Below are positions 1-64,000 of a DNA stretch of 64,000 bases, in pieces (the first letter of the stretch is position 1; every line of letters begins with the position of its first letter). This stretch comes from Chloranthus sessilifolius (taxonomy: Eukaryota > Streptophyta > Magnoliopsida > Chloranthales > Chloranthaceae), in NCBI GenBank assembly GCA_021018995.1, contig CM037586.1:146672060-146736059 (forward strand). The letters are read 5' to 3'. Under the pieces are notes generated by a model. That model did no database searches. It was not told the DNA's origin and saw only the letters and a list, made by a program, of their open reading frames with translations. The position numbers and the translations under genes were made by a program.

Positions 1-216
1 TGGCGAATCAATAAAATAGTCTTGAAATAGCCTCTGTTGGCTTTGCATAAAATCACGATTGATGAAGACACGTCCCAGAATAGAACCACGACATGCTTTG
101 CATTCTCTCTGGTCCTTCAATTGTTTTAGTGCCATAACAATTGTGGTTGCGGCCAATAACTCATCCTCGCCGTCGGAGTCTTCAACCAATATTTTGTAGA
201 CAGGATCGCTATACAT
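1..216 (-). CDS. PIF/Harbinger (HARBI1-like) transposase, N-terminal part
   Basis: Reading the minus strand from the ATG at 216-214 gives 72 uninterrupted codons that run off the window edge. The last third has RGSILGR, INRD and QRLFQDYF. This matches the conserved N-terminal block of plant PIF/Harbinger DDE nucleases (R-G-S-x-x-G-R ... I-N-R-D ... R-L-x-x-D-Y-F), which precedes the catalytic domain. The first part is an acidic stretch (EDSDGEDE) followed by a helix-like segment, also usual in these proteins. The catalytic DDE residues would lie beyond position 1 and cannot be judged. No stop is seen, so the visible part looks whole. The DNA upstream of the ATG holds repeats and a transposon-like end at 961, which fits an autonomous element seen from its 5' side. 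Family assignment is fairly secure; activity is unknown. Confidence 0.7.
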   Translation of the reverse strand, partial: MYSDPVYKILVEDSDGEDELLAATTIVMALKQLKDQRECKACRGSILGRVFINRDFMQSQQRLFQDYFIDSP

Positions 217-339
217 TTCAGCGAAAGTGAAGAATGAATAATATAGAGAAAAGATATAAGAAATTTTTGAAAAATAGCTAATTTTGTATGTAACAAAAAT
301 CACAATAGATTGACCTATTTTTATAGTTGAATATTTTTA

Positions 340-500
340 AATGAAAGAATATGACCGTTAGAAAAATATGACCGTTGGAGCAATTATAGTTGTTGGAGAA
401 TTCTAGCCGTTTGAGAATATCACCGTTGAAAAAATATGACCGTTAGAGAATTGTAGCCGTTTGAGAATATAACCGTTGGAGAACTATGATCGTTGGAGAA
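340..500. repeat. AACGG/CCGTT short-repeat zone in Harbinger leader
   Basis: At least eight copies of a degenerate 17-20-bp unit of the form ATATGACCGTTGGAGAA occur in tandem. Variants read GACCGTTAGA, GCCGTTTGAGA or AACCGTTGGAGA. The CCGTT motif is MYB-core-like, but no function can be shown from sequence. Confidence 0.7.
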
Positions 501-506
501 ATATAG

Positions 507-736
507 CTGGTTTTGGTTTTGGTAGGTTCAGTTTCGGTCTTCGGTTCGATTTCGGTTTTGGTTCGGTTCAATTTCGGTTTTCGGTTTTGGCTCGGTTCGG
601 TTTGGTTTCGGTTTTGGTTCGGTTTGGTTTCGGTTCTGGTTCGGTTCGGTTTCGGTTTTGGTTCGGTTCAATTCGGTTTCAGTTTTGGTTCGGTTCGATT
701 TTTGGTTTCGGGTTCGGTTTCGGTTTCAATTTTTAG
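507..736. repeat. TTCGGTTTTGG minisatellite
   Basis: About 230 bp are built from TTCGGTTTCGG, TTTTGGTTCGG and similar hexamer-based units. Open frames rich in Phe/Gly cross it only because the repeat lacks stop codons. The block sits inside the Harbinger leader. Similar GGTTCGGTTTGG-type tracts occur at 13880-14030 and, in complement, at 16030-16330. Confidence 0.8.
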
Positions 737-1083
737 TTCAGTTTAGAAAAATATGACCTTTAGAAAATATGAATATTTAAAAATTTGAGTGTTGGTAAAG
801 ATATAATAAAATAAGAATAAATAATAATATTTAATAAAAAAGAGTAGTTAAAATAGAGAATCTGTTGAAGTGTGTATTGAAAAAACAATAATTAAAATAG
901 AGAATGATAGCTAAAACGGTATTTAGCTACTCAAATATGACAATCGTTGCCGGAGATGCTCTAAGGCCTATTATTTTTTATTTCAAAAGCTCAAAGGGAC
1001 AGTTGCTCCCCAAGCCGGCTACTTGGCTCAGCGCACTATTTCTCTTTTGGAAGGCTCCAACATAAATGTTAAACTCTTACAAA

Positions 1084-1478
1084 CAGAGGTCTCAATGGGC
1101 CGGGCGCGCCTACTTGAGTTGGGTCAGGCCATGTTCAAGTTTAATGTAATCAGCCTCTTGGAACTAGCCCATACTCGACCCAATTAAACAATTGGGCTGG
1201 GTCTGGCTATCCCATTTCTTAATTGGGCCTACTTACCTTATCCCCTACTCAAGTCATGGCAAACTGGGCTGCAGGCTGGCTCAATAATTTCTATATAAAT
1301 TGTTTAAATTCATCGTGTCAAGTAGGGTCTTAAACCAGGCGATTGTAACCTGGACTCGTGGAACTAGCCCATACAGGACTAATCGGAAGTCAGCATGATT
1401 ATTAATTAGGCCTGCCTACCCTAGCCCAAACTCGGCTCATGGCGGGGCGGGGCGGGGCTGGACTGGGCTCAAGCCCTG
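1084..1478. repeat. GGGCC-rich dispersed repeat, possible hAT-type relic
   Basis: The segment is dense in GGGCC/GGCCC and GGGCTGG motifs, like the element at 11298-11691. It starts CAGAGGT near 1084 and ends with the complement of CAGGGCTTGAG near 1478, so short hAT-like ends are possible. No matching 8-bp flanks are seen. A GC-rich run (GGCGGGGC repeated) lies near 1442-1460. Confidence 0.35.
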
Positions 1479-1589
1479 CAGTTTTAGAGCTGTATATTTG
1501 GGTTTTTTTTTCTTCTGAAAAAACATTTTGGATATAATTTTTTTAACCCTTTTAGTTTTATACCATTATATGTGAGCAGGATCTGCGCT

Positions 1590-2205
1590 GGTTTTAATTA
1601 TCGGTCGAGACGGATACACATCGGCCGATATGTATAGGTCTTGGCCTGACCCGATACGATACATGCACTCTGATATAAGTTCCAATATCTGTTGATATCG
1701 GCCACATTGGCCCATTTTGGCCGATATCTACCGACATGACTGATATGAATCGGGCATAATGCCCAGACCCTCCAGCCAAAATGTTTTATATTGTTGTTAG
1801 GTTTTTTTATACTTTTTAAATGTTTTAAAATAACATTTATTTTACTATATATTTTTAATTTTTGATTTATTATAATTTAAAAATTAGACGGAGATCGCAC
1901 ACATTTCAAATCTGATCAGTCCTGTTTCAAGTTTGTTGGCCGATCGACCTCATTTCATGGGTTGTTCAGTACCTGCATTTTTTCTAGAATTATCTATTGG
2001 GAAAGTAGATCAGCCACGAAACGAGTCTCAGGGGACTATTTTTTAATTTTTTTTAATAATTAAAATAATTTTTTCTTAATGTTTCTTAAATTTTAAAATT
2101 TTTAATTAAAAGAAAAGGCATATTGGTCGGTTTTGCCAATATATGATATGCCCGCTACGTATCGGCTTGTGGCTAAGCCGATATGCCCGATTCATATTTT
2201 CAAAT
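1590..2205. repeat. CGATA/TATCGG-rich non-autonomous repeat
   Basis: Clusters of ATCGGCCGATA, CCGATACGATAC and related palindromic words occur at 1600-1760 and again in opposite sense at 2120-2200. They flank AT-rich DNA. This resembles a decayed TIR element with repetitive termini. A related cluster is at 12545-12770. No target duplication was found. Confidence 0.35.
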
Positions 2206-2790
2206 CCTTTTATTGAGATGAAAAAAATTATATTTTCAAAATGGAAGATGCCTATTGTAGAGTGGTACTGATAATCAGTGGCGGAACCACATGTAAGCGT
2301 GTGGGGGCGAGCGCCCTCACATAAAACCCCGAAACCCCAAAAAATAAAATATGTTTCTCTTTTAAATGCCTTAGTAACCCCTACTCATTATATATAAAAA
2401 AAAACCTACTCCTAACTCCCGGCCCTGACACGCCCTCTCCCTACTCTAATTGCCGCCCGCCCTCTCTCGACGGTCTCCCGCCTCTTGCTCAAATAACCTT
2501 CAAATGTTTTAGATCAATCTTCCTTTAGCTCATTTATTTTTGTCCAGAAGGTAGAGCCTTAGAATTACACATTTTTTTATGCACAAGCTCGTCCGTAAAA
2601 GTTCACTTTGCTTGAAATATTTTGGTTCTCAAACTATCGATACATTTACCAAGGCTATCATTAAGTTAAAGGCACCTCATTGATGGATTCAAAGTGTTGG
2701 CCATCCGCACCATCAAAATGATAGATCATAAGTTGAAAGGCATGGACCCAAAAATCAATTTTTTTTTAGAGGTTTTTACCATCCGATTTG

Positions 2791-2873
2791 TGCACTCTAA
2801 TATCAACCATTGTGTCTATTTTTAATGGCCGATATTCAAATTCGCCAATCTGATGGTTCACAACCACTTATGG
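2791..2873. repeat. Short palindromic repeat, family B copy 1
   Basis: The left arm ACCATCCGATTTGTG...ATATCAACCATT pairs with the inverted right arm ending CAATCTGATGGTTCAC. The same arm sequence recurs as a palindrome at 5171-5259, so this is a dispersed foldback family. Confidence 0.5.
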
Positions 2874-4052
2874 ACATAATTTTTTGACTAAAACACTTTT
2901 CAATGATAAATTGCCTCCTAAACCATTTAGATCGATCATAAATCGATGTCAATGACATATTAGGAAACCACACTTTAATGGTATGAAATAAAAAAATTTT
3001 AATTTAGTATTAGTAGATCGTTTAAACACCAAATGGTGTTAAACGTCTGTCAGGAACCCATATCCCTTCAGCTAATTATCAAAAGGAGAAAAGGGAGGGT
3101 TGTAGGATCAATTGTAGCTAACTCGAGATTCGAAATTAATTTTAATAGGTTGGGTCGAATTTAACAAAAAAATAGGGTAACGTTATTTACACTTGTTAAA
3201 CTAAATTTGCGAAGAATGCACGCAATTCCACCATAAAAATCTATTGATTATATTGAATCAGATGATGCAAATGTTTTTCATCCCAATCTTTCACGCAATA
3301 ATTCTTGAGTTCATGGCGTACCTATTAGCCAGTCATATGTTGATTCCATGTGGCAAACATACCCAAAAGGGGCCGTTTGATAAGTATGCCCATAATCACG
3401 ATCACTTTTAGAGATGTGTGCCGTGTGGAATCACGATCTGACTGTTTAATAGGTGCTCCATGATTTCAAGATTTATTGTGTGGAAGAGTGGGATGAAAAA
3501 TGATCTCTATCGTTTGATTCAAGCCGGTCTGATTTTTATGATGGAAATATGTGTGTTCATCATAGGTTTAACGAGTATAAATAACGCTACCCATATTTAT
3601 ATGAGTATCTTTACTACCCATATTTATACGAGTATCTTTGTTTGCGCTTACTTCCGAAACCTACTGCAACCCATTGACATCTTGAGATCAGACAATGCAG
3701 ATTATTTTTCGGGCCAATCTTCCACACAATGTGACATCCATTTCGAGGATCAGGTGTCATATAACTTGGACAAGTTCGATGAGCCTATGAGGTACCACTC
3801 AAAAAATTTAGGCATGATCCAATACATATCTACCATTGAAAATGTGGTGTAAGGTGCTCAAATTCAATGCATCAAACTATGTCAGTGTTATTGTGTCATT
3901 GACCCATCAAATTCCAAACACCCATTTTCGGCCCGCCTAACTAAATTGACGTGAAATTCAAGTTAATTAAGGTCCCAGACACACATTAACATACTGAGGA
4001 AGCTTGTAATGACATCACATGAGATCCTCCAAAGTGAGGCGAAATCTCAGTG

Positions 4053-4217
4053 CAATGATCAAAATTTCGGTTTTTGTTTCAGTTTCGGAAGGGATCGAAA
4101 CCGAAATTTTGGCCGACAATTTCAATCCCATACATTTGATGACCGAAATTTCGGTCCCAAATTATCGGTTCGGTGGGGACCACAACTGATAATTTCGGCC
4201 AAAATTTTGATCCTTGG
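4053..4217. mobile_element. Nested 165-bp MITE with TIRs and 7-bp duplication
   Basis: The left end reads CAATGATCAAAATTTCGG and the reverse-complemented right end CCAAGGATCAAAATTTTGG, so the terminal repeat is about 18 bp. CTCAGTG occurs directly on both sides (4046-4052 and 4218-4224). The interior is rich in GAAATTTCGG palindromes. It lies inside the hAT-type element at 2276-4439 and is therefore younger than that insertion. Confidence 0.75.
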
Positions 4218-4447
4218 CTCAGTGTTCATGATTTTTTAGGCAAAATTATAACACAAGAGAATCATTTACTTGCGTGCTTTAATGTATTTATTTTTGTTTC
4301 ACACGAGTTCTTACCTCCTGAATTTCTTATTTGGATTAGACAGGTGCGAGAGTGCTATAAATAAACAATATAATTTGTAAACAATTAAATATAATTTATC
4401 TTGCGCCCCGGCTGGATGAAAATCCTGATTCCACCACTCCTGATAAT

Positions 4448-5170
4448 ATGAGAATACTAATAAAAAAAGCAAATCAAAGTCTTTTATTTTAAGATCATGA
4501 GCATCAAAGTCCTATCGATTCATTCTCAAAATAAAGTAAAAATTCCCCTCCCCCGTTCTATCTCTACAATATCTCTTAATCTTTAGGTACGTTCCTTTCG
4601 GTGTAAATGTACCATATTACAGGGAAAACTTACAATATTACTCAAATAGTTTGATTTTTTTACTATAAGGATTGGTCATTTTACCGTGTTTTCTTGTGAA
4701 TTGTGCCATCAAAAGTACTTATAATTTTATTTTGACTTATGAGGGATATGGCTCATAAAACTAAAATATTACTTACAAAAGTATTAACAGACATAATATC
4801 AATTCTATTTTTTATAAAAAGTAAATTTTACAAGCTTATTTTATGGTGAAATGAACATATTTTTTATATGAGAAAAAGTAAATTTACATGTAATTCAGTC
4901 AGCATAATTTTATTGGGAAAGTGATTTTTACGGGGAAGACTATAATAAACAGAATATACCTTTTATCTCTTTCCCACTAACCACACTTACAAGTGCATTA
5001 CATTAATTGGAATTTTAATTGTAAAGGTTTTACAAGAGAGAATCTTACATCATTGAAGAGTGATTATCATTTTACCATGTGGTCAACATCTTTCATCAAG
5101 CTAAATTTTCTAAGTGGTAATCTATCATTGGAAGATGACTCGGCTCGAAGAAATAAGTCTATAAGTGGAT
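4448..5170. other. No gene seen; AT-rich spacer
   Basis: The region is AT-rich with many stops in all frames. The few short open frames lack recognisable motifs. Confidence 0.6.
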
Positions 5171-5259
5171 GTGAACCATCTGATTGATGAATTTTGATAT
5201 CAATCATTAAAATTGAAAACAATGGTTGATATTAAAATTCACAGATCAGATGGTTTAAA
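5171..5259. repeat. Short palindromic repeat, family B copy 2
   Basis: GAACCATCTGATTGATGAA ... ATATCAATCATT is followed by the inverse arm AATGGTTGATATT ... CAGATCAGATGGTTT. Arms of about 40 bp are separated by fewer than 10 bp. It is homologous to the palindrome at 2791-2873. Confidence 0.55.
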
Positions 5260-5399
5260 TCTTCCAAAAACACCATTTTCGAGCATGTTGCACTTCAATC
5301 CAATTAAGATCTATTACTTTAACGGTATGGATCACCCATATTTTAAATCATTGATCGTAAATAATCATTTAAAAGCCATTTTAGTGTTTAAATGAAAAT

Positions 5400-5750
5400 C
5401 AAGAGGGTCGGGCCTTTTATAAAGGAGTGACTAGTCTACTAACATCTAGAATTATATCGTTGCACCCAATTTTCAAGAAAGACGATTTTTAGGACTTGTG
5501 CAATGTGAAAACATTATCTAGGCAATCTGATTTAAAAATCATAATCTAAAGATCACATGATTCAAGTCAACTATTAATTCATATGATAGACTTTCACAAT
5601 GTTGAATCATATGATAGACATTGTGTTTCATGCTAATCCTTTTATGGCAAAGATCTTTACATCTCAGCCTTAAAATAAGCTGACTTAAATAGTGTTTTTG
5701 TGGGACATGTCTAAAAAATATCAAATCTCTTTTAAATAAGGTGCAGCAGC
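5400..5750 (+). repeat. Dispersed repeat, copy 1 (partner at 9390-9665)
   Basis: Shared words in the same order and orientation with 9390-9665 include TGCAATGTGAAA, CATCTGATTTAAAA/CAATCTGATTTAAAA, TGTTTCATGC and GACTTA(A/G)AT. The two copies flank the 6256-9355 LTR element at a distance. They are diverged MITE-like copies, not LTRs. Confidence 0.5.
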
Positions 5751-5792
5751 ACAGTTTTTAGGTGCAAGTAGCTGCTCCCATTTATTCACTTC

Positions 5793-6245
5793 TGCATATC
5801 AGTATGGGTACCTCTATTTGTGCCAACTGCCAACCATATTTATGGGGGCTCCAATATTGGAAAACCCATTGGTTGGTTTGAATTTGATGGTGGGGATCAT
5901 TTTTTACCCTAATCATTCAAATGATGGATCTTGAGACCATAGGCGTGCTATCAAACGGTCACCTTTTTATTCACGTGACACAAGTCCCCAAAAGGTGGCC
6001 CTAAAATCATGTGGCAGACATCATGCTCAAACGTGATTTTAGGGCCACCTTTTGGGGATCTGTGCCACCTGGAGTGAAAATGACTTTCTATTGGTACAAT
6101 CATGATCTCAAAGTCATTGTGTGAAAGATTAGAGCGAAAAACGATCTCCACCATCAAATTCAAAGTGATCAATTGGTTTTTAGTGTTAGTGCCCTCATAA
6201 ATATGGTTAGCATGAATAGAGTTACCCTATCAGTATATGTATGGC
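5793..6245. mobile_element. Foldback element (family A)
   Basis: The whole segment is a large imperfect palindrome of about 450 bp. The central arms are near-perfect: the 25 bp from TCCCCAAAAGG to CTAAAATCA at about 5985-6009 recur inverted at about 6034-6058. The outer arms also pair, for example AACCATATTTATG near 5832 with its inverse near 6195-6210, and GAATTTGATGGTGG near 5880 with its inverse near 6150. Relatives sharing the GATGGAGATCG...CACTCCAATCTTC core lie at 14472-14820 and 14861-15258. No coding capacity. The non-autonomous LTR element begins about 10 bp to its right. Confidence 0.7.
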
Positions 6246-6255
6246 AGGTGAGCCA

Positions 6256-6814
6256 TGTTGGATATTTAAAAGTTCTTTAAACTTATCTTTTCCCAAGAGG
6301 TGTGTCTCATCATAGTTATGTGTCTTTTCAATTAAAGTGTCTTTTTCAAAGTTACGTGTCCTTTTAAAAGAAGTGCCTTTCCAAAGTAGTGTGTTTTTCA
6401 AAAGATGTGTCTTTCCAAAGCGGTGTGTCTTTTTCGAAAAGATGTCTGTAGCACATTTTCATAAGAAAATGATGTATTAATACGCCACTTGATTTCTATT
6501 TAATGAATCTAAAATCATTGTTTTTTTAACAACTACATTGAAGTTTCCCTTCTCTCTGGTTATGTCTTTAAAGGTCTTGATCAAAGCGTTCTTGCAATAT
6601 TTAATTTTCGGATAGCGTGAACGGATTCACCAAATCCTTCACAAGAATACTCAGCTGATTCGTTGTATCCTGGAATCAATTTACCAGTAACCTGTTGGTG
6701 ACCACTTTGTCGAAGTGGTGGGGGCAAATATTAGTTTAAAGACAACAATATTTCTCGTACCTTGGACCGGTTCCCTGTATTATTTCGAGTCAACATTTCA
6801 CATTTTTTCTAATA
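6256..6814 (+). repeat. 5' LTR of non-autonomous copia element
   Basis: It starts TGTTGGATATTTAAAAG. It contains repeated GTGTCTTT-type words (6300-6440), then TTGTATCCTGGAATCAA and GGTGGGGGCAAATATTAG. That same word order occurs near the end of the LTR of the copia element at 21711. Direct copy at 8833-9355. Confidence 0.8.
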
Positions 6815-8832
6815 ATTTTAAACCAATATTTAAATGAGTTATAGCTGAAAAATTGGGATGCCGAAATCTATTACGGAGCACTATAGTGACGCACCCATCT
6901 TATAGCATAGAGATCGTTTTTGTACTTGAAATTCTCTATTTCATGTAGAGAAATACGCCATGTAGTTGAGAGCGATGATAACTCGTCTGAGCATACTATT
7001 GGATTTGAGGCGATATTTTAGATTTGGGTGGTTATTGTGTCTTGTTGCAATAAGTGGAAGTCTAGAGCGTGAGAATGTTGTAGTTGGCCAAAGAGATTAA
7101 ACTATTTCATAAAGTTGATTTATGTTTCATTCTAATAACGGGTAAGTAGAATTTAACTTCATTTATTATTATTATTTTTCAATTTGATTGTGTCGTCTCC
7201 AAGACATATGCAATTATACTTAGGATTTGTTTTAATATTTGAAGAAGTACGGAATGTGGCACTTATTTCAAACATTAGGTTTACAAAATTTCTTATTAAT
7301 TCAAGGATTATAGAGGCATGCCATTCAACTATTATGATGCATGACAATCCTAATCATCAAGATGGTTAGAATCCAATGACATGATTTTGAATAAATCAAA
7401 TGTGTCAATGATGAGATGATTGTTGGACTACTTTGATAGATCTAACATATGTATCATATTGTTAAAAGTGGACATATTGTTTTCCTATTATTTATGTTGG
7501 GGGAGGGGGTTGACCCATTGAATGAGTGACATGAAAACTTGATAAATCTTTGTTGAGATGAGATTTAACATTTATGTGTTTAAATGAGATCACATACGTA
7601 CGATTTTAATCAAATGACCGAATTTAGCTCTATGGTCATTGAATGGCCTTGATCGATTGGGCATGGCGTTGAATCATTAACAATGATCAAATGCCCATAT
7701 TACCAAAAAGATTGGTAGGATCATTTATAGATATTTAAATAATTATGATTAGATTATCATATATATATTTTAAATATCTTAATTATGATGAGATTTAACA
7801 ATATCTTAAAATAATTAAGATATTTAAATAATTAAATATCTTAATTATTTTAAGGAACATAATTATTTTATTTCAAGCATACATGAAACTCTAATATCTT
7901 CCATTACATGAATATTCTATTGCATTGAGTTCATTAAGAAGTGAATTGAGCAGAAATGCTAAAAATATTTTTAAGAAGATAATGAATTTTGATTTGAAAA
8001 TCTAAATTATTTGAAGATGATTTCCTTTTAATAAAGGAAGTCACAACTTAAAATCTCGTTGCGTGTGTTGTTTGTACTGTCTCGCAAAAGAAGTTAAAAA
8101 ATAGTTATGAATCTTATTGAGTATGTTATTTGTATTAAAATAGGTTGAGAAATGAAGTGATTTAAGGGTCTATTGGTAAACGTACCAATAAAGATTAAGT
8201 CAAAACTTCTAAATTTTCTATGAAACCTATTTCTTTGTTAATGAACAAGAAAACAAATAATATATGATTTTAGGCAGAAATGTTTAGAGAAACACTTTAT
8301 ATGTTGATAATTGCAATTATGAGCACTTATGAAAAATATTAGCCTAAAAGAAGAATCGGGATGAGTTTAAAGTCATGTACCTAAACAGTCACTTATGATG
8401 GGAATCCTACCTAATATTTGTTTGGTCAATATTTAGGTTCAAAGGAAATAACAAGTCGAAAATCTGTGACGGATAAAGGGACACTGTATTGATGAGAATT
8501 AAATTAAATATCTTAGGAAATGTAGTATTTTACCTGTAATGGATAAGGAGAGGTTGAACATTGCTCTTAATAGATGCTATAATACTATGTTTTGAGATGT
8601 TAAAGTTACAGGGGCATCTCTTATAAGTCTACCTATATAAGTGTGAGAGTGGAGCCGCTTTCAATGAAACATGACTTTATCTCATAATCGCTTATGAAAA
8701 TCAGGGTACTAATGACCTTGACAAACTTTGAGTTATTTCTACTAAAGTGAAAATTCAAGTCTGTAAGACATTTTCATTTATGCAAATATTTATGGCTTTG
8801 CTTTGATTTAAAACTTTTAAATAGTGGGGGAT

Positions 8833-9355
8833 TGTTGGATACTTAAAAGTTCTTTAAACTTGCCTTTTTCCAAGATGTGTGTCTTATTATAGTTATGTGT
8901 CTTGTCAATTGAAGTGACTTTTCAAAGTTATGTGTCCTTTCAAAAGAGTGTCTTTCCAAAGTGGTGTGTCTTTTCCGAAGGGATGCCTGTAGCACATTTT
9001 CATAGGAAAATGATGCATCAACACACTACTTAATTTCTATTTAAAGAATCTAAAATTAATTTTATTTTAACAACTACATTACATTCTCCCTTCTCTTTGA
9101 TTCTGTCATTAAAGGTCTTGATCAGAGCGTTCTTGCAATGTTTAGTATTCGGAAAGAGTTAACGGATTCACCAAATCCTTCATAAGAATACACAACTGAT
9201 TTATTATATCCTGAAACCAGTTTGTCGGTAACTTGTTGATGACCACTTTGTTAAAGTGGTGGGGGCAAATATTAGTTTAAAGATGACAATATTTTTCATG
9301 TCTCAGACCGGTTCCCTGTATTATTTCGGATTGACATTTCACATTTTTTCCAACA
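8833..9355 (+). repeat. 3' LTR of non-autonomous copia element
   Basis: Direct repeat of 6256-6814, with many substitutions and small length changes. It ends CCAACA, giving TG...CA ends with a short TGTTGG/CCAACA inverted terminus. Confidence 0.8.
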
Positions 9356-9389
9356 AGTCATAACTTGCATACATATATTAGGCCCTTGC

Positions 9390-9665
9390 ACAGCATTTAA
9401 AAGAACTGATATTTTGGAATTTGGAGAACTTTGCAATGTGAAATTACTAACTAAGCCATCTGATTTAAAAGTAATGATCTAAATATCTTTGGTAAAAAAT
9501 AGATTTTTATCATACATAATTTAATGTAGTCAAAGACCATAATATAATAGAGATAGATGTTTCATGCCATCTTTTGCATCAAAGAGCTTAGATCATAACC
9601 ATAATTATATGGCTTATATGACTTAGATGATGTTTCCATGCCTCACAGGTGTCAAAATACAAGAC
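9390..9665 (+). repeat. Dispersed repeat, copy 2 (partner at 5400-5750)
   Basis: See the copy at 5400-5750: the same words occur in the same order, with clear divergence. No gene is visible. Confidence 0.5.
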
Positions 9666-10176
9666 TTGAACCGGGATAAAGAAATGAAAGAGAAAAACAG
9701 ATTATGGGTGGAAAAGAACTATGTCCTATCACCCCACCTCTCAAATCAACGGAACGTAGATGAGCCGGAGTTAAAACTTAAAAGACAATCTGGAATAATA
9801 ACTTAATAAAACTAAACCCTTGTGGAATCATTTCACAACATAGGCAACTGACTCCAAATTAACACTCTAGTGAAGACGAGAACCAGCACCAACATTAAAC
9901 TATTAGGCATTGCATTTCTAGAAGGCCAAAAATTTCGTACATGTAAATAGGTGCTTCTATATCCTAGACAAACTCATGAGACTTTTGCCTCCTCCTTCCG
10001 CTTTCGTAGCATTAGCACAGTTAAAGTCTTCATCCCCTGCTCGTGTCCCACCTCCTCCTCCTCTGCCTCCCCACTTTCACTGCGAGCCCAATCATATAAC
10101 CAACAAGAAGGCAAAGTCTCCATTTTTGCTTAGCAAAACTCGGAAAAGTTTTTTTTTTTTTTTCTAAATTCCTTCA
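9666..10176 (+). promoter_or_regulatory. Upstream region of the 10177 gene
   Basis: There is no coding signal. The last 200 bp show pyrimidine-rich patches (CTCCTCCTTCC near 9988, CCTCCTCCTCCTCTGCC near 10050), common in plant core promoters and 5' leaders. A weak TATA-like CATATAACC lies about 80 bp before the ATG, and a run of about 18 T ends shortly before it. The promoter role is inferred from position. Confidence 0.35.
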
Positions 10177-10494
10177 ATGGAGTCGGAGAAGGAAATTACC
10201 AAGAAGACGAGAGACTTCTCAGTGGATGAAACAGAGCGTGGGCAAACATTGGCGGCTTGCGTGTGTTTATTGTTGGTAAGCGTTGTTGGGGGGGTGCTAC
10301 TGGCGTGGTGGGGGATCGCGTACCATCGAGCAAATGAGCGGTTGTGGATGGTGCCGATTGGCCTGATTTTGTTAGGGACGCCCCTAGTTGTTTGGTTCTC
10401 TATCATTGCTTCGGACTTTTGTGGGAGGTTGGAGGTTCGCTTTTCTAGTAGTCCCATTGTACCTGGGGCTTCCATTGAGGACCCAGAAAATTGA
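10177..10494 (+). CDS. Small two-transmembrane plant protein, uncharacterised
   Basis: This is a single open frame of 105 codons with a good start context (TTCAATGG). Residues 1-24 are charged and hydrophilic (MESEKEITKKTRDFSVDETERG). Then come two hydrophobic segments of about 22 residues, roughly 27-48 (ACVCLLLVSVVGGVLLAWW) and 57-80 (WMVPIGLILLGTPLVVWFS), joined by a short loop (AYHRANER). A hydrophilic tail of about 25 residues ends in PEN. The shape is an integral membrane protein with both ends on the same side. It resembles small uncharacterised plant membrane proteins with a conserved ERG...WMVP pattern, but I know no function. It is more GC-rich than its surroundings, has no internal stop and needs no intron, so I regard it as the one probably functional host gene here. 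A palindromic MITE begins about 25 bp after the stop. Confidence 0.7.
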   Translation: MESEKEITKKTRDFSVDETERGQTLAACVCLLLVSVVGGVLLAWWGIAYHRANERLWMVPIGLILLGTPLVVWFSIIASDFCGRLEVRFSSSPIVPGASIEDPEN

Positions 10495-10518
10495 TTGGAG
10501 AAAGGACTAGTGTTTTTT

Positions 10519-10653
10519 AAATAATTTTATAGGCAGCTTATGTGGCACGATGTGATTGATAGTGTTACACATGAGTGGTGGCCGCATATATAGTGTGACC
10601 CAAGCACTGTAGCCAATCACATCGTACCACATAAATTGCCTGTAAAATTATTT
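10519..10653. mobile_element. Palindromic MITE in the 3' flank of the 10177 gene
   Basis: The 40-bp left arm at 10519-10558 (AAATAATTTTATAGGCAGC...) pairs with the inverted arm at 10614-10653 with few mismatches. About 55 bp separate them. The outer flanks pair weakly, so the true ends may lie 10-20 bp further out. It probably falls inside the 3' UTR of the upstream gene. Confidence 0.65.
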
Positions 10654-10799
10654 ATGAAAAATTATGCACTATTTATAGTTTTTCTTTTAAATCTCTATTA
10701 TTAACTTCTCTCTGATTTTGAAAGGTGCAAAAAGGGTTGAAACCCTTAGCACTAGGAGTTCCACTCAATTTGGAGTGGGGGCATTAATGGGTGGCCTCA

Positions 10800-11020
10800 A
10801 TTTTTTTAAAAGGACTGTGTTAAATGAATGACAAATTTTATACAAACAAAGTGTAGCCGGCTGATTTGGCATGGTGCAATCGGTTGAATGGGCGGTGGGG
10901 TGGTTCAACTGATAAAAGTTGGTAAGTTGGTGCAACCAGTCATGTCGCACCATATCAGCCGCTTGCCTGCATCAAATCTGTCCTATGTTTATCATTTTCC
11001 TTTAAAAAATCACTGTTTTA
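10800..11020. mobile_element. Second palindromic MITE
   Basis: GCCGGCTGATTTGGCATGG near 10857 pairs with the inverse of the arm near 10938-10965 (CATGTCGCACCATATCAGCCGC). The outer sequence (ACTGTGTTAAATGAATGACA / inverted ATGTTTATCATTTTCC) pairs weakly. The design is like the MITE at 10519-10653, with different sequence. No gene. Confidence 0.5.
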
Positions 11021-11297
11021 TCTGTGTTTTATAACCCATGTGAAGTGCACCAAAATGTTGGGAATTGAGAGCCGTGCTCCAATTAGCTGGTATTAGGTGT
11101 AAAGCCGTGGAGTAGTGTACGCCATCCATACAACTATTTTGGTAAAATACTATGGCACACTTATTCTTCATACTTCTTAGGACTCGGCCCTAACTCTTAA
11201 CCATAAGATTCGAGGCAATTTTGAATCAGTGATGACAGTTGCTTCTGCTGTTTAATGGCCATTTAATTTGAAGGCTCTTTAAGGCCCTTCTCAAGGG

Positions 11298-11691
11298 TAG
11301 GGGTTTCAACGGGACCAGCCCAACCAGGCTGCAATGGGCCAGATATGGGATAAGGTAGATAAGCCTGATATATAAATGAGTTGGCCAGCCCCGGCCCGAT
11401 TTGTAAGTCGGGCAGGTATAGAATAGTTTTAGAAGCCTGATTAAAAATTGATCCATTTAAGCTTGACATAAATCTGGCTCGAATCGATCGAATGAGATAT
11501 GTTACATAGAAATTGTCGAGCCCGCTATACACCGGGTACGAGGTAGGATAAGTACATTTGATTAATAAATGCTATGGCTCGACCCAGCCCGATTAGTAAT
11601 GGGGCCGGGTATAGGGTAGCTCCAAGAGGCCCGATTACAATCAGTCTCTTTAAGGTCCGGCCAAACTCTCCCCTGTCCATTGAGATCCCTA
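11298..11691. mobile_element. GGCC-rich hAT-like non-autonomous element
   Basis: The left end reads TAGGGGTTTCAACGGGACC; the reverse-complemented right end reads TAGGGATCTCAATGGACAG. This is an imperfect terminal repeat of about 19 bp of the TAGGGGT...CAA(T/C)GG type found on plant hAT MITEs. The flanks TCAAGGG (11291-11297) and TCAACGG (11692-11698) agree at 6 of 7 bases. The interior is full of GGCCCGAT and GCCCGG words. The open frames across it are incidental. Confidence 0.6.
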
Positions 11692-11699
11692 TCAACGGC

Positions 11700-12540
11700 A
11701 CATGTTTTGGATTGAATCGAGTCTAGAGGATAGCTACATGTATTATACATATATGTGTTTGATGAGCAGGTATGCCACGTGTATAAAACTGTGACACCTT
11801 CAATAGAAGTGACTAGGGGTCATGTGCCTAATGCCAACTTTGCTCCAATAGCCATCTAAGCGTCTTTTGTTTCTTTGTCCATTGGCCGTTGTAGCTGGTA
11901 AGTAATTTGTAAGCAGGCTCTTTTGACTGCACATTTATTGAACTAAATTAAAATCTAAATAAAGCGTCAACTGAATATTTTACGTCTCTAACCTAATCAG
12001 GGTTTTTGTATGTTAAAATTGTTGACTATCTTTACAAAAATTGATCTTTGGATCGTGGATCACCAATCACACGGTCAAATTTGATTCCATGTAACACATA
12101 CCCTTACAAGTGACCTGAGAACCCTTACTACTGGGACACCCTGATTACACTCAACTTTGGGAAGAATTGTGCAACATGGAATCTTTGATAGGTGATTCAT
12201 GATCTAAAGTTCAATTTTTGTGAAAAATTTGAAAAAAATGATTTTCATCGTTTGATTCAAAGCGATCAAGGATTTTAACATGTGAAGAAGTTAATAAAGT
12301 CTGCCATATTTTATAATTACATAATTGGTGATGCACTTGCTAGTGCATGTAATACGAATACGAGAACAGTTATATGAGCGTTTGTGTTGTCTTCCTCGGG
12401 CAACTTGGTTTCAAAAAATCAAAGAAAGAAATAGATTTCATAAAAAATTATCAGAGAGATTAATGGTGTGTTACTTGCTTTAATAAGATATAAGTCATTG
12501 CTTGGTGCAATAGTAAAATACTAAAACTATCAAGGGTGAA
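11700..12540. other. No gene seen; degenerate foldback traces
   Basis: AT-rich spacer. Around 12060-12290 there are decayed words of the foldback family A (GATCTAAAGTTCAA, GATTTTCATCGTTTGATTCAAAGCGATCAA). No frame with a recognisable product. Confidence 0.5.
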
Positions 12541-12544
12541 GATT

Positions 12545-12770
12545 AAGGTAACAAAATCGGACTCGGTATCGAATATCAGTCCTCCAAGGACCAATACGTA
12601 CAATACCTATACATATTGGCTTACATATATATATACCAACTACCTATATGTATTGGCTTATTTAATAAAAAAAAGAAACTATGTGTATCGGCCGAAACCA
12701 ATACTGAGTTAGGATACCAATATATATCGGTTTGCAAAGAAACTGATACGTATCGGTATTGGATGATTTT
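12545..12770. repeat. TATCGG/CGATAC-rich repeat, second copy
   Basis: Contains GACTCGGTATCG, GTATCGGCC, ATATCGGTT and ATACGTATCGGTATTGG. The ends GGTAACAAAATCGG and, inverted, GGTATAAAAAATCATCC are similar, suggesting a small TIR element related to 1590-2205. Confidence 0.35.
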
Positions 12771-12842
12771 TTATACCATGGTGAAGATATATATTTCAGT
12801 CCAAAGAGCAGCTAAAAGATCATAAAATGTTATATCTGCATG

Positions 12843-12868
12843 CCGTCCACCCGTCCACCCGTCCACCC
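12843..12868. repeat. 8-bp tandem repeat (CGTCCACC)3
   Basis: Three perfect and one partial copy of CGTCCACC. Microsatellite-like; no further meaning seen. Confidence 0.7.
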
Positions 12869-12869
12869 T

Positions 12870-13880
12870 TCCAACACAATGCACGTACTACATACAGGTG
12901 CAGTACCGGGTAATGGAGTTTTTAAACCTGAAATGCACTTGTTTTGCCTCGTCGTAAACATCCGTAACTAATCCAAAATCTTCCCCGTTGCAATTCATTT
13001 TGTGAAATGATGTTAGCATAAAATTATTGCCAGTCAAAAGACTCAAACTTTTTCATATTAGCGTAGGATTTATATTAAAGTTCTTAGATATGAGGGTACT
13101 TATCCACTAATTGGTATATGTTTTAACTAACAAATTTTACATGATGTTCAACTATTTTGATCAAGTGGAATTGCCAATTGCTATGCTCGACATGCCACCA
13201 CAAGTGGCCCAAAGTAGGCTCACTAGGGTGCCATCGATTCAAAAAAGTGACTAGAGCTAATCTCAATTTAAAATAGGAAAATATATGTATTTCTGAGTTG
13301 TATCACATCTTCTAAGAGTTCACTAATCTTTTAAGGATTTTAGAAAAAAATAAAAATAATAATTGAAGATTTATTTGTTTATTTATTATAACAAAATAAT
13401 TGAAGGTTCAATGACTGTTTTCTTTGATCTATTTATACATGGCCACCCGTATATCATGTGCCCGTGTTGTATTTGAACGTTAGATGGCCAAAACAGCGTC
13501 GTTGATAATAATGGAATTCCGTTATGCTTGCGAGGAGACATGTACCTTCTCTCCTATGGGCCCCCAAAAAATTGAACTTATTCGAGGATTTGAAAGTTCA
13601 AAGACTTGAAATAGGGATGCAACGTGTGATCCACTACCGCCCTGGACGAAGGCTATAGAGGCGGTTGCAGTGGGCCCCCGAAATTTAGGTACGTCAAATT
13701 TGGAATAGCAATTTTTTAAAGTAATTTTTTCATTTGACAATATTTTTAGAGGGACCCCATGCCCAGTTGATATGGGTCCCTCACAATACAAATTAAGGTT
13801 GGGCCGGTGGCCTTAACGGAATTGGGTGGACTCACTTAAGCTTTAAGTCTTTAAACGAAAAAAATAAACACTCACCCCTA
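12870..13880. other. No gene seen
   Basis: Mixed AT-rich spacer. The minus-strand frame around 13522-13791 matches nothing I know and includes GGGCCCCC motifs typical of decayed repeats. Confidence 0.5.
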
Positions 13881-14030
13881 GGGTTGTGCATTTTTTGGAC
13901 CGAACCGACCAAACTGACCGAACCGAACAGCCGGGTTTGGTCCGATTTGGGTTTGGTTTGGAAAAAGAAAAATCGAAAAGTTTGCTTTGGTTTCGATTCT
14001 AAGCCAAAACGGAACGAATGTAGTTTGGTT
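13881..14030. repeat. CCGAACC/GGTTTGG repeat tract
   Basis: A segment opening AGGGTTGTGCA, a start seen on dispersed plant repeats, runs into ACCGAACCGACC and GGGTTTGGTTTGG words. It is related in composition to 507-736 and 16030-16330. Confidence 0.5.
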
Positions 14031-14031
14031 T

Positions 14032-14032
<1 letters not shown>

Positions 14033-14077
<45 letters not shown>
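14033..14077. repeat. (CT)22 microsatellite
   Basis: 45 bp of perfect CT dinucleotide repeat. Arg/Glu and Ser/Leu repeat frames across it are artefacts. Confidence 0.95.
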
Positions 14078-14079
<2 letters not shown>

Positions 14080-14471
14080 CTCCACACCACCACCGCGGCC
14101 CCACTCACCATCAGCTGGCCCCAACACTGACATCCCTGGGCCCCACCCTGGCATCCTCTTCGACTCTTTCATCGGCCAATCCTAAATTAAGGTTTTTATG
14201 ATTTTGAGATTTTTTTTTTCTTTTTCTCTCTTAGTTTCTTTGATTTTATTTCTTTCTCTCTCTTAAATATTGATGATTCAAAATATATTTAATTAAATAT
14301 TAATTTAATTTTTATCTTAGTTAGTAATTAAGATTTTTTAAGTTAAGGGGGTGTGCCAGTAGAAGGCCCCTTATATACATGACGATTTGAAACCCAAACT
14401 GCATATTTGCATTTTGCATTACAGAGAGAGTTTGGTACTTATTTAATTCATAAATAATTAAAAAGGCTAAT

Positions 14472-14820
14472 GCTACTACCACACAACTTCATATCACAGC
14501 CAGCCCACTTTAACGAAGGAAAAAATCGTTGATTGCTTCAAATCTGACGATGGAGATCGATTTTCATCCACCACACAGTAGATCTTGAGATCATGGACCT
14601 ACTATCAAACCGTCAAATTTTGATTCTACATTGTACACATTAAGTGAATGTGAACTGCATTTAACGGTAAGTGGTTCACGTTCACTTTTTGGAATGTTTG
14701 ACATCTAACTGCTTTGTGAAAAGTTGGGGTGTAAAACAATCTTCATCGGCTAATTTAAAAAAATCAATAGATTTTTCCTCTGTTTAAGTGAGGTGGCTAT
14801 AACACATTTGTGGGAGTAAC
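14472..14820. mobile_element. Foldback element, family A copy
   Basis: A large imperfect palindrome: ACCACACAACTTCATATCAC at the left pairs with the inverse of ...AACACATTTGTGGGAGTA at the right. The inner words GATGGAGATCG and inverted GATGAAGATTG correspond. It shares the family core with 5793-6245 and 14861-15258. Confidence 0.55.
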
Positions 14821-14860
14821 ACAAGCCCTAAAACTTGCCTGCTACAAATCCCTACCAATT

Positions 14861-15258
14861 TAATAAAGGATACCTTTAAATACACCTACCGAATCTTAAA
14901 ATGTGCCCACGCTATTGATTGTTTTAAATCCTGCAATGGAGATCGTATTTCACTCCAATCTTCAACACAAGGAATCTTCAGACAATGAACTTATCACTAG
15001 ATGGGTAACTTTTTATTCCACAAGCCATAGATGTAAAAAATGTGGCCCTAAAGTCATATTTGAGTGTGATGTGTGCTTAGGATTTGATATGTGAGATAAA
15101 AAACTAATTGTCTGATGACACATTTATGGCCTCAAGATCCCTTGTGTGGACGATTGGAGTGAAACACGATCTCCATCGTATGATTTAAAGCAATCAATGA
15201 TTTTTGGGATGGGCGTATTTCAAGATTCGGTGGGCGTATTTAAAGGTACCCTTTAATA
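14861..15258. mobile_element. Foldback element, family A copy
   Basis: The left end is TAATAAAGGATACCTTTAAA; the reverse-complemented right end is TATTAAAGGGTACCTTTAAA. Further in, CACCTACCGAATCTT pairs with CGCCCACCGAATCTT. The arms continue through GATGGAGATCGT...TTTCACTCCAATC. Length about 398 bp. A clean target duplication is not evident. The 14903-15094 open frame is incidental. Confidence 0.65.
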
Positions 15259-15520
15259 GATAACCCTCATTAATCATTGACGACATTAAATCGAATGACG
15301 AAGATAGTTTTAGGGGCATATCATCGAGCAGTCAGGTGACACACATGCCAAAAAAAAGTGGCCCAAAGATACTGTGACCCACATAGGGCAATGGTCTGGT
15401 CCAACTAGTTCATAGAAGAGAATCTTGACTTAAGTCATGATTCTCTTTCATCCAATGGTTGGAAATCTGGTTGAACACGAAATTAAGTTCAACCAGTAGA
15501 TCAAAATTGATAAGTCATTT

Positions 15521-15735
15521 AAATGAATTATTTTAGGTAATTGTATAATATAAATAGTATTTTTACATTTATGTTTATATTTTTCTAAAACATAAGACCT
15601 TTTTTTTTTCTTTTCGAATGTGGATGATAAATGAATTATTTTAGGTAATTGTATAATATAAATAGTATTTTTATATTTATGTTTATATTTTTCTAAAATA
15701 TAAGACCTTATGTTTTTTTCTTTTTGAGTGTAGAT
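15521..15735. repeat. 108-bp tandem duplication
   Basis: Copy 1 (15521-15628) and copy 2 (15629 to about 15735) both begin AAATGAATTATTTTAGGTAA and are almost identical. They differ by a few bases and the length of the T run, so the duplication is recent. AT-rich and non-coding. Confidence 0.9.
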
Positions 15736-16029
15736 GAACAAGTTTGGATATGCCAAAAAGTTATCGTTTGGGTTACTCGATCCATCGGGTACATTCTACT
15801 ATTTAACCTTACTCTTTTTGTATTACATTTTCTTTTAATATATACCTTCAGTATATTGTTAGCAGCATTTTAAAACTATACGTAGTTGAATGAAATATAG
15901 AGATATATCTAATGTAATTATTAGGAATACGAGTATTGTTTTATTTGTCAAAAAATAGTTGTTGCGGAATTTTTTTTTCAAAGTAATATCAAAGAGGGGC
16001 CCCATTTTAGGAACTCGCCTTGGGCCCCT

Positions 16030-16330
16030 AAAACCTCAGGGCCAGCCCTGGTTTGATCCAAAACTCGAAACTGAACCAAAAATGAAGGAAACCAAACCGG
16101 TCCCAACACTTATTAGGACCGATCTGACCCGAGCCGATTTTGGTTTGGTTTACTTTAGGACCGATCTGAGCCGGGCCGAAAAGTTTTTTATTTAAAAAAA
16201 AAAAAACTAAAACCAAACCAAAAAAATCAAAATATTTGGGTTTTGCTTTCAAAAAAATAAAATAAAATCGAACCAAACCGAAAGCTGATATTTTCATTTT
16301 CAGCTCAATAAACCGAATCTGCATCCGTAA
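16030..16330. repeat. AAACCAAACC / GGTTTGGTTT repeat tract
   Basis: AAACCGGTCCC, CCGATCTGACCCGAGCCG and AACCAAACCAAA words occur with an A-run. It is compositionally related to 13881-14030 in the opposite sense. Reading frames across it are low-complexity artefacts. Confidence 0.5.
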
Positions 16331-16755
16331 CTCGAAACTATATAATACTCTGATATGGCTGGTTGTACATATTTGTTTCAATGGATTCTTTTTTGGTCGA
16401 GATGTGCTAGTGCACTACAAATTGTGCCACTTAGATTGATCAAAGATGTGGGTAGTGTGACTCAAACATGGTTGTCATGATCCATCTTTGTAGCTTCAGT
16501 CAATAGGTTCGGGTCCATCTACATAAGGATTAACTAGAGCAGAAACCCTCACTGCCCCACTTTTTGGTCCATGCAGTGGACATTTTTGTCTAATGTAACT
16601 TGGTCCGGTGGCAAAACATCATAAGAAGATCACCCCTCCAAAAACAACATACTTATTAAAGAGCTTAAAGAAGTTTGACATAGACCATTGTTCATATCTA
16701 ACCTCGGATTTTTATTGAAGTGTTCGATTCAATGGCAGTATCAAAATAAAAATAA

Positions 16756-16973
16756 GGCACTTTAGAAAACAACGCCTCAAAAATAAAATTTTTAGCAAAA
16801 AAGACCCGTCCTCAAATGTTTTGGAAAAACGATGCTTTTACGAATTTTGTAACTTCAGAAAATCGTAAAAGCACAAATTTAAAATCCATGAAAACACCGT
16901 TTTTCTAAAACGTTTGAGGTCGGATCTTTTTTGCTAAAAAATTTATTTTTAGGCTTGTTTCTCTAATTATCCC
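16756..16973. mobile_element. 218-bp MITE with perfect 10-bp target duplication
   Basis: ATAAAAATAA is repeated exactly at 16746-16755 and 16974-16983. The ends GGCACTTTAGAAAACAACGCC and, inverted, GGGATAATTAGAGAAACAAGC pair imperfectly. Inner arms such as TTTTTAGCAAAAAAGA pair well. A 9-10-bp duplication points to a Mutator-like MITE. The AT-rich duplication sequence slightly weakens the case. Confidence 0.75.
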
Positions 16974-17084
16974 ATAAAAATAAATGGTAGGGGTCATATT
17001 TTTGGACCGCACAAAGGTTATAGAATATTTTTCTGCTTAGACAACTGAGGTTGGTAAAAACTATGTCATGTGGCATCATATGGA

Positions 17085-17215
17085 TTACAAGTCCAGCCTG
17101 CTAGGCCACACCCAGCTTAAGGTTAGACTTGGGCTTAACATGAAGCCCATGGTACAACAATTTAGGCCCAACATCTAACCGAGCTGGACTGGACCTCTCA
17201 AGCCCGTGGGGCCCT
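17085..17215. repeat. GGCC/GGGCTT-rich repeat relic
   Basis: GTCCAGCCTGCTAGGCC at the left and CCGAGCTGGACTGGACC at the right form weak inverted ends around GGGCTTAAC words. It belongs with the GGCC-rich repeats at 1084-1478 and 11298-11691. Confidence 0.35.
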
Positions 17216-17219
17216 TATG

Positions 17220-18069
17220 TATGTGTACAGGGGTAAAGCCACACTTCAACTACCAAGTTGAATAACCTATTTAATTAACCATTTTTTCTGTAATTAATTA
17301 TGTTTAGACGCACTCTTTCTCCTTGAAGCGTTGGCACCATTAAATGTTTAAGTTATGCAAGGATTGGACAGAAGTTGATGTGCAACAATAAAAAATTTGG
17401 TGAAATTATAATTTTTTATGGTGCTAACTAATTATTAGTAAGTAGTAACTATGGGCACGTTTGAATTCCCCGTACTACATAACAAGTTTTGCAGTTGTTA
17501 ACAAGTAAGGCTGGTAAAGGGCTTAACACATTACTGGTCAACTTATGGACTTTAGAATATGTGTTTGAAGAGCTCCTTTTAAACGTGTATCACGCTGAAA
17601 CGAGTTAGAAGTGGTCACTCGTTCACCATCCAAATTGTAGGCTGCAATCGGGACGTGCTCGATTGTTCATTTCATCTATAATTTTGATGGCTTGCAATCC
17701 AAACGTAGTAAAATGTTTGGAGCAGTTGTTTTTCACGGTGTACATAAGTGATCGGGTCTTCTTGGCCCTGTTTGGTTCACACCCCATGTGGTTCGCACAA
17801 AAATGTTCCTAAAATTTTCATTATATATGTACTAGTTATTTCCGAGCTAAATGCATGATGCACTTACGACTGTCATTTATGTAACTATCACTATTAAGAA
17901 TTAATCCACATGGCGTGAAGCGATAGAGAAGAGTTAGTTTTTTTTTTCATGTGATCACATACCTTAATCGGCTACATAGACAAAAATAAAGAGAAAATAA
18001 ACATATAAAACTAGCACCAACACAAGAACCCAACAAAAAAAGTGTCACACAACAACGTCTCCCAAGCTT
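17220..18069. other. No gene seen
   Basis: AT-rich spacer without long frames. MITE-like words (GGGCACGTTTGAATTCC near 17453, GGCCCTGTTTGGTTCAC near 17765) are present but in the same orientation, so no element could be bounded. Confidence 0.5.
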
Positions 18070-18507
18070 ATGGTCACTCGGACTCACTTGGAACATCAAT
18101 GTCCTCCGTGTGACCCTCCTTCACAACCAAGGAAGAGGATGTCCCATCTCTTTTTGGTTGTTTGGAGTCGAAGAGAGAATTCATTTTCCTTTCCTTTCTT
18201 TCTATGTAAATTAGCAGATTGCCTTTTATCAGTGACTTCGGCTCTTTCAGCCACAGTTGGCGCTTGCACTATTTATGCTTTGGTACTCGTGGTAATGAAA
18301 CTCCTTCTTCAGATGAAAGGTCTATTACTAGACTTTCGGCTGCCTCGTTCGCTATCGGTTCGCCATAATCTTATGCCCGATTGGCACCCATTTGGGCGGC
18401 TGTGGCTGTGGCTGTGGCTGTGGGGCTCAAAGGGGATGATGCGATTGTTCGGGTATGTGGAATATGCGTGGTCCTTTTTGGATTGGAAGAGCTTCCGGCA
18501 TCGCTAA
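18070..18507 (+). other. Unrecognised frame, possible decayed host coding DNA
   Basis: A 145-codon open frame whose product I do not recognise. It crosses (GGCTGT)n at about 18398-18424. Another plus frame over 18230-18508 reads more protein-like: a Ser-rich part, then a hydrophobic run ending in GICVVLFGLEELPASLI and a stop, but it holds one internal stop. This may be a decayed exon of a small membrane protein, or chance. Confidence 0.15.
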
Positions 18508-18775
18508 TCTAAGACATACCTCTTGAAAGAACCAGTACATTAAAGCTTCTAAAAAATTAGTTGAACTGACCTTGAATTTGATATTAAACAATAATATGCC
18601 TACTAAAATTCATATCTGAAAATGCACAAACAACCAATATCATAATTTTCTCAAAAAAAAAAAAAAGTCAATATCAGTAAGAGCATTGTAGCTGACCAAA
18701 ATGTCCTCATTTCATAAATAAAAAAATACTGTGATAGACCATAATAGCCAAAAATTCAAGTTAAACTCTAAGCTG

Positions 18776-19259
18776 ACCAAAAGGTGCTCTTCCACACAAG
18801 CTCCACATTGCCAAAGCTCCTAAACTCTAAGCTGTAAAAACTGGCTAATGAGTTTGTGGAAGGGGGTTGAAGGGCTTGTGGGAAATGGAGTGACTGCGCA
18901 GGAAGTAGGGTATCTGTATGGGAGTGGAAGCTCTCCCAAACTACTTTTCACAGACTCTAACACCACCTCCAACTCTCCAAATAGTCTGTTGGCCACCTTC
19001 TTTTTTCTTATTATTATACCAAAAGGTGCTCTTCCACACAAGCTCCACATTGCCAAAGCTCCTAAACTCTAAGCTGTAAAAACTGGCTAATGAGTTTGTG
19101 GAAGGGGGTTGAAGGGGCTTGTGGGAAATGGAGTATCAAGAGAAGTAGGGTATCTGTATGGGAGTGGAAGCTCTCCCAAACTACTTTTCAGAGACTCTAA
19201 CACCACCTCCAACTCTCCAAATAGTCTGTTGGCCACCTTCTTTTTTCTTATTATTATAC
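18776..19259. repeat. 240-bp tandem duplication
   Basis: Copy 1 (18776-19017) and copy 2 (19018 to about 19259) both start ACCAAAAGGTGCTCTTCC and stay nearly identical to TTCTTATTATTATACC. The repeat contains the downstream part of the lectin-domain relic, so part of that pseudogene is present twice. Few differences imply a recent duplication. Confidence 0.9.
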
Positions 19260-19461
19260 CAAATTCCAACAACAAGGCCTTCTTCATCTTTTTGGTCATC
19301 ACCCAAAAACCGAAATGCAGAAACCACATTTTCAGAAACCCAAAGCCTTGTCTCATGACCAGAAATTTCATATCCCAATGGAACTGAGACCATTGTAAAA
19401 ACCTGACAAAACCCACTAACAAAATGAATTTGTATTGATTTATTTCAATCCTAGTCCTCAA
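18776..19461 (-). pseudogene. G-type lectin S-receptor-like kinase, lectin-domain fragment
   Basis: On the minus strand from about 19393, a frame opens with MVSVPLGYEISG and continues through TRLWVSENVVSAFRFLG, GLVVGIWYN and TIWRVGGGVRVSE before a stop near 19181. This matches the start of the bulb-lectin domain of plant G-type lectin receptor kinases, closest in my memory to the SD3-1-like group (VPLGFEI..., WVSENGxFAFGF, VVGIRYN, VWTVGGGLRVSEN). The frame just upstream is hydrophobic, as a signal peptide would be. Only the first 75 or so residues are present; the rest of the lectin, the transmembrane and the kinase domain are absent. The VVGIWYN-to-RVSE part recurs in the upstream tandem copy (about 18940-19020). 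It is a truncated, duplicated relic. Confidence 0.6.
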
Positions 19462-19744
19462 ATGAGTTTGTACTGATTCTTGAGTAATGGTGAAGGGACA
19501 CAGTTGTTATATAATAGAACCTGATATTTAGAACCCTTTTAATCAACCCTTTCAGTCAGATAGAAGAGGGTGAGGGCGATTGAGGGACATCAAATTATCT
19601 CAGTGGCATAAATCTTATTGGCAAAGCACTCTTAAGGTAAGAATATAATAGGAAATGAATAAGATAAATTGTATGAGTGCTATTTTTTTTGTAGTACTGG
19701 AGATAACATTACATGAAAAAGCCTAAAAAATCATTGCCTTAAAT

Positions 19745-20110
19745 AGGGATTTTTTCAAAAAATCACTGTTTTTAACAGTGATTTTGTTCAAAAAAAATAT
19801 TGCCCTAAACAGTTGTAAAAAAAACAGTGATTTTTTTTTACCACTATACAAGACAGTGGTTTATAAACTTCAACAACGATTGCTCTTAACAGTCATAGAA
19901 AAAATCACTGCTTTTGACAGTGATTTTTTTATGCAAATTTTTTTAAAAAAAATTTACGTCGACGATTTTTTATACAATTTTTTTTAAAATAAAATTTTTT
20001 GATACTTTTTTTTTAATACAATTTTTTAATGCTTTTTTTAATGCAATTTTTTAATGCTATTTTTAATGCAATTTTTTTAATACTTTTTTTTAATGCTTTT
20101 TTTTGGGAAA
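19745..20110. repeat. Palindromic AACAGTGATTTTT words and TTTTTAATGC tract
   Basis: AATCACTG and CAGTGATT recur in both senses at 19760-19930, forming several hairpins such as AATCACTGTTTTTAACAGTGATT. They are followed by a low-complexity TTTTTAATGCAA tract. This looks like the subterminal repeat zone of a DNA transposon (CACTA-type is possible), but no ends could be fixed. Confidence 0.35.
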
Positions 20111-20875
20111 GAGGAAACCCTACTTGATTTGTACCATCTGAAAAAGGCATCTGAATTTGAGGAGTCTATGAAGTATAAGAAACTAACTAATGCACAACGA
20201 TCTGAGCTCAACCCACATCCCAGAGAAAATAGAGCAAACTTACATACTAGTCAATAATATATAAAATAAAAAAAGAAAATGTGAAAATGTGAAAAAGTAA
20301 AAGCACAATTTCTACACCATTTAATGAAAGTTTATTCACTGTTGATAGTTACATGAAACAAAAGAACCTTCTTTTTCCATATTTAATTAATTTTGCCAGC
20401 CATCAATGTCGATGCCAACCTATTTTGACCAACTCATTTCCTAAAATAGTAAATTAGCACATCAGCTCCAGCTCTTCAGCTCCTGATGATTTGAAGCTGT
20501 TGGCCATGACCCTGTGGCTCATACTCCTCAGCCTCCCATTTGTGAGTGCCTAAATTCATACAGTAAAAAAAATTATCTTAGAAAAAGGACTCACCCACAA
20601 ATACCAATACAAAAAGAGAGAAATTAAAAAATAAATAAACCAGTAAGCTTCAATCATCATTTCAGATAATAAAATTATTGATGGTAATGCCAAAAACATA
20701 ATAAAAAAACATGCAGAAGAAATGGAGTTTATCTCTTATAAATGGTAGATTGGTCTTTTTGAAGAAGAATAAGAATCATAAAACATTAATCTAAACCCAA
20801 TAAGTGAATAAATCAGAACTAACTCCTGCTTGGACATCAAATCACAAACACGATAAAGAGCTATAAGAAACAAAC
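20111..20875. other. No gene confirmed
   Basis: AT-rich DNA. A minus-strand stretch near 20460-20560 has coding-like composition and an AG acceptor-like start, but I cannot match it to the next PRP8 exon. Confidence 0.4.
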
Positions 20876-21501
20876 CTGGGGGGCTCACGCCATAGAGGTA
20901 CCCTGCAATTTGAGTCCGAAGGTTTGCTATGCAAATAAACTTCTTCAAAATGTTTTTCGACATGATGTATGTGTAGCCTGTCTCCTGCTTGCAAAAAATA
21001 ACTTGAAAGATCAATTGTGCACCTCAATTGATCTAAAGCAGAAATAGTTCAATTTGTACCTTAAATGTCTTGCGAGTTCACGTTTACGTGATTAGCTCTG
21101 AGATAAAGGTTTGTAGCTGAAATTGCTCTTACTCGCCAATCAGTTTTAGACCCAAATGCTGCTTGCTTGTAGGCGCTTGTTGTGGTGGCAATGAGCTCAT
21201 CACCATGCACATATGTTGTCCTTGTAGTAACTGCTGTCAGTTGGCTCGCTTCTTTCACCTACACAAAAATAAAATGCAAATGATTAGTAAAATAAAAACA
21301 GCACGGAAGCTTCAAAGAAATCAGCTAGGTCAACGCATTTCACCTGCTTCTCAATATCCGCAATCTGTTGTCTCTGCTGCGAGAGTGGAGTTATCTTAGC
21401 CCCAAGTATTATATCGCGAATTTCAGACTAGGTCAACGCCGGTGTGTTTACATTATTCTTCTTGGCTCTTAGAGTATAAGATCTCTCAGAGCAACTTCAA
21501 C
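20876..21501 (-). pseudogene. PRP8: PRP8 splicing factor fragment, three exons with introns
   Basis: Three minus-strand exons match the C-terminal part of plant Prp8, the U5 snRNP core protein. Exon 21344-21501 starts VEVALRDLIL and continues [32 protein letters not shown]. Exon 21060-21258 encodes [20 protein letters not shown], then [20 protein letters not shown]. Exon 20876-20984 encodes [19 protein letters not shown], then [14 protein letters not shown], the start of the Jab1/MPN domain. All internal borders carry GT donors and AG acceptors, so this is a genomic copy, not a processed one. An in-frame TAG replaces a glutamine after NTPALT, a short deletion with frame shift lies near its start, and an extra T precedes the exon 2 donor. 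Flanking exons were not found. It is a dead fragment of a 2300-residue gene. Confidence 0.9.
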
Positions 21502-21705
21502 CTGCATTGAAGGTCATCTTAGCAAACCTCATAACACTAATAGGAAAAGATGGTACAGATCAAGGCATCTAGATTTGATAAAATGGAGTCAAAGGCAATT
21601 ATATAATTCAATAGTTGACTACAATAGATCATATGACAAGTATCGTGTTTTGTTCCAATTTTATATACCAGAGATCTATTGATCATGAACATCAAATCAA
21701 ATGGC
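21502..21705. repeat. PRP8 intron remnant and foldback-like DNA
   Basis: The first part reads as PRP8 intron upstream of the acceptor at 21501. The rest (21590-21705) has family A foldback words such as AGTTGACTACAATAGATCATATGACA. The copia element interrupts it at 21710. Confidence 0.4.
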
Positions 21706-21710
21706 CCTTA

Positions 21711-22720
21711 TGTTGGATATTTACCAAATAAATATTTATTACTTTAATAATATTTATCTATTATTAATTTAATAATGTTTATTTATTTTTAAATGGTTCC
21801 TTAAAGTGATTGGTTCCATATTAAAAGGATGCTTTTAACCTTGCTTTTAACCTTCAAGTCAAAATTACTTGAATTTTGAATTAATATTGGAGGGAAACTT
21901 TTTCCACCATAAGTTTAAAAGTGTTGTAAATGTTTTATCCCACCTCACTATTTTACAAGAAATATTCATGACTTATATATGGAAAGTTACCTTCCATATT
22001 GTTTGGCTTGATAAGAAGACACGCTCAAGCGCAGCGCTGCTGCCTTGTTATGTGCGAATGGCGCAATTGGCGCTTTTAAGGCGCACTTTGCACTTCGCAC
22101 GACCGCATCGTCGTGAGGAGCTTGACGACCCTTTCCTATTTGAACTGAGATGATCCGATCGGTTGACTTGTTGGCCGGGCACGGATTGACTTCGCATGTG
22201 TGCATTAGGCAGTTTCCGACCGTTCAAGGAAACGGTCGGATTTCGGATTCGAACAAGCGATTCACGATTTGATTTCGAATTCAGACAAATCAGTTGACCA
22301 AAAGATGTAACTGTTCGGATGTGAACCGTTGGATCCTTGTAACCGTTGATCGGATCGATCAGGGCCCTCGATTGCAAGCAACCGACAAACACAACCGCCC
22401 CTAAAAGGGTGCTCCGAAAGTTATAAATAGAGGCCAGAGGAGGGATTCTAAAACACTTGCAATTTCTGAATCTTACATCTGAGCCCTCAGAATTCGTGTG
22501 CAAACGGAGCATTACGCTTCGTTCGTTGGGTGCATACTCTGAGCAACGTAGTGTGTGACAGATCGGTTCTTCACCGAGGCTTCATTGTATCCTGGAGGCA
22601 AATTTGCCGATATCCCGTTGCATATAGGGGGCAAATATTGTCTTGAAGACAATGATCTAATCGCACCTTGAAGCAATTTTCCAGTCTATTTTCTGTCAAT
22701 CTTTGTGCAATATACTAACA
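21711..22720 (+). repeat. 5' LTR of copia element
   Basis: Starts TGTTGGATATTT, ends TATACTAACA. A TATA box TTATAAATAG at 22421-22430 suits the LTR promoter. Downstream are TTGTATCCTGGAGGCAA and GGGGGCAAATATTGTC, shared in order with the LTRs at 6256 and 8833. The usual initiator-Met primer site is not obvious after 22720. Confidence 0.9.
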
Positions 22721-22754
22721 ATTTTAAGACAATAATTCTATAGCACAAAAGATG

Positions 22755-23825
22755 ATGGAACTCTCTAACACGAAGATCACGAAACTCGAATGCTTTAATG
22801 GCACCAATTTCAAATGATGGCAATCAAAAGTACATTTTCTACTCACAACTTTGAAAGTCGCATACGTTCTCACTATGGACTCACCATCATTGGAGAAAGA
22901 AGATGAAATGCTTGAAGAAGGTAGAATCCGTACGAAATGGGAAAGCGATAATTACACATGCAAAGGCTATATTCTCAACGCTCTTGCCGATTCTCTTTTT
23001 GACGTCTATCAAATTTATAAAACTGCAAAGGAGATATGGGAGGCTCTTGAACGTAAGTACAAAGTAGAAGAGGCCGGCGCGCGCACATACTTAGTAAGTG
23101 AGTTATTTAATTTTAAGATGTATGATTCTAAACCTAATTTAGAGCAAGTGTACCAAATGCAGATTATCTTCAACAATCTTGTGACGGAAGGAAGCACAAT
23201 AGACGAAGGTTTTCAAGTCTCTGTGGTTATTGCAAAATTACCGTTGGGATGGAAATATTACCATAAGAGTTTGAAACATACGAAGGAAGATCGTACTATG
23301 GAGGAACTCTTGACTCATCTTCGCATAGAAGAAGAGGCTCGTCTACGTGACAAGGAGGAGAAAACTGAACTCGTCTCCAATGCATATATTGTTGAAGATG
23401 CATCCACATCGAAGAAGAAGAACAAAGGGAAGAACTTCAAACTGAAGCCGAATAAGAAGGATTTCAAGAAAGGACAATACAAGGAAAAAGCAAAGAAGGG
23501 TACTTATTTTTATTGCAATAAACCCGGCCATTTCAAACGTGATTGCCGAGAATTTTTGAAAAATAAAAATCAGGCAAACATTGTGGGTGAAGAAGATCTC
23601 GTTGCGGTGATCTCCGAAGTCAATATGGTAGATGGTGGAAATAAATGGTGGCTCGATTCTGGAGCTACTAGGCATGTTACTTCTGATAGGAATAATTTTA
23701 TATCCTATGAGGAGGCTCATGATGGACATGAATTGTTCATGGGAAATTCCACTACTGCCAAAGTGGTAAGCCAAGGCAAAGTTGTTCTACACTTTACTCA
23801 CAGAATGGTGTCCTTCATGTTCTGA
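22755..23825 (+). CDS. copia gag and protease region (fossil)
   Basis: The gag part has the UBN2-type signature: LECFNGTNF at the start, then KEIWEALERKY, LVSELFNFKM and LEQVYQMQIIFNNL, followed by a Lys-rich stretch and the zinc knuckle CNKPGHFKRDC. About 35 residues later comes the protease motif WWLDSGATRHVTSD, with the D-S-G active-site triplet. This is the standard N-terminal half of a copia polyprotein, forming capsid and cleaving it. Part of a broken element. Confidence 0.85.
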
Positions 23826-26638
23826 AATCAAAAAAATCTTGTATAAACATATTCTGAACAAACATGGATTCAATATTGTGATCGAATCCGATTCCATTGT
23901 ACTTTCTAAGAAAGGGATGTTTGTAGGCAAGGGGTATGCCTCTTGTGGAATGTTTAAGTTCAATATCAATGAAAAATCTGCTTCTTCAGTTTATATGTGT
24001 GACTCAATTTATTTATGGCATAATAGATTAGGGCATTTAAATTTACGTTCTATGGATAATATGATTAAATTAGAACTTTTTCCTAAAATACATATAAATT
24101 ATGGTAAAGATAGATGTAGCATATGCGTCCAATCTAAAATGACTAAAAAACCATTTAAAAGTGTTGAAAGACAATATAAACTATTAGATTTAATTCATAC
24201 TAATTTGTGTAGTTTAAATAATATTACCACTAAAGGAGGGAAAAGATATTTCATCACTTTTATTGATGATTGTTCTCGACTTACATATATTTTTCTTCTT
24301 CAATTAAAAGATGAAGCATTTAGTAAATTTATCTCTTATAAGGCCTTAGTGGAAAATCAATTAGATTTTAAAATTATGGCATTACGATTGGATAGGGGAG
24401 GTGAATACATGTCACATGAATTTTCTAAATTTTATGACAAGTATGAAATTATTCATGAAGTCACCGCTCCATGTTCTCCTCAATCAAATGGAATTGTCGA
24501 AAGGAAAAATCGGACTCTAGTAGAAATGGTAAATTCTATGTTAACAAATTCTGGTTTGAATTCAAATTTATGGGGAGAAGCATTGCTTACTGCATATTAT
24601 ATTTTAAATCGGATACCTTTTAAAAAGTCTTCTAAAACTCCATATGAAATTTGGAAGAACAAACCTCCCAAATTATACTATTTAAAAGTATGGGGCTGTA
24701 GAGCATTAGTTAGGGTACCCGATTATAAACGTACAAAATTAGGTCTTAAAGTCATTGAATGTATTTTTGTGGGATATTCTATTAATAGTCCTATATACAG
24801 ATTTTTAGTATGTGAGCATAATAATATTTTTGAAAATGATTCAATTTTTGAATCTAGAGATGCAGTATTTTATGAGAATACTTTCTCTACTATTTCTAAA
24901 CCTCTTGCATCCTCTAACTTAGATGAATCTTCTGATTCTCTTCATCTCTCTAGTAGTGAAGATGAAAAGATGGAACCTAGAAGAAGTAAGAGACCTAGGA
25001 AAGCCACCGATTTTGGGTCAGATTTCTATGTGTATCTTGTAGAAGGAACCAGAAATGAGAAAACTAAGAAAATGAAGTTTATTTTTAATATCGATGAAGA
25101 TCCTCAAACTTTTGATGAAGCTGTTAAGTCTATTGATTCTGCATTTTGGAAAGAAGCTATAAATGATGAAATGGATTCTATCATGTCCAATAATACTTGG
25201 GAATTAGTAGACTTACCACAGGGATCTAAACTTATAGGTTGTAAGTGGATATTTAAAAGAAAACTTAATCCTAATGGCACTATAAATAAGTTTAAGGCTA
25301 GACTTGTTGCCAAAGGTTTTAGACAAAAGCATGGTATTGATTATTTTGATACCTATGCTCCAGTGGCTAGGATTTCTTCCATAAGGATCTTATTTGCTCT
25401 TACTTCTATATATAAACTTCAAGTTCATCAAATGGATGTTAAGACCGCCTTTTTAAATGGTGAACTTGAAGAGGAAGTATATATGGATCAACCAGAGGGT
25501 TTTATCATGCAAGGACATGAAAATAAAGTTTGTAAACTTATTAGGTCCCTATATGGTCTAAAACAGGCTGCATGAAAAATTTGATAGTATTATTTTATCA
25601 TATGGATTCAAGATTAATGAATCAGATAAATGCATTTATAGTAAGATATCAAAGGGTAAAGGAATAATTATTTGTCTCTATGTGGATGACCTCTTAATTT
25701 TTGGTACAGACTTAGAAAGTATTATATATACAAAAAGTTTTTTGGCTTCAAAATTTGATATGAAAGACATGGGTGAAGCCGATGTAATTCTTAGAATAAA
25801 ATTATTTAAGCAAGATAATAATATTATTTTATCTCAGTCACACTATATAGAAAAAGTGCTAAAGAAATTTAAACATAATGGAAAATTAGCACCAACACCT
25901 TTTGATCCAAGTATAAAATTAAAATCCAACGATAGTAGAAGTGTATCTCAATTAGACTTTTCTAGAGTAATTGGTAGTTTAATGTATGCTACTCATTGCA
26001 CTAGACCTGATATTGCTTATGCGGTAGGGAAATTAAGTAGATATACTAGTAATCCTAGTCATGAACATTGAAAAGCAATTAGTAGAGTATTAAGTTATCT
26101 TAATAAAACTAAGGATTATGCTTTACATTATGTTGGTTATCCTACTGTACTTGAGGGATACACAAATGCTAGTTAGAACAATGATACAGATGAGTCAAGG
26201 TCTACTAGTGGATGTGTATTTACACTTGGAGGTGCCGCAGTTTCTTGGGGATCAAAGAAACAAGCATGCATAACACATGCAACTATGGAATCAGAATTTA
26301 TTGCTCTTGCGACAGGGAGTAAGGAAGCAGAGTGGTTAAGGAATTTACTATTAGAAATTCCTATTTGGCCGAAGCCTATGCCACCAATCTCTTTATTCTG
26401 TGATAGTGAAGCTGCGCTATCTAAAGCTTATAGCAAAATTTATAATAGAAAGTCTAGACATATAAGTTTAAGACACAGTTATGTTAGTCAATTACTCTGT
26501 GAAAGAGTAATTACTATCAATTCAATACGGACCTTTGCAAATTTAGCGGATCCATTTACAAAAGGTCTTGCAAGAGATGTAGTTATTAAAACATCAGAAG
26601 GGATGGGTTTAAAGCCTAATAGATTACATCACCTATGA
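23782..26638 (+). CDS. copia integrase, reverse transcriptase, RNase H region (fossil)
   Basis: In order: the pre-integrase motif LWHNRLGHLNLRSM; integrase core with FITFIDDCSR, DRGGEYMSHEF and SPQSNGIVERKNRTL; a Ser/Glu-rich linker ending in RRSKRPRKATDFG; reverse transcriptase with WKEAINDEMDSI, CKWIFKRKLN, KARLVAKGFRQKHGIDY, MDVKTAFLNGELEEEVYM and the catalytic YVDDLLIFG (about 25680); and RNase H with ESEFIALATGSKEAEWLRN. The order PR-INT-RT-RH defines Ty1/copia. Broken. Confidence 0.9.
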
Positions 26639-27188
26639 TGGTAACCCGACCTATTTTCTAAAGTCCAGAAACTAAAGGTTCAATGGGAAAATAAATCATA
26701 TGTAGTGATTGCACATTATTAAAAGTGCGAGTTTACAACTCCAACCATCTCAAGTAATAATGTGGAACTTGTAACGTAAGGAAGAGGTTGAGGTATTTCT
26801 CTTAATCAGTCTATAGCATATAATGTTGAAATGTTTAAGTTACAAGGGCATTTATGATAGAACTGACCTATATGAGTTACGAAGTGTGGCCGCTTCGAAG
26901 AAAGATAAAGGCTTTTCTTAAATACAACTCACGAATACCGGGGTATAAGCACAAGGCCATAAAACGTGGTGGCTGTTAAAATGAAATGAAACTTAGATTA
27001 CTTATGTGTGTGATATATCCGGTTGATTATACAAGAAAATTAGTTCAAGAAATTAGATCACTAAAGTTCTTTATCAACTTTGATCTATTCTCACTAAGTG
27101 AAGTTTCAATTCATTAGGACACCTTCATTTATGCATACAGTAGTCAAGAAATGCTTAAATTTCTTTGGTACATATATATACTATTTTT
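26639..27188 (+). other. 3' untranslated region of copia element, conserved in a relative
   Basis: No frame. Segments such as TATGATGGTAACCCGACCTA, GAAGAGGTTGAGGTATTTC, TTAAGTTACAAGGGCAT and GTGTGGCCGCTTC have clear counterparts in the same order at 8385-8690 in the non-autonomous element. Confidence 0.65.
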
Positions 27189-27760
27189 GGTTGACTTGTT
27201 GACCGGGCACGAATTGACTTCGCACGTGTGCACCATGTGTGCATTAGGCAGTTTCCGACCGTTCAAGGAAACAGTCGGATTTCGGATTCGAACAAACAGT
27301 TACGATTTCGAATTTAGACAAATCAGTTGACCAAAAGATGTAACTGTTCGGATGTGAACCGTTGGATCCTTGCAATCGTTGATCGGATCGATCAGGGCCC
27401 TCGATTGCAAGTAACCGACAGACACAACCGCCCCTGAAAATGTGCTCCGAAAGTTATAAATAGAGGCCAGAGGAGGGATTCTAAAACACTTGCAATTTCT
27501 GAATCTTACATCTGAGCCCTCAGAATTCGTGTGCAAACCAGAGCATTCTGCGTCTTCTTTTCGTTGGGTCGCACACTACAGAGCAACGTAGTGTGTGACA
27601 GATCGGTTCTTCACTGAGGCTTCATTGTATCCTGGAGGCGAATTTGCCGATATCCCGTTGCATATAGGGGGCAAATATTGTCTTAAAGACAGCGATCTAA
27701 TCGCGCCTTGAAGCAATTTTTCGGTCTATTTTCTGTCAATCTTTGTGCAATATACTAACA
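27189..27760 (+). repeat. 3' LTR of copia element
   Basis: Aligns with 22161-22720 of the 5' LTR, starting GGTTGACTTGTTG. It includes the TATA box TTATAAATAG near 27454 and ends TATACTAACA, followed by the CCTTA target copy. Confidence 0.9.
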
Positions 27761-27765
27761 CCTTA

Positions 27766-28368
27766 TTGCATTTTTACATATCACATGTCCCCAAAATACC
27801 AAGTCTTTCGTTAAATTCGGTGCAATCACTTGAAAAACGTGTGCAAGTAATGGCTCCCTAGCTATTTTATTAGTATACATAATATTCACTGGACTAGTAG
27901 TTTTTATGGCCCAAAACGTGGCATGATCATGGCTGTTTCACTTGACATGGAGGCATCTAACCTCCCCCCATATATATGTAGCATTATAGCCAAAATCCCA
28001 AAGCAAATTCCTATAGAAATTCATCTTTTATGTTGTTTTCTAAATGTTCCGGTGGCTCAAAATATTCAGCCAAACCCAAACATTCAAATTATGTCTATTG
28101 CCCATTTTAGAAAATTTCTATGAATCTTATGGGGGTTACAACTATTTGATGACCTTAATAAATATTTTCTAACTATAAAATTTAAATTTTGTTACTTGAA
28201 CGACTTTAGAAACCAATTCTTGTTCACCAAAATGTCTTTCATTCCTTGTCACATGTAACTAGGGAATCTCTAGTATGGAATCCTTTATAAGATATTTAAT
28301 TGTGAAGATAGACAAAAACAACTTAAATAAAACTAAGATATATAAGCATCAACAGAGGTTTTCGGTAC
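27766..28368. other. No gene seen
   Basis: AT-rich DNA continuing the sequence interrupted by the copia element. I looked for the last THF1 exon on the minus strand here (a Lys/Glu-rich C-terminus) and did not find it. Confidence 0.45.
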
Positions 28369-28484
28369 TTGTCTATGTATTCCTTTAAAAGCTCCTTAGC
28401 TTGAACCAACTTGGAGAGAAGGTTCCGATACACGTCAAGGTCCTTGTCCACGCTTCGCTTGTTTACATTTAACATTGCACAAAG
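28369..28484 (-). pseudogene. THF1: THF1 exon (LCAMLNVNKRS... segment)
   Basis: From an acceptor TATTAATAG the exon reads LCAMLNVNKRSVDKDLDVY, then RNLLSKLVQAKELLKEYIDK, and meets a donor GTACCG. This is the strongly conserved C-terminal helical region of THF1. No stop inside. It follows the 50619-50835 exon in phase 0, 22 kb away because of the inserted element. Confidence 0.92.
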
Positions 28485-28589
28485 CTATTAATAAGAAGTG
28501 ATCAGGAGGACGACAAAGAATGGCTTAGAAGCAACTTCCAATATGGTAGTGCCGCAAAGGGGGATCAGGATGACCCAATAGGTTGAGTA

Positions 28590-28870
28590 CCTCGACTCGC
28601 CAGGGGTTGGGTTTGGGTTCAAAGCCCCAATCCATCTAGTCCAATAGAGTCAAAAATCTTAACCTGTTTATTAAACAGGTCTGGTTTGGATCCTAATTTA
28701 TGGACCTGAACTCGACGTGACTAACCCAACCTGACCTGAATCCCTACCATATATTTTAACTTGAGATGACCCAAACTAACCCGCAAGACCAGATCCGAGT
28801 TTTTGCTAATAGGGGGTTGAGCACAGGTTGCAAGTATAATTGTATAAATCACCGGCCGAGCTGTGTCCAG
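28590..28870. repeat. GGGTT/AACCC-rich relic in THF1 intron
   Basis: GGGTTGGGTTTGGGTTC, CCCAACCTGACCTGAATCCC and GGGGGTTGAGC words form a loosely inverted arrangement like the GGCC-rich hAT-like repeats. It ends just before the Tat insertion. Confidence 0.4.
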
Positions 28871-29454
28871 GTTGATGGGTTACTGTAAACAATAAATTTG
28901 CATAGGATATAAATCTAACACAAATCAATCATAACAAATTTTCCCTCGTTAAGAGAAAGTTTTATTAAAATGGGGGACCTTACACTTTCGTGTATCACAG
29001 TCGATTCCCCATTAATTACATCAAAATTGAATACCTCTGATTAAAAGCTACTAAATAAAAAATCACGTAATTACATCTCTGAAATAAATAAAACTAAGAT
29101 TCTAATTCTAAGTCATCATCGACATCTTCAATCCATCATGAGATAAATGGATAGCAGACTATCTTCATTGGAGATTTGAGAAATATGAAATAGGGGCCGA
29201 CGGATGGGAGAACCCCTCCTCCAAAAGCCGGGTCCATTTAATCGAAAAACACGAGTCATTTTTGAAGCAAGAAACTCGTGGACGAGTCTTAAAATGAATT
29301 CTTGTTCTCTGATCTCAAAGATGAGTTCGAATACCAAATCCATTTTTCGGGCAACTGATTATCAGAAGAGTTATCACTTTCAGCGATAGAGTGTCTAATC
29401 ATCAGCTAGATATTGTCAAATTCCTTTAAATTTGATGATCATAGATGATTTTAT

Positions 29455-30130
29455 AATGATTTTATCATTAAATTTAATCAATATCTTAATATTTAGTCAA
29501 TGCATAGTAAATCCACCGTTAGATCTCGTTACGATCTCACATTATGATCTTTTGGCTAAAAGTCAATGATTCCACCATTAGATTTGTTCAAAATCACAAG
29601 ATCTGATCAATATGCAATAAATCTACCGTTGGATCGCATTACGATCTCACATTATGATCGTTTGACTAAAAGTCAATGATTTTACTATTAGATTTGACTA
29701 CAATCACAAGATCTGGTCAGCATATAATAAATCCATCGTTGAATCTCATTACGATCTCACATTATGATCATTTGACTAAAAGTCAATGATTCCATTGTTG
29801 GATTTGACTACAATCACAATATCTGGTCAATATATAATAAATCTACCGTTGAATCTAATTACGATCTCACATTATGATCGTTTAACTAAAAGTCAATGCG
29901 TCCACCGTTAGATTTGACCAAATTTATAAGATCTGGTCAATATATAATAAATCCACCGTTAAATTTCATTACGATCTCATATTATGATTGTTTGACTAAA
30001 AGTCAACGAGTCTAACGTTAGATTTGACCAAATTTATAAGATCTGGTCAATATGCGATAAATCCACCGTTGGATCTCGTTACGATCTCATATTATGATTG
30101 TTTTGACTAAGAGTCAACGAGTCCACTGTG
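29455..30130. repeat. 110-bp tandem repeat, six copies (3' LTR)
   Basis: ACGATCTCA(C/T)ATTATGATC recurs at 29531, 29641, 29751, 29861, 29971 and 30081, an exact 110-bp period. Each unit also has CCACCGTTRGATCT and TTGACTAAAAGTCAA, a palindromic word. The copies are diverged. Confidence 0.9.
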
Positions 30131-30667
30131 AAAAAATTTTCGATCTCGAGGTTAAGGTCCAAACCCTCATTATAGGGAGTGATGATCCGAACCGCGAGAG
30201 AAACTCTAATTATCATAGATTAATATTTTAGGTATTATAGTTCGAAATTATTTTTCGGGTTCGTGATTGCAACCCGTATGAGCATCGAATTTGTGGTTGC
30301 AATCCGAGTATATTAGGAGTTATGCCCAGGGTCGTACCCACGTGGCTTAACTATTTCTAAGTACGCAAGAAATTGGGTATGAGTCGTAACGCGTAATCCC
30401 AAATTATAACTATAAATCCTACTTAGGAGGAGCCATAGCTCTTATCCTAAGCATATCTCCTTTAGATAAGTGTCGTAGCCCTTATCCTAAAAGTCTTAAT
30501 CCTAACTTATTCCTCTCGTCCACTTTTAAAAAAAGAAAATTAAAAAAAAAAAAAAAATAGTCAGAATCTCGGAGATACCTTAAAGTCTTTTTTAGAAGAG
30601 TCGGAGATATTTTCGGCAGAGCTCTCGTGTCAGAATTTTCGGATCTCTTGCAATGAGGACGGATCTG

Positions 30668-30677
30668 CTATTTATAG
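30668..30677 (-). promoter_or_regulatory. Sense TATA box in 3' LTR
   Basis: CTATAAATAG on the minus strand, matching the position of the 48796-48807 site in the other LTR. It lies just downstream, in element sense, of the palindromic array, which would therefore be in U3. Confidence 0.5.
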
Positions 30678-30822
30678 ATTTATGGTAGTGGTTATATAAG
30701 TTACGATCCTACGATTCCCGTAAGGTTTTCATGAAATGAACGGTTGAGAGAGCTGCATAAGTTTTCGTGTTCACGCGAATTGAGAAAGATTCTTCTCAGG
30801 TATGTCATTCTTTTCTCATAAT

Positions 30823-33149
30823 CGCCTAGGTGGCTAAGTATGTTTCTAGCCACCTATGTGGATAAGTTTTTTTTCTATCCACCTAGGTGGATCAGTATTT
30901 TTCTATCCACTTAGATGGATAAGTATTTTTCTAGCTAGCTAGGTGGCTAGGTATATTTTTTATCCACCTAAGTGAATAAATATTTTTCTAGCCACCTAGG
31001 TGGATAAGTATTTTTCTAGCCAGCTAAGTGGCTAGATATATTTTCTATCCACCTAGGTGGATAAGTATTTTTCTAGCCGGCTAGGTATATTTTTTAGCCA
31101 CCTAGGTAGATATGTATTTTTCTATCCACCTAGGTGGATGAGTATTTTTCTAGCCAGCTAGGTGGCTAAGTATATTTTTCTAGCCACCTAGGTGGATAAG
31201 TATTTTTATATCCACCTAGTTGGATAAATATTTTTTCTAGCAAGCTAGGTGGCTAGATATATTTTTTATCCACCTAAGTGGATAAATATTTTTCTAGCCA
31301 CCAATGTGACTACGTATATTTTCTATCCACCTAGGTGGATAAGCATTTTTCTAGCCAGCTAGATGGCTAGGTATATTTTCTATCCACCTAGGTGGATAAG
31401 TATTTTTCTATCCACCTAAGTAGATAAGTATTTTTCTAGCCAGCTAGGTGGCTAAGTATATTTTTTATCCACTTAGGTGGATAAGTATTTTTCTATCCAC
31501 CTAGGTGGATAAGTATTTTTCTAGTCAGCTAGATGGCTAGGTATATTTTCTAGCCACTTAGATGAATAAGTATTTTTCTATCCACCTAGGTGGATGAGTA
31601 TTTTTCTAACCAGCTAGGTGTCTAAGTATATTTTTCTAGCCACCTAGGTAGATAAGTATTTTTATATCCACCTAAGTAGATAAGTATTTTTCTAGCCGGC
31701 TAGGTATATTTTCTATCCACCTAGGTGGATAAGTATTTTTCTAGCCACCTACGTGACTATATATATTTTCTATCCATCTAGGTGGATAAGTATTTTTTTA
31801 TCCACTAAGGTGGATAAGTATTTTTCTAGCCAGCTAGGTGGCTAGGTGGATAAGTATTTTTCTATCCACCTAAGTGGATAAGTATTTTTCTATCCAGTTA
31901 GGTGGCTAGGTATATTTTTCAGTCACCTAGGTGGATAAGTATTTTTCTATTCACATAGGTGGATGAGTATTTTCCTAGCAAGCTAGGTGGCTAAGTATAT
32001 TTTTCTAGGTGGATAAGTATTTTTCTATTCACATAGGTGGATGAGTATTTTCCTAGCAAGCTAGGTGGATAAATATATTTTTCTAGCCACCTAGGTAGAT
32101 AAGTATTTTTTCAGCCAGTTAGGTAGCTAGGTATATTTTCTAGCCACCTAGGTGGATAAGTATTTTTCTATTCACTTAGGTGGATGACTATTTTTATAGC
32201 CAGCTAGGTGGCTAAGTATATTTTTCTAGCCACCTAGGTGGATAAGTATTTTTATATCTACCTAGGTGGATAAGTAGTTTTCTAGCCAGCTAGGTTGCTA
32301 GGTATATTTTCTATTCACCTAGATGGATAAGTATTTTTCTAGCCACCTACGTGACTACGTATATTTTTTATCTACTTAGGTGGATAAATATTTTTCTATC
32401 CATCTAGGTGGATAAGTATTTTTCTATCTATTTAGGTTGATAAGTATTTTTCTAGCCAACTAGCTGACTAGGTATATTTTCTATCCACCTAGGTGGATAA
32501 GTATTTTTATGTTCACCTAGGTGACTACGTATATTTTTCTATCCACATAAGTGGATAAGTATTTTCCTAGCCAGCTAGGTGGCTAAGTATATTTTTCTAG
32601 CCTACTAGGTGGATAAGTATTTTTTTATCCACCTAGGTGGATAAGTATTTTTCTAGCCAGCTAGGTGGCTAGGTATATTTTCTATCCACCTAGGTAGATA
32701 AGTATTTTTCTATGACCTAGGTGGTTACGTGTATTTTCTAGCCACCTAGGTGGATAAATATTTTTCCATTCACCTAGGTGAATAAGTATTTTTTTCTAGC
32801 CAACTAGGTGGCTAGGTATATTTTCTATTCACGTAAGTGGATAAGTATTTTTCTATTCACCTATGTGACTACGTATATTTTCTAGCCACCTAGGTGGATA
32901 AGTATTTTTCTAACCACCTAGGTGGATAAGTATTTTTCTATCCACCTAGGTGGATAAGTATTTTTCTAGCCAGCTAGGTGACTAGGTATATTTTCTATCC
33001 ACCTAGGTGGATAAATATTTTTCTATCCACTTAAGTGGATAAATATTTTTTCTAGCCAGCTAAGTGGCTAGGTATATTTTTTATCCACCTAGATAAGTAT
33101 TTTTCTATCCACCTGGGTGGATAAGTATTTTTCTAGCCACCTAGATGTC
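30823..33149. repeat. Palindromic CCACCTAGGTGG array, 2.3 kb (3' LTR)
   Basis: About 80 units of 28-29 bp alternate between TATCCACCTAGGTGGATAAG and GCCAGCTAGGTGGCTAGG forms, joined by TATTTTTCTA spacers. The core CCACCTAGGTGG is its own reverse complement, and many units extend the symmetry to 18 bp. Units vary by point changes that often keep the two half-sites paired. Present in both LTRs with different copy number. Confidence 0.95.
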
Positions 33150-33204
33150 TGACATAGTTTAGGACTTTAAATCCTATTTAGAGTAGGATTTGTTAAAAAG
33201 AAAA

Positions 33205-33214
33205 CTATAAATAG
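33205..33214 (+). promoter_or_regulatory. Plus-strand TATA box facing the antisense gene
   Basis: CTATAAATAG sits 100 bp inside the LTR edge on the plus strand, downstream of the palindromic array. It points toward the plus-strand mobile-domain gene at 34990. The same site is kept in the other LTR at 50406-50415. A promoter role is inferred from motif and position. Confidence 0.45.
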
Positions 33215-33313
33215 TCTCTTTTCCTAATTCCTTTTATTAATTTATTCTATCTGATTTTTTAAGGCTAAGTGGAAGAAGAAAAAATTCCCAATTCCAAAAT
33301 TTTTGAGTCAACA

Positions 33314-33849
33314 GGTGCCTCCTAGATTTATTATTATTATATATATATATATATATATTTTTTAATAAAAAAAAATGAAAATCATAATAATAATAAAAAA
33401 TTTGATAAAAATCGATATAAAATTTATTTCTTATAAGAATTTTATTACTGATTAATAATCATATTCTCTATGGAGATTCGATTCATTAAAATCTGACTAG
33501 TGATCCTATTCTCTACGGAGATTTGATCATTGAATTTTTTGAAAAAAAATTTGGGTCCATCGAATGATCTTATTTCAATCTAAGAGATTTTTCAGGAGAT
33601 GAATTTTTTATTTCGAGATTAATCAGACTGTAATTCCTACGGGAATACTGTATACTGATTTATGGTTATAGGATTTGCGATTCTTATGAGGACGCTCTCC
33701 GATTATCAAAATGAATCTCCTAGATTGGATTTGCGATTCTTACGAGAGCACTCTCCATCTACTAAAATGAATCTCCTAAATCTCTTAGACGATCCGGTTA
33801 AAATTTATGAACCTTAATAAATCGATAACAACAATTATGAAATTGATTC
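33314..33849. other. AT-rich region between 3' LTR and 163-bp repeats
   Basis: No frame. On the minus strand the bases touching the LTR read CTAGGAGGCACC, a modest purine-rich stretch that could serve as polypurine tract. An (AT)10 run lies near 33340-33360. Confidence 0.45.
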
Positions 33850-34777
33850 TCTATTGACCATTGATCTCGATGTAGATTGGGCAGTCGAAATTAAATCCAA
33901 AAGATCTACTTCGGCTACCCGGGCAGATATGCCTGATTTCAGGTTGTTTACAGAGATCGAAACGTCCATAAAAATATTTTCTAAAAATCACAAAAATTAT
34001 GAGGTTGATTTTATACTGACCATTGATCTCGATGTAGATCGGGTGGTCGAAATTAAATCTGAAAGATCTACTTTGGCTATCTGGGCAGATCTGACTGATT
34101 TTGGAACGTTTAAAGAGATCGAAACATCCCTAAAAATATTTTCTAAAAATCAACAAAAATTATAAGATTGATTTTATATTGACCATCGATCTCGATGTAG
34201 ATCGGGTGGTCGAAATTAAATCCGAAAGATCTACTCTGATTACTCGGGCAGATCTGACTGATTTTGGGACGTTTACAGAGATCAAAACGTCCTTAAAAAT
34301 ATTTTTTTTAAATCAACAAAAATTATAAGGTTGATTTTATATTGACCATCGATCTCAATACAGATCGGATGGTCAAAATTAAATCCGAAAGATCTACTTT
34401 GGCTACCCGGGCAGATTTGACTGATTTTGGGATGTTTACAGAGATCATAATGTCGTTAAAAATATTTTCTAAAAATCAACAAAAATTATGAGGTTGATTT
34501 TATATTGACCATCGATCTCGATGTAGATCGGGTGGTCGAAATTAAATCAAAAAAATCTACTTTGGCTACCCGAGCAGATCTGATTGATTTTGAGACGTTT
34601 ACAGATATCGAAATGTCCCTAAAAATATATTTTTTTAAATCAATAAAAATCATGAGGTTGATTTTATATTGACCATCGATCTCAATGCAGATCGGGTGGT
34701 CGAAATTAAATCCGAAAGATCTACTTTGACTACCCGGACAGATCTGATTGATTTTGGGACAAAGATCGAAATGTCCC

Positions 34778-34841
<64 letters not shown>

Positions 34842-34900
34842 AAATCAACAAATTATGAGGTTGATTTTATATTGACCATCGATCTCGATGTCAATAAAAC
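33850..34900. repeat. 163-bp tandem repeat, six or more copies
   Basis: GACCATYGATCTCGATG starts units at 33856, 34018, 34181, 34344, 34507, 34671 and 34874, with spacings of 162-164 bp apart from the last, which is enlarged by an (AT)n run at about 34779-34826. The unit also contains AAATCCGAAAGATCTACT and GGGCAGATCTGACTGATTT. Short open frames across it repeat a 54-residue pattern because the period is near a multiple of three; I do not take these as genes. The array forms the leader of the antisense gene. Confidence 0.9.
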
Positions 34901-34989
34901 AACATAATTCAAATGGATTTTAAAATGTAATCTAACTCCCTTATTTATTTATTTATTTATTCATTTTCACAGATTTCCTCTTATTAATC

Positions 34990-37900
34990 ATGTCAAAAGA
35001 GAAATCTTCTGATTGTAAAGTTGATCGAATTAGAAGATCGGGTGATATCGGGAATGATTTCTCTGGGGTATCCTTGCGAAGACAACTTCCTTGTTTTAGC
35101 CCTAACATAGCTCACAGAAGACATCATGCATCACCAACCGACGAGTGGTGGACTAGTCTAAGCAGATCGTTGAAGTTTGGGAGTTTGGGGTCACATCTTT
35201 CTAAACCCCGGCAAGAGGATGGTATTGATTTAATGTTTTTGAAACCAGATCGTGTTTTTTTATCGAATGAAGAATTCCATAGCCCACAATCTTTTCATAC
35301 CTTTGCTCAGAGGTTCATAGATAAAGAGTCAGGCGTCAGATGGAGTGACAGTTTTCATTTAAGAGGAGCAGCATCAACCAACTTAAGTTTTCACCTCTGG
35401 GTCGTACAAGTGTTATCAGAGTTTCGTGGCGAATTGAAAAGATGTAAGTTGTTGACAGCAATTGCATGTGCACGAGGGCGATATGACAGTAGTAAAAATA
35501 TGATGCGCGCTCTAATTGAAGCCTTTTGTCCACTTACTAACTCTTGGATCTTTCCTTGGGGGGAAGATGGTATAACATTGGAGGAATTATTTCATATTAG
35601 TGGTCTACCGCTTACAGGCTTTATGTACAATGAGTGCATTCCTGAGAATAATCTTCTATATGGAATACAGGAAGACGGAGAGACACCTTTCTATAAGCCT
35701 GAAATACTTAACTTGTTTGAAATTTTCGATCAAATTGTAAAGGAAATCGTAAAGAATGATCCTGATGTGAAAAAAAGAAATGCAAATCATGGACAATGCA
35801 TGTCTTACTTCCTAGATTTTTATGATCAAAATGGCAACATTATCCACTCTTTTACTTCAAAAAGGGATGTTCTTCAAGTAGTCCGAATTGAAAAGAAGTC
35901 TTCGCTAATGATTAGTCGTGGGACTTATTTCTCGACTTTTTTAGCATTTTTTTAAGCAGGTTCGCACTTCCGACTCAGGAAAAAAGTGTTCGTGCCGAAA
36001 CGTTCATAATAGCAGGGGAGATGGCAAATAGAGCTACTTATGTTGTCGGTCCAGCCGTCCTTGCTAGCATATTTTATAGCTTTGACCAATTAAAGAAGTG
36101 TAGCAATCCAGGGAATTCGGGGGCTCATTTCCCTATTCATTATTTCTTTGGATGGGTGGGAGCCCATTTTCCTTCCACTTATAATTGGAGGGAGTTTGAA
36201 CTTAGGCCAAGAATCCCCTTCTTACTGAGTATTTTGGAGTGGGCAGCCGGTGCTCATAGTTTGAAAGGAGCTCGAGATTTAATGCGGAATCCCCGATCGT
36301 TCAAGTTTCGACCATTTGGGCATTTCTTACCATACAATGACCAACTTTCATGGGAAGATCAAGCTAATCCAGACAGAGATACCTCTGTGTTTCCCATCGA
36401 AATCCTTCACTATTTTTTGAGCTTACGACAAAATTTATTATCATTACGTCTTGGCAACCATAAATTGTTCGTACCATATTATCCGGCCTGATATGCTAGA
36501 CAATTAGGTTATGATCAAATTATTCCCCCGACCCCTCTTTCTTTGGATGCACGCAAAGATGTTACTGTTGCAGATTTAGTGACGACATTCAATACACATA
36601 GTGCGCGAGGAACTAAGTCGTGTTTTACGACTCGCCATGCTCATGTTTCTGATCGTACTTCCTTAATGTGGTGCTATTGGTGGCATGCGAATACCAATGT
36701 TTATTTTTTCAATAGATTATTAGAGCTAGCTCCTAATGAACAAGATGGTGACGTTGCGAAACTCAATGCACTTATGCATATTCCCTCTGAATTTTTTACT
36801 GATATTTTTCGAGAGGTGTGGCCTATGAAGACGTCTTTTGCGAGAAGTCCTGGGAATATTAATGTCTTCAACTGTTCTTCATGCATTGGTTTTGACAAGC
36901 CATACACGATTTTCGACGATAAGCGTGACGAGGTAGAAAAGTCCTCTTCCAATGTATTGGGGAAACGAGTCCTGTCACCAAAAAGATGGGAGAACAACAA
37001 AAAGCCAAAATCGGTGGTACATAATGATAGGAGAGGTGAGGGTATCTTATCATCTTATGCAATTTCAAAAGCTCAAGGGGCCTCTGTAAGTCCTTCAAGG
37101 GGATATTATGTTCCGCTCCTACCCAATCAGAATCAAGAGCATATGGCTGAAAGTTCAATTATTTCTTCTCTTGATGCTTTTCTTGCGGAGTTAGAAAGCG
37201 TTCCCATGACCTCACACTTTTCTAACATGGGTAAATTTATCTTTTTTTTTTTTTTTAATATTTAAAAAGAACTTTGTTGATGTTAATAAACGATATTTTG
37301 TAACAGAAAATCTTCCAACGCCAGATGGGTGTATCGAAAAAGAAATCACTGCTACAAATATGCATGACCAACAAGAGTTGATAGACGATTTACTCAGAAC
37401 TGAAGATATGACTGATTATTCGTTTCTTACAAATATTGGGGTTGGAAAATACCTCAATGATCAGGAATTTGAGTTTGGGATTCCTCCTCACATCACCGGA
37501 ACCAGCGAGACTACGGGGTTAGAAAAACCACATAGTGATCGGGGTAATTGTCTCATTTCGGGTAATAAGACTATGAAGGTATTCAGGAAAGAGAATAGTA
37601 ACGATGATGGGTCAGACGCTAGCCATTTGTGTTCTTCTGAGGAGTATTCCTCTACTGAAGAAGATGCACAAATTTCAGAGATACCTTTGGCAGTTACCTT
37701 TGTTGAATCTCAATTAAAGATCCCATCAACCATTGAGGCCATTCCGCGGGAGAAAGTTAATTTCATCTTGCCCCCAAGACTTGACTCACAGGCCTCGACC
37801 ACTTCTCCTACACCCATTATAGCAGAGTCACCTAACCAGCAATTTTCAAGGGAAGACCCATTATCTGAACCAGAACCTTCTTTAGTGACAATGAATATGG

Positions 37901-38045
37901 ACGTCATTCCCTTCAATCCTCCGGATCTATCCGTGTCAACTGTCCTCGCCTCATCTAGCGGAGTTTCTTCAAAGAGTGAGTTTTCATCTCATTATTTACA
38001 ATTATACATCTATTATAATTTTATTATATATATATATATATATAT

Positions 38046-38083
<38 letters not shown>

Positions 38084-38751
38084 TCTTTTTTTTCGTAGAT
38101 GTTGAAGACTTGATTAATAAGCCTATCCTATCGGCCTTCAAAAGGAATCGAAGAAGGAGTCATCTGAAGAATATTGTCGAACTTCTGAAGGGAGTCCTCC
38201 CTTATGTGGAGAATGAAAATGATTTTACGCTAATAGAGCAAGATTTATATGTAGCATGTGATGAGATCTCCAAAATTGACGGTGATGATCTGTCATTTAA
38301 GTCTGAAGTTGAATATATTCTGGATTTATCTCAAAAAATGAGGAAAAGCGAGTTGTGGACTTCTGAAGAGGCTATCAAGAGTGAGATTGCGAAGGAACTG
38401 CAAAAAATTGAAGATCATAATACAATTAGTTTTGCTATGACAAACAAATTGTGTGATATCTCAACTCTTGAAGAAACTATGAAGGTTCGAATTGAGAAGA
38501 CAAACATTCTGAGGCTTGAACTTGAGGAGCTTGAAAAGGGTATTGCCAATTCAAGACAAACTTTGGTGGCCAAATCTGAACTGGTTAAGAAGGATCAACG
38601 ATTATTAGGAGATCTGGAGGAAAAGAAGAATCATCTGCTGGTTAGAGAAGAAGAAATAGGAGCTAAGAAAGAGAAACAACTTTCAATTTTGCGTCAATTA
38701 ATGACTGATAAGGATGCCGCGATAGATTCATTAGGCAAATTTGACAAATAA
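34990..38751 (+). CDS. Antisense plant-mobile-domain (PMD) accessory gene of Tat element
   Basis: Plus-strand coding segments lie at 34990-35955, 36021-36491, 36543-37265 and 37360-38751. The first two show features of the plant mobile domain (MAIN/MAIL1-like, Pfam PF10536): DEWWTSLSRSLKF, the SWIFPWGEDGITLEELFHIS-GLPLTG block and later GWVGAHFPSTYNW. The third is basic and Ser-rich near its end. The fourth is acidic, then from about 38101 a long coiled coil (LRLELEELEKGIANSRQ, LLGDLEEKKNHLLVREEE). GT-AG-bounded intervals at 37231-37316 and 37976-38098 look like introns, as expected for a plant-transcribed gene. PMD proteins act in the nucleus in gene silencing and expression control; the role here is unknown. 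Tat relatives are known for extra ORFs in this position. The segments are broken or partly diverged. Confidence 0.75.
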
Positions 38752-38886
38752 GAGTTATGTTTATTTCACAAATTCTTTTGATTGGTTGAATTTCATATTT
38801 GTTATACATTTTCCCATTCCTTGAATAATTAATACATATATATATATATTTCAAATTTTGAAGAAGCCAACTTTTATTGCTTCATT

Positions 38887-39196
38887 CCTTACGCAGTTTA
38901 TCCTCATGCGAGTAGGAGATAACATATAAACATACCTATATTGTTTACATTACCAATATACCTAAGTACAAATCTTACGCAATTTATCTTCATGCGAGTA
39001 GGAGATAACATATAAGCATACTTATGCTGTTTACATTAACAATGTACCTAAGTACAAACCTTACGCAGTTTATCCTCATGCGAGTAAGAGATAACATATA
39101 AACATACCTATGTTGTTTACATTAACAATGTACCTAAGTACAAACCTTACGCAGTTTATCCTCATGCGAGTAGGAGATAACATATAAACATACCTA
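38887..39196. repeat. 86-bp tandem repeat, four copies, at the convergent gene junction
   Basis: ACGCARTTTATC(C/T)TCATGCGAGTA recurs at 38891, 38977, 39063 and 39149, an exact 86-bp period. The array lies between the 3' end of the antisense gene (38751) and the 3' end of pol (39194), where the two transcripts would converge. Confidence 0.95.
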
Positions 39197-40201
39197 TGGA
39201 TAGTATCGCTTTAGAAAGCGACCATTAATAGGAGGAGATTCATTTCCTTCTGCATCAACCAATATATAAGCGCCATTTGAATAGACAGTTTCTATTACAA
39301 AAGGTCCTTCCCATTTAGGCTCAAATTTCCTTGGAGTTTTCCGGGTAACAATCATAGGGCGACGAATAGTAAAGACTAGGTCCCCTTTCTTAAAGGATCG
39401 ACGCTTCACCTTTTTTTCGAATGAATTTGACATGTGAGCACGGTATGCCTCCATGCTTTGTTGGGCTTTGAGCCTACACTCATCCAAGGCTTCAAGTTCT
39501 AAGAACCTGAGTGCAGCATTTTGCTCTTTGGTGAGATTGTGACTTAATGCTACTCTTAAAGAAGGAATCTGGACCTCTAAGGGTAATAATGCTTCACCTC
39601 CAAATACTAATGCATATGGAGTGGCCTGTGTAGGAGTACGATGAGTCGTTCAGTAAGCCCATAAGGCTTCCTGCAATCTTTCATGTCAGTCACGTTTATT
39701 TTTAGCAACTGCCTTTTTCAATAATTTGACCAATGTCTTGTTAAAAGCTTCCGCCAAGCCATTTGCAGATGGGTTGTATATCGTAGAGCAATATTATTTT
39801 ATTTGATACTTAGCGCAAAACTTGTTTATCACTTTATTCTTGAATGGTGTGTCGTTATCATTAACGATACGAGAAAGAATCTCGTACCGGTAAATGATAT
39901 GTGTAAGTATGAAGTCTGCAACTGTATTAGCTTTAACCTCTTTAAGTGCTACTGCTTCTGCCCATTTCGAAAAATAATCGGTTGCAGCTAATATAAACTT
40001 ATGTCCAACAGATGATGGGGGGTGTATTGGACCTATGATGTCCATACCCCATTCTTTAAAAGGCCATGACGTGACCGTAGGGTGTAAGGGTTTTGGTGGA
40101 CGGTGAATGAAATCAGCGTGGATTTGGCAAACCTGACATCTTTTAGCAAAATCTATACAATCATTCACCATAGTCGACCAATAGTAGCCTAAATGTTTCA
40201 A
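39194..40201 (-). CDS. Tat integrase region (fossil)
   Basis: The upstream part has MKHLGYYWSTMVNDCIDFAK-RCQVCQ (zinc-binding region), then FKEWGMDIIGPI and AATDYFSKWAEAVAL of the catalytic core. The C-terminal part has FKKGDLVFTIRR, KFEPKWEGPFVIETVYSNGA and FLKRYYP, the usual end of Tat pol. Broken. Confidence 0.88.
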
Positions 40202-40587
40202 TCAGGTATGTAGTTTAGGGCCTGATTGATGTGCTCTACAAATACCGGTATGTACTTCTTGCATGGCTTGAGCTTCTTCAGTTGAGAGTTATCTTAATAG
40301 GATATTATCGAACGATCTCTTATATAGAGTATCATTGAAGTATACAAATCGACTAGCCCTTCGACGAATTTCAGCTTTGTGGCGTGCCTCGTAAGGCAGT
40401 CTTCCATGTTGAAGATATTCTATAAGTTCTTGCCTCTTATTTTGACAACTTCATCATTTTTACAAGCTAGGGATGCTGCAAGTTTTGCGAGAGCATCAGC
40501 TTGATTATTTTGACTTCACGGGATATGCATAATCTGTATATTCTCGAACTATGGAAGTTCTTGGATCTTCTGATGATATAGTATTAA

Positions 40588-42648
40588 TTATGTTTTTCTA
40601 ACTACATAAGATCCTTCTAACTGTCTTATGACGAGCTGAGAATCCCCAAATACACCAAGGGTGTAAATGGCCATGTCTAAGGCTAATTCTAAACCAATGA
40701 CTAATGCCTCATATTCGGCAGCATTATTAGATAGGTATTCTGTTAATGTGAAGAAATATGGAAGCAACCCATTACTTGATGTAACAAATACAATTCCAGC
40801 GCCTGCTCCTGCCGCTTGCGAAGCTCCATCAAAATATAATTTCCATCTTTGTATTATTTCAGCATAATATACTTCTTCATCTGGTAGGTCTTCGGATAAC
40901 GATAAATTCCCAGGAATTGGATGAGCGGCTAGAAAATCGGTTAGGGCTTGCCCTTTTACAGCTTTCTGATGTACAAAAGTTATGTCAAACTCTGACAAGA
41001 GTAAAGACCATTTAACAAGTCTCCCTGACAAAACTGGTTTTGTCATGAGAAATTTCAACGGATCCGCTCTACTTATCAAGTGGATTGGATGATCTAGTAA
41101 ATAATGTCGTAGCTTTTGTGAGGCAAAGACAAGAGCTAAGCAATTCTTTTCGATGAATGAGTAATTTCCTTCGGCCCCTATGAGTGTTCGACTGAGGTAA
41201 TATAGGGCATTTTCCTTATCGTCTTCGTTCTCCTGAGCTAACAAAGCCCCAAGCGAGTTATCCATGACTACTATATATAGGATTAAATGTTTCCCTTTAA
41301 TTGGAGCAGTCAAGACTGGCGGATGCAATAAATATTCTTTCAAACTATCAAAAGCCCTTTGACAATCTTCATTCCATTCGAATGGGACTCCTTTCTTCAT
41401 CAGACGAGAGAATGGTTGAGATCGTCCTAAAATATTTGATATGAAGCGTCGGATATACGCAAGTCTTCCCTGTAGTCCTTTTAATTCGCGAATGTTCTTT
41501 GGAGGTGGCATCTCTATGATGGCCTTGGTTTTCACTAGATCAACTTGTATACCTCCATGTTGAACAACAAATCCGAGAAACTTTCCTGAAGTGACTCTGA
41601 AAGCGCATTTTAGTGGATTCATTTTCAAGTTGTACTTTCGGATTTTACAAAATACTTGATATAGGTGGGCCAAGTGATCACCTCTACTCTTTGATTTTAC
41701 TACGAGGTCATCTACGTAGCATTCGACTGTTTCATGTAGCAATTCCTTGAATATCTTCGTCATTGTACGTTGGTAAGTAGCTCTAGCATTTTTTAGTCTA
41801 AATGGCATGACTTTATAACAAAAGATTCCACTTGGGGTTCGAAAAGCTGTTAGTTCTTCATCTCCAGGTGCCATTCGTATTTGGTTGTATCCGGAGTATC
41901 CATCCATGAAGGACATGGTTTCACAACCGACAATGGAATCAATCAAGAGTTCTGAAATAGGCAAGGGAAATTCATCCTTGGGACATGATGCATTAAGATC
42001 TCTGAAATCAATGCATACCCTAATTTGACCATTCTTCTTCTTGATCGGGACTACGTTAGCAACCCATGTCGGATATTTGACTTCAAGGATAAAGTCGGCA
42101 TTGACTAACTTGTCGATTTCTGCTTTTACCTTTATGGTTATATTTGGATGAAGTCGCCTTTGAGCTTGTTTAACGGGTTTGATGTCAGGATTGACAGCTA
42201 ATTTGTGAGCGGCAATTTTGACATCTAACCCTGGCATATCACGATATGTCCACGCAAACACATCTCGATTCTTCTTTAAAAAATCGGTATAAGTTGTTAA
42301 TTCCTCTGTAGAGAGTGCAACACTCACATAAGTAATCTGAGGATCTTCAAGAGTTCCCAAGTTGACCTCTTGTAGGTCGTCAACGGTGGTTTGTATTCCT
42401 TCTTCAAACTGATGAGAAGCGGGAATAGGCTCTTCCGAGGCTAGGATAGAAATCATATAAGATCTGAGATATTTTGTGAGAATCACTGTAGGCCTATGCT
42501 CGAGACCACCTTTTAATGGATGTAAATATCCATCATTATAGGCTGCCCATTTCTGTGCACGAGATGGTATCACATCGAAAGGTGCAACCATTCCTATTCC
42601 ATCTTTTAGACCTCCTTTCGAGAGATCATATCTCATTTTTTTTATCAT
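40588..42648 (-). CDS. Tat reverse transcriptase, RNase H and second RNase H (fossil)
   Basis: One long frame of 686 codons. Reverse transcriptase motifs: VCIDFRDLNASCPKDEFPLP, MDGYSGYNQIRMAPGDEELT and the catalytic YVDDLVVKS. Then the classical RNase H/connection region (PFEWNEDCQRAFDSLKEYL, FIEKNCLALVFASQKLRHYL). At the C-terminus comes a second RNase H of the archaeal-like type with LYFDGASQAAGAGAGIV, NNAAEYEALVIGLELAL and GDSQLVIRQLEG. Dual RNase H is diagnostic of the Tat lineage. The neighbouring pol parts lie in separate segments. Confidence 0.93.
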   Translation of the reverse strand: MIKKMRYDLSKGGLKDGIGMVAPFDVIPSRAQKWAAYNDGYLHPLKGGLEHRPTVILTKYLRSYMISILASEEPIPASHQFEEGIQTTVDDLQEVNLGTLEDPQITYVSVALSTEELTTYTDFLKKNRDVFAWTYRDMPGLDVKIAAHKLAVNPDIKPVKQAQRRLHPNITIKVKAEIDKLVNADFILEVKYPTWVANVVPIKKKNGQIRVCIDFRDLNASCPKDEFPLPISELLIDSIVGCETMSFMDGYSGYNQIRMAPGDEELTAFRTPSGIFCYKVMPFRLKNARATYQRTMTKIFKELLHETVECYVDDLVVKSKSRGDHLAHLYQVFCKIRKYNLKMNPLKCAFRVTSGKFLGFVVQHGGIQVDLVKTKAIIEMPPPKNIRELKGLQGRLAYIRRFISNILGRSQPFSRLMKKGVPFEWNEDCQRAFDSLKEYLLHPPVLTAPIKGKHLILYIVVMDNSLGALLAQENEDDKENALYYLSRTLIGAEGNYSFIEKNCLALVFASQKLRHYLLDHPIHLISRADPLKFLMTKPVLSGRLVKWSLLLSEFDITFVHQKAVKGQALTDFLAAHPIPGNLSLSEDLPDEEVYYAEIIQRWKLYFDGASQAAGAGAGIVFVTSSNGLLPYFFTLTEYLSNNAAEYEALVIGLELALDMAIYTLGVFGDSQLVIRQLEGSYVVRKT

Positions 42649-42693
42649 ATTCGCAACCTTTTTGCTGTATCGTGTAAATTGAAGAGGTTCTTT

Positions 42694-43669
42694 CTAATCC
42701 TTATAATCTGACTGGATGGGTACCGAATCAACTTGGGTGAGTGGTTTGGTGAAAGAGTCCAGTAGAGGATAACTAGGTTTCAAGTTTTGAGATAAGTTTT
42801 TAACAATTTTGATACGAGAGTTGGCTTTTGGAGGGATTGTTTTCTTATTAAAAATGATTTTTCTCCGAGGTTGGGAATAAGGAGCTGAGATGAAGGGTAT
42901 ATAGGTTTCCTTCGGGGTTTTAAAGGAAACAAATTTCTTTTTAGATCGATTTCTTTTAAAAGGGATAGTTTCCTTAACAAGAGTTTTAGAACTTGCCTCC
43001 TGTGAGTTTTGTCTAGGTGGTGAGGACTCTAATAATGGTGAGTACTCATCTAATAACTCGAAGCCACTAGTGTGTGTAAATGAAGTAAATATTTCATATA
43101 ATTTAACATCAGCAAAATAAGCTTCATCTGGGTGGAAGGGTTGTGGATCAGCTGCTACCCATTTTTGCTCGCCATTATGAAAATATTTAAAGCATTGATG
43201 GAGTGTGGATGGAACTACACATTGTTGTAACCAGGGTCTTCCCAACAACGCATTATATGATGTATTAGCATCGATCACATGAAACTGGATCTTCGAATAG
43301 ATCTAAGGTTCCTTGTTTATTTTGATTGAAACCTTGAATCATGAGGGTATTGGGTGAGAGGTCTTTAACTGTTCGTCCCACTTTATGTAACACATATAGT
43401 GGTAATAAATTTACAGCAGACCCCCCATCTATCATAAGTCTCGCAAGGCGAACGTCTTCAAGTAGACCCGATATAAAGAGGGGTCTATTGTGTAACTTAA
43501 GTTTAGTTTTGATATCATCATCAGAAAATGTGATCGTACAGACTAAGTCTTCCAAGCTAGTCTCTACCCGACAAACTTCCTCGATGGACTTGTCCAGGTT
43601 AGAGAGAGTTTTTATCAGCGTTTTTCTTAAACTACTAGATAAACAAAGCGCATCATACACCGAAAGCAA
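42694..43669 (-). CDS. Tat protease region (fossil)
   Basis: The segment contains the retroviral-type aspartic protease motif IDGGSAVNLLPLYVL and, about 60 residues on, ANTSYNALLGRPWLQ, the second conserved patch of the gypsy protease fold. A basic linker (NRSKKKFVSFKTPKE) leads toward reverse transcriptase. Broken. Confidence 0.85.
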
Positions 43670-43891
43670 AGCAGGTACTTTCTTTAAATGAGAGAGTACA
43701 TCATAATTTACATCAAGATTTTCTTTTTCTTTGCCTTTATCGGTATTCTTGGAGTTTTTGTTGAATAACGACGTTTCTTCTTGTTTAGTTGTCTTATCGG
43801 CACCTTCTGCACCCTTAGGTGGTGATACAGTTTCTGAAACATGATGATTCTCTGGCTTACGTCGATAAGGTATAACTGGGCGATCGGTACG

Positions 43892-44899
43892 TTACTCTAT
43901 AGCATCTACCTCTTCAATCTGAGTCATGTTACAAGAAGCAACATTATTAGATTCAACTTGCTCTTTTTTTCGTGGAATAACCACTTTATGCCAACCTTCA
44001 TTATCAGACAAGTTGCCTTCAGAAGCATCCGATGAAGATGAGCAGTTAATGACATCCTTCATGCGAATATCTTTAATCTGACTCTTGTTAATATCGATAT
44101 GAGATTTTGATTCTTTCTGTTGGGCTTTGTCATCGCTATCAACAACGTCTGGTTCTTCTTGGTTCCTGAACGTTTTAGAACATTCGAGAGTTATGTAATC
44201 TCCCAATGTGAGCGGCTATAATTCTTCCATTTCCACTTCGGATGATGACGATGAAAAGGAAATTATCATCGGTTCAAGTTTCATCTTTTGTACTTTCTTC
44301 AACGATTTCATAGGTTCCGGTTGAATCTTCTTTCCTTTCTCCCGTTCTCTACGATCCTTCAGCATTTGGAGTGTAGTATAATTCGAAGGAGTCTTTTTTA
44401 TTTCTTTTTTTACTCTCTCCACAGATTTCTTTAAATTTGCAGATGTTTCTAATGAAACTTCGACTTTGGGCATTCTCTTCTTCTTGGGAATCACATGCCA
44501 ACTCCCTTCCTTAGAATCAGGCGATTTTGCCATATATGACTCTTGCCAATTAAACTCGCGCCGCTTACCTTGAGCTTCTTCTATAAAGGACTTGGTATCA
44601 AAAGCCCAGTTCCATTATGGGAGAGAAGTTTTCTTTTTCCATAAGTCTTTGATTCCTGCTTGTATATGTGCTTGTCGCCTATTATATGCTAGCGCCTTTT
44701 CCCATGGATCATCTTGTAAAGGAATTATACCTGACGGACAAGCTGTTGGTGCATCTTGTAAAGGGACTGAACCTAACGAACGAGGTGGTGGTGGTGTTTT
44801 CCTCCATTTTCGGGTATCATCGTCAATCCATCCTGATGTTCCTCCAGTAACAAGATGTTGATAATCGGGTAAGCCATTTTTCTGCATCAGTTCTTTCAA
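43892..44899 (-). CDS. Tat gag-protease linker region, unrecognised (fossil)
   Basis: Low-complexity charged segments, Lys-rich then Ser/Glu-rich, including WHVIPKKKRMPKVEV and FSSSSSEVEMEEL. Further upstream WIDDDTRKWRKTPPPP and PWEKALAYNRRQAHIQ belong to the capsid-protease linker usual in Tat relatives. No enzymatic motif. Confidence 0.5.
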
Positions 44900-44938
44900 G
44901 AAATAAGTTGCTTCACTTTCTATCAGTACTTTCTTATT

Positions 44939-46737
44939 TTAGGCAGTATCCCTCTGTTTCCATTCTCTCTTCTTGCGCCGGCTAATATAGTGGGCAGAGC
45001 CTATTTCATCCTCGGATAACGACGAATCAAAGTCCTTGCAGGATGGAATGAACTCATGAAGTTTCGGAAGTGCAGAGTTTGGATTTTTTTCAAGGATTGG
45101 AACTGGTGGAAAACCCCCAAAGGTGATCATATTTGTCGTGGCAATGCTATCATTGTCTTGTTTAGGAGATTCTGGAGTAAAAGTAATGTCTCCAGAATCA
45201 AGAAGACTCTGCACCTTATCTTTAAATATGAAACAATCTGTCAACGTGTGTCCTAACACACAATGATATTTACAGTATAGTGGATCATCTGTTTTATTTT
45301 GCTCTTCAGGTCTGTGGGATTCTGGTAGCTGTATAATCCCACCGTCAATGACGTCATCGAAGATGCCCTCGACGTCTTCATTTTTAAATGAATACTTTTT
45401 ATCTTTCCTTTCTTTCAGAGATTGGCCCTTAGACCAGCTTGATCTCTGAGGGGGTGCAAAACTACTATTGGCTCCACTTGCTTTGTTTGATTGACTATTT
45501 ATGGATTCTTCTATTCGCTTGGTTACAGTGAATTGATTACGATCTCTGGTGCCGATTGCAATTGTCACCGGATAAGATGTAGATGTTTGTCCTTCATTCT
45601 ATTCCTCTGGGAGAATCCTTCTGGTTTCCTCTTGAGTTTAAGCCGATGAAACTTTCTAGTTCTGAAGTTCGTGTAGTGAGATCTTCGAAACTCATGGAAT
45701 GTCCATAGTAAGGGACTGTTAATTCTTGTCTCATACCAACCAGGCACGTTTGTATTGCTTCTTCTTCAAACTTGTGCTTGCAATGGATGCTAAGGTTTCT
45801 CCACTGTGTAATGTAATCGACGACCCTTTTCATTTGGTCGTTGCTTCAATTGTGATAACTCAGCGACCCCTACGAATCTCTGAGTACTAAAGAATCTCTT
45901 CAGGAATGCCTCTTCCATCTCTTTCCAGGTCGATATTGACTCGGGTGGAAGCTTCATGTACCATGTGAATGCAGCTCCCTTAAGAGTCTGCACAAATTGT
46001 CGTAAAAGCAAAGCGTCGCTTTTTGAAGTGTCACCACAAGCTGAGAGGAAGTGGGCCAAATGCTCAAGTGGGGCACCACTGCTGCTATACTAGGAGAACT
46101 TTGGTTGTCTGTACTCAGGTGGAAATAGGACTTCATCAATTTCTGGTGGATATGGCTAGCGATATGTCTGGGAGCTATCCGACACTTTTCGATAACCTTT
46201 AAGATTCTCAGAAATTAGGCTCTGTACTTTGTTGAGAGATATATTTTCTTCAGTCTCTTTTCGATTATTCTCTCTCTCAATCAGCACAGCTATCTGTGCA
46301 TCACGAGCTGCGATTGTTTGACGCATCTGTTCTAATTGTTCAAGGATGTTGGCACTTTCTTCTGTTGTCAAAACCATCACTGAAAGTACCGTAGGGATAT
46401 CTGAAGTCACTAATCCGATGGATGATCCGTGGAGATTGGATTGAAGGGAGCTCGAGGAACGAGGGGTGATGGGTGATGAGGAAATAATTCGGACATGTGA
46501 TTTAGTCAGGTTGGCTATCTCAAGTGATTGCGGGGAATTCATCGGATATGACTGATTAGACCTCAGAGTTCCTGGTGGACTCACCGACGCTGATTGCGAT
46601 CGGACCTCAGGGAATTCATCTTCGGAAAAGATAGAGTCTGAATCCCCATAAAGTGGGTTGTCAGTATTGGTGAAAGACTTGGGAGAATCCAGTTCTTCTT
46701 GCTGAGCGTATTTCTCCTCTAGATTGGCTTGTGCCAT
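44939..46737 (-). CDS. Tat gag region (fossil)
   Basis: It starts at MAQANLEEKYAQQEELDSP with a Ser/Pro-rich section and a short coiled coil (ESANILEQLEQMRQTIAARD). Then come capsid motifs (LLLRQFVQTLKGAAFTWYMK, TWKEMEEAFLKRFF, LSQLKQRPNE) of the Retrotrans_gag family. A zinc-knuckle-like CKYHCVLGHTLTDCFIFK near 45280 is the short CxxH...C form seen in Tat relatives. Broken into several segments. Confidence 0.87.
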
Positions 46738-47004
46738 AAGACGGATTGATCGGCGGAGTATGGCTTCCTCAGTCTGAGGTCAAGCCCGCATCACACGACG
46801 AACTCCTGATGAAGAGTGAGCAACATTCTTACCAAATGCCTTTGAATTGTTTGATGGAGTAAATTCGGTGAATATCTGCATGGAAGAACCAGCCTATTAA
46901 AATGAAAAATCATGGAATAACCAAAGCTTTATAGTTTATTATACCTACATTTTATTTCAGAGAATTTCTTTTATTAAGTAGCTTAAAAATGAGAGGAGAA
47001 GTGG
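46738..47004 (-). other. Tat 5' leader between primer site and gag
   Basis: About 270 bp without a convincing frame, between the tRNA primer site and the gag start. No repeats. Confidence 0.5.
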
Positions 47005-47022
47005 GTCCCACTTGGCGTGCCA
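47005..47022 (-). promoter_or_regulatory. Primer binding site, tRNA-Arg type
   Basis: On the minus strand, six bases after the 5' LTR, the sequence is TGGCACGCCAAGTGGGAC. From memory this agrees with the 3' end complement of a plant tRNA-Arg (TGGCACGCCCGGTGGGAC) at 16 of 18 bases. tRNA-Arg-type priming is known in the Tat lineage. Confidence 0.7.
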
Positions 47023-47596
47023 GAAATTTGTAAACAATAAATTTGCGTAGGATATAAATCTAACACAAATCAATCATAACAAATTTTCCCTCGCTAAGAG
47101 AGGGTTTTATTAAAATGGCGGACCTTATACTTTCGGGTATCGCAGTCAATTCTCCGTTAATTATATCAAAATTGAATACCTCTGATTAAAAGCTACTAAA
47201 TAAAAAATAACGTAATTACATCTCTGAAATAAACAAAACTAAGATTCTAATTCTAAGTCTTCATCGATGTCTTCAATCCGTCATGAGATAGATGGATAGC
47301 AGACTATCTTCATCGGAGATTTGAGAAATATGAAATAGGAGACGACGGATGGGAGGACCCCTCCAAAAGTCGAGTCCATTTGATCGAAAAGCACGAGTCA
47401 TTACTGGAGCAAGAAACTCGTGGACGAGTCTTAAAACGAATTTTTATTCTCTGGTCTCAAAGATGAGTTCAAATACCAAATCAATTTTTTGGGCAACTGA
47501 TTATTAGAAGAGTTATCACTTTCAGTGATAGAGTGTCTAATCATGAGTTGGATATCGTCAAATTCCTTAAAATTTGATAATCATAGATGATTTTAT

Positions 47597-48272
47597 AATA
47601 ATTTTACTGTTAGATTTGATCAATATCTTAATATTTGGTCAATGCATAATAAATCCATCATTGGATCTCGTTACGATCTCACATTATGATCGTTTGACTA
47701 AAAGTCAATGATTCTATCATTAGATTTGATTAAAATCACAAGATCTGGTTAATATGTAATAAATCTACCGTTGGATCTCATTACGATCTCACATTATGAT
47801 CTTTTGACTAAAAGTCAATGATTTTACCGTTAGATTTGACTACAATCACAAGATCTGATCAACATATAATAAATCCATCATTGGATCTTATTACAATCTT
47901 ACATTATGATTGTTTAACTAAAAGTCAATGATTCCACTATTGGATTTGACCACAATCACAAGATCTGGTCAATATACAATAAATCTATCGTTGAATCTCA
48001 TTACGATCTTACATTATGATCGTTTGACTAAAAGCCAACACGTCCATCGTTAGATTTGATCAAATTTATAAGATCTGGTTAATATGCGATAAATCTATCG
48101 TTAAATCTCGTTACGATCTCATATTATGATCGTTTGACTAAAAGTCAATGAGTCTACCGTTAAATTTGACCAAATTTATAAGATCTGGTCAATATGCGAA
48201 AAATCCACCGTTGGATCTCATTACGATCTCATATTATGATCGTTTTGACTAAAAGTCAACGAGTCAACTGTG
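47597..48272. repeat. 110-bp tandem repeat, six copies (5' LTR)
   Basis: The ACGATCTC word recurs at 47673, 47783, 47893 (variant), 48003, 48113 and 48223, an exact 110-bp period. The copy number equals that in the other LTR, so the array predates insertion. Confidence 0.9.
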
Positions 48273-48795
48273 AAAAAATTTCCGATCTCGAGGTTAAGGT
48301 TCAAACCCTCATTTGAGGGAGTGATGATTCGAACCGCGAGAGAAACTCTAATTATCATAGATTAATATTTTAGGTATTATAGTCTGAAATCATTCTTTAG
48401 GTTCGTGATTATAACTCATATGAGCATCGAATTTGTGGTTGCAATCCGAGTGTACTAGGAGTTATGCCCAGGGTCGTACCCACGTGACTTAACTATTTCT
48501 AAGTATGCAAGAGATTGGGTAAAAGTCGTAACGCGTAATCCTAAATTACAATCATAAATCCTACTTAGGAGGAGTCGTAGCTCTTATCCTAAGCAGATCT
48601 CCTTTAGGTAAGGGTCGTAGCCCTTATCCTAAAAGTCTTAATCCTAACTTATTTCTCTCATCCACTTTAAAATAATAATAATAATAATAATCAGAATCTC
48701 GAAGATACCCTAAAGTCTTTTTTAGAAGAGTCGGAGATATTTTCGGCAAAGCTCTCGTGTCAGAATTTTCGGATCCCTTGCAATAAGGACGGGTC

Positions 48796-48807
48796 TATTA
48801 TTTATAG
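48796..48807 (-). promoter_or_regulatory. Sense TATA box in 5' LTR
   Basis: CTATAAATAATA on the minus strand. Transcription from just below 48790 would leave about 1.75 kb of R-U5 before the primer site. The palindromic array lies upstream of it in U3. Confidence 0.5.
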
Positions 48808-48950
48808 ATTTATGGTAGCGGTTATAGAAGTTATAATCCTACGGTTCCCGTAAGGTTTTCATGAAATGAACGGTTGAGAGAGCTGCGTAAGTTTTCGTCT
48901 TCATGCGGATTGAGAAATATTCTTCTCACGTATATCATTATTTTCTCATA

Positions 48951-50350
48951 ATCGCCTAAGTGGCTAAGTATGTTTCTAGCCACCTAGGTGGATAAGTGTT
49001 TTTCTAACCACCTAGGTGGATAAGTATTTTTCTAGCCAACTAGGTGGCTAGGTATATTTTCTATCCACCTAGGTGGATAAATATTTTTCTAGCCACCTAA
49101 GTGGATAAGTATTTTTCTAGCCAGCTAGGTGGCTAAGTATATTTTCTATCCACCTAGGTGGATAACTATTTTTCTAACCAATTAGGTATATTTTCTAGCC
49201 ACCTAGGTGGATAAATATTTTTCTATCCACCTAGGTGGATGAGTATTTTTCTAGCCACCTAAGTGGATAAGTATTTTTATATCCACCTAGGTGGATATGT
49301 ATTTTTTCTAGCCAGCTAGGTGGCTAGGTATATTTTCTATCCACCTAAGTGGATAAGTATTTTTCTAGCCACCTACGTGACTATGTATATTTTCTATCCA
49401 CCTAGGTGGCTAGGTATTTTTCTATCCACCTAGGTAGATAATTATTTTTCTAGCTAGCTAGGTGGCTAGGTATATTTTTTATCTACCTAGGTGGATAAGT
49501 ATTTTTCTAACCACCTAAGTGGATAAGTATTTTTCTAGCCAGCTAGATAGCTAAGCATATTTTCTATCCACTTAGGTGGATAAATATTTTTCTAGCCAGC
49601 TAGATAGCTAAGCATATTTTCTATCCACCTAGGTGGATAAGTATTTTTCTATTCATCTACGTGGATAAGTATTTTTCTAATCAGCTAGGTGGCTAGGTAT
49701 ATTTTCTAACCACTTAGGTGGATAAGTATTTTACTATCCACCTAGGTGGATAAGTATTTTTCTAGCCACCTAGGTGGCTAGGTATATTTTCTATCCATCT
49801 AAGTGGATAAGTATTTTTCTATTCACCTAGGCGACTACGTTATTTTTCTATCCACCTAGGTGGATGAGTATTTTCCTAGCCAGCTAGGTGGCTAAGTATA
49901 TTTTTCTAGCCACCTAGGTGGATAAGTATTTTTCTAGCCAGCTAGGTGGCTAGGTATATTTTCTATCCCCTTAGGTGGGTAAGTATTTTTTTATGACCTA
50001 GGTGGCTACGTATATTTTCTAGCCACCTAGGTGGATAAGTATTTTTTTCTAACCAACTAGGTGGCTAGGTATATTTTCTATCCACCTAAGTGAATAAGTA
50101 TTTTTCTATTCACCTAGGTGACTACGTATATTTTCTAGCCACCTAGGTGGATAAGTATTTTTCTAGTCACCTAGGTGGATAAGTATTTTTCTAGCCAGCT
50201 AGGTGGCTAGGTATATTTTCTATCCACCTTGGTGGATAAATATTTTTCTATCCACCTAAGTGGATAAATATTTTTTCTAGCCAGCTAGGTGGCTAGGTAT
50301 ATTTTTTATCCACCTAGGTGGATAAGTATTTTTCGATCCACCTAGATGTC
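48951..50350. repeat. Palindromic CCACCTAGGTGG array, 1.4 kb (5' LTR)
   Basis: About 48 units of the 28-29-bp palindromic repeat described for 30823-33149, starting and ending with the same unique flanks (ATAATCGCCTA... and CTAGATGTCTGACATAG). Copy number differs by about 32 units between the LTRs. Confidence 0.95.
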
Positions 50351-50618
50351 TGACATAGCTTAAGACTTTAAATCCTATTTAGAGTAGGATTTGTTAAAAA
50401 AGAAACTATAAATAGTCTCTTTTCCTAATTCCTTCTATTAATTTATTCTATCTGATTTTTTAAGGCTAAGTGGAAGAATAAAGAGTTCCCAATCCCAAAA
50501 TTTTCGAGTCAACAGCTACACAAAAGAGTGCTAGCCAACATGAATGAAACCTTATATGCGTAAAAGGAACAAAATTCCATGTGTTGGTTTTCATTGGACA
50601 AGGTGAGAAAAGCCTAAC

Positions 50619-50835
50619 CTTTTCTAAGATAGATGGCTCCATTGAATTCGCTAGCTCAAGAAGACGGATGAGCCCTATTGCAAAGAACCCGCTGTAGCTG
50701 AAACTCCCCTTACCTCCCGCCCTTTCAGAAATATTTTTTAGAATCCCCTCAACTTCTCCCTCTCTAAATGCAAACTCTACTAACGAATTGGCATTTTGAG
50801 TGCGCGCCCAATCTTCCAACTTTTGAGCATCATTT
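50619..50835 (-). pseudogene. THF1: THF1 exon (DAQKLEDWART... segment)
   Basis: Acceptor TTTTCTATAG at 50836-50841. The exon reads NDAQKLEDWARTQNANSLVE, then REGEVEGILKNISERAGGKG, FSYSGFFAIGLIRLLELANS and PSILEK, and ends at donor GTTAGG. No stops. It matches the central conserved region of THF1. The Tat LTR ends 104 bp downstream in the intron. Confidence 0.93.
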
Positions 50836-50841
50836 CTATAG

Positions 50842-51531
50842 AAAACACAACTTAAGATGGCACTTTGAAATGATAAAATATTGATAAAATTATAATTCGT
50901 GTTAAGATACTGATAGCCTCAATAAAAAATTTACAAGTTTGCAGCCCTACTTTCCAACATTTTAGTGGGAATGGAACCTGTGAGCTTAATGTTTAGACCC
51001 TCATGTGCCCCAACTGCTAGAGCATGAGGTTCAACCTGACCTATATATAAGAAAAGATAAAGTAAAATTTAAACATGGTAGTCTAATTTTTTTTTATTGC
51101 AGTATTACTGAAGTTTTATGATTTATCATAAAAAACCCTATGATACAAATAAGTTTTATGGGTACTAATGGTTTAAAATAAGTTTTATTAGATGGTGCAG
51201 CAGCAATGGGTTGGATAGTAGGTAACCTACTAAGACTGAATTCTTTCTGATGTCTCTGGTTGGAAATTGACAACATAATATGATTTTGATGTTATATTTT
51301 CCTTGGGTTGGCCATTTATTTATTTAATTATTTAGATTTAAATGATTTCTATCTATATTTATTTATTTTTAAAAAAATTATATAAGAATCTTTTGAAATA
51401 CAATTTGACCTTTTCAAACATTGTTTCTTACTAAACCTCAAACACACCATAGATCTACTTCCCAAAGAACCATTAATAGCAGTTCATAATCAATCTAAAG
51501 TATTGAAAAAAGATTACTATATGCTTAAGAC
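50842..51531. other. THF1 intron, no gene
   Basis: AT-rich DNA between two THF1 exons. The short minus-strand frame at 51094-51276 lacks any known motif. Confidence 0.6.
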
Positions 51532-51815
51532 CTGTATTGTTCTAGATCCTACCTTAGTGCTTGAATGTATGCTTTAAAAATCGCATCTCGGTCCTCGTCG
51601 CTCGGGTAACCTTCCATAAGCTAATCGAATACAGTGACGAAACCAAAAGCAAATACTGCATCATACTGATACGTCCTTTTATACCTCATCAGATGTTGCG
51701 CAATTAGTTCTTGCAATACCGTATTGTATATGCTAGGTATGGGCCGCTTGTAGGCCTTGAGAAAATTTACCTTCGTTTCCTAGACAGTGGATACACCGGA
51801 TACTTTGTAGCTGGA
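51532..51815 (-). pseudogene. THF1: THF1 exon (KAYKRPIPSIYNTV... segment)
   Basis: A good acceptor (pyrimidine tract then TGCTAG) at 51816-51819 opens the exon. It reads ETKVNFLKAYKRPIPSIYN, then TVLQELIAQHLMRYKRTYQY, DAVFAFGFVTVFD, LMEGYPSDEDRDAIFKAYIQ and DLEQYR, ending at donor GTCTTAAG. TAG stops replace the residue before ETK, the residue after VFD (normally Q) and the residue before DLEQYR (normally E). The exon joins 50619-50835 in phase. Confidence 0.93.
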
Positions 51816-51868
51816 CTAGCAAAGGGCAAAGAAAAAGGAGCTACTCATGATGGAACTATCACCACACA

Positions 51869-54364
51869 TGTAATAGCCCGAAAAAGCACGCTAAACTATG
51901 ACCTTGGGATCCATGCCCGATCGGTCATAGGTTTGACCAAATAGAAGTTCAATAGTTAGCATAGAGTGTAATGAGCGGACGTGATGTGATGGTTTGCGTG
52001 GCTATGTGGGGTGTGTTGTAAATCTGAAGTCACATACACCTATCGAGGTGCATGTGCTCAACACACAAGCTGGGGGAAAGATAAAAGGGTTTAATAACCC
52101 TAAAATCTTGGAAAATTGGTTGTTGAAGGAGTAAAGAAGAGAGAGAGAGGAGTAAAGAGGGTGATAAAGCAAGGAGTCATTGTGGGTGATTGGAAGGGTG
52201 ATCGCAAGGAATCCGTTCAAGCAAAGCTGGAACCCTAGCCTTCCAACCACTTGATTTGAAATCAATTTGAGATTGATTCAAGGTAAACTTTTGTGAATGA
52301 AATGCATAGATTGTAGAGGTTAGATTGTAGTTGAAAATGGTGTAAATCATAGGTAAATGGTTTAGAAAAGTAGAGGAAAAAGTATGGAAAAAGATTGAGA
52401 AGAAACGACAAAAGAAGTGAATCGACAATTCGATTAATCAAATTGGGTTGATTAATGTCGAAATTGGCGAGAAGTTGAAAAGTCGGTGGACGATTTGATT
52501 AATCGAATTGGAGTTCGATTAATCGACTTTGGATTCGATTAATCGATTTAGGTATCGATTAATCATCGAACCTCAGTGGACCTCGAAATTTGGAGGAAAT
52601 GACTTGGGGAAAATCGACTAATCGAAATGGGATTTCGATTAATAGATTTCAATTTTTGATTAATCGATTTGGGATCGATTAATCGATTTTAGGAACTCTC
52701 GATTACCGAATTGAGAATCGACTTTTTGAATAGAATTTCGATTAATCGAATTAGGATTCGATTAATCGAATGAGAATCTCGATTAATCGATTTGAGAATC
52801 GATTAATCGATATTGACTTTTAATTAATCGATTTTGGAAATCGATTAATCGAATCAGATTCGATTAATCGATTTTGGAGTTCGATTAATCGACTGAGATA
52901 AATAATGTTAACTTTTGAGTTTGACTTTAAGATTCTTGGAGAGTCTTGGACCTTCTTTATTGCATCCTTTGTGATGTGTTTCACCTGTTATGTGGTACCA
53001 TAGGTGGTACGTGTGAGCTAGTGCACAAGGAGCCACGTGGGACCTTGATGCATTGATCAAATGAAGACTTGAGGTAGGAAACACCTTGAACATGTACTTT
53101 ATTTCACAAGAGCATGTATGTAGTGATATAGAATTCTAATTCAAATATTTATTTCTTAAGAATTGTGAAAAGTGTGTGTGAGTAACACCCATAAGAGCAA
53201 GTATAATGAGCCATCCCCAGGGGATGAAGAAGTAAAGAGATAAGAGCATCAGGTGTGATGCAAGTGAATGAATACATCCCAGGGATGTATCCAAGATTGA
53301 ATCCTGTTTGATAGGGCCTAACTGATATAAGATAGCACACTTACACGGTGAATAACTATATGTAAGGCACCGATATTTTTGTTATTTGAGGTTTGATAGG
53401 GTACCCCACCGACGTGGCGGGATATCCACGACTGACACGGCAGGATATCCGTGACCGATACGACGGCGAAACCGTAAGCCAGTGCGGAGGCTTATCTGTA
53501 CATAGTAAGCACACCCCAGGGGTGTTGATTTGAGACAAGTGAAACCCCGCCACCAATCCCCAGGGGAAAGGGGCTTGGGTACTATATTGTATTCCCAGGG
53601 AATACGTTAAAAGTGTCTATATAGATGACGATGAAGGGTATCTCATCGGGGCTCGATGCTATATTGCTCGGGGATTACTTAAGTTGAAAGTTTAAGCTTT
53701 AGGCCTTTTCATCATCATTCATGAGTAAACAAAAGACACGAGTAAACTACCAGTAAGAATGTAATACTTTTAACTCTTTTCATCAATAACTGCATAGACA
53801 CATCATGCATGTCATATCATGGAATATATGTGAGTAGTAATTTATATGTTCAACTGTGTTTGTTCTCTATTGAGCTAGGATGTAGCTCACCCTATAGACT
53901 ATACGTCGCAGGTCCACAACTAGCAGTTGCCGAGGTTTCAGGAGACGCTGACCCCGGTGAGTCGGACCTTGCGGCCGGCGAAGAGTTGGAGCTACCTCCT
54001 GAGGACTTCTTCTAGAGGACTCCGTTGTGCCACTTTGAGGGCTTTTTGAGAGAGATTTGTACGGCTTGGTATGTCAAGCCTTGTTTTGTTTAACCCTGTA
54101 TATATTGAGTTGGAATTATTATTTTGGGACGAACCATCCGTGATGATTGCTATCGTCGATGGTTCGGATCGGTTCTCCATTCATGCAGAGGCATGAGGGT
54201 AGAACTATCTTTTGGAGAACTGCTTTAATATAGATTTAAATTCTGCAATTTCATTTATTATTCTATTTGATGCTTGATATACCAATGTTCCGTGCATAGC
54301 TAAGGGGCACGGTCAAGATGATCGTCTTTGATGGCACGGTTTGGGTGCCAAAATCCGGTCATCA
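51869..54364 (+). repeat. 5' LTR of chromovirus-type element
   Basis: From TGTAATAGCCCG to GGTCATCA, four bases before the primer site. It includes a TCGATTAATCGA-rich block (52425-52890) and a TATA-like CTATATAGATG near 53617. Open frames in it, such as 53809-54015, are shadows. Confidence 0.85.
52425..52890. repeat. TCGATTAATCGA palindrome block 1 (5' LTR)
   Basis: About 20 full or near-full copies of the self-complementary 12-mer TCGATTAATCGA, often extended as ATTCGATTAATCGAATT, spaced irregularly at 10-30 bp. It contains homeodomain-type ATTAAT cores. The same block recurs in the other LTR and, as a third block, in front of the accessory ORF. Confidence 0.9.
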
Positions 54365-54368
54365 CGCT

Positions 54369-54380
54369 TGGTATCAAAGC
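54369..54380 (+). promoter_or_regulatory. Primer binding site, initiator tRNA-Met type
   Basis: TGGTATCAAAGC, one base different from the standard TGGTATCAGAGC, four bases after the LTR end. Confidence 0.8.
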
Positions 54381-54462
54381 GATTTCTTTAGCAATTCGGC
54401 AATTATTCTTTGGAGTCGAACATAGGGGCTTCGCTAACTAAACTTTAGTTTCAAATGCGCAA

Positions 54463-55473
54463 ATGTCATCTAGAGGAAGAGGCCGACCAAGGGGAGGCCA
54501 ACAGAGGAGTCTACGTAGTGGAGATGATTACATCTCTCCTACAAATAGAGTGCCTTTAGGAGGTACTGAGGCCCCAGGGGGCAGTAGTAGTAGACAGCAT
54601 AATGAAGAGGATCGAGATCGGCAGGATCAAGATCTAAGAGAACAAGAGAGAGTGAGAGAAAGACAAGAAGACAGAGAAGAGCGATAAAGGATGATGCACA
54701 CTATGGAGACTATGGCAGCTGCCATGGCACAACAAGCCGCATCCTTTGCGACTCACGCCATCAAGAGAATGACCACCTACACCACAGCAGGACTGCGTTG
54801 CCTGTGCCCTCCTCTTTTACAAAGTTTAGGAGGATGAGACCTCCTTCATTTTAAGGCGTGACACCATGGCCGAGAACTGGGCCGATGGAGATGGAGAAAG
54901 TCTTTAGCGTGCTAACGTGCACAAGATGAAAGTGTGAGATGGGCACTTATATGTTGGATGGGAGGCTGGGCCTTGGTGGAAGTCCGTGATACTTGACTCG
55001 GGCTCAGAGACCCCAGAGTTGCCTTGGACTTCTGGGAGGAGTTTGTTGAGGAGTTCAACAAACAATACTTTCGGAAGTGGTGAGGAACCGACTTGAGATA
55101 CAATTTTCTGATTAGTGCAAGGAGAATGAGTGAGAGAATATGGGGTGGAGTTTCTACGACTTGCGTTTTGCTCGGGACACGCTCTCAAGTGATGAAGTCC
55201 AAGAGGTTTCAGCAAGGTTTGAAGCCTGAAGTTAGGGGAGGCGTAGCTCCATTTCAGCTGAGGACCTATGAAGAGGTCATGAGTATAGCACTAGTGGTTG
55301 AAGAGGAGAATACAAATAGATATCGACAGAGAGAGCAGCAGAGAGGAGGAAATGAACAAGGAAGAACGGGGGCCTACGAACCGGTGAACAAAAAGCCGAG
55401 GTTCGTAGCCCAAAATCAGAGATCACAGTTCCAAGGGGGTTTCGGAAGACCGGCGCAACAACAACACCAATAG
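54463..55473 (+). CDS. Chromovirus gag region (fossil)
   Basis: It opens with MSSRGRGRPRGGQQRSLRSG, a basic start usual in this group, then an Arg/Glu/Gln-rich segment. A later part has FQQGLKPEVRGGVAPFQLRT, EEVMSIALVVEEE and a basic tail (KKPRFVAQNQRSQF). Broken. Confidence 0.7.
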
Positions 55474-55979
55474 AGGTTTCCATTACTTGCGTCGGGGAGA
55501 CCTTTTCGCTATGAAAACCTGCCATGTCTCGGCGCCTTGTCACCTGAGGGTTCTCTTTGTTTCTTCGCACCTCGGGGAGACTTGCAAAGTGTGGCAACCC
55601 TCATAGGACGATGGATTGTAGATTGGGAACTAGTTGTTCCGATGTGGCAAGGTGGGCCACTTGATCAGGGGATAAAAGAAAGAAAAGCGGTTTGATTACG
55701 GCGCCAAGACCCATTCAAGCAAGGAAGCCGATCGTTGGGGAGAGCCTATCGATCCGCCGAGAAGCGAGGAACGTGCATGACGTCATCCAAGGTGAGACTC
55801 GTTAAAATTAAAGAAAATTTTCATTTCATTGAAATTTTAGATAGAGAAGGAGCATGCATTAGAAATTGTATAGATTTTTTTTTTATATACAAAAGCTGTA
55901 TGTGAATTAAGAGTGTAAATTGATGTGTAAATTATTGTATGTATGTATGTATGCTATAGGTACTTTAAATATATATGAA

Positions 55980-56340
55980 AAGGATGCTTGGATATGACGC
56001 CGAAAGTGTTGATAGACCTGTGGTCTACCCACTCATTCGCCACTCCACGTTCGCCAAGAAGATGAAGATTGTTCGGAGGACGTTGGATTTCGTCCTATCT
56101 GTGTCTATTCCCGGAGAGTTAGTAGACACGAACTAGCTCAAATCCATCATTGTAGCGATTCGAGACTTAGAGGTGCATGAATTGGAAGCAAAGTTGATAC
56201 TTATTAGACATCTGGGGTTTGATGTGATCCTTGGCGCATTGCAGCAAACTCTGACAGTAAAGAACAAGGTGGTCATTTCGGACCCAACACAAGAAGATCA
56301 TTTCGGTTTCAAGGAGTGAGGTCATATCTGCCAACTTGAT
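55980..56340 (+). CDS. Chromovirus protease region (fossil)
   Basis: Poorly preserved. Fragments compatible with the gypsy protease are seen (an LIDLWSTHSF-like start corresponding to the usual L-D-S-G-x-T-H-S-F), located between gag and reverse transcriptase as expected. Broken. Confidence 0.5.
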
Positions 56341-56360
56341 CTCGATGAAGGGCCGAAAAG

Positions 56361-57577
56361 ATGATCAGAAAGGGTTGCAGTGGATACTTAGCTTTCTTAA
56401 AGGAGGACAAGGAAGAAAAGAACGTCATTTCTGAGATAGCAGTTGTGCGAGACTTCGCCGACGTGTTTCCAGAAGAATTGTCTGGATTACCTCCAGAAAG
56501 AGAAGTAGAATTCGCCATTGACTTAGCACCAGGAACGGAGCCTATTTCGAAGGCACCTTATAGAATGGCTCCCGCTGAGTTAAAGGAGTTGAAGGAACAA
56601 CTACAAGAACTTATGGACAAGGGGTTTGTTAGACCGAGCGTATCTCCATGGGGAGCACCGGTCTTGTTTGTCAAGAAGAAGGATGGGTCAATGCGGCTGT
56701 GCATTGACTATCGATAATTGACAAACTCACTGTGAAGAATCGCTACCCTTTGCCTAGAATTGACGATCTATTCGACCAACTGCAAGGAGCAAGGTATTTT
56801 TCCAAGATCGACCTGAGATCTGGGTATCATCGATTCTTGAGTCAAAGTGAGGACATTGAGGAAAACTGACTTTTGGTAGCGTATGGACACTATGAATTCC
56901 TTGTGATGCCGTTTGGATTGACGAATGCTCCGGCGTCGTTTATGGATCTGATGAACCGAGTGTTTAAACCACACTTGGACTCCTGCGTCGTAGTGTTTGT
57001 CGATGATATTTTGATATACTCCAAATCCAAGACGGAATACGAAGAACATTTGATGATTGCTCTACAGACGCTACGTGAACACCAATTGTACGCCAAACTC
57101 AGCAAGTGTGAGTTTTGGTTGGAAGAAGTTAGCTTTTTGGGACATGTCCTCTCAAAGCATGGTGTCACGGTAGATCCAGCAAAGATAGAAGCAGTAGTCA
57201 AATGGGAGCAACCAAAGACAGTGACCGATGTCCAAAGTTTTCTAGGTTTAGCAGGCTATTATCGACGTTTCGTTGAGGGGTTTTCAAAGATATCGGGACC
57301 TCTCACAAAGCTGACACGAAAAGATTCAAGGTTTGAGTGGAGTGAGGCATGCGAGAAGAGTTTTCAAGAACTCAAAACGAGACTCACTTCGGCTCCAGTG
57401 CTAGCGATTCCGTCAGGCAGTGGAGGATACGCCGTGTACAGCGACGCGTCATATAATGGCCTTGGTTGTGTACTCAACCAACACAAGAAGGTGATAGCTT
57501 ACGGATCAAGACAGCTAAAAGAACACGAGAAAAATTACCCGACTCATGACTTGGAACTAGGATCATTTTTTATTTGA
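56361..57577 (+). CDS. Chromovirus reverse transcriptase and RNase H (fossil)
   Basis: Motifs in order: [56 protein letters not shown], then [20 protein letters not shown], the catalytic [25 protein letters not shown] and [20 protein letters not shown]. RNase H follows with [14 protein letters not shown] and [20 protein letters not shown]. These are standard gypsy chromovirus signatures. Broken. Confidence 0.92.
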
Positions 57578-57595
57578 AAGATTTGGAGACATTAC

Positions 57596-59240
57596 TTGTA
57601 TGGTGAGACTTTTGAAATTTTCACCAATCATAAGAGCCTCCGATACCTGTTTACACAGAAAGAGCTCAACATGAGACAGCGCAGGTGGATGAAATTCCTC
57701 AAGGATTACGATTGCTCCATACAATACCATCCTGGCAAGGCGAATGTAGTAGCCGATGCATTGAGTCGGAAGGGTTCAGCTCAGCTAGTTTGTTTGATTT
57801 TGGGTATGCACCGATGGAAATTATTGGAAGACCTGGCATTCTACGATGCGAACATTGAGTCAAAAGCCACCGGATCCTTTTTGGCTAACATATCAGTAAA
57901 GCCAGTGATATTTGAGCATATCCATGATCTACAGATGAAAGATCCGGCATTAACAAAGATTCATCAAGACGTGAGTGAAGGCATTAGGTCGGACTTCTCA
58001 GTAAAAGAAGATGGTTCGTTGTTGTTTAAAGGCCGTCTCTGCATTCCGGACAATGCCGACCTAAGACGAACGATTCTTGATGAGGCCCATAAGTCAAATT
58101 ATGCTATCCACCCTGGTAGCACCAAAATGTACCAAGATTTGAAAAAGAACTACTGGTGGAGAGGACTGAAGCAAGACATGGCCGAATACGTATCACGGTG
58201 TTTGACTTGTCAGCAAGTGAAGGTTGATCATAGACATCCTGCTGGACTATTGCAACCTTTACCAATCCCAGAATGGAAGTGGGAATCAATCTCGATGGAC
58301 TTCATTGTTGGATTGCCCCGTACTGCTAAGAGACACAATGCCATTTGGGTCGTCGTAGACCGATTGACCAAATCAGCACACTTTTTGCCGTACAATACTA
58401 CGTATACGGCAGGAAGACTGGCAGACTTATACATGAAGGAGATTGTGAAATTACATGAGATTCCAAGCAGCATAGTTTCAGATCGTGACCCACTATATAC
58501 GTCCAAGTTTTGGAAGAAATTTCAAGAAGGAATGGGAACACGACTAGACTTTAGTTCAGCTTTTCATCCTCAAACTGATGGGCAGACAGAGCGAGTGAAC
58601 CAAGTAATAGAAGACATGCTCAGAGCATACATGCTTGATATGCAAGAATATTGGGATGAGTATCTACCGATGCTCAAATTCGCATACAACAACAGTTTCC
58701 AAACGAGTATTGGCATGGCACCGTATGAAGCTCTGTATGAACGACAATGTAAATCACCCCTCAATTGGGAGGAAACAGGTGAGAAATTTGTGTTAGGACC
58801 AAAACTACTTGAAGATAACACCACCGTTGTTCGAATTATCAGAGAAAGAAGACAGAGTGAGATGCAGTAAAAGTTACGCCGATATGAAGCGGACCAGTGT
58901 CGACTATAAAGTGGGCGAGCACGTGTTTGTGAAAGTATCACCTATGAAAGGTGTAATGAGATTTGGCAAGAGAGGGAAGTTAAGTCCATGTTATGTTGGA
59001 CCATTTGAAATTTTGGGACGCGTAGGTGAAGTTGCGTATCGCATTGGTTTACCACCGCTGTTTGATCGAGTACATAACGTTTTCCACATATCGATGCTCA
59101 GGAAGTACGTGAATGATCCGTCTCATGTATTAGGAAAGCAACCTATAGAGATGTGTGAGGACATGAGCATGATCGAGGAACCAGTGGAAATCTTGGATCG
59201 AAAGGAACAAGTACTGCGTACTAAAGTGATTCCCAAGTGA
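57596..59240 (+). CDS. Chromovirus integrase and chromodomain-like tail (fossil)
   Basis: The end of RNase H ([29 protein letters not shown]) is followed by the integrase zinc region ([27 protein letters not shown]). The catalytic core has [23 protein letters not shown] and [20 protein letters not shown]. The C-terminal part has [20 protein letters not shown] and [13 protein letters not shown]. The end reads [20 protein letters not shown], the start of a chromodomain of the Tekay type. Broken. Confidence 0.9.
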
Positions 59241-59339
59241 ATGTGTTTTTATGGATCTACGAACCACTTGATGTCATAAATTGTCAAAAAATAATCAAAG
59301 AACCAAAGAACTTAAAAAATCTGCAGAAATTGGGCAAAA

Positions 59340-60085
59340 CCAATTAATCGAATTTCAAATCGATTAATCGATTTGGAATTTCGATTAATCGATTTTGTTC
59401 GATTAGTCGACTGGCATGTGCCAGTGACTGGAAGTTGAAATGAGAGTTAGAACAGACATAGAACGCAATTTCGATTGATCGAGTTATAATTTCGATTAAT
59501 CGATTTGGAATCGATTAATCGATTTTGGGAATTCGATTAATCGAATTGGGAATTCGATTAATCGAACTACAAGTTCGATTAATCGAACAAACTGGGAATG
59601 TTAGAAGAATTGGGAGTAAATTAATGAAATTTTGATTAATCGAAGCAGTGTCGATTAATCGATTTTGGATTTCGATTAATCGAACTGGATCTCGATTAAT
59701 AGATTTACTAAAGGGACTTGGAAGAAATTGAAGTCAGATAGACGATTTTGATTAATCGAAGTGAATTTCGATTAATCAATTTTGAAATTTAAGGAATTCT
59801 GGAAATTTAGAAGTTACTGCACGATTTCGATTAATCTAAGTGAAATTCGATTAATCGATTTTGGAATTTCGATTAATCGAAATGGATTGTAATCGGTATC
59901 GCTCGCGATGAGCTCAAAAACTTAAATTTTTAAACAGATACGATTTCAATTAATCGAAATGTTTTCGATTAATCGAATTTAACTTTCGATTGATCGATTT
60001 GGGAAATTGATTAATCGATTTTGCGCGGCTTGACCTAGTTTTGAATCTCGATTAATCGATTCTGAATTTCGATTAATCGAGCCGA
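59340..60085. repeat. TCGATTAATCGA palindrome block 2 (internal)
   Basis: About 25-30 full or near-full copies of the same self-complementary 12-mer as in the LTRs, with variants such as TCGATTGATCGA. It lies between pol and the promoter of the accessory ORF. Confidence 0.9.
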
Positions 60086-60089
60086 GGCC

Positions 60090-60300
60090 TATATATATAA
60101 ATTTGGGGATTTCATTCCCCATTCGAAATCATTTTAGCTTGGGGTTGTTTGGGCGCTTCATCTTCTTCTTCTTCTCCGACCATCCGGTGCTCTAGGGTTG
60201 GGTTTTGCCGTTGATTCGCTTCCGCAATCGCATCCAAAACCACGATAAACCCTAAATTTGTGTTTTTCCCTTCAATTTTAGTTAGAAAAACCCTAGATTT
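60090..60300 (+). promoter_or_regulatory. Plant-like promoter and leader of the accessory ORF
   Basis: CTATATATATAAAT at 60090-60103 is a canonical plant TATA box. A pyrimidine patch CTTCATCTTCTTCTTCTTC lies near 60156-60175. A telo-box AAACCCTAA is at 60247-60255, and another AACCCTAGATTT follows near 60290. Telo-boxes in 5' leaders are typical of host genes active in dividing cells. The layout resembles a host gene promoter rather than retroelement sequence. Confidence 0.55.
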
Positions 60301-60317
60301 TTGTTATTTCACCAACC

Positions 60318-61547
60318 ATGCCGCCCAAAACTCGATTGTCTTCGAAGAAGGCAACCTCTAAGTTGCCGGTTCGGCGTAAGAACGCCGCGCCACCACCACC
60401 TACCACATCGCCGGTGAGGACTCCGTCACCGTCGACATCGGAGACTACCTCCGGTTCGACGAGCGCATCTATGCGCGAGTCTTCCCGCGAGTCCACGCCC
60501 ATGCCACCACCACCAACTAATGTGATACAACCAAATGAATGGTGGGCCGCAAAGACCTTCGAGGTCGAATACATTATCGACCCTACCCTATTCACAAATC
60601 CCGATTTACCGGGCGAGACCCAATGGGCTCGAAATTACCTCAACAATGCCGGTCTCGGCAACCTTCTCAAACCAATCCGGGGTTCTTACTACCCTAGATT
60701 GGTGAGATTATTCTATCAAGGGCTTGTGGACGGCCCGACCGACGACGTGATCAAGACCACTATTGAGGGTCGCGACTACACGATCACTCGTCGCCACATA
60801 CACGAGGTGCTCGAGTGCTACCTCGATTTCACCCCCGAGACTACCCTATTCCCACCCTTTGAGGAGGAACCTCGCTTTGAGGAGGTCATGACTCGCATGA
60901 CCAACGGCAAGAAGGGGTCGGGATCCTCCATAAAGAGGGTTGACCTTCCACACTATATGTGGATGCTTGACTCGGTCGTCAAGTGTAATTTGTACCCTAT
61001 GCGCCACGACACCGAGCGCGTGGAGAAAGTGCAGCAGGCACTTTACTCGGCCTTCTGTGGCCGGTGGTTTGACGCCACCATGCTCATCCTTGAGGGGATG
61101 AGGTATATAAAGGGCAAGCTGATGAAGGGCAACCTAAGGCCCAAGGAGAAGATGCCTTACGCTCGCCTTATATCGAGCATGTTGGAGTGCTACTCCAACG
61201 ATCCCTCCCACACCGTCTCTCCTCACGAGATGAGGGCTACGGACTGCGTGAAGACATTCTCTAGGTCTTCATGGGCCCGTAGCTATAACCTACTAAAGCG
61301 GACCCTCTGGCTCGGTCCGCTCCCAGAGCCTCGGCGGCCAGCAGTGCCACCACCCCACCACCACAGGACCCACCCATGGGTGGGGCACCCCTGTCCCAGA
61401 GCCATTCGTGGAGAGGGCTCCCTCTCATCTGCACCTCACCACGCCACCCCACTCGCGCGCGACACCCACCTCGTCCCTACCGTGGCCCCTGTCATCTGGG
61501 CCGACCATAGAGGTGTTGGCGTATGGAGGCCAACAATGAGCGGATGA
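60318..61547 (+). CDS. Accessory ORF, putative plant transposon protein-like
   Basis: A 409-codon frame with start context ACCAACCATGCC. Residues 1-70 are basic then Pro/Ser/Thr-rich (MPPKTRLSSKKATSKLPVRR), compatible with a nuclear signal. Residues 75-300 look like a folded domain: NEWWAAKTFEVEYIIDP, YPRLVRLFYQGLVDG, VIKTTIEGRDYTITRRHIHE, HYMWMLDSVVKCNLYPMRHD and MLILEGMRYIKGKLMKGNLR. The FY-x-G-L ... V-x-G-R-x-x-x-I pattern recalls the 'putative plant transposon protein' domain found in many plant retroelement ORFs; this is from memory. The C-terminal 60 residues are Pro/His/Arg-rich low complexity and may not be the native end. The ORF is clearly more GC-rich than pol, suggesting separate origin. 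Same strand as pol. Confidence 0.6.
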   Translation: MPPKTRLSSKKATSKLPVRRKNAAPPPPTTSPVRTPSPSTSETTSGSTSASMRESSRESTPMPPPPTNVIQPNEWWAAKTFEVEYIIDPTLFTNPDLPGETQWARNYLNNAGLGNLLKPIRGSYYPRLVRLFYQGLVDGPTDDVIKTTIEGRDYTITRRHIHEVLECYLDFTPETTLFPPFEEEPRFEEVMTRMTNGKKGSGSSIKRVDLPHYMWMLDSVVKCNLYPMRHDTERVEKVQQALYSAFCGRWFDATMLILEGMRYIKGKLMKGNLRPKEKMPYARLISSMLECYSNDPSHTVSPHEMRATDCVKTFSRSSWARSYNLLKRTLWLGPLPEPRRPAVPPPHHHRTHPWVGHPCPRAIRGEGSLSSAPHHATPLARDTHLVPTVAPVIWADHRGVGVWRPTMSG

Positions 61548-62033
61548 GCAGGAGGATGGACTTCCTCCTCTTTCACACCCTCGCCACATCTACCCGGCCA
61601 CGCTACCTCGCCCGGGAGGAGGTGGACTGCCGACCTGACCTTCCATAGAGGACCCGTCTTCCATCCCACCACCACTGACGGCTCCTTCCACATGCCTCGC
61701 TCACTTGGCAGGCCTTCCACCACGTCGCCACCACTTGCCATGACAGCTCAATGAGACCCAGCGACCCTGTATAGTCACCTCGGATGGGATGGGACTGCTA
61801 CTGAGTCTTGATATATTTGTCGTCATTGTATACACGATTATTTTGTCATTGTAAATTTCAAAGTTTAAATATAAATCAAACTTTTTGGTTTCATTTTGTT
61901 AATGTACTTCCATGCTTATATTGATAAATACCTAAATGCGTCTGAGTAAACGGGACCACCTCACCTGAGAGTGGGGGGGGGGGAGAGACCCCGACCGACG
62001 AACCTTGGGTTATTTTCGAGGACGAAAATTCCC
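61548..62033. other. GC-rich tail then AT-rich 3' region of chromovirus
   Basis: 61548-61760 continues the GC-rich Pro/Arg/His-type composition of the accessory ORF in other frames. After that comes ordinary AT-rich sequence and a run of about 12 G near 61973-61984. No further gene. Confidence 0.5.
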
Positions 62034-62046
62034 AAGGTGGGGAGGA
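62034..62046 (+). promoter_or_regulatory. Polypurine tract
   Basis: AAGGTGGGGAGGA directly before the right LTR. This is the classic plus-strand primer site; GGTGGGGAGGATGTAAT-type junctions are usual in plant chromoviruses. Confidence 0.85.
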
Positions 62047-64000
62047 TGTAATAGCCCGAAAAAGCATGCTAAACTATGACCTCGAGATCCGTGCTCGATC
62101 GGTCATAGGTTTGACCAAATAGAAGTTCAATAGTTAGCATAGAGTGTAATGAGCGGACGTGATGTGATGGTTTGCGTGGCTATGTGGGGTGTGTTGTAAA
62201 TCTGAAGTCACATACACCTATCGAGGTGCATGTGCTCAACACACAAGCTGGGGGAAAGATAAAAGGGTTTAATAACCCTAAAATCCTGGAAAATTGGTTG
62301 TTGAAGGAGTAAAGAAGAGAGAGAGAGGAGTAAAGAGGGTGATAAAGCAAGGAGTCATTGTGAGTGATTGGAAGGGGGATTCAAGTATTAAAGAGGCCGA
62401 TTCTGCGCAAGGAATCCGTTCAAGCAAAGCTGGAACCCTAGCCTTCCGACCACTTGATTTGAAATCAATTTGAGATTTGATTCAAGGTAAACATTTGTGA
62501 ATGAAATGCATAGATTGTAGAGGTTAGATTATAGTTGAAAATGGTGTAAATCATAGGTAAATGGCTTAGAAAAGTAGAGGAAAAAGTGTGGAAAAAGATT
62601 GAGAAGAAACTGACAAAGTGAATCGACAATTTCGATTAATCGAAATTGGGTTTCGATTAATCGAAATTGGCCAGGAAGTTGAAAAGTCAGTGGACCCCGA
62701 TTTCGATTAATCGAATTGGAGTTCGATTAATCGACTTTGGATTTCGATTAATCGATTTAGGTATCGATTAATCGACTGGGAACCTCCAGTGGACCTCAGG
62801 GGATGGAGGAAATGACTTGGGGAAAATCGACTAATCGAAATGGGATTTCGATTAATCAATTTCAATTTTCGATTAATCGATTTTAGGAACTCGATTACTC
62901 GAATTGAGAATCGGCTTGGCTGAACAAAGAATTTCGATTAATCGAATTAGGATTCGATTAATCAAATGAGAATCTCGATTAATCGATTTGAGAATCGATT
63001 AATCGATATTGACTTTTAATTAATCGATTTTGGAAATCGATTAATCGAATCAGATTCGATTAATCGATTTTGGAGTTCGATTAATCGACTGAGATAAATA
63101 ATGTTAACTTTTGAGTTTGACTTTAAGATTCTTGGAGAGTCTTGGACCTTCTTTATTGCATCCTTTGTGATGTGTTTCACCTGTTATGTGGTACCATAGG
63201 TGGTACGTGTGAGCTAGTGCACAAGGAGCCACGTGGGACCTTGATGCATTGATCAAATGAAGACTTGAGGTAGGAAACACCTTGAACATGTACTTTATTT
63301 CACAAGAGCATGTATGTAGTGATATAGAATTCTAATTCAAATATTTATTTCTTAAGAATTGTGAAAAGTGTGTGTGAGTAACACCCATAAGAGCAAGTAT
63401 AATGAGCCATCCCCAGGGGATGAAGAAGTAAAGAGATAAGAGCATCAGGTGTGATGCAAGTGAATGGATACATCCCAAGGATGTATCCAAGATTGAATCC
63501 TGTTTGATAGGGCCTAACTGATATAAGATAGCACACTTACACGGTGAATAACTATATGTAAGGCACCGATATTTTTGTTATTTGAGGTTTGATAGGGTAC
63601 CCAAGCGTGGCGGGATATCCACGACCGACGGCGGGATATCCCGTGACCGATCTGACTGAAACCGTAAGCCGGTCGGAGGCTTATCTACATAGTAAGCACC
63701 CGAGGTGTTGATTTGAGACAAGTGAAACCCATACCAATCCCAGGGAAAGGGCTTGGGTACTATATTGTATTCAGAATACGTTAAAGTGTCTATATAGATG
63801 GCGATGAAGGGTATCTCATCGGGGCTCGATGCTATATTGCTCGGGGATTACTTAAGTTGAAAGTTTAAGCTTTAGGCCTTTTCATCATCATTCATGAGTA
63901 AACAAAAGACACGAGTAAACTACCAGTAAGAATGTAATACTTTTAACTCTTTTCATCAATAACTGCATAGACACATCATGCATGTCATATCATGGAATAT
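62047..64000 (+). repeat. 3' LTR of chromovirus-type element (cut by window edge)
   Basis: A direct copy of 51869 to about 53830. It is nearly identical over 52890-53340 / 63086-63540. Short length differences cluster around 63595-63790. If it matches the 5' LTR it should end about 540 bp beyond the window. Confidence 0.93.
62635..63090. repeat. TCGATTAATCGA palindrome block 3 (3' LTR)
   Basis: The counterpart of 52425-52890, with slightly more intact 12-mers. Units include ATTTCGATTAATCGAAATT and AATCGATTAATCGATT. Confidence 0.9.

Follow-up and report, generated by a model that had tools for sequence, protein, structure and literature searches.

An antisense plant mobile domain gene, probably spliced, in an old Tat-type retrotransposon of Chloranthus sessilifolius

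Between the minus-strand integrase and the 3′ LTR of a retrotransposon in Chloranthus sessilifolius, coding frames run along the plus strand (34990-38751 of the 64,000-nucleotide stretch analysed, hereafter the window). What is this gene, and how did it come to lie against the direction of the element that houses it? A first-pass annotation had proposed a host plant mobile domain (PMD) gene captured by a giant Tat element. We consider it likely that the gene is an antisense accessory gene of a Tat-type element, most likely of the Ogre lineage, that its PMD protein is probably of the kind encoded by Gypsy elements, and that it would act through the mechanism proposed below. Genes of this kind are already known from such elements, and the locus is best seen as one more good example of them, not as a discovery.

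The element itself is a Ty3/gypsy retrotransposon of 21.6 kb (21,631 bp), located at 28884-50514 on the minus strand. Its 3′ LTR (28884-33313, 4,430 bp, containing tandem arrays of 110-bp and of 28-bp units) starts with TG, ends with CA, and aligns to the 5′ LTR at 47029-50514 (3,486 bp), with an identity of 91-94% over the three non-tandem parts. The 5′ LTR is the shorter of the two mainly because its 28-bp array measures about 1.39 kb, compared to 2.32 kb in the 3′ LTR. Read from the sequence, the flanks are GTTAC (28879-28883) and GCTAC (50515-50519), identical at 4 positions out of 5, and resemble a 5-bp target-site duplication in which one base has changed. The internal region between the LTRs spans 13.7 kb (13,715 bp). 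The 28-bp repeat is partly self-complementary and is present in about 82 copies at 30825-33144 and 49 copies at 48955-50345, both in this same element, so the array has grown or shrunk, either since insertion or in the course of reverse transcription.

A single minus-strand frame of 701 residues (40591-42693) encodes the reverse transcriptase (RT), the RNase H and then a second RNase H-like domain, with four Pfam matches above cut-off (PF00078, E 1.2e-28; PF17919, E 4.3e-24; PF17917, E 9.6e-24; PF13456, E 1.7e-7). The integrase core and the end of its zinc domain follow in a later frame (39797-40201, minus strand; PF00665, E 1.6e-7, and PF17921, E 2e-4, neither quite reaching its Pfam cut-off). 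Seven upstream pieces, out of 11 minus-strand frames of at least 80 residues in that region, were compared to Pfam, and none matched gag or protease at E≤0.01. PF13456, placed after RT_RNaseH and before the integrase, corresponds to the extra RNase H that marks the Tat clade (Ogre/Retand type) at this position (PMC6317226). With this size and this domain order, the earlier assignment to a giant Tat-type element was borne out.

Within this clade, sizes point to Ogre. Ogre elements are reported to measure 16-25 kb, with LTRs of 1.9-6.5 kb and an internal region of 11-13 kb (PMC6431247); here the total length and both LTRs fit, and the internal region is slightly above the range. Retand LTRs, in contrast, spanned 315-1,194 bp in a survey (PMC11963269), a range into which the present LTRs of 3.5-4.4 kb do not fall. 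The same survey describes an antisense gene encoding TRP28 (PF04195) in all but two of 63 Retand clusters, whereas a PMD is found here and none of the five pieces of the antisense gene matched TRP28 at E≤1. The primer site of Ogre is complementary to tRNA-Arg (PMC9289625); here, a TGG was found 6 nt inside the 5′ LTR. The element is thus most likely a Tat-type LTR retrotransposon of the Ogre lineage, with its sizes and the presence of a PMD instead of TRP28 as the grounds for choosing Ogre over Retand. When the RT piece was used as the query, none of 13 pattern stretches in viral contigs and 16 in genome contigs was confirmed as a relative, these being collections of prokaryotes and viruses with no bearing on plants.

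The antisense gene is bordered by two tandem arrays, one of 163-bp units upstream (33827-34760, 5.7 copies) and one of 86-bp units between the gene and the end of pol (38887-39198, 3.6 copies). Four long plus-strand stop-to-stop frames are present in 34936-38751. The runs amount to 513, 321, 257 and 191 codons in the 3.76 kb of 34990-38751, those of 513 and 257 codons including putative intron sequence. By comparison, no run was longer than 181 codons across 500 sequences simulated at the same composition with a first-order Markov model, and runs on the opposite strand did not exceed 117 codons. This confirmed that the plus-strand coding frames exceed chance, and that an extra antisense gene lies between the minus-strand pol and the 3′ LTR, as had been annotated. 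In our model the gene is made of five pieces of 321, 178, 246, 222 and 216 residues. No other copy was found in the 64-kb window when all five were used as tblastn queries.

The PMD is carried by the first two pieces. The first (34990-35952) matched PF10536 with 33.7 bits (E 3.0e-8, or 3.3e-8 if started at 34936) over profile positions 7-58, and the second (35916-36488, in another frame) with 24.4 bits (E 2e-5) over positions 112-244. The two matches are collinear with the profile; each falls short of the curated Pfam threshold (34.9 bits) when the pieces are scored separately, unjoined, which may follow from the domain being split. The annotation had named the lack of any PF10536 match as an outcome that would refute it; this did not occur, as two of the five pieces gave matches, each below the cut-off. 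No PF10536 match was detected in pieces three, four and five at E≤1 (at E≤10 for the third). The third piece (36492-37230, same frame as the second) is an open frame, and neither it nor the fourth has any Pfam match; the fifth gave just two weak, unrelated ones (E 0.24 and 0.4). No solved structure matched the first PMD piece at E≤1. The sequence collections searched for PMD relatives consisted of prokaryotes, viral contigs and plasmids, and have no bearing on plants: with the first piece, none of 41 stretches in genome contigs and 5 in viral contigs was confirmed and plasmids gave no match, and with the second, none of 5 viral-contig stretches was confirmed.

The frame changes inside the PMD where the first piece gives way to the second, close to a T run at 35947-35953. 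A frameshift is the most likely cause. An intron might take its place, as 41 GT-AG pairs spanning 60 nt or more, with donors from 35600, would join the first frame to the second. However, without the eight residues before 35961 the second piece scored 16.7 bits against PF10536 instead of 24.0, so this stretch looks like domain and not like intron; acceptors at 35959 or later, which would remove these residues, are disfavoured, and the remaining candidate introns would take out more of the gene. Whichever is correct, an in-frame TGA (36489-36491) stays in place between the second and third pieces.

Two introns are likely further downstream, at 37231-37306 (phase 1, GTAAAT...AACAG) and at 37976-38098 (phase 1, 123 nt, GTGAGT...CGTAG, containing a TA array). 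Both calls are made from frame and splice consensus only: the consensus is good, the acceptors are T-rich, and the frames match on either side. The second putative intron is itself open in frame, so frame does not force its removal. Two introns had been annotated previously, and both are retained as probable, with the end of the first moved from 37316 to 37306. Ogre elements have an intron between their two polyprotein ORFs, on the sense strand (PMC6317226). For introns in an antisense PMD gene, we found no description in the literature searched, which is not proof of absence.

The two putative introns delimit a fourth piece (37307-37975) that is acidic (pI 4.31) and contains 21% Ser/Thr. The fifth piece (38099-38751) begins with a basic patch, followed by a predicted helix of 127 residues and the stop codon. 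A single-sequence AlphaFold2 model of this piece gave one helix at residues 89-215 (mean pLDDT 79.5, pTM 0.32), with a pLDDT that rises from 64-68 over residues 91-120 to 88-97 over residues 121-210, so that the helix is confident from about residue 121. Its 3.5-residue hydrophobic period was equalled in 14 of 2000 shuffles, and a heptad a/d test was not significant (227/500). A coiled coil, as annotated, is likely: the long helix and its periodicity were recovered, the heptad signal was not. The claim that a PMD-plus-coiled-coil architecture is undescribed had to be toned down, as antisense proteins containing SMC-like stretches have already been published for Retand (PMC11963269) and for ORF2 of 15 Ty3-gypsy families of common bean (PMC4093653).

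How intact is this copy? Between the LTRs, 97 transitions and 25 transversions were counted over the 1,447 sites of the three non-tandem parts (K2P 0.091), which corresponds to about 3.5 million years with a rate that we assume to be 1.3e-8. The antisense gene carries the in-frame TGA and one frame change. A neutral simulation run at half the LTR divergence predicted 4.8 stops in the five pieces, compared to the one seen, and at most one stop was obtained in 4.3% of runs; this test is weak, and takes the LTR divergence as a fair clock. In gag-pol, stops separate adjacent long frames ending at 44941, 44617, 44218, 43894 and 42696, some of which may be natural ORF ends, and the frame changes near 43,300. 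The element is an old, decayed copy.

Similar genes have been described several times. PMD-A1 and PMD-A2 are, as here, PF10536 proteins inside Ty3/gypsy elements of flowering plants, the present copy differing in being broken; they are exclusively encoded by Gypsy retrotransposons, across angiosperms (PMC5418596). PF10536 is carried by 57% of surveyed Ogre elements, and those with such extra ORFs resemble the present one in how long their LTRs and the whole element are, in where the second RNase H stands in the domain order, and in the extra PMD gene itself (PMC6317226). Across ten species, PMD was the commonest non-canonical domain in LTR consensuses (PMC9289625). As for antisense placement, the TRP28 genes of Retand also lie between pol and the 3′ LTR, adjoin tandem arrays and in some cases contain the SMC-like stretches mentioned above (PMC11963269). 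Gene23 of Grande is likewise an antisense accessory gene placed before the 3′ LTR; the review reports no PMD for it, and its promoter and nuclear product are known, whereas they are predicted here (PMC7264820). The ancestry of PMD was called open in the same work that described the Gypsy clades, domestication from Gypsy tending to be favoured (PMC5418596). This published evidence speaks for an old element gene.

In intact relatives, we propose that the gene would have a promoter of its own in the repeat-rich region beside the 3′ LTR, from which transcription would run opposite to gag-pol. Its transcript would be spliced and translated into a nuclear protein some 1,180 residues long, the PMD head of which might meet host chromatin or silencing partners while the helical tail self-associates. 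The outcome would be either a tuning of element transcription, or a countering of the silencing of the element. Persistence of introns would need no special mechanism, because introns antisense to the genomic RNA go unrecognised by splicing and are copied along at each transposition. Precedents for parts of this scheme exist, namely the own promoter and nuclear product of the Grande antisense gene (reviewed in PMC7264820), the predicted DNA binding of TRP28 (PMC11963269), and the action of host MAIN and MAIL1 with PP7L in silencing (PMC7156037). By analogy with these, a nuclear accessory role appears most likely, counter-silencing being one plausible form of it and an effect of the antisense RNA the main rival.

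The form in which the PMD product acts as a decoy, competing within host MAIN/MAIL1/PP7L complexes, is possible but doubtful. A counter-silencing use of element PMDs has already been suggested (PMC8616336), and was raised for PMDs captured by MULEs; against it, PMD-A belongs to a clade different from MAIN/MAIL (PMC5418596). We regard as somewhat less probable still that the antisense RNA itself is what matters, by pairing with the genomic RNA and feeding small-RNA silencing or copy-number control. Such a role has been suggested for antisense genes of this type (PMC7264820), and PMD genes are sources of phasiRNA in tea (PMC10673657), but the long, codon-structured frames argue for a protein, as does the published spread of the domain (PMC6317226, PMC5418596). 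Equally tentative is an extended version of the preferred nuclear role, in which the spliced antisense PMD gene with its helical tail would be an HBZ-like nuclear regulator directed against PMD-based silencing by the host, with introns shielded by orientation.

The capture of a host gene, as put forward in the first-pass annotation, fared poorly. A recent uptake of a MAIN/MAIL-type gene together with its introns would account for the likely introns seen here, and the capture of PMD-C genes by MULEs has been reported (PMC5418596). Yet PMDs borne by Gypsy elements form their own angiosperm-wide clades (PMC5418596) and are frequent in Ogre (PMC6317226), and the weak, split Pfam score is unlike that of a fresh copy, although this alone is not decisive. 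We consider a recent capture improbable. Nor is the gene placed like the host MAIN/MAIL genes themselves, which are genic and lie outside elements: it is inside an LTR pair, between integrase and 3′ LTR. The insertion of a separate DNA transposon into the 3′ region, such as a PMD-bearing MULE (the PMD was first described with a rice MULE, PMC5418596), is the least probable of all, as no piece of the gene matched a transposase, such as would be expected in a MULE transposase-PMD fusion, the 25 longest inverted pairs (out of 175 in 33310-39300) consist of AT-rich simple sequence, and the site is the usual one for antisense genes of related elements.

An element-borne accessory gene, the preferred reading, touches on a known puzzle: host PMD proteins silence elements, yet elements encode PMD proteins too, and the order of origin has been called open (PMC5418596). 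The interest of this copy is modest and lies in its clear antisense, probably spliced PMD-plus-helix architecture. Its anatomy, with antisense placement, likely introns, acidic linker and helical tail, may serve as a guide to intact relatives.

The surroundings of the element were also inspected. A THF1-like host gene (ThylakoidFormat, PF11264) straddles it on the minus strand, with profile positions 4-56 at 51624-51779, 85-153 at 50640-50918 and 169-210 at 28326-28484. From this arrangement the element probably sits in an intron of the THF1-like gene. The first exon region of the latter (51540-51779) contains two in-frame stops, the second of which may fall past the exon end, and this copy may be a pseudogene. 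A second Ty3/gypsy element, perhaps Athila-like, is found at 51868-64000. Its long repeats are spaced by about 10.2 kb and share 93% identity, and a sense ORF that follows the integrase matches Transposase_32 (PF20167, E 6.9e-9, below cut-off). On the other side, 22161-27760 is a Ty1/copia element whose end repeats, about 0.56 kb long, are 91% identical and whose gag and pol are spread across several frames. Finally, 6256-6815 and 8833-9356 form a repeated pair, 80% identical and about 2.6 kb apart.
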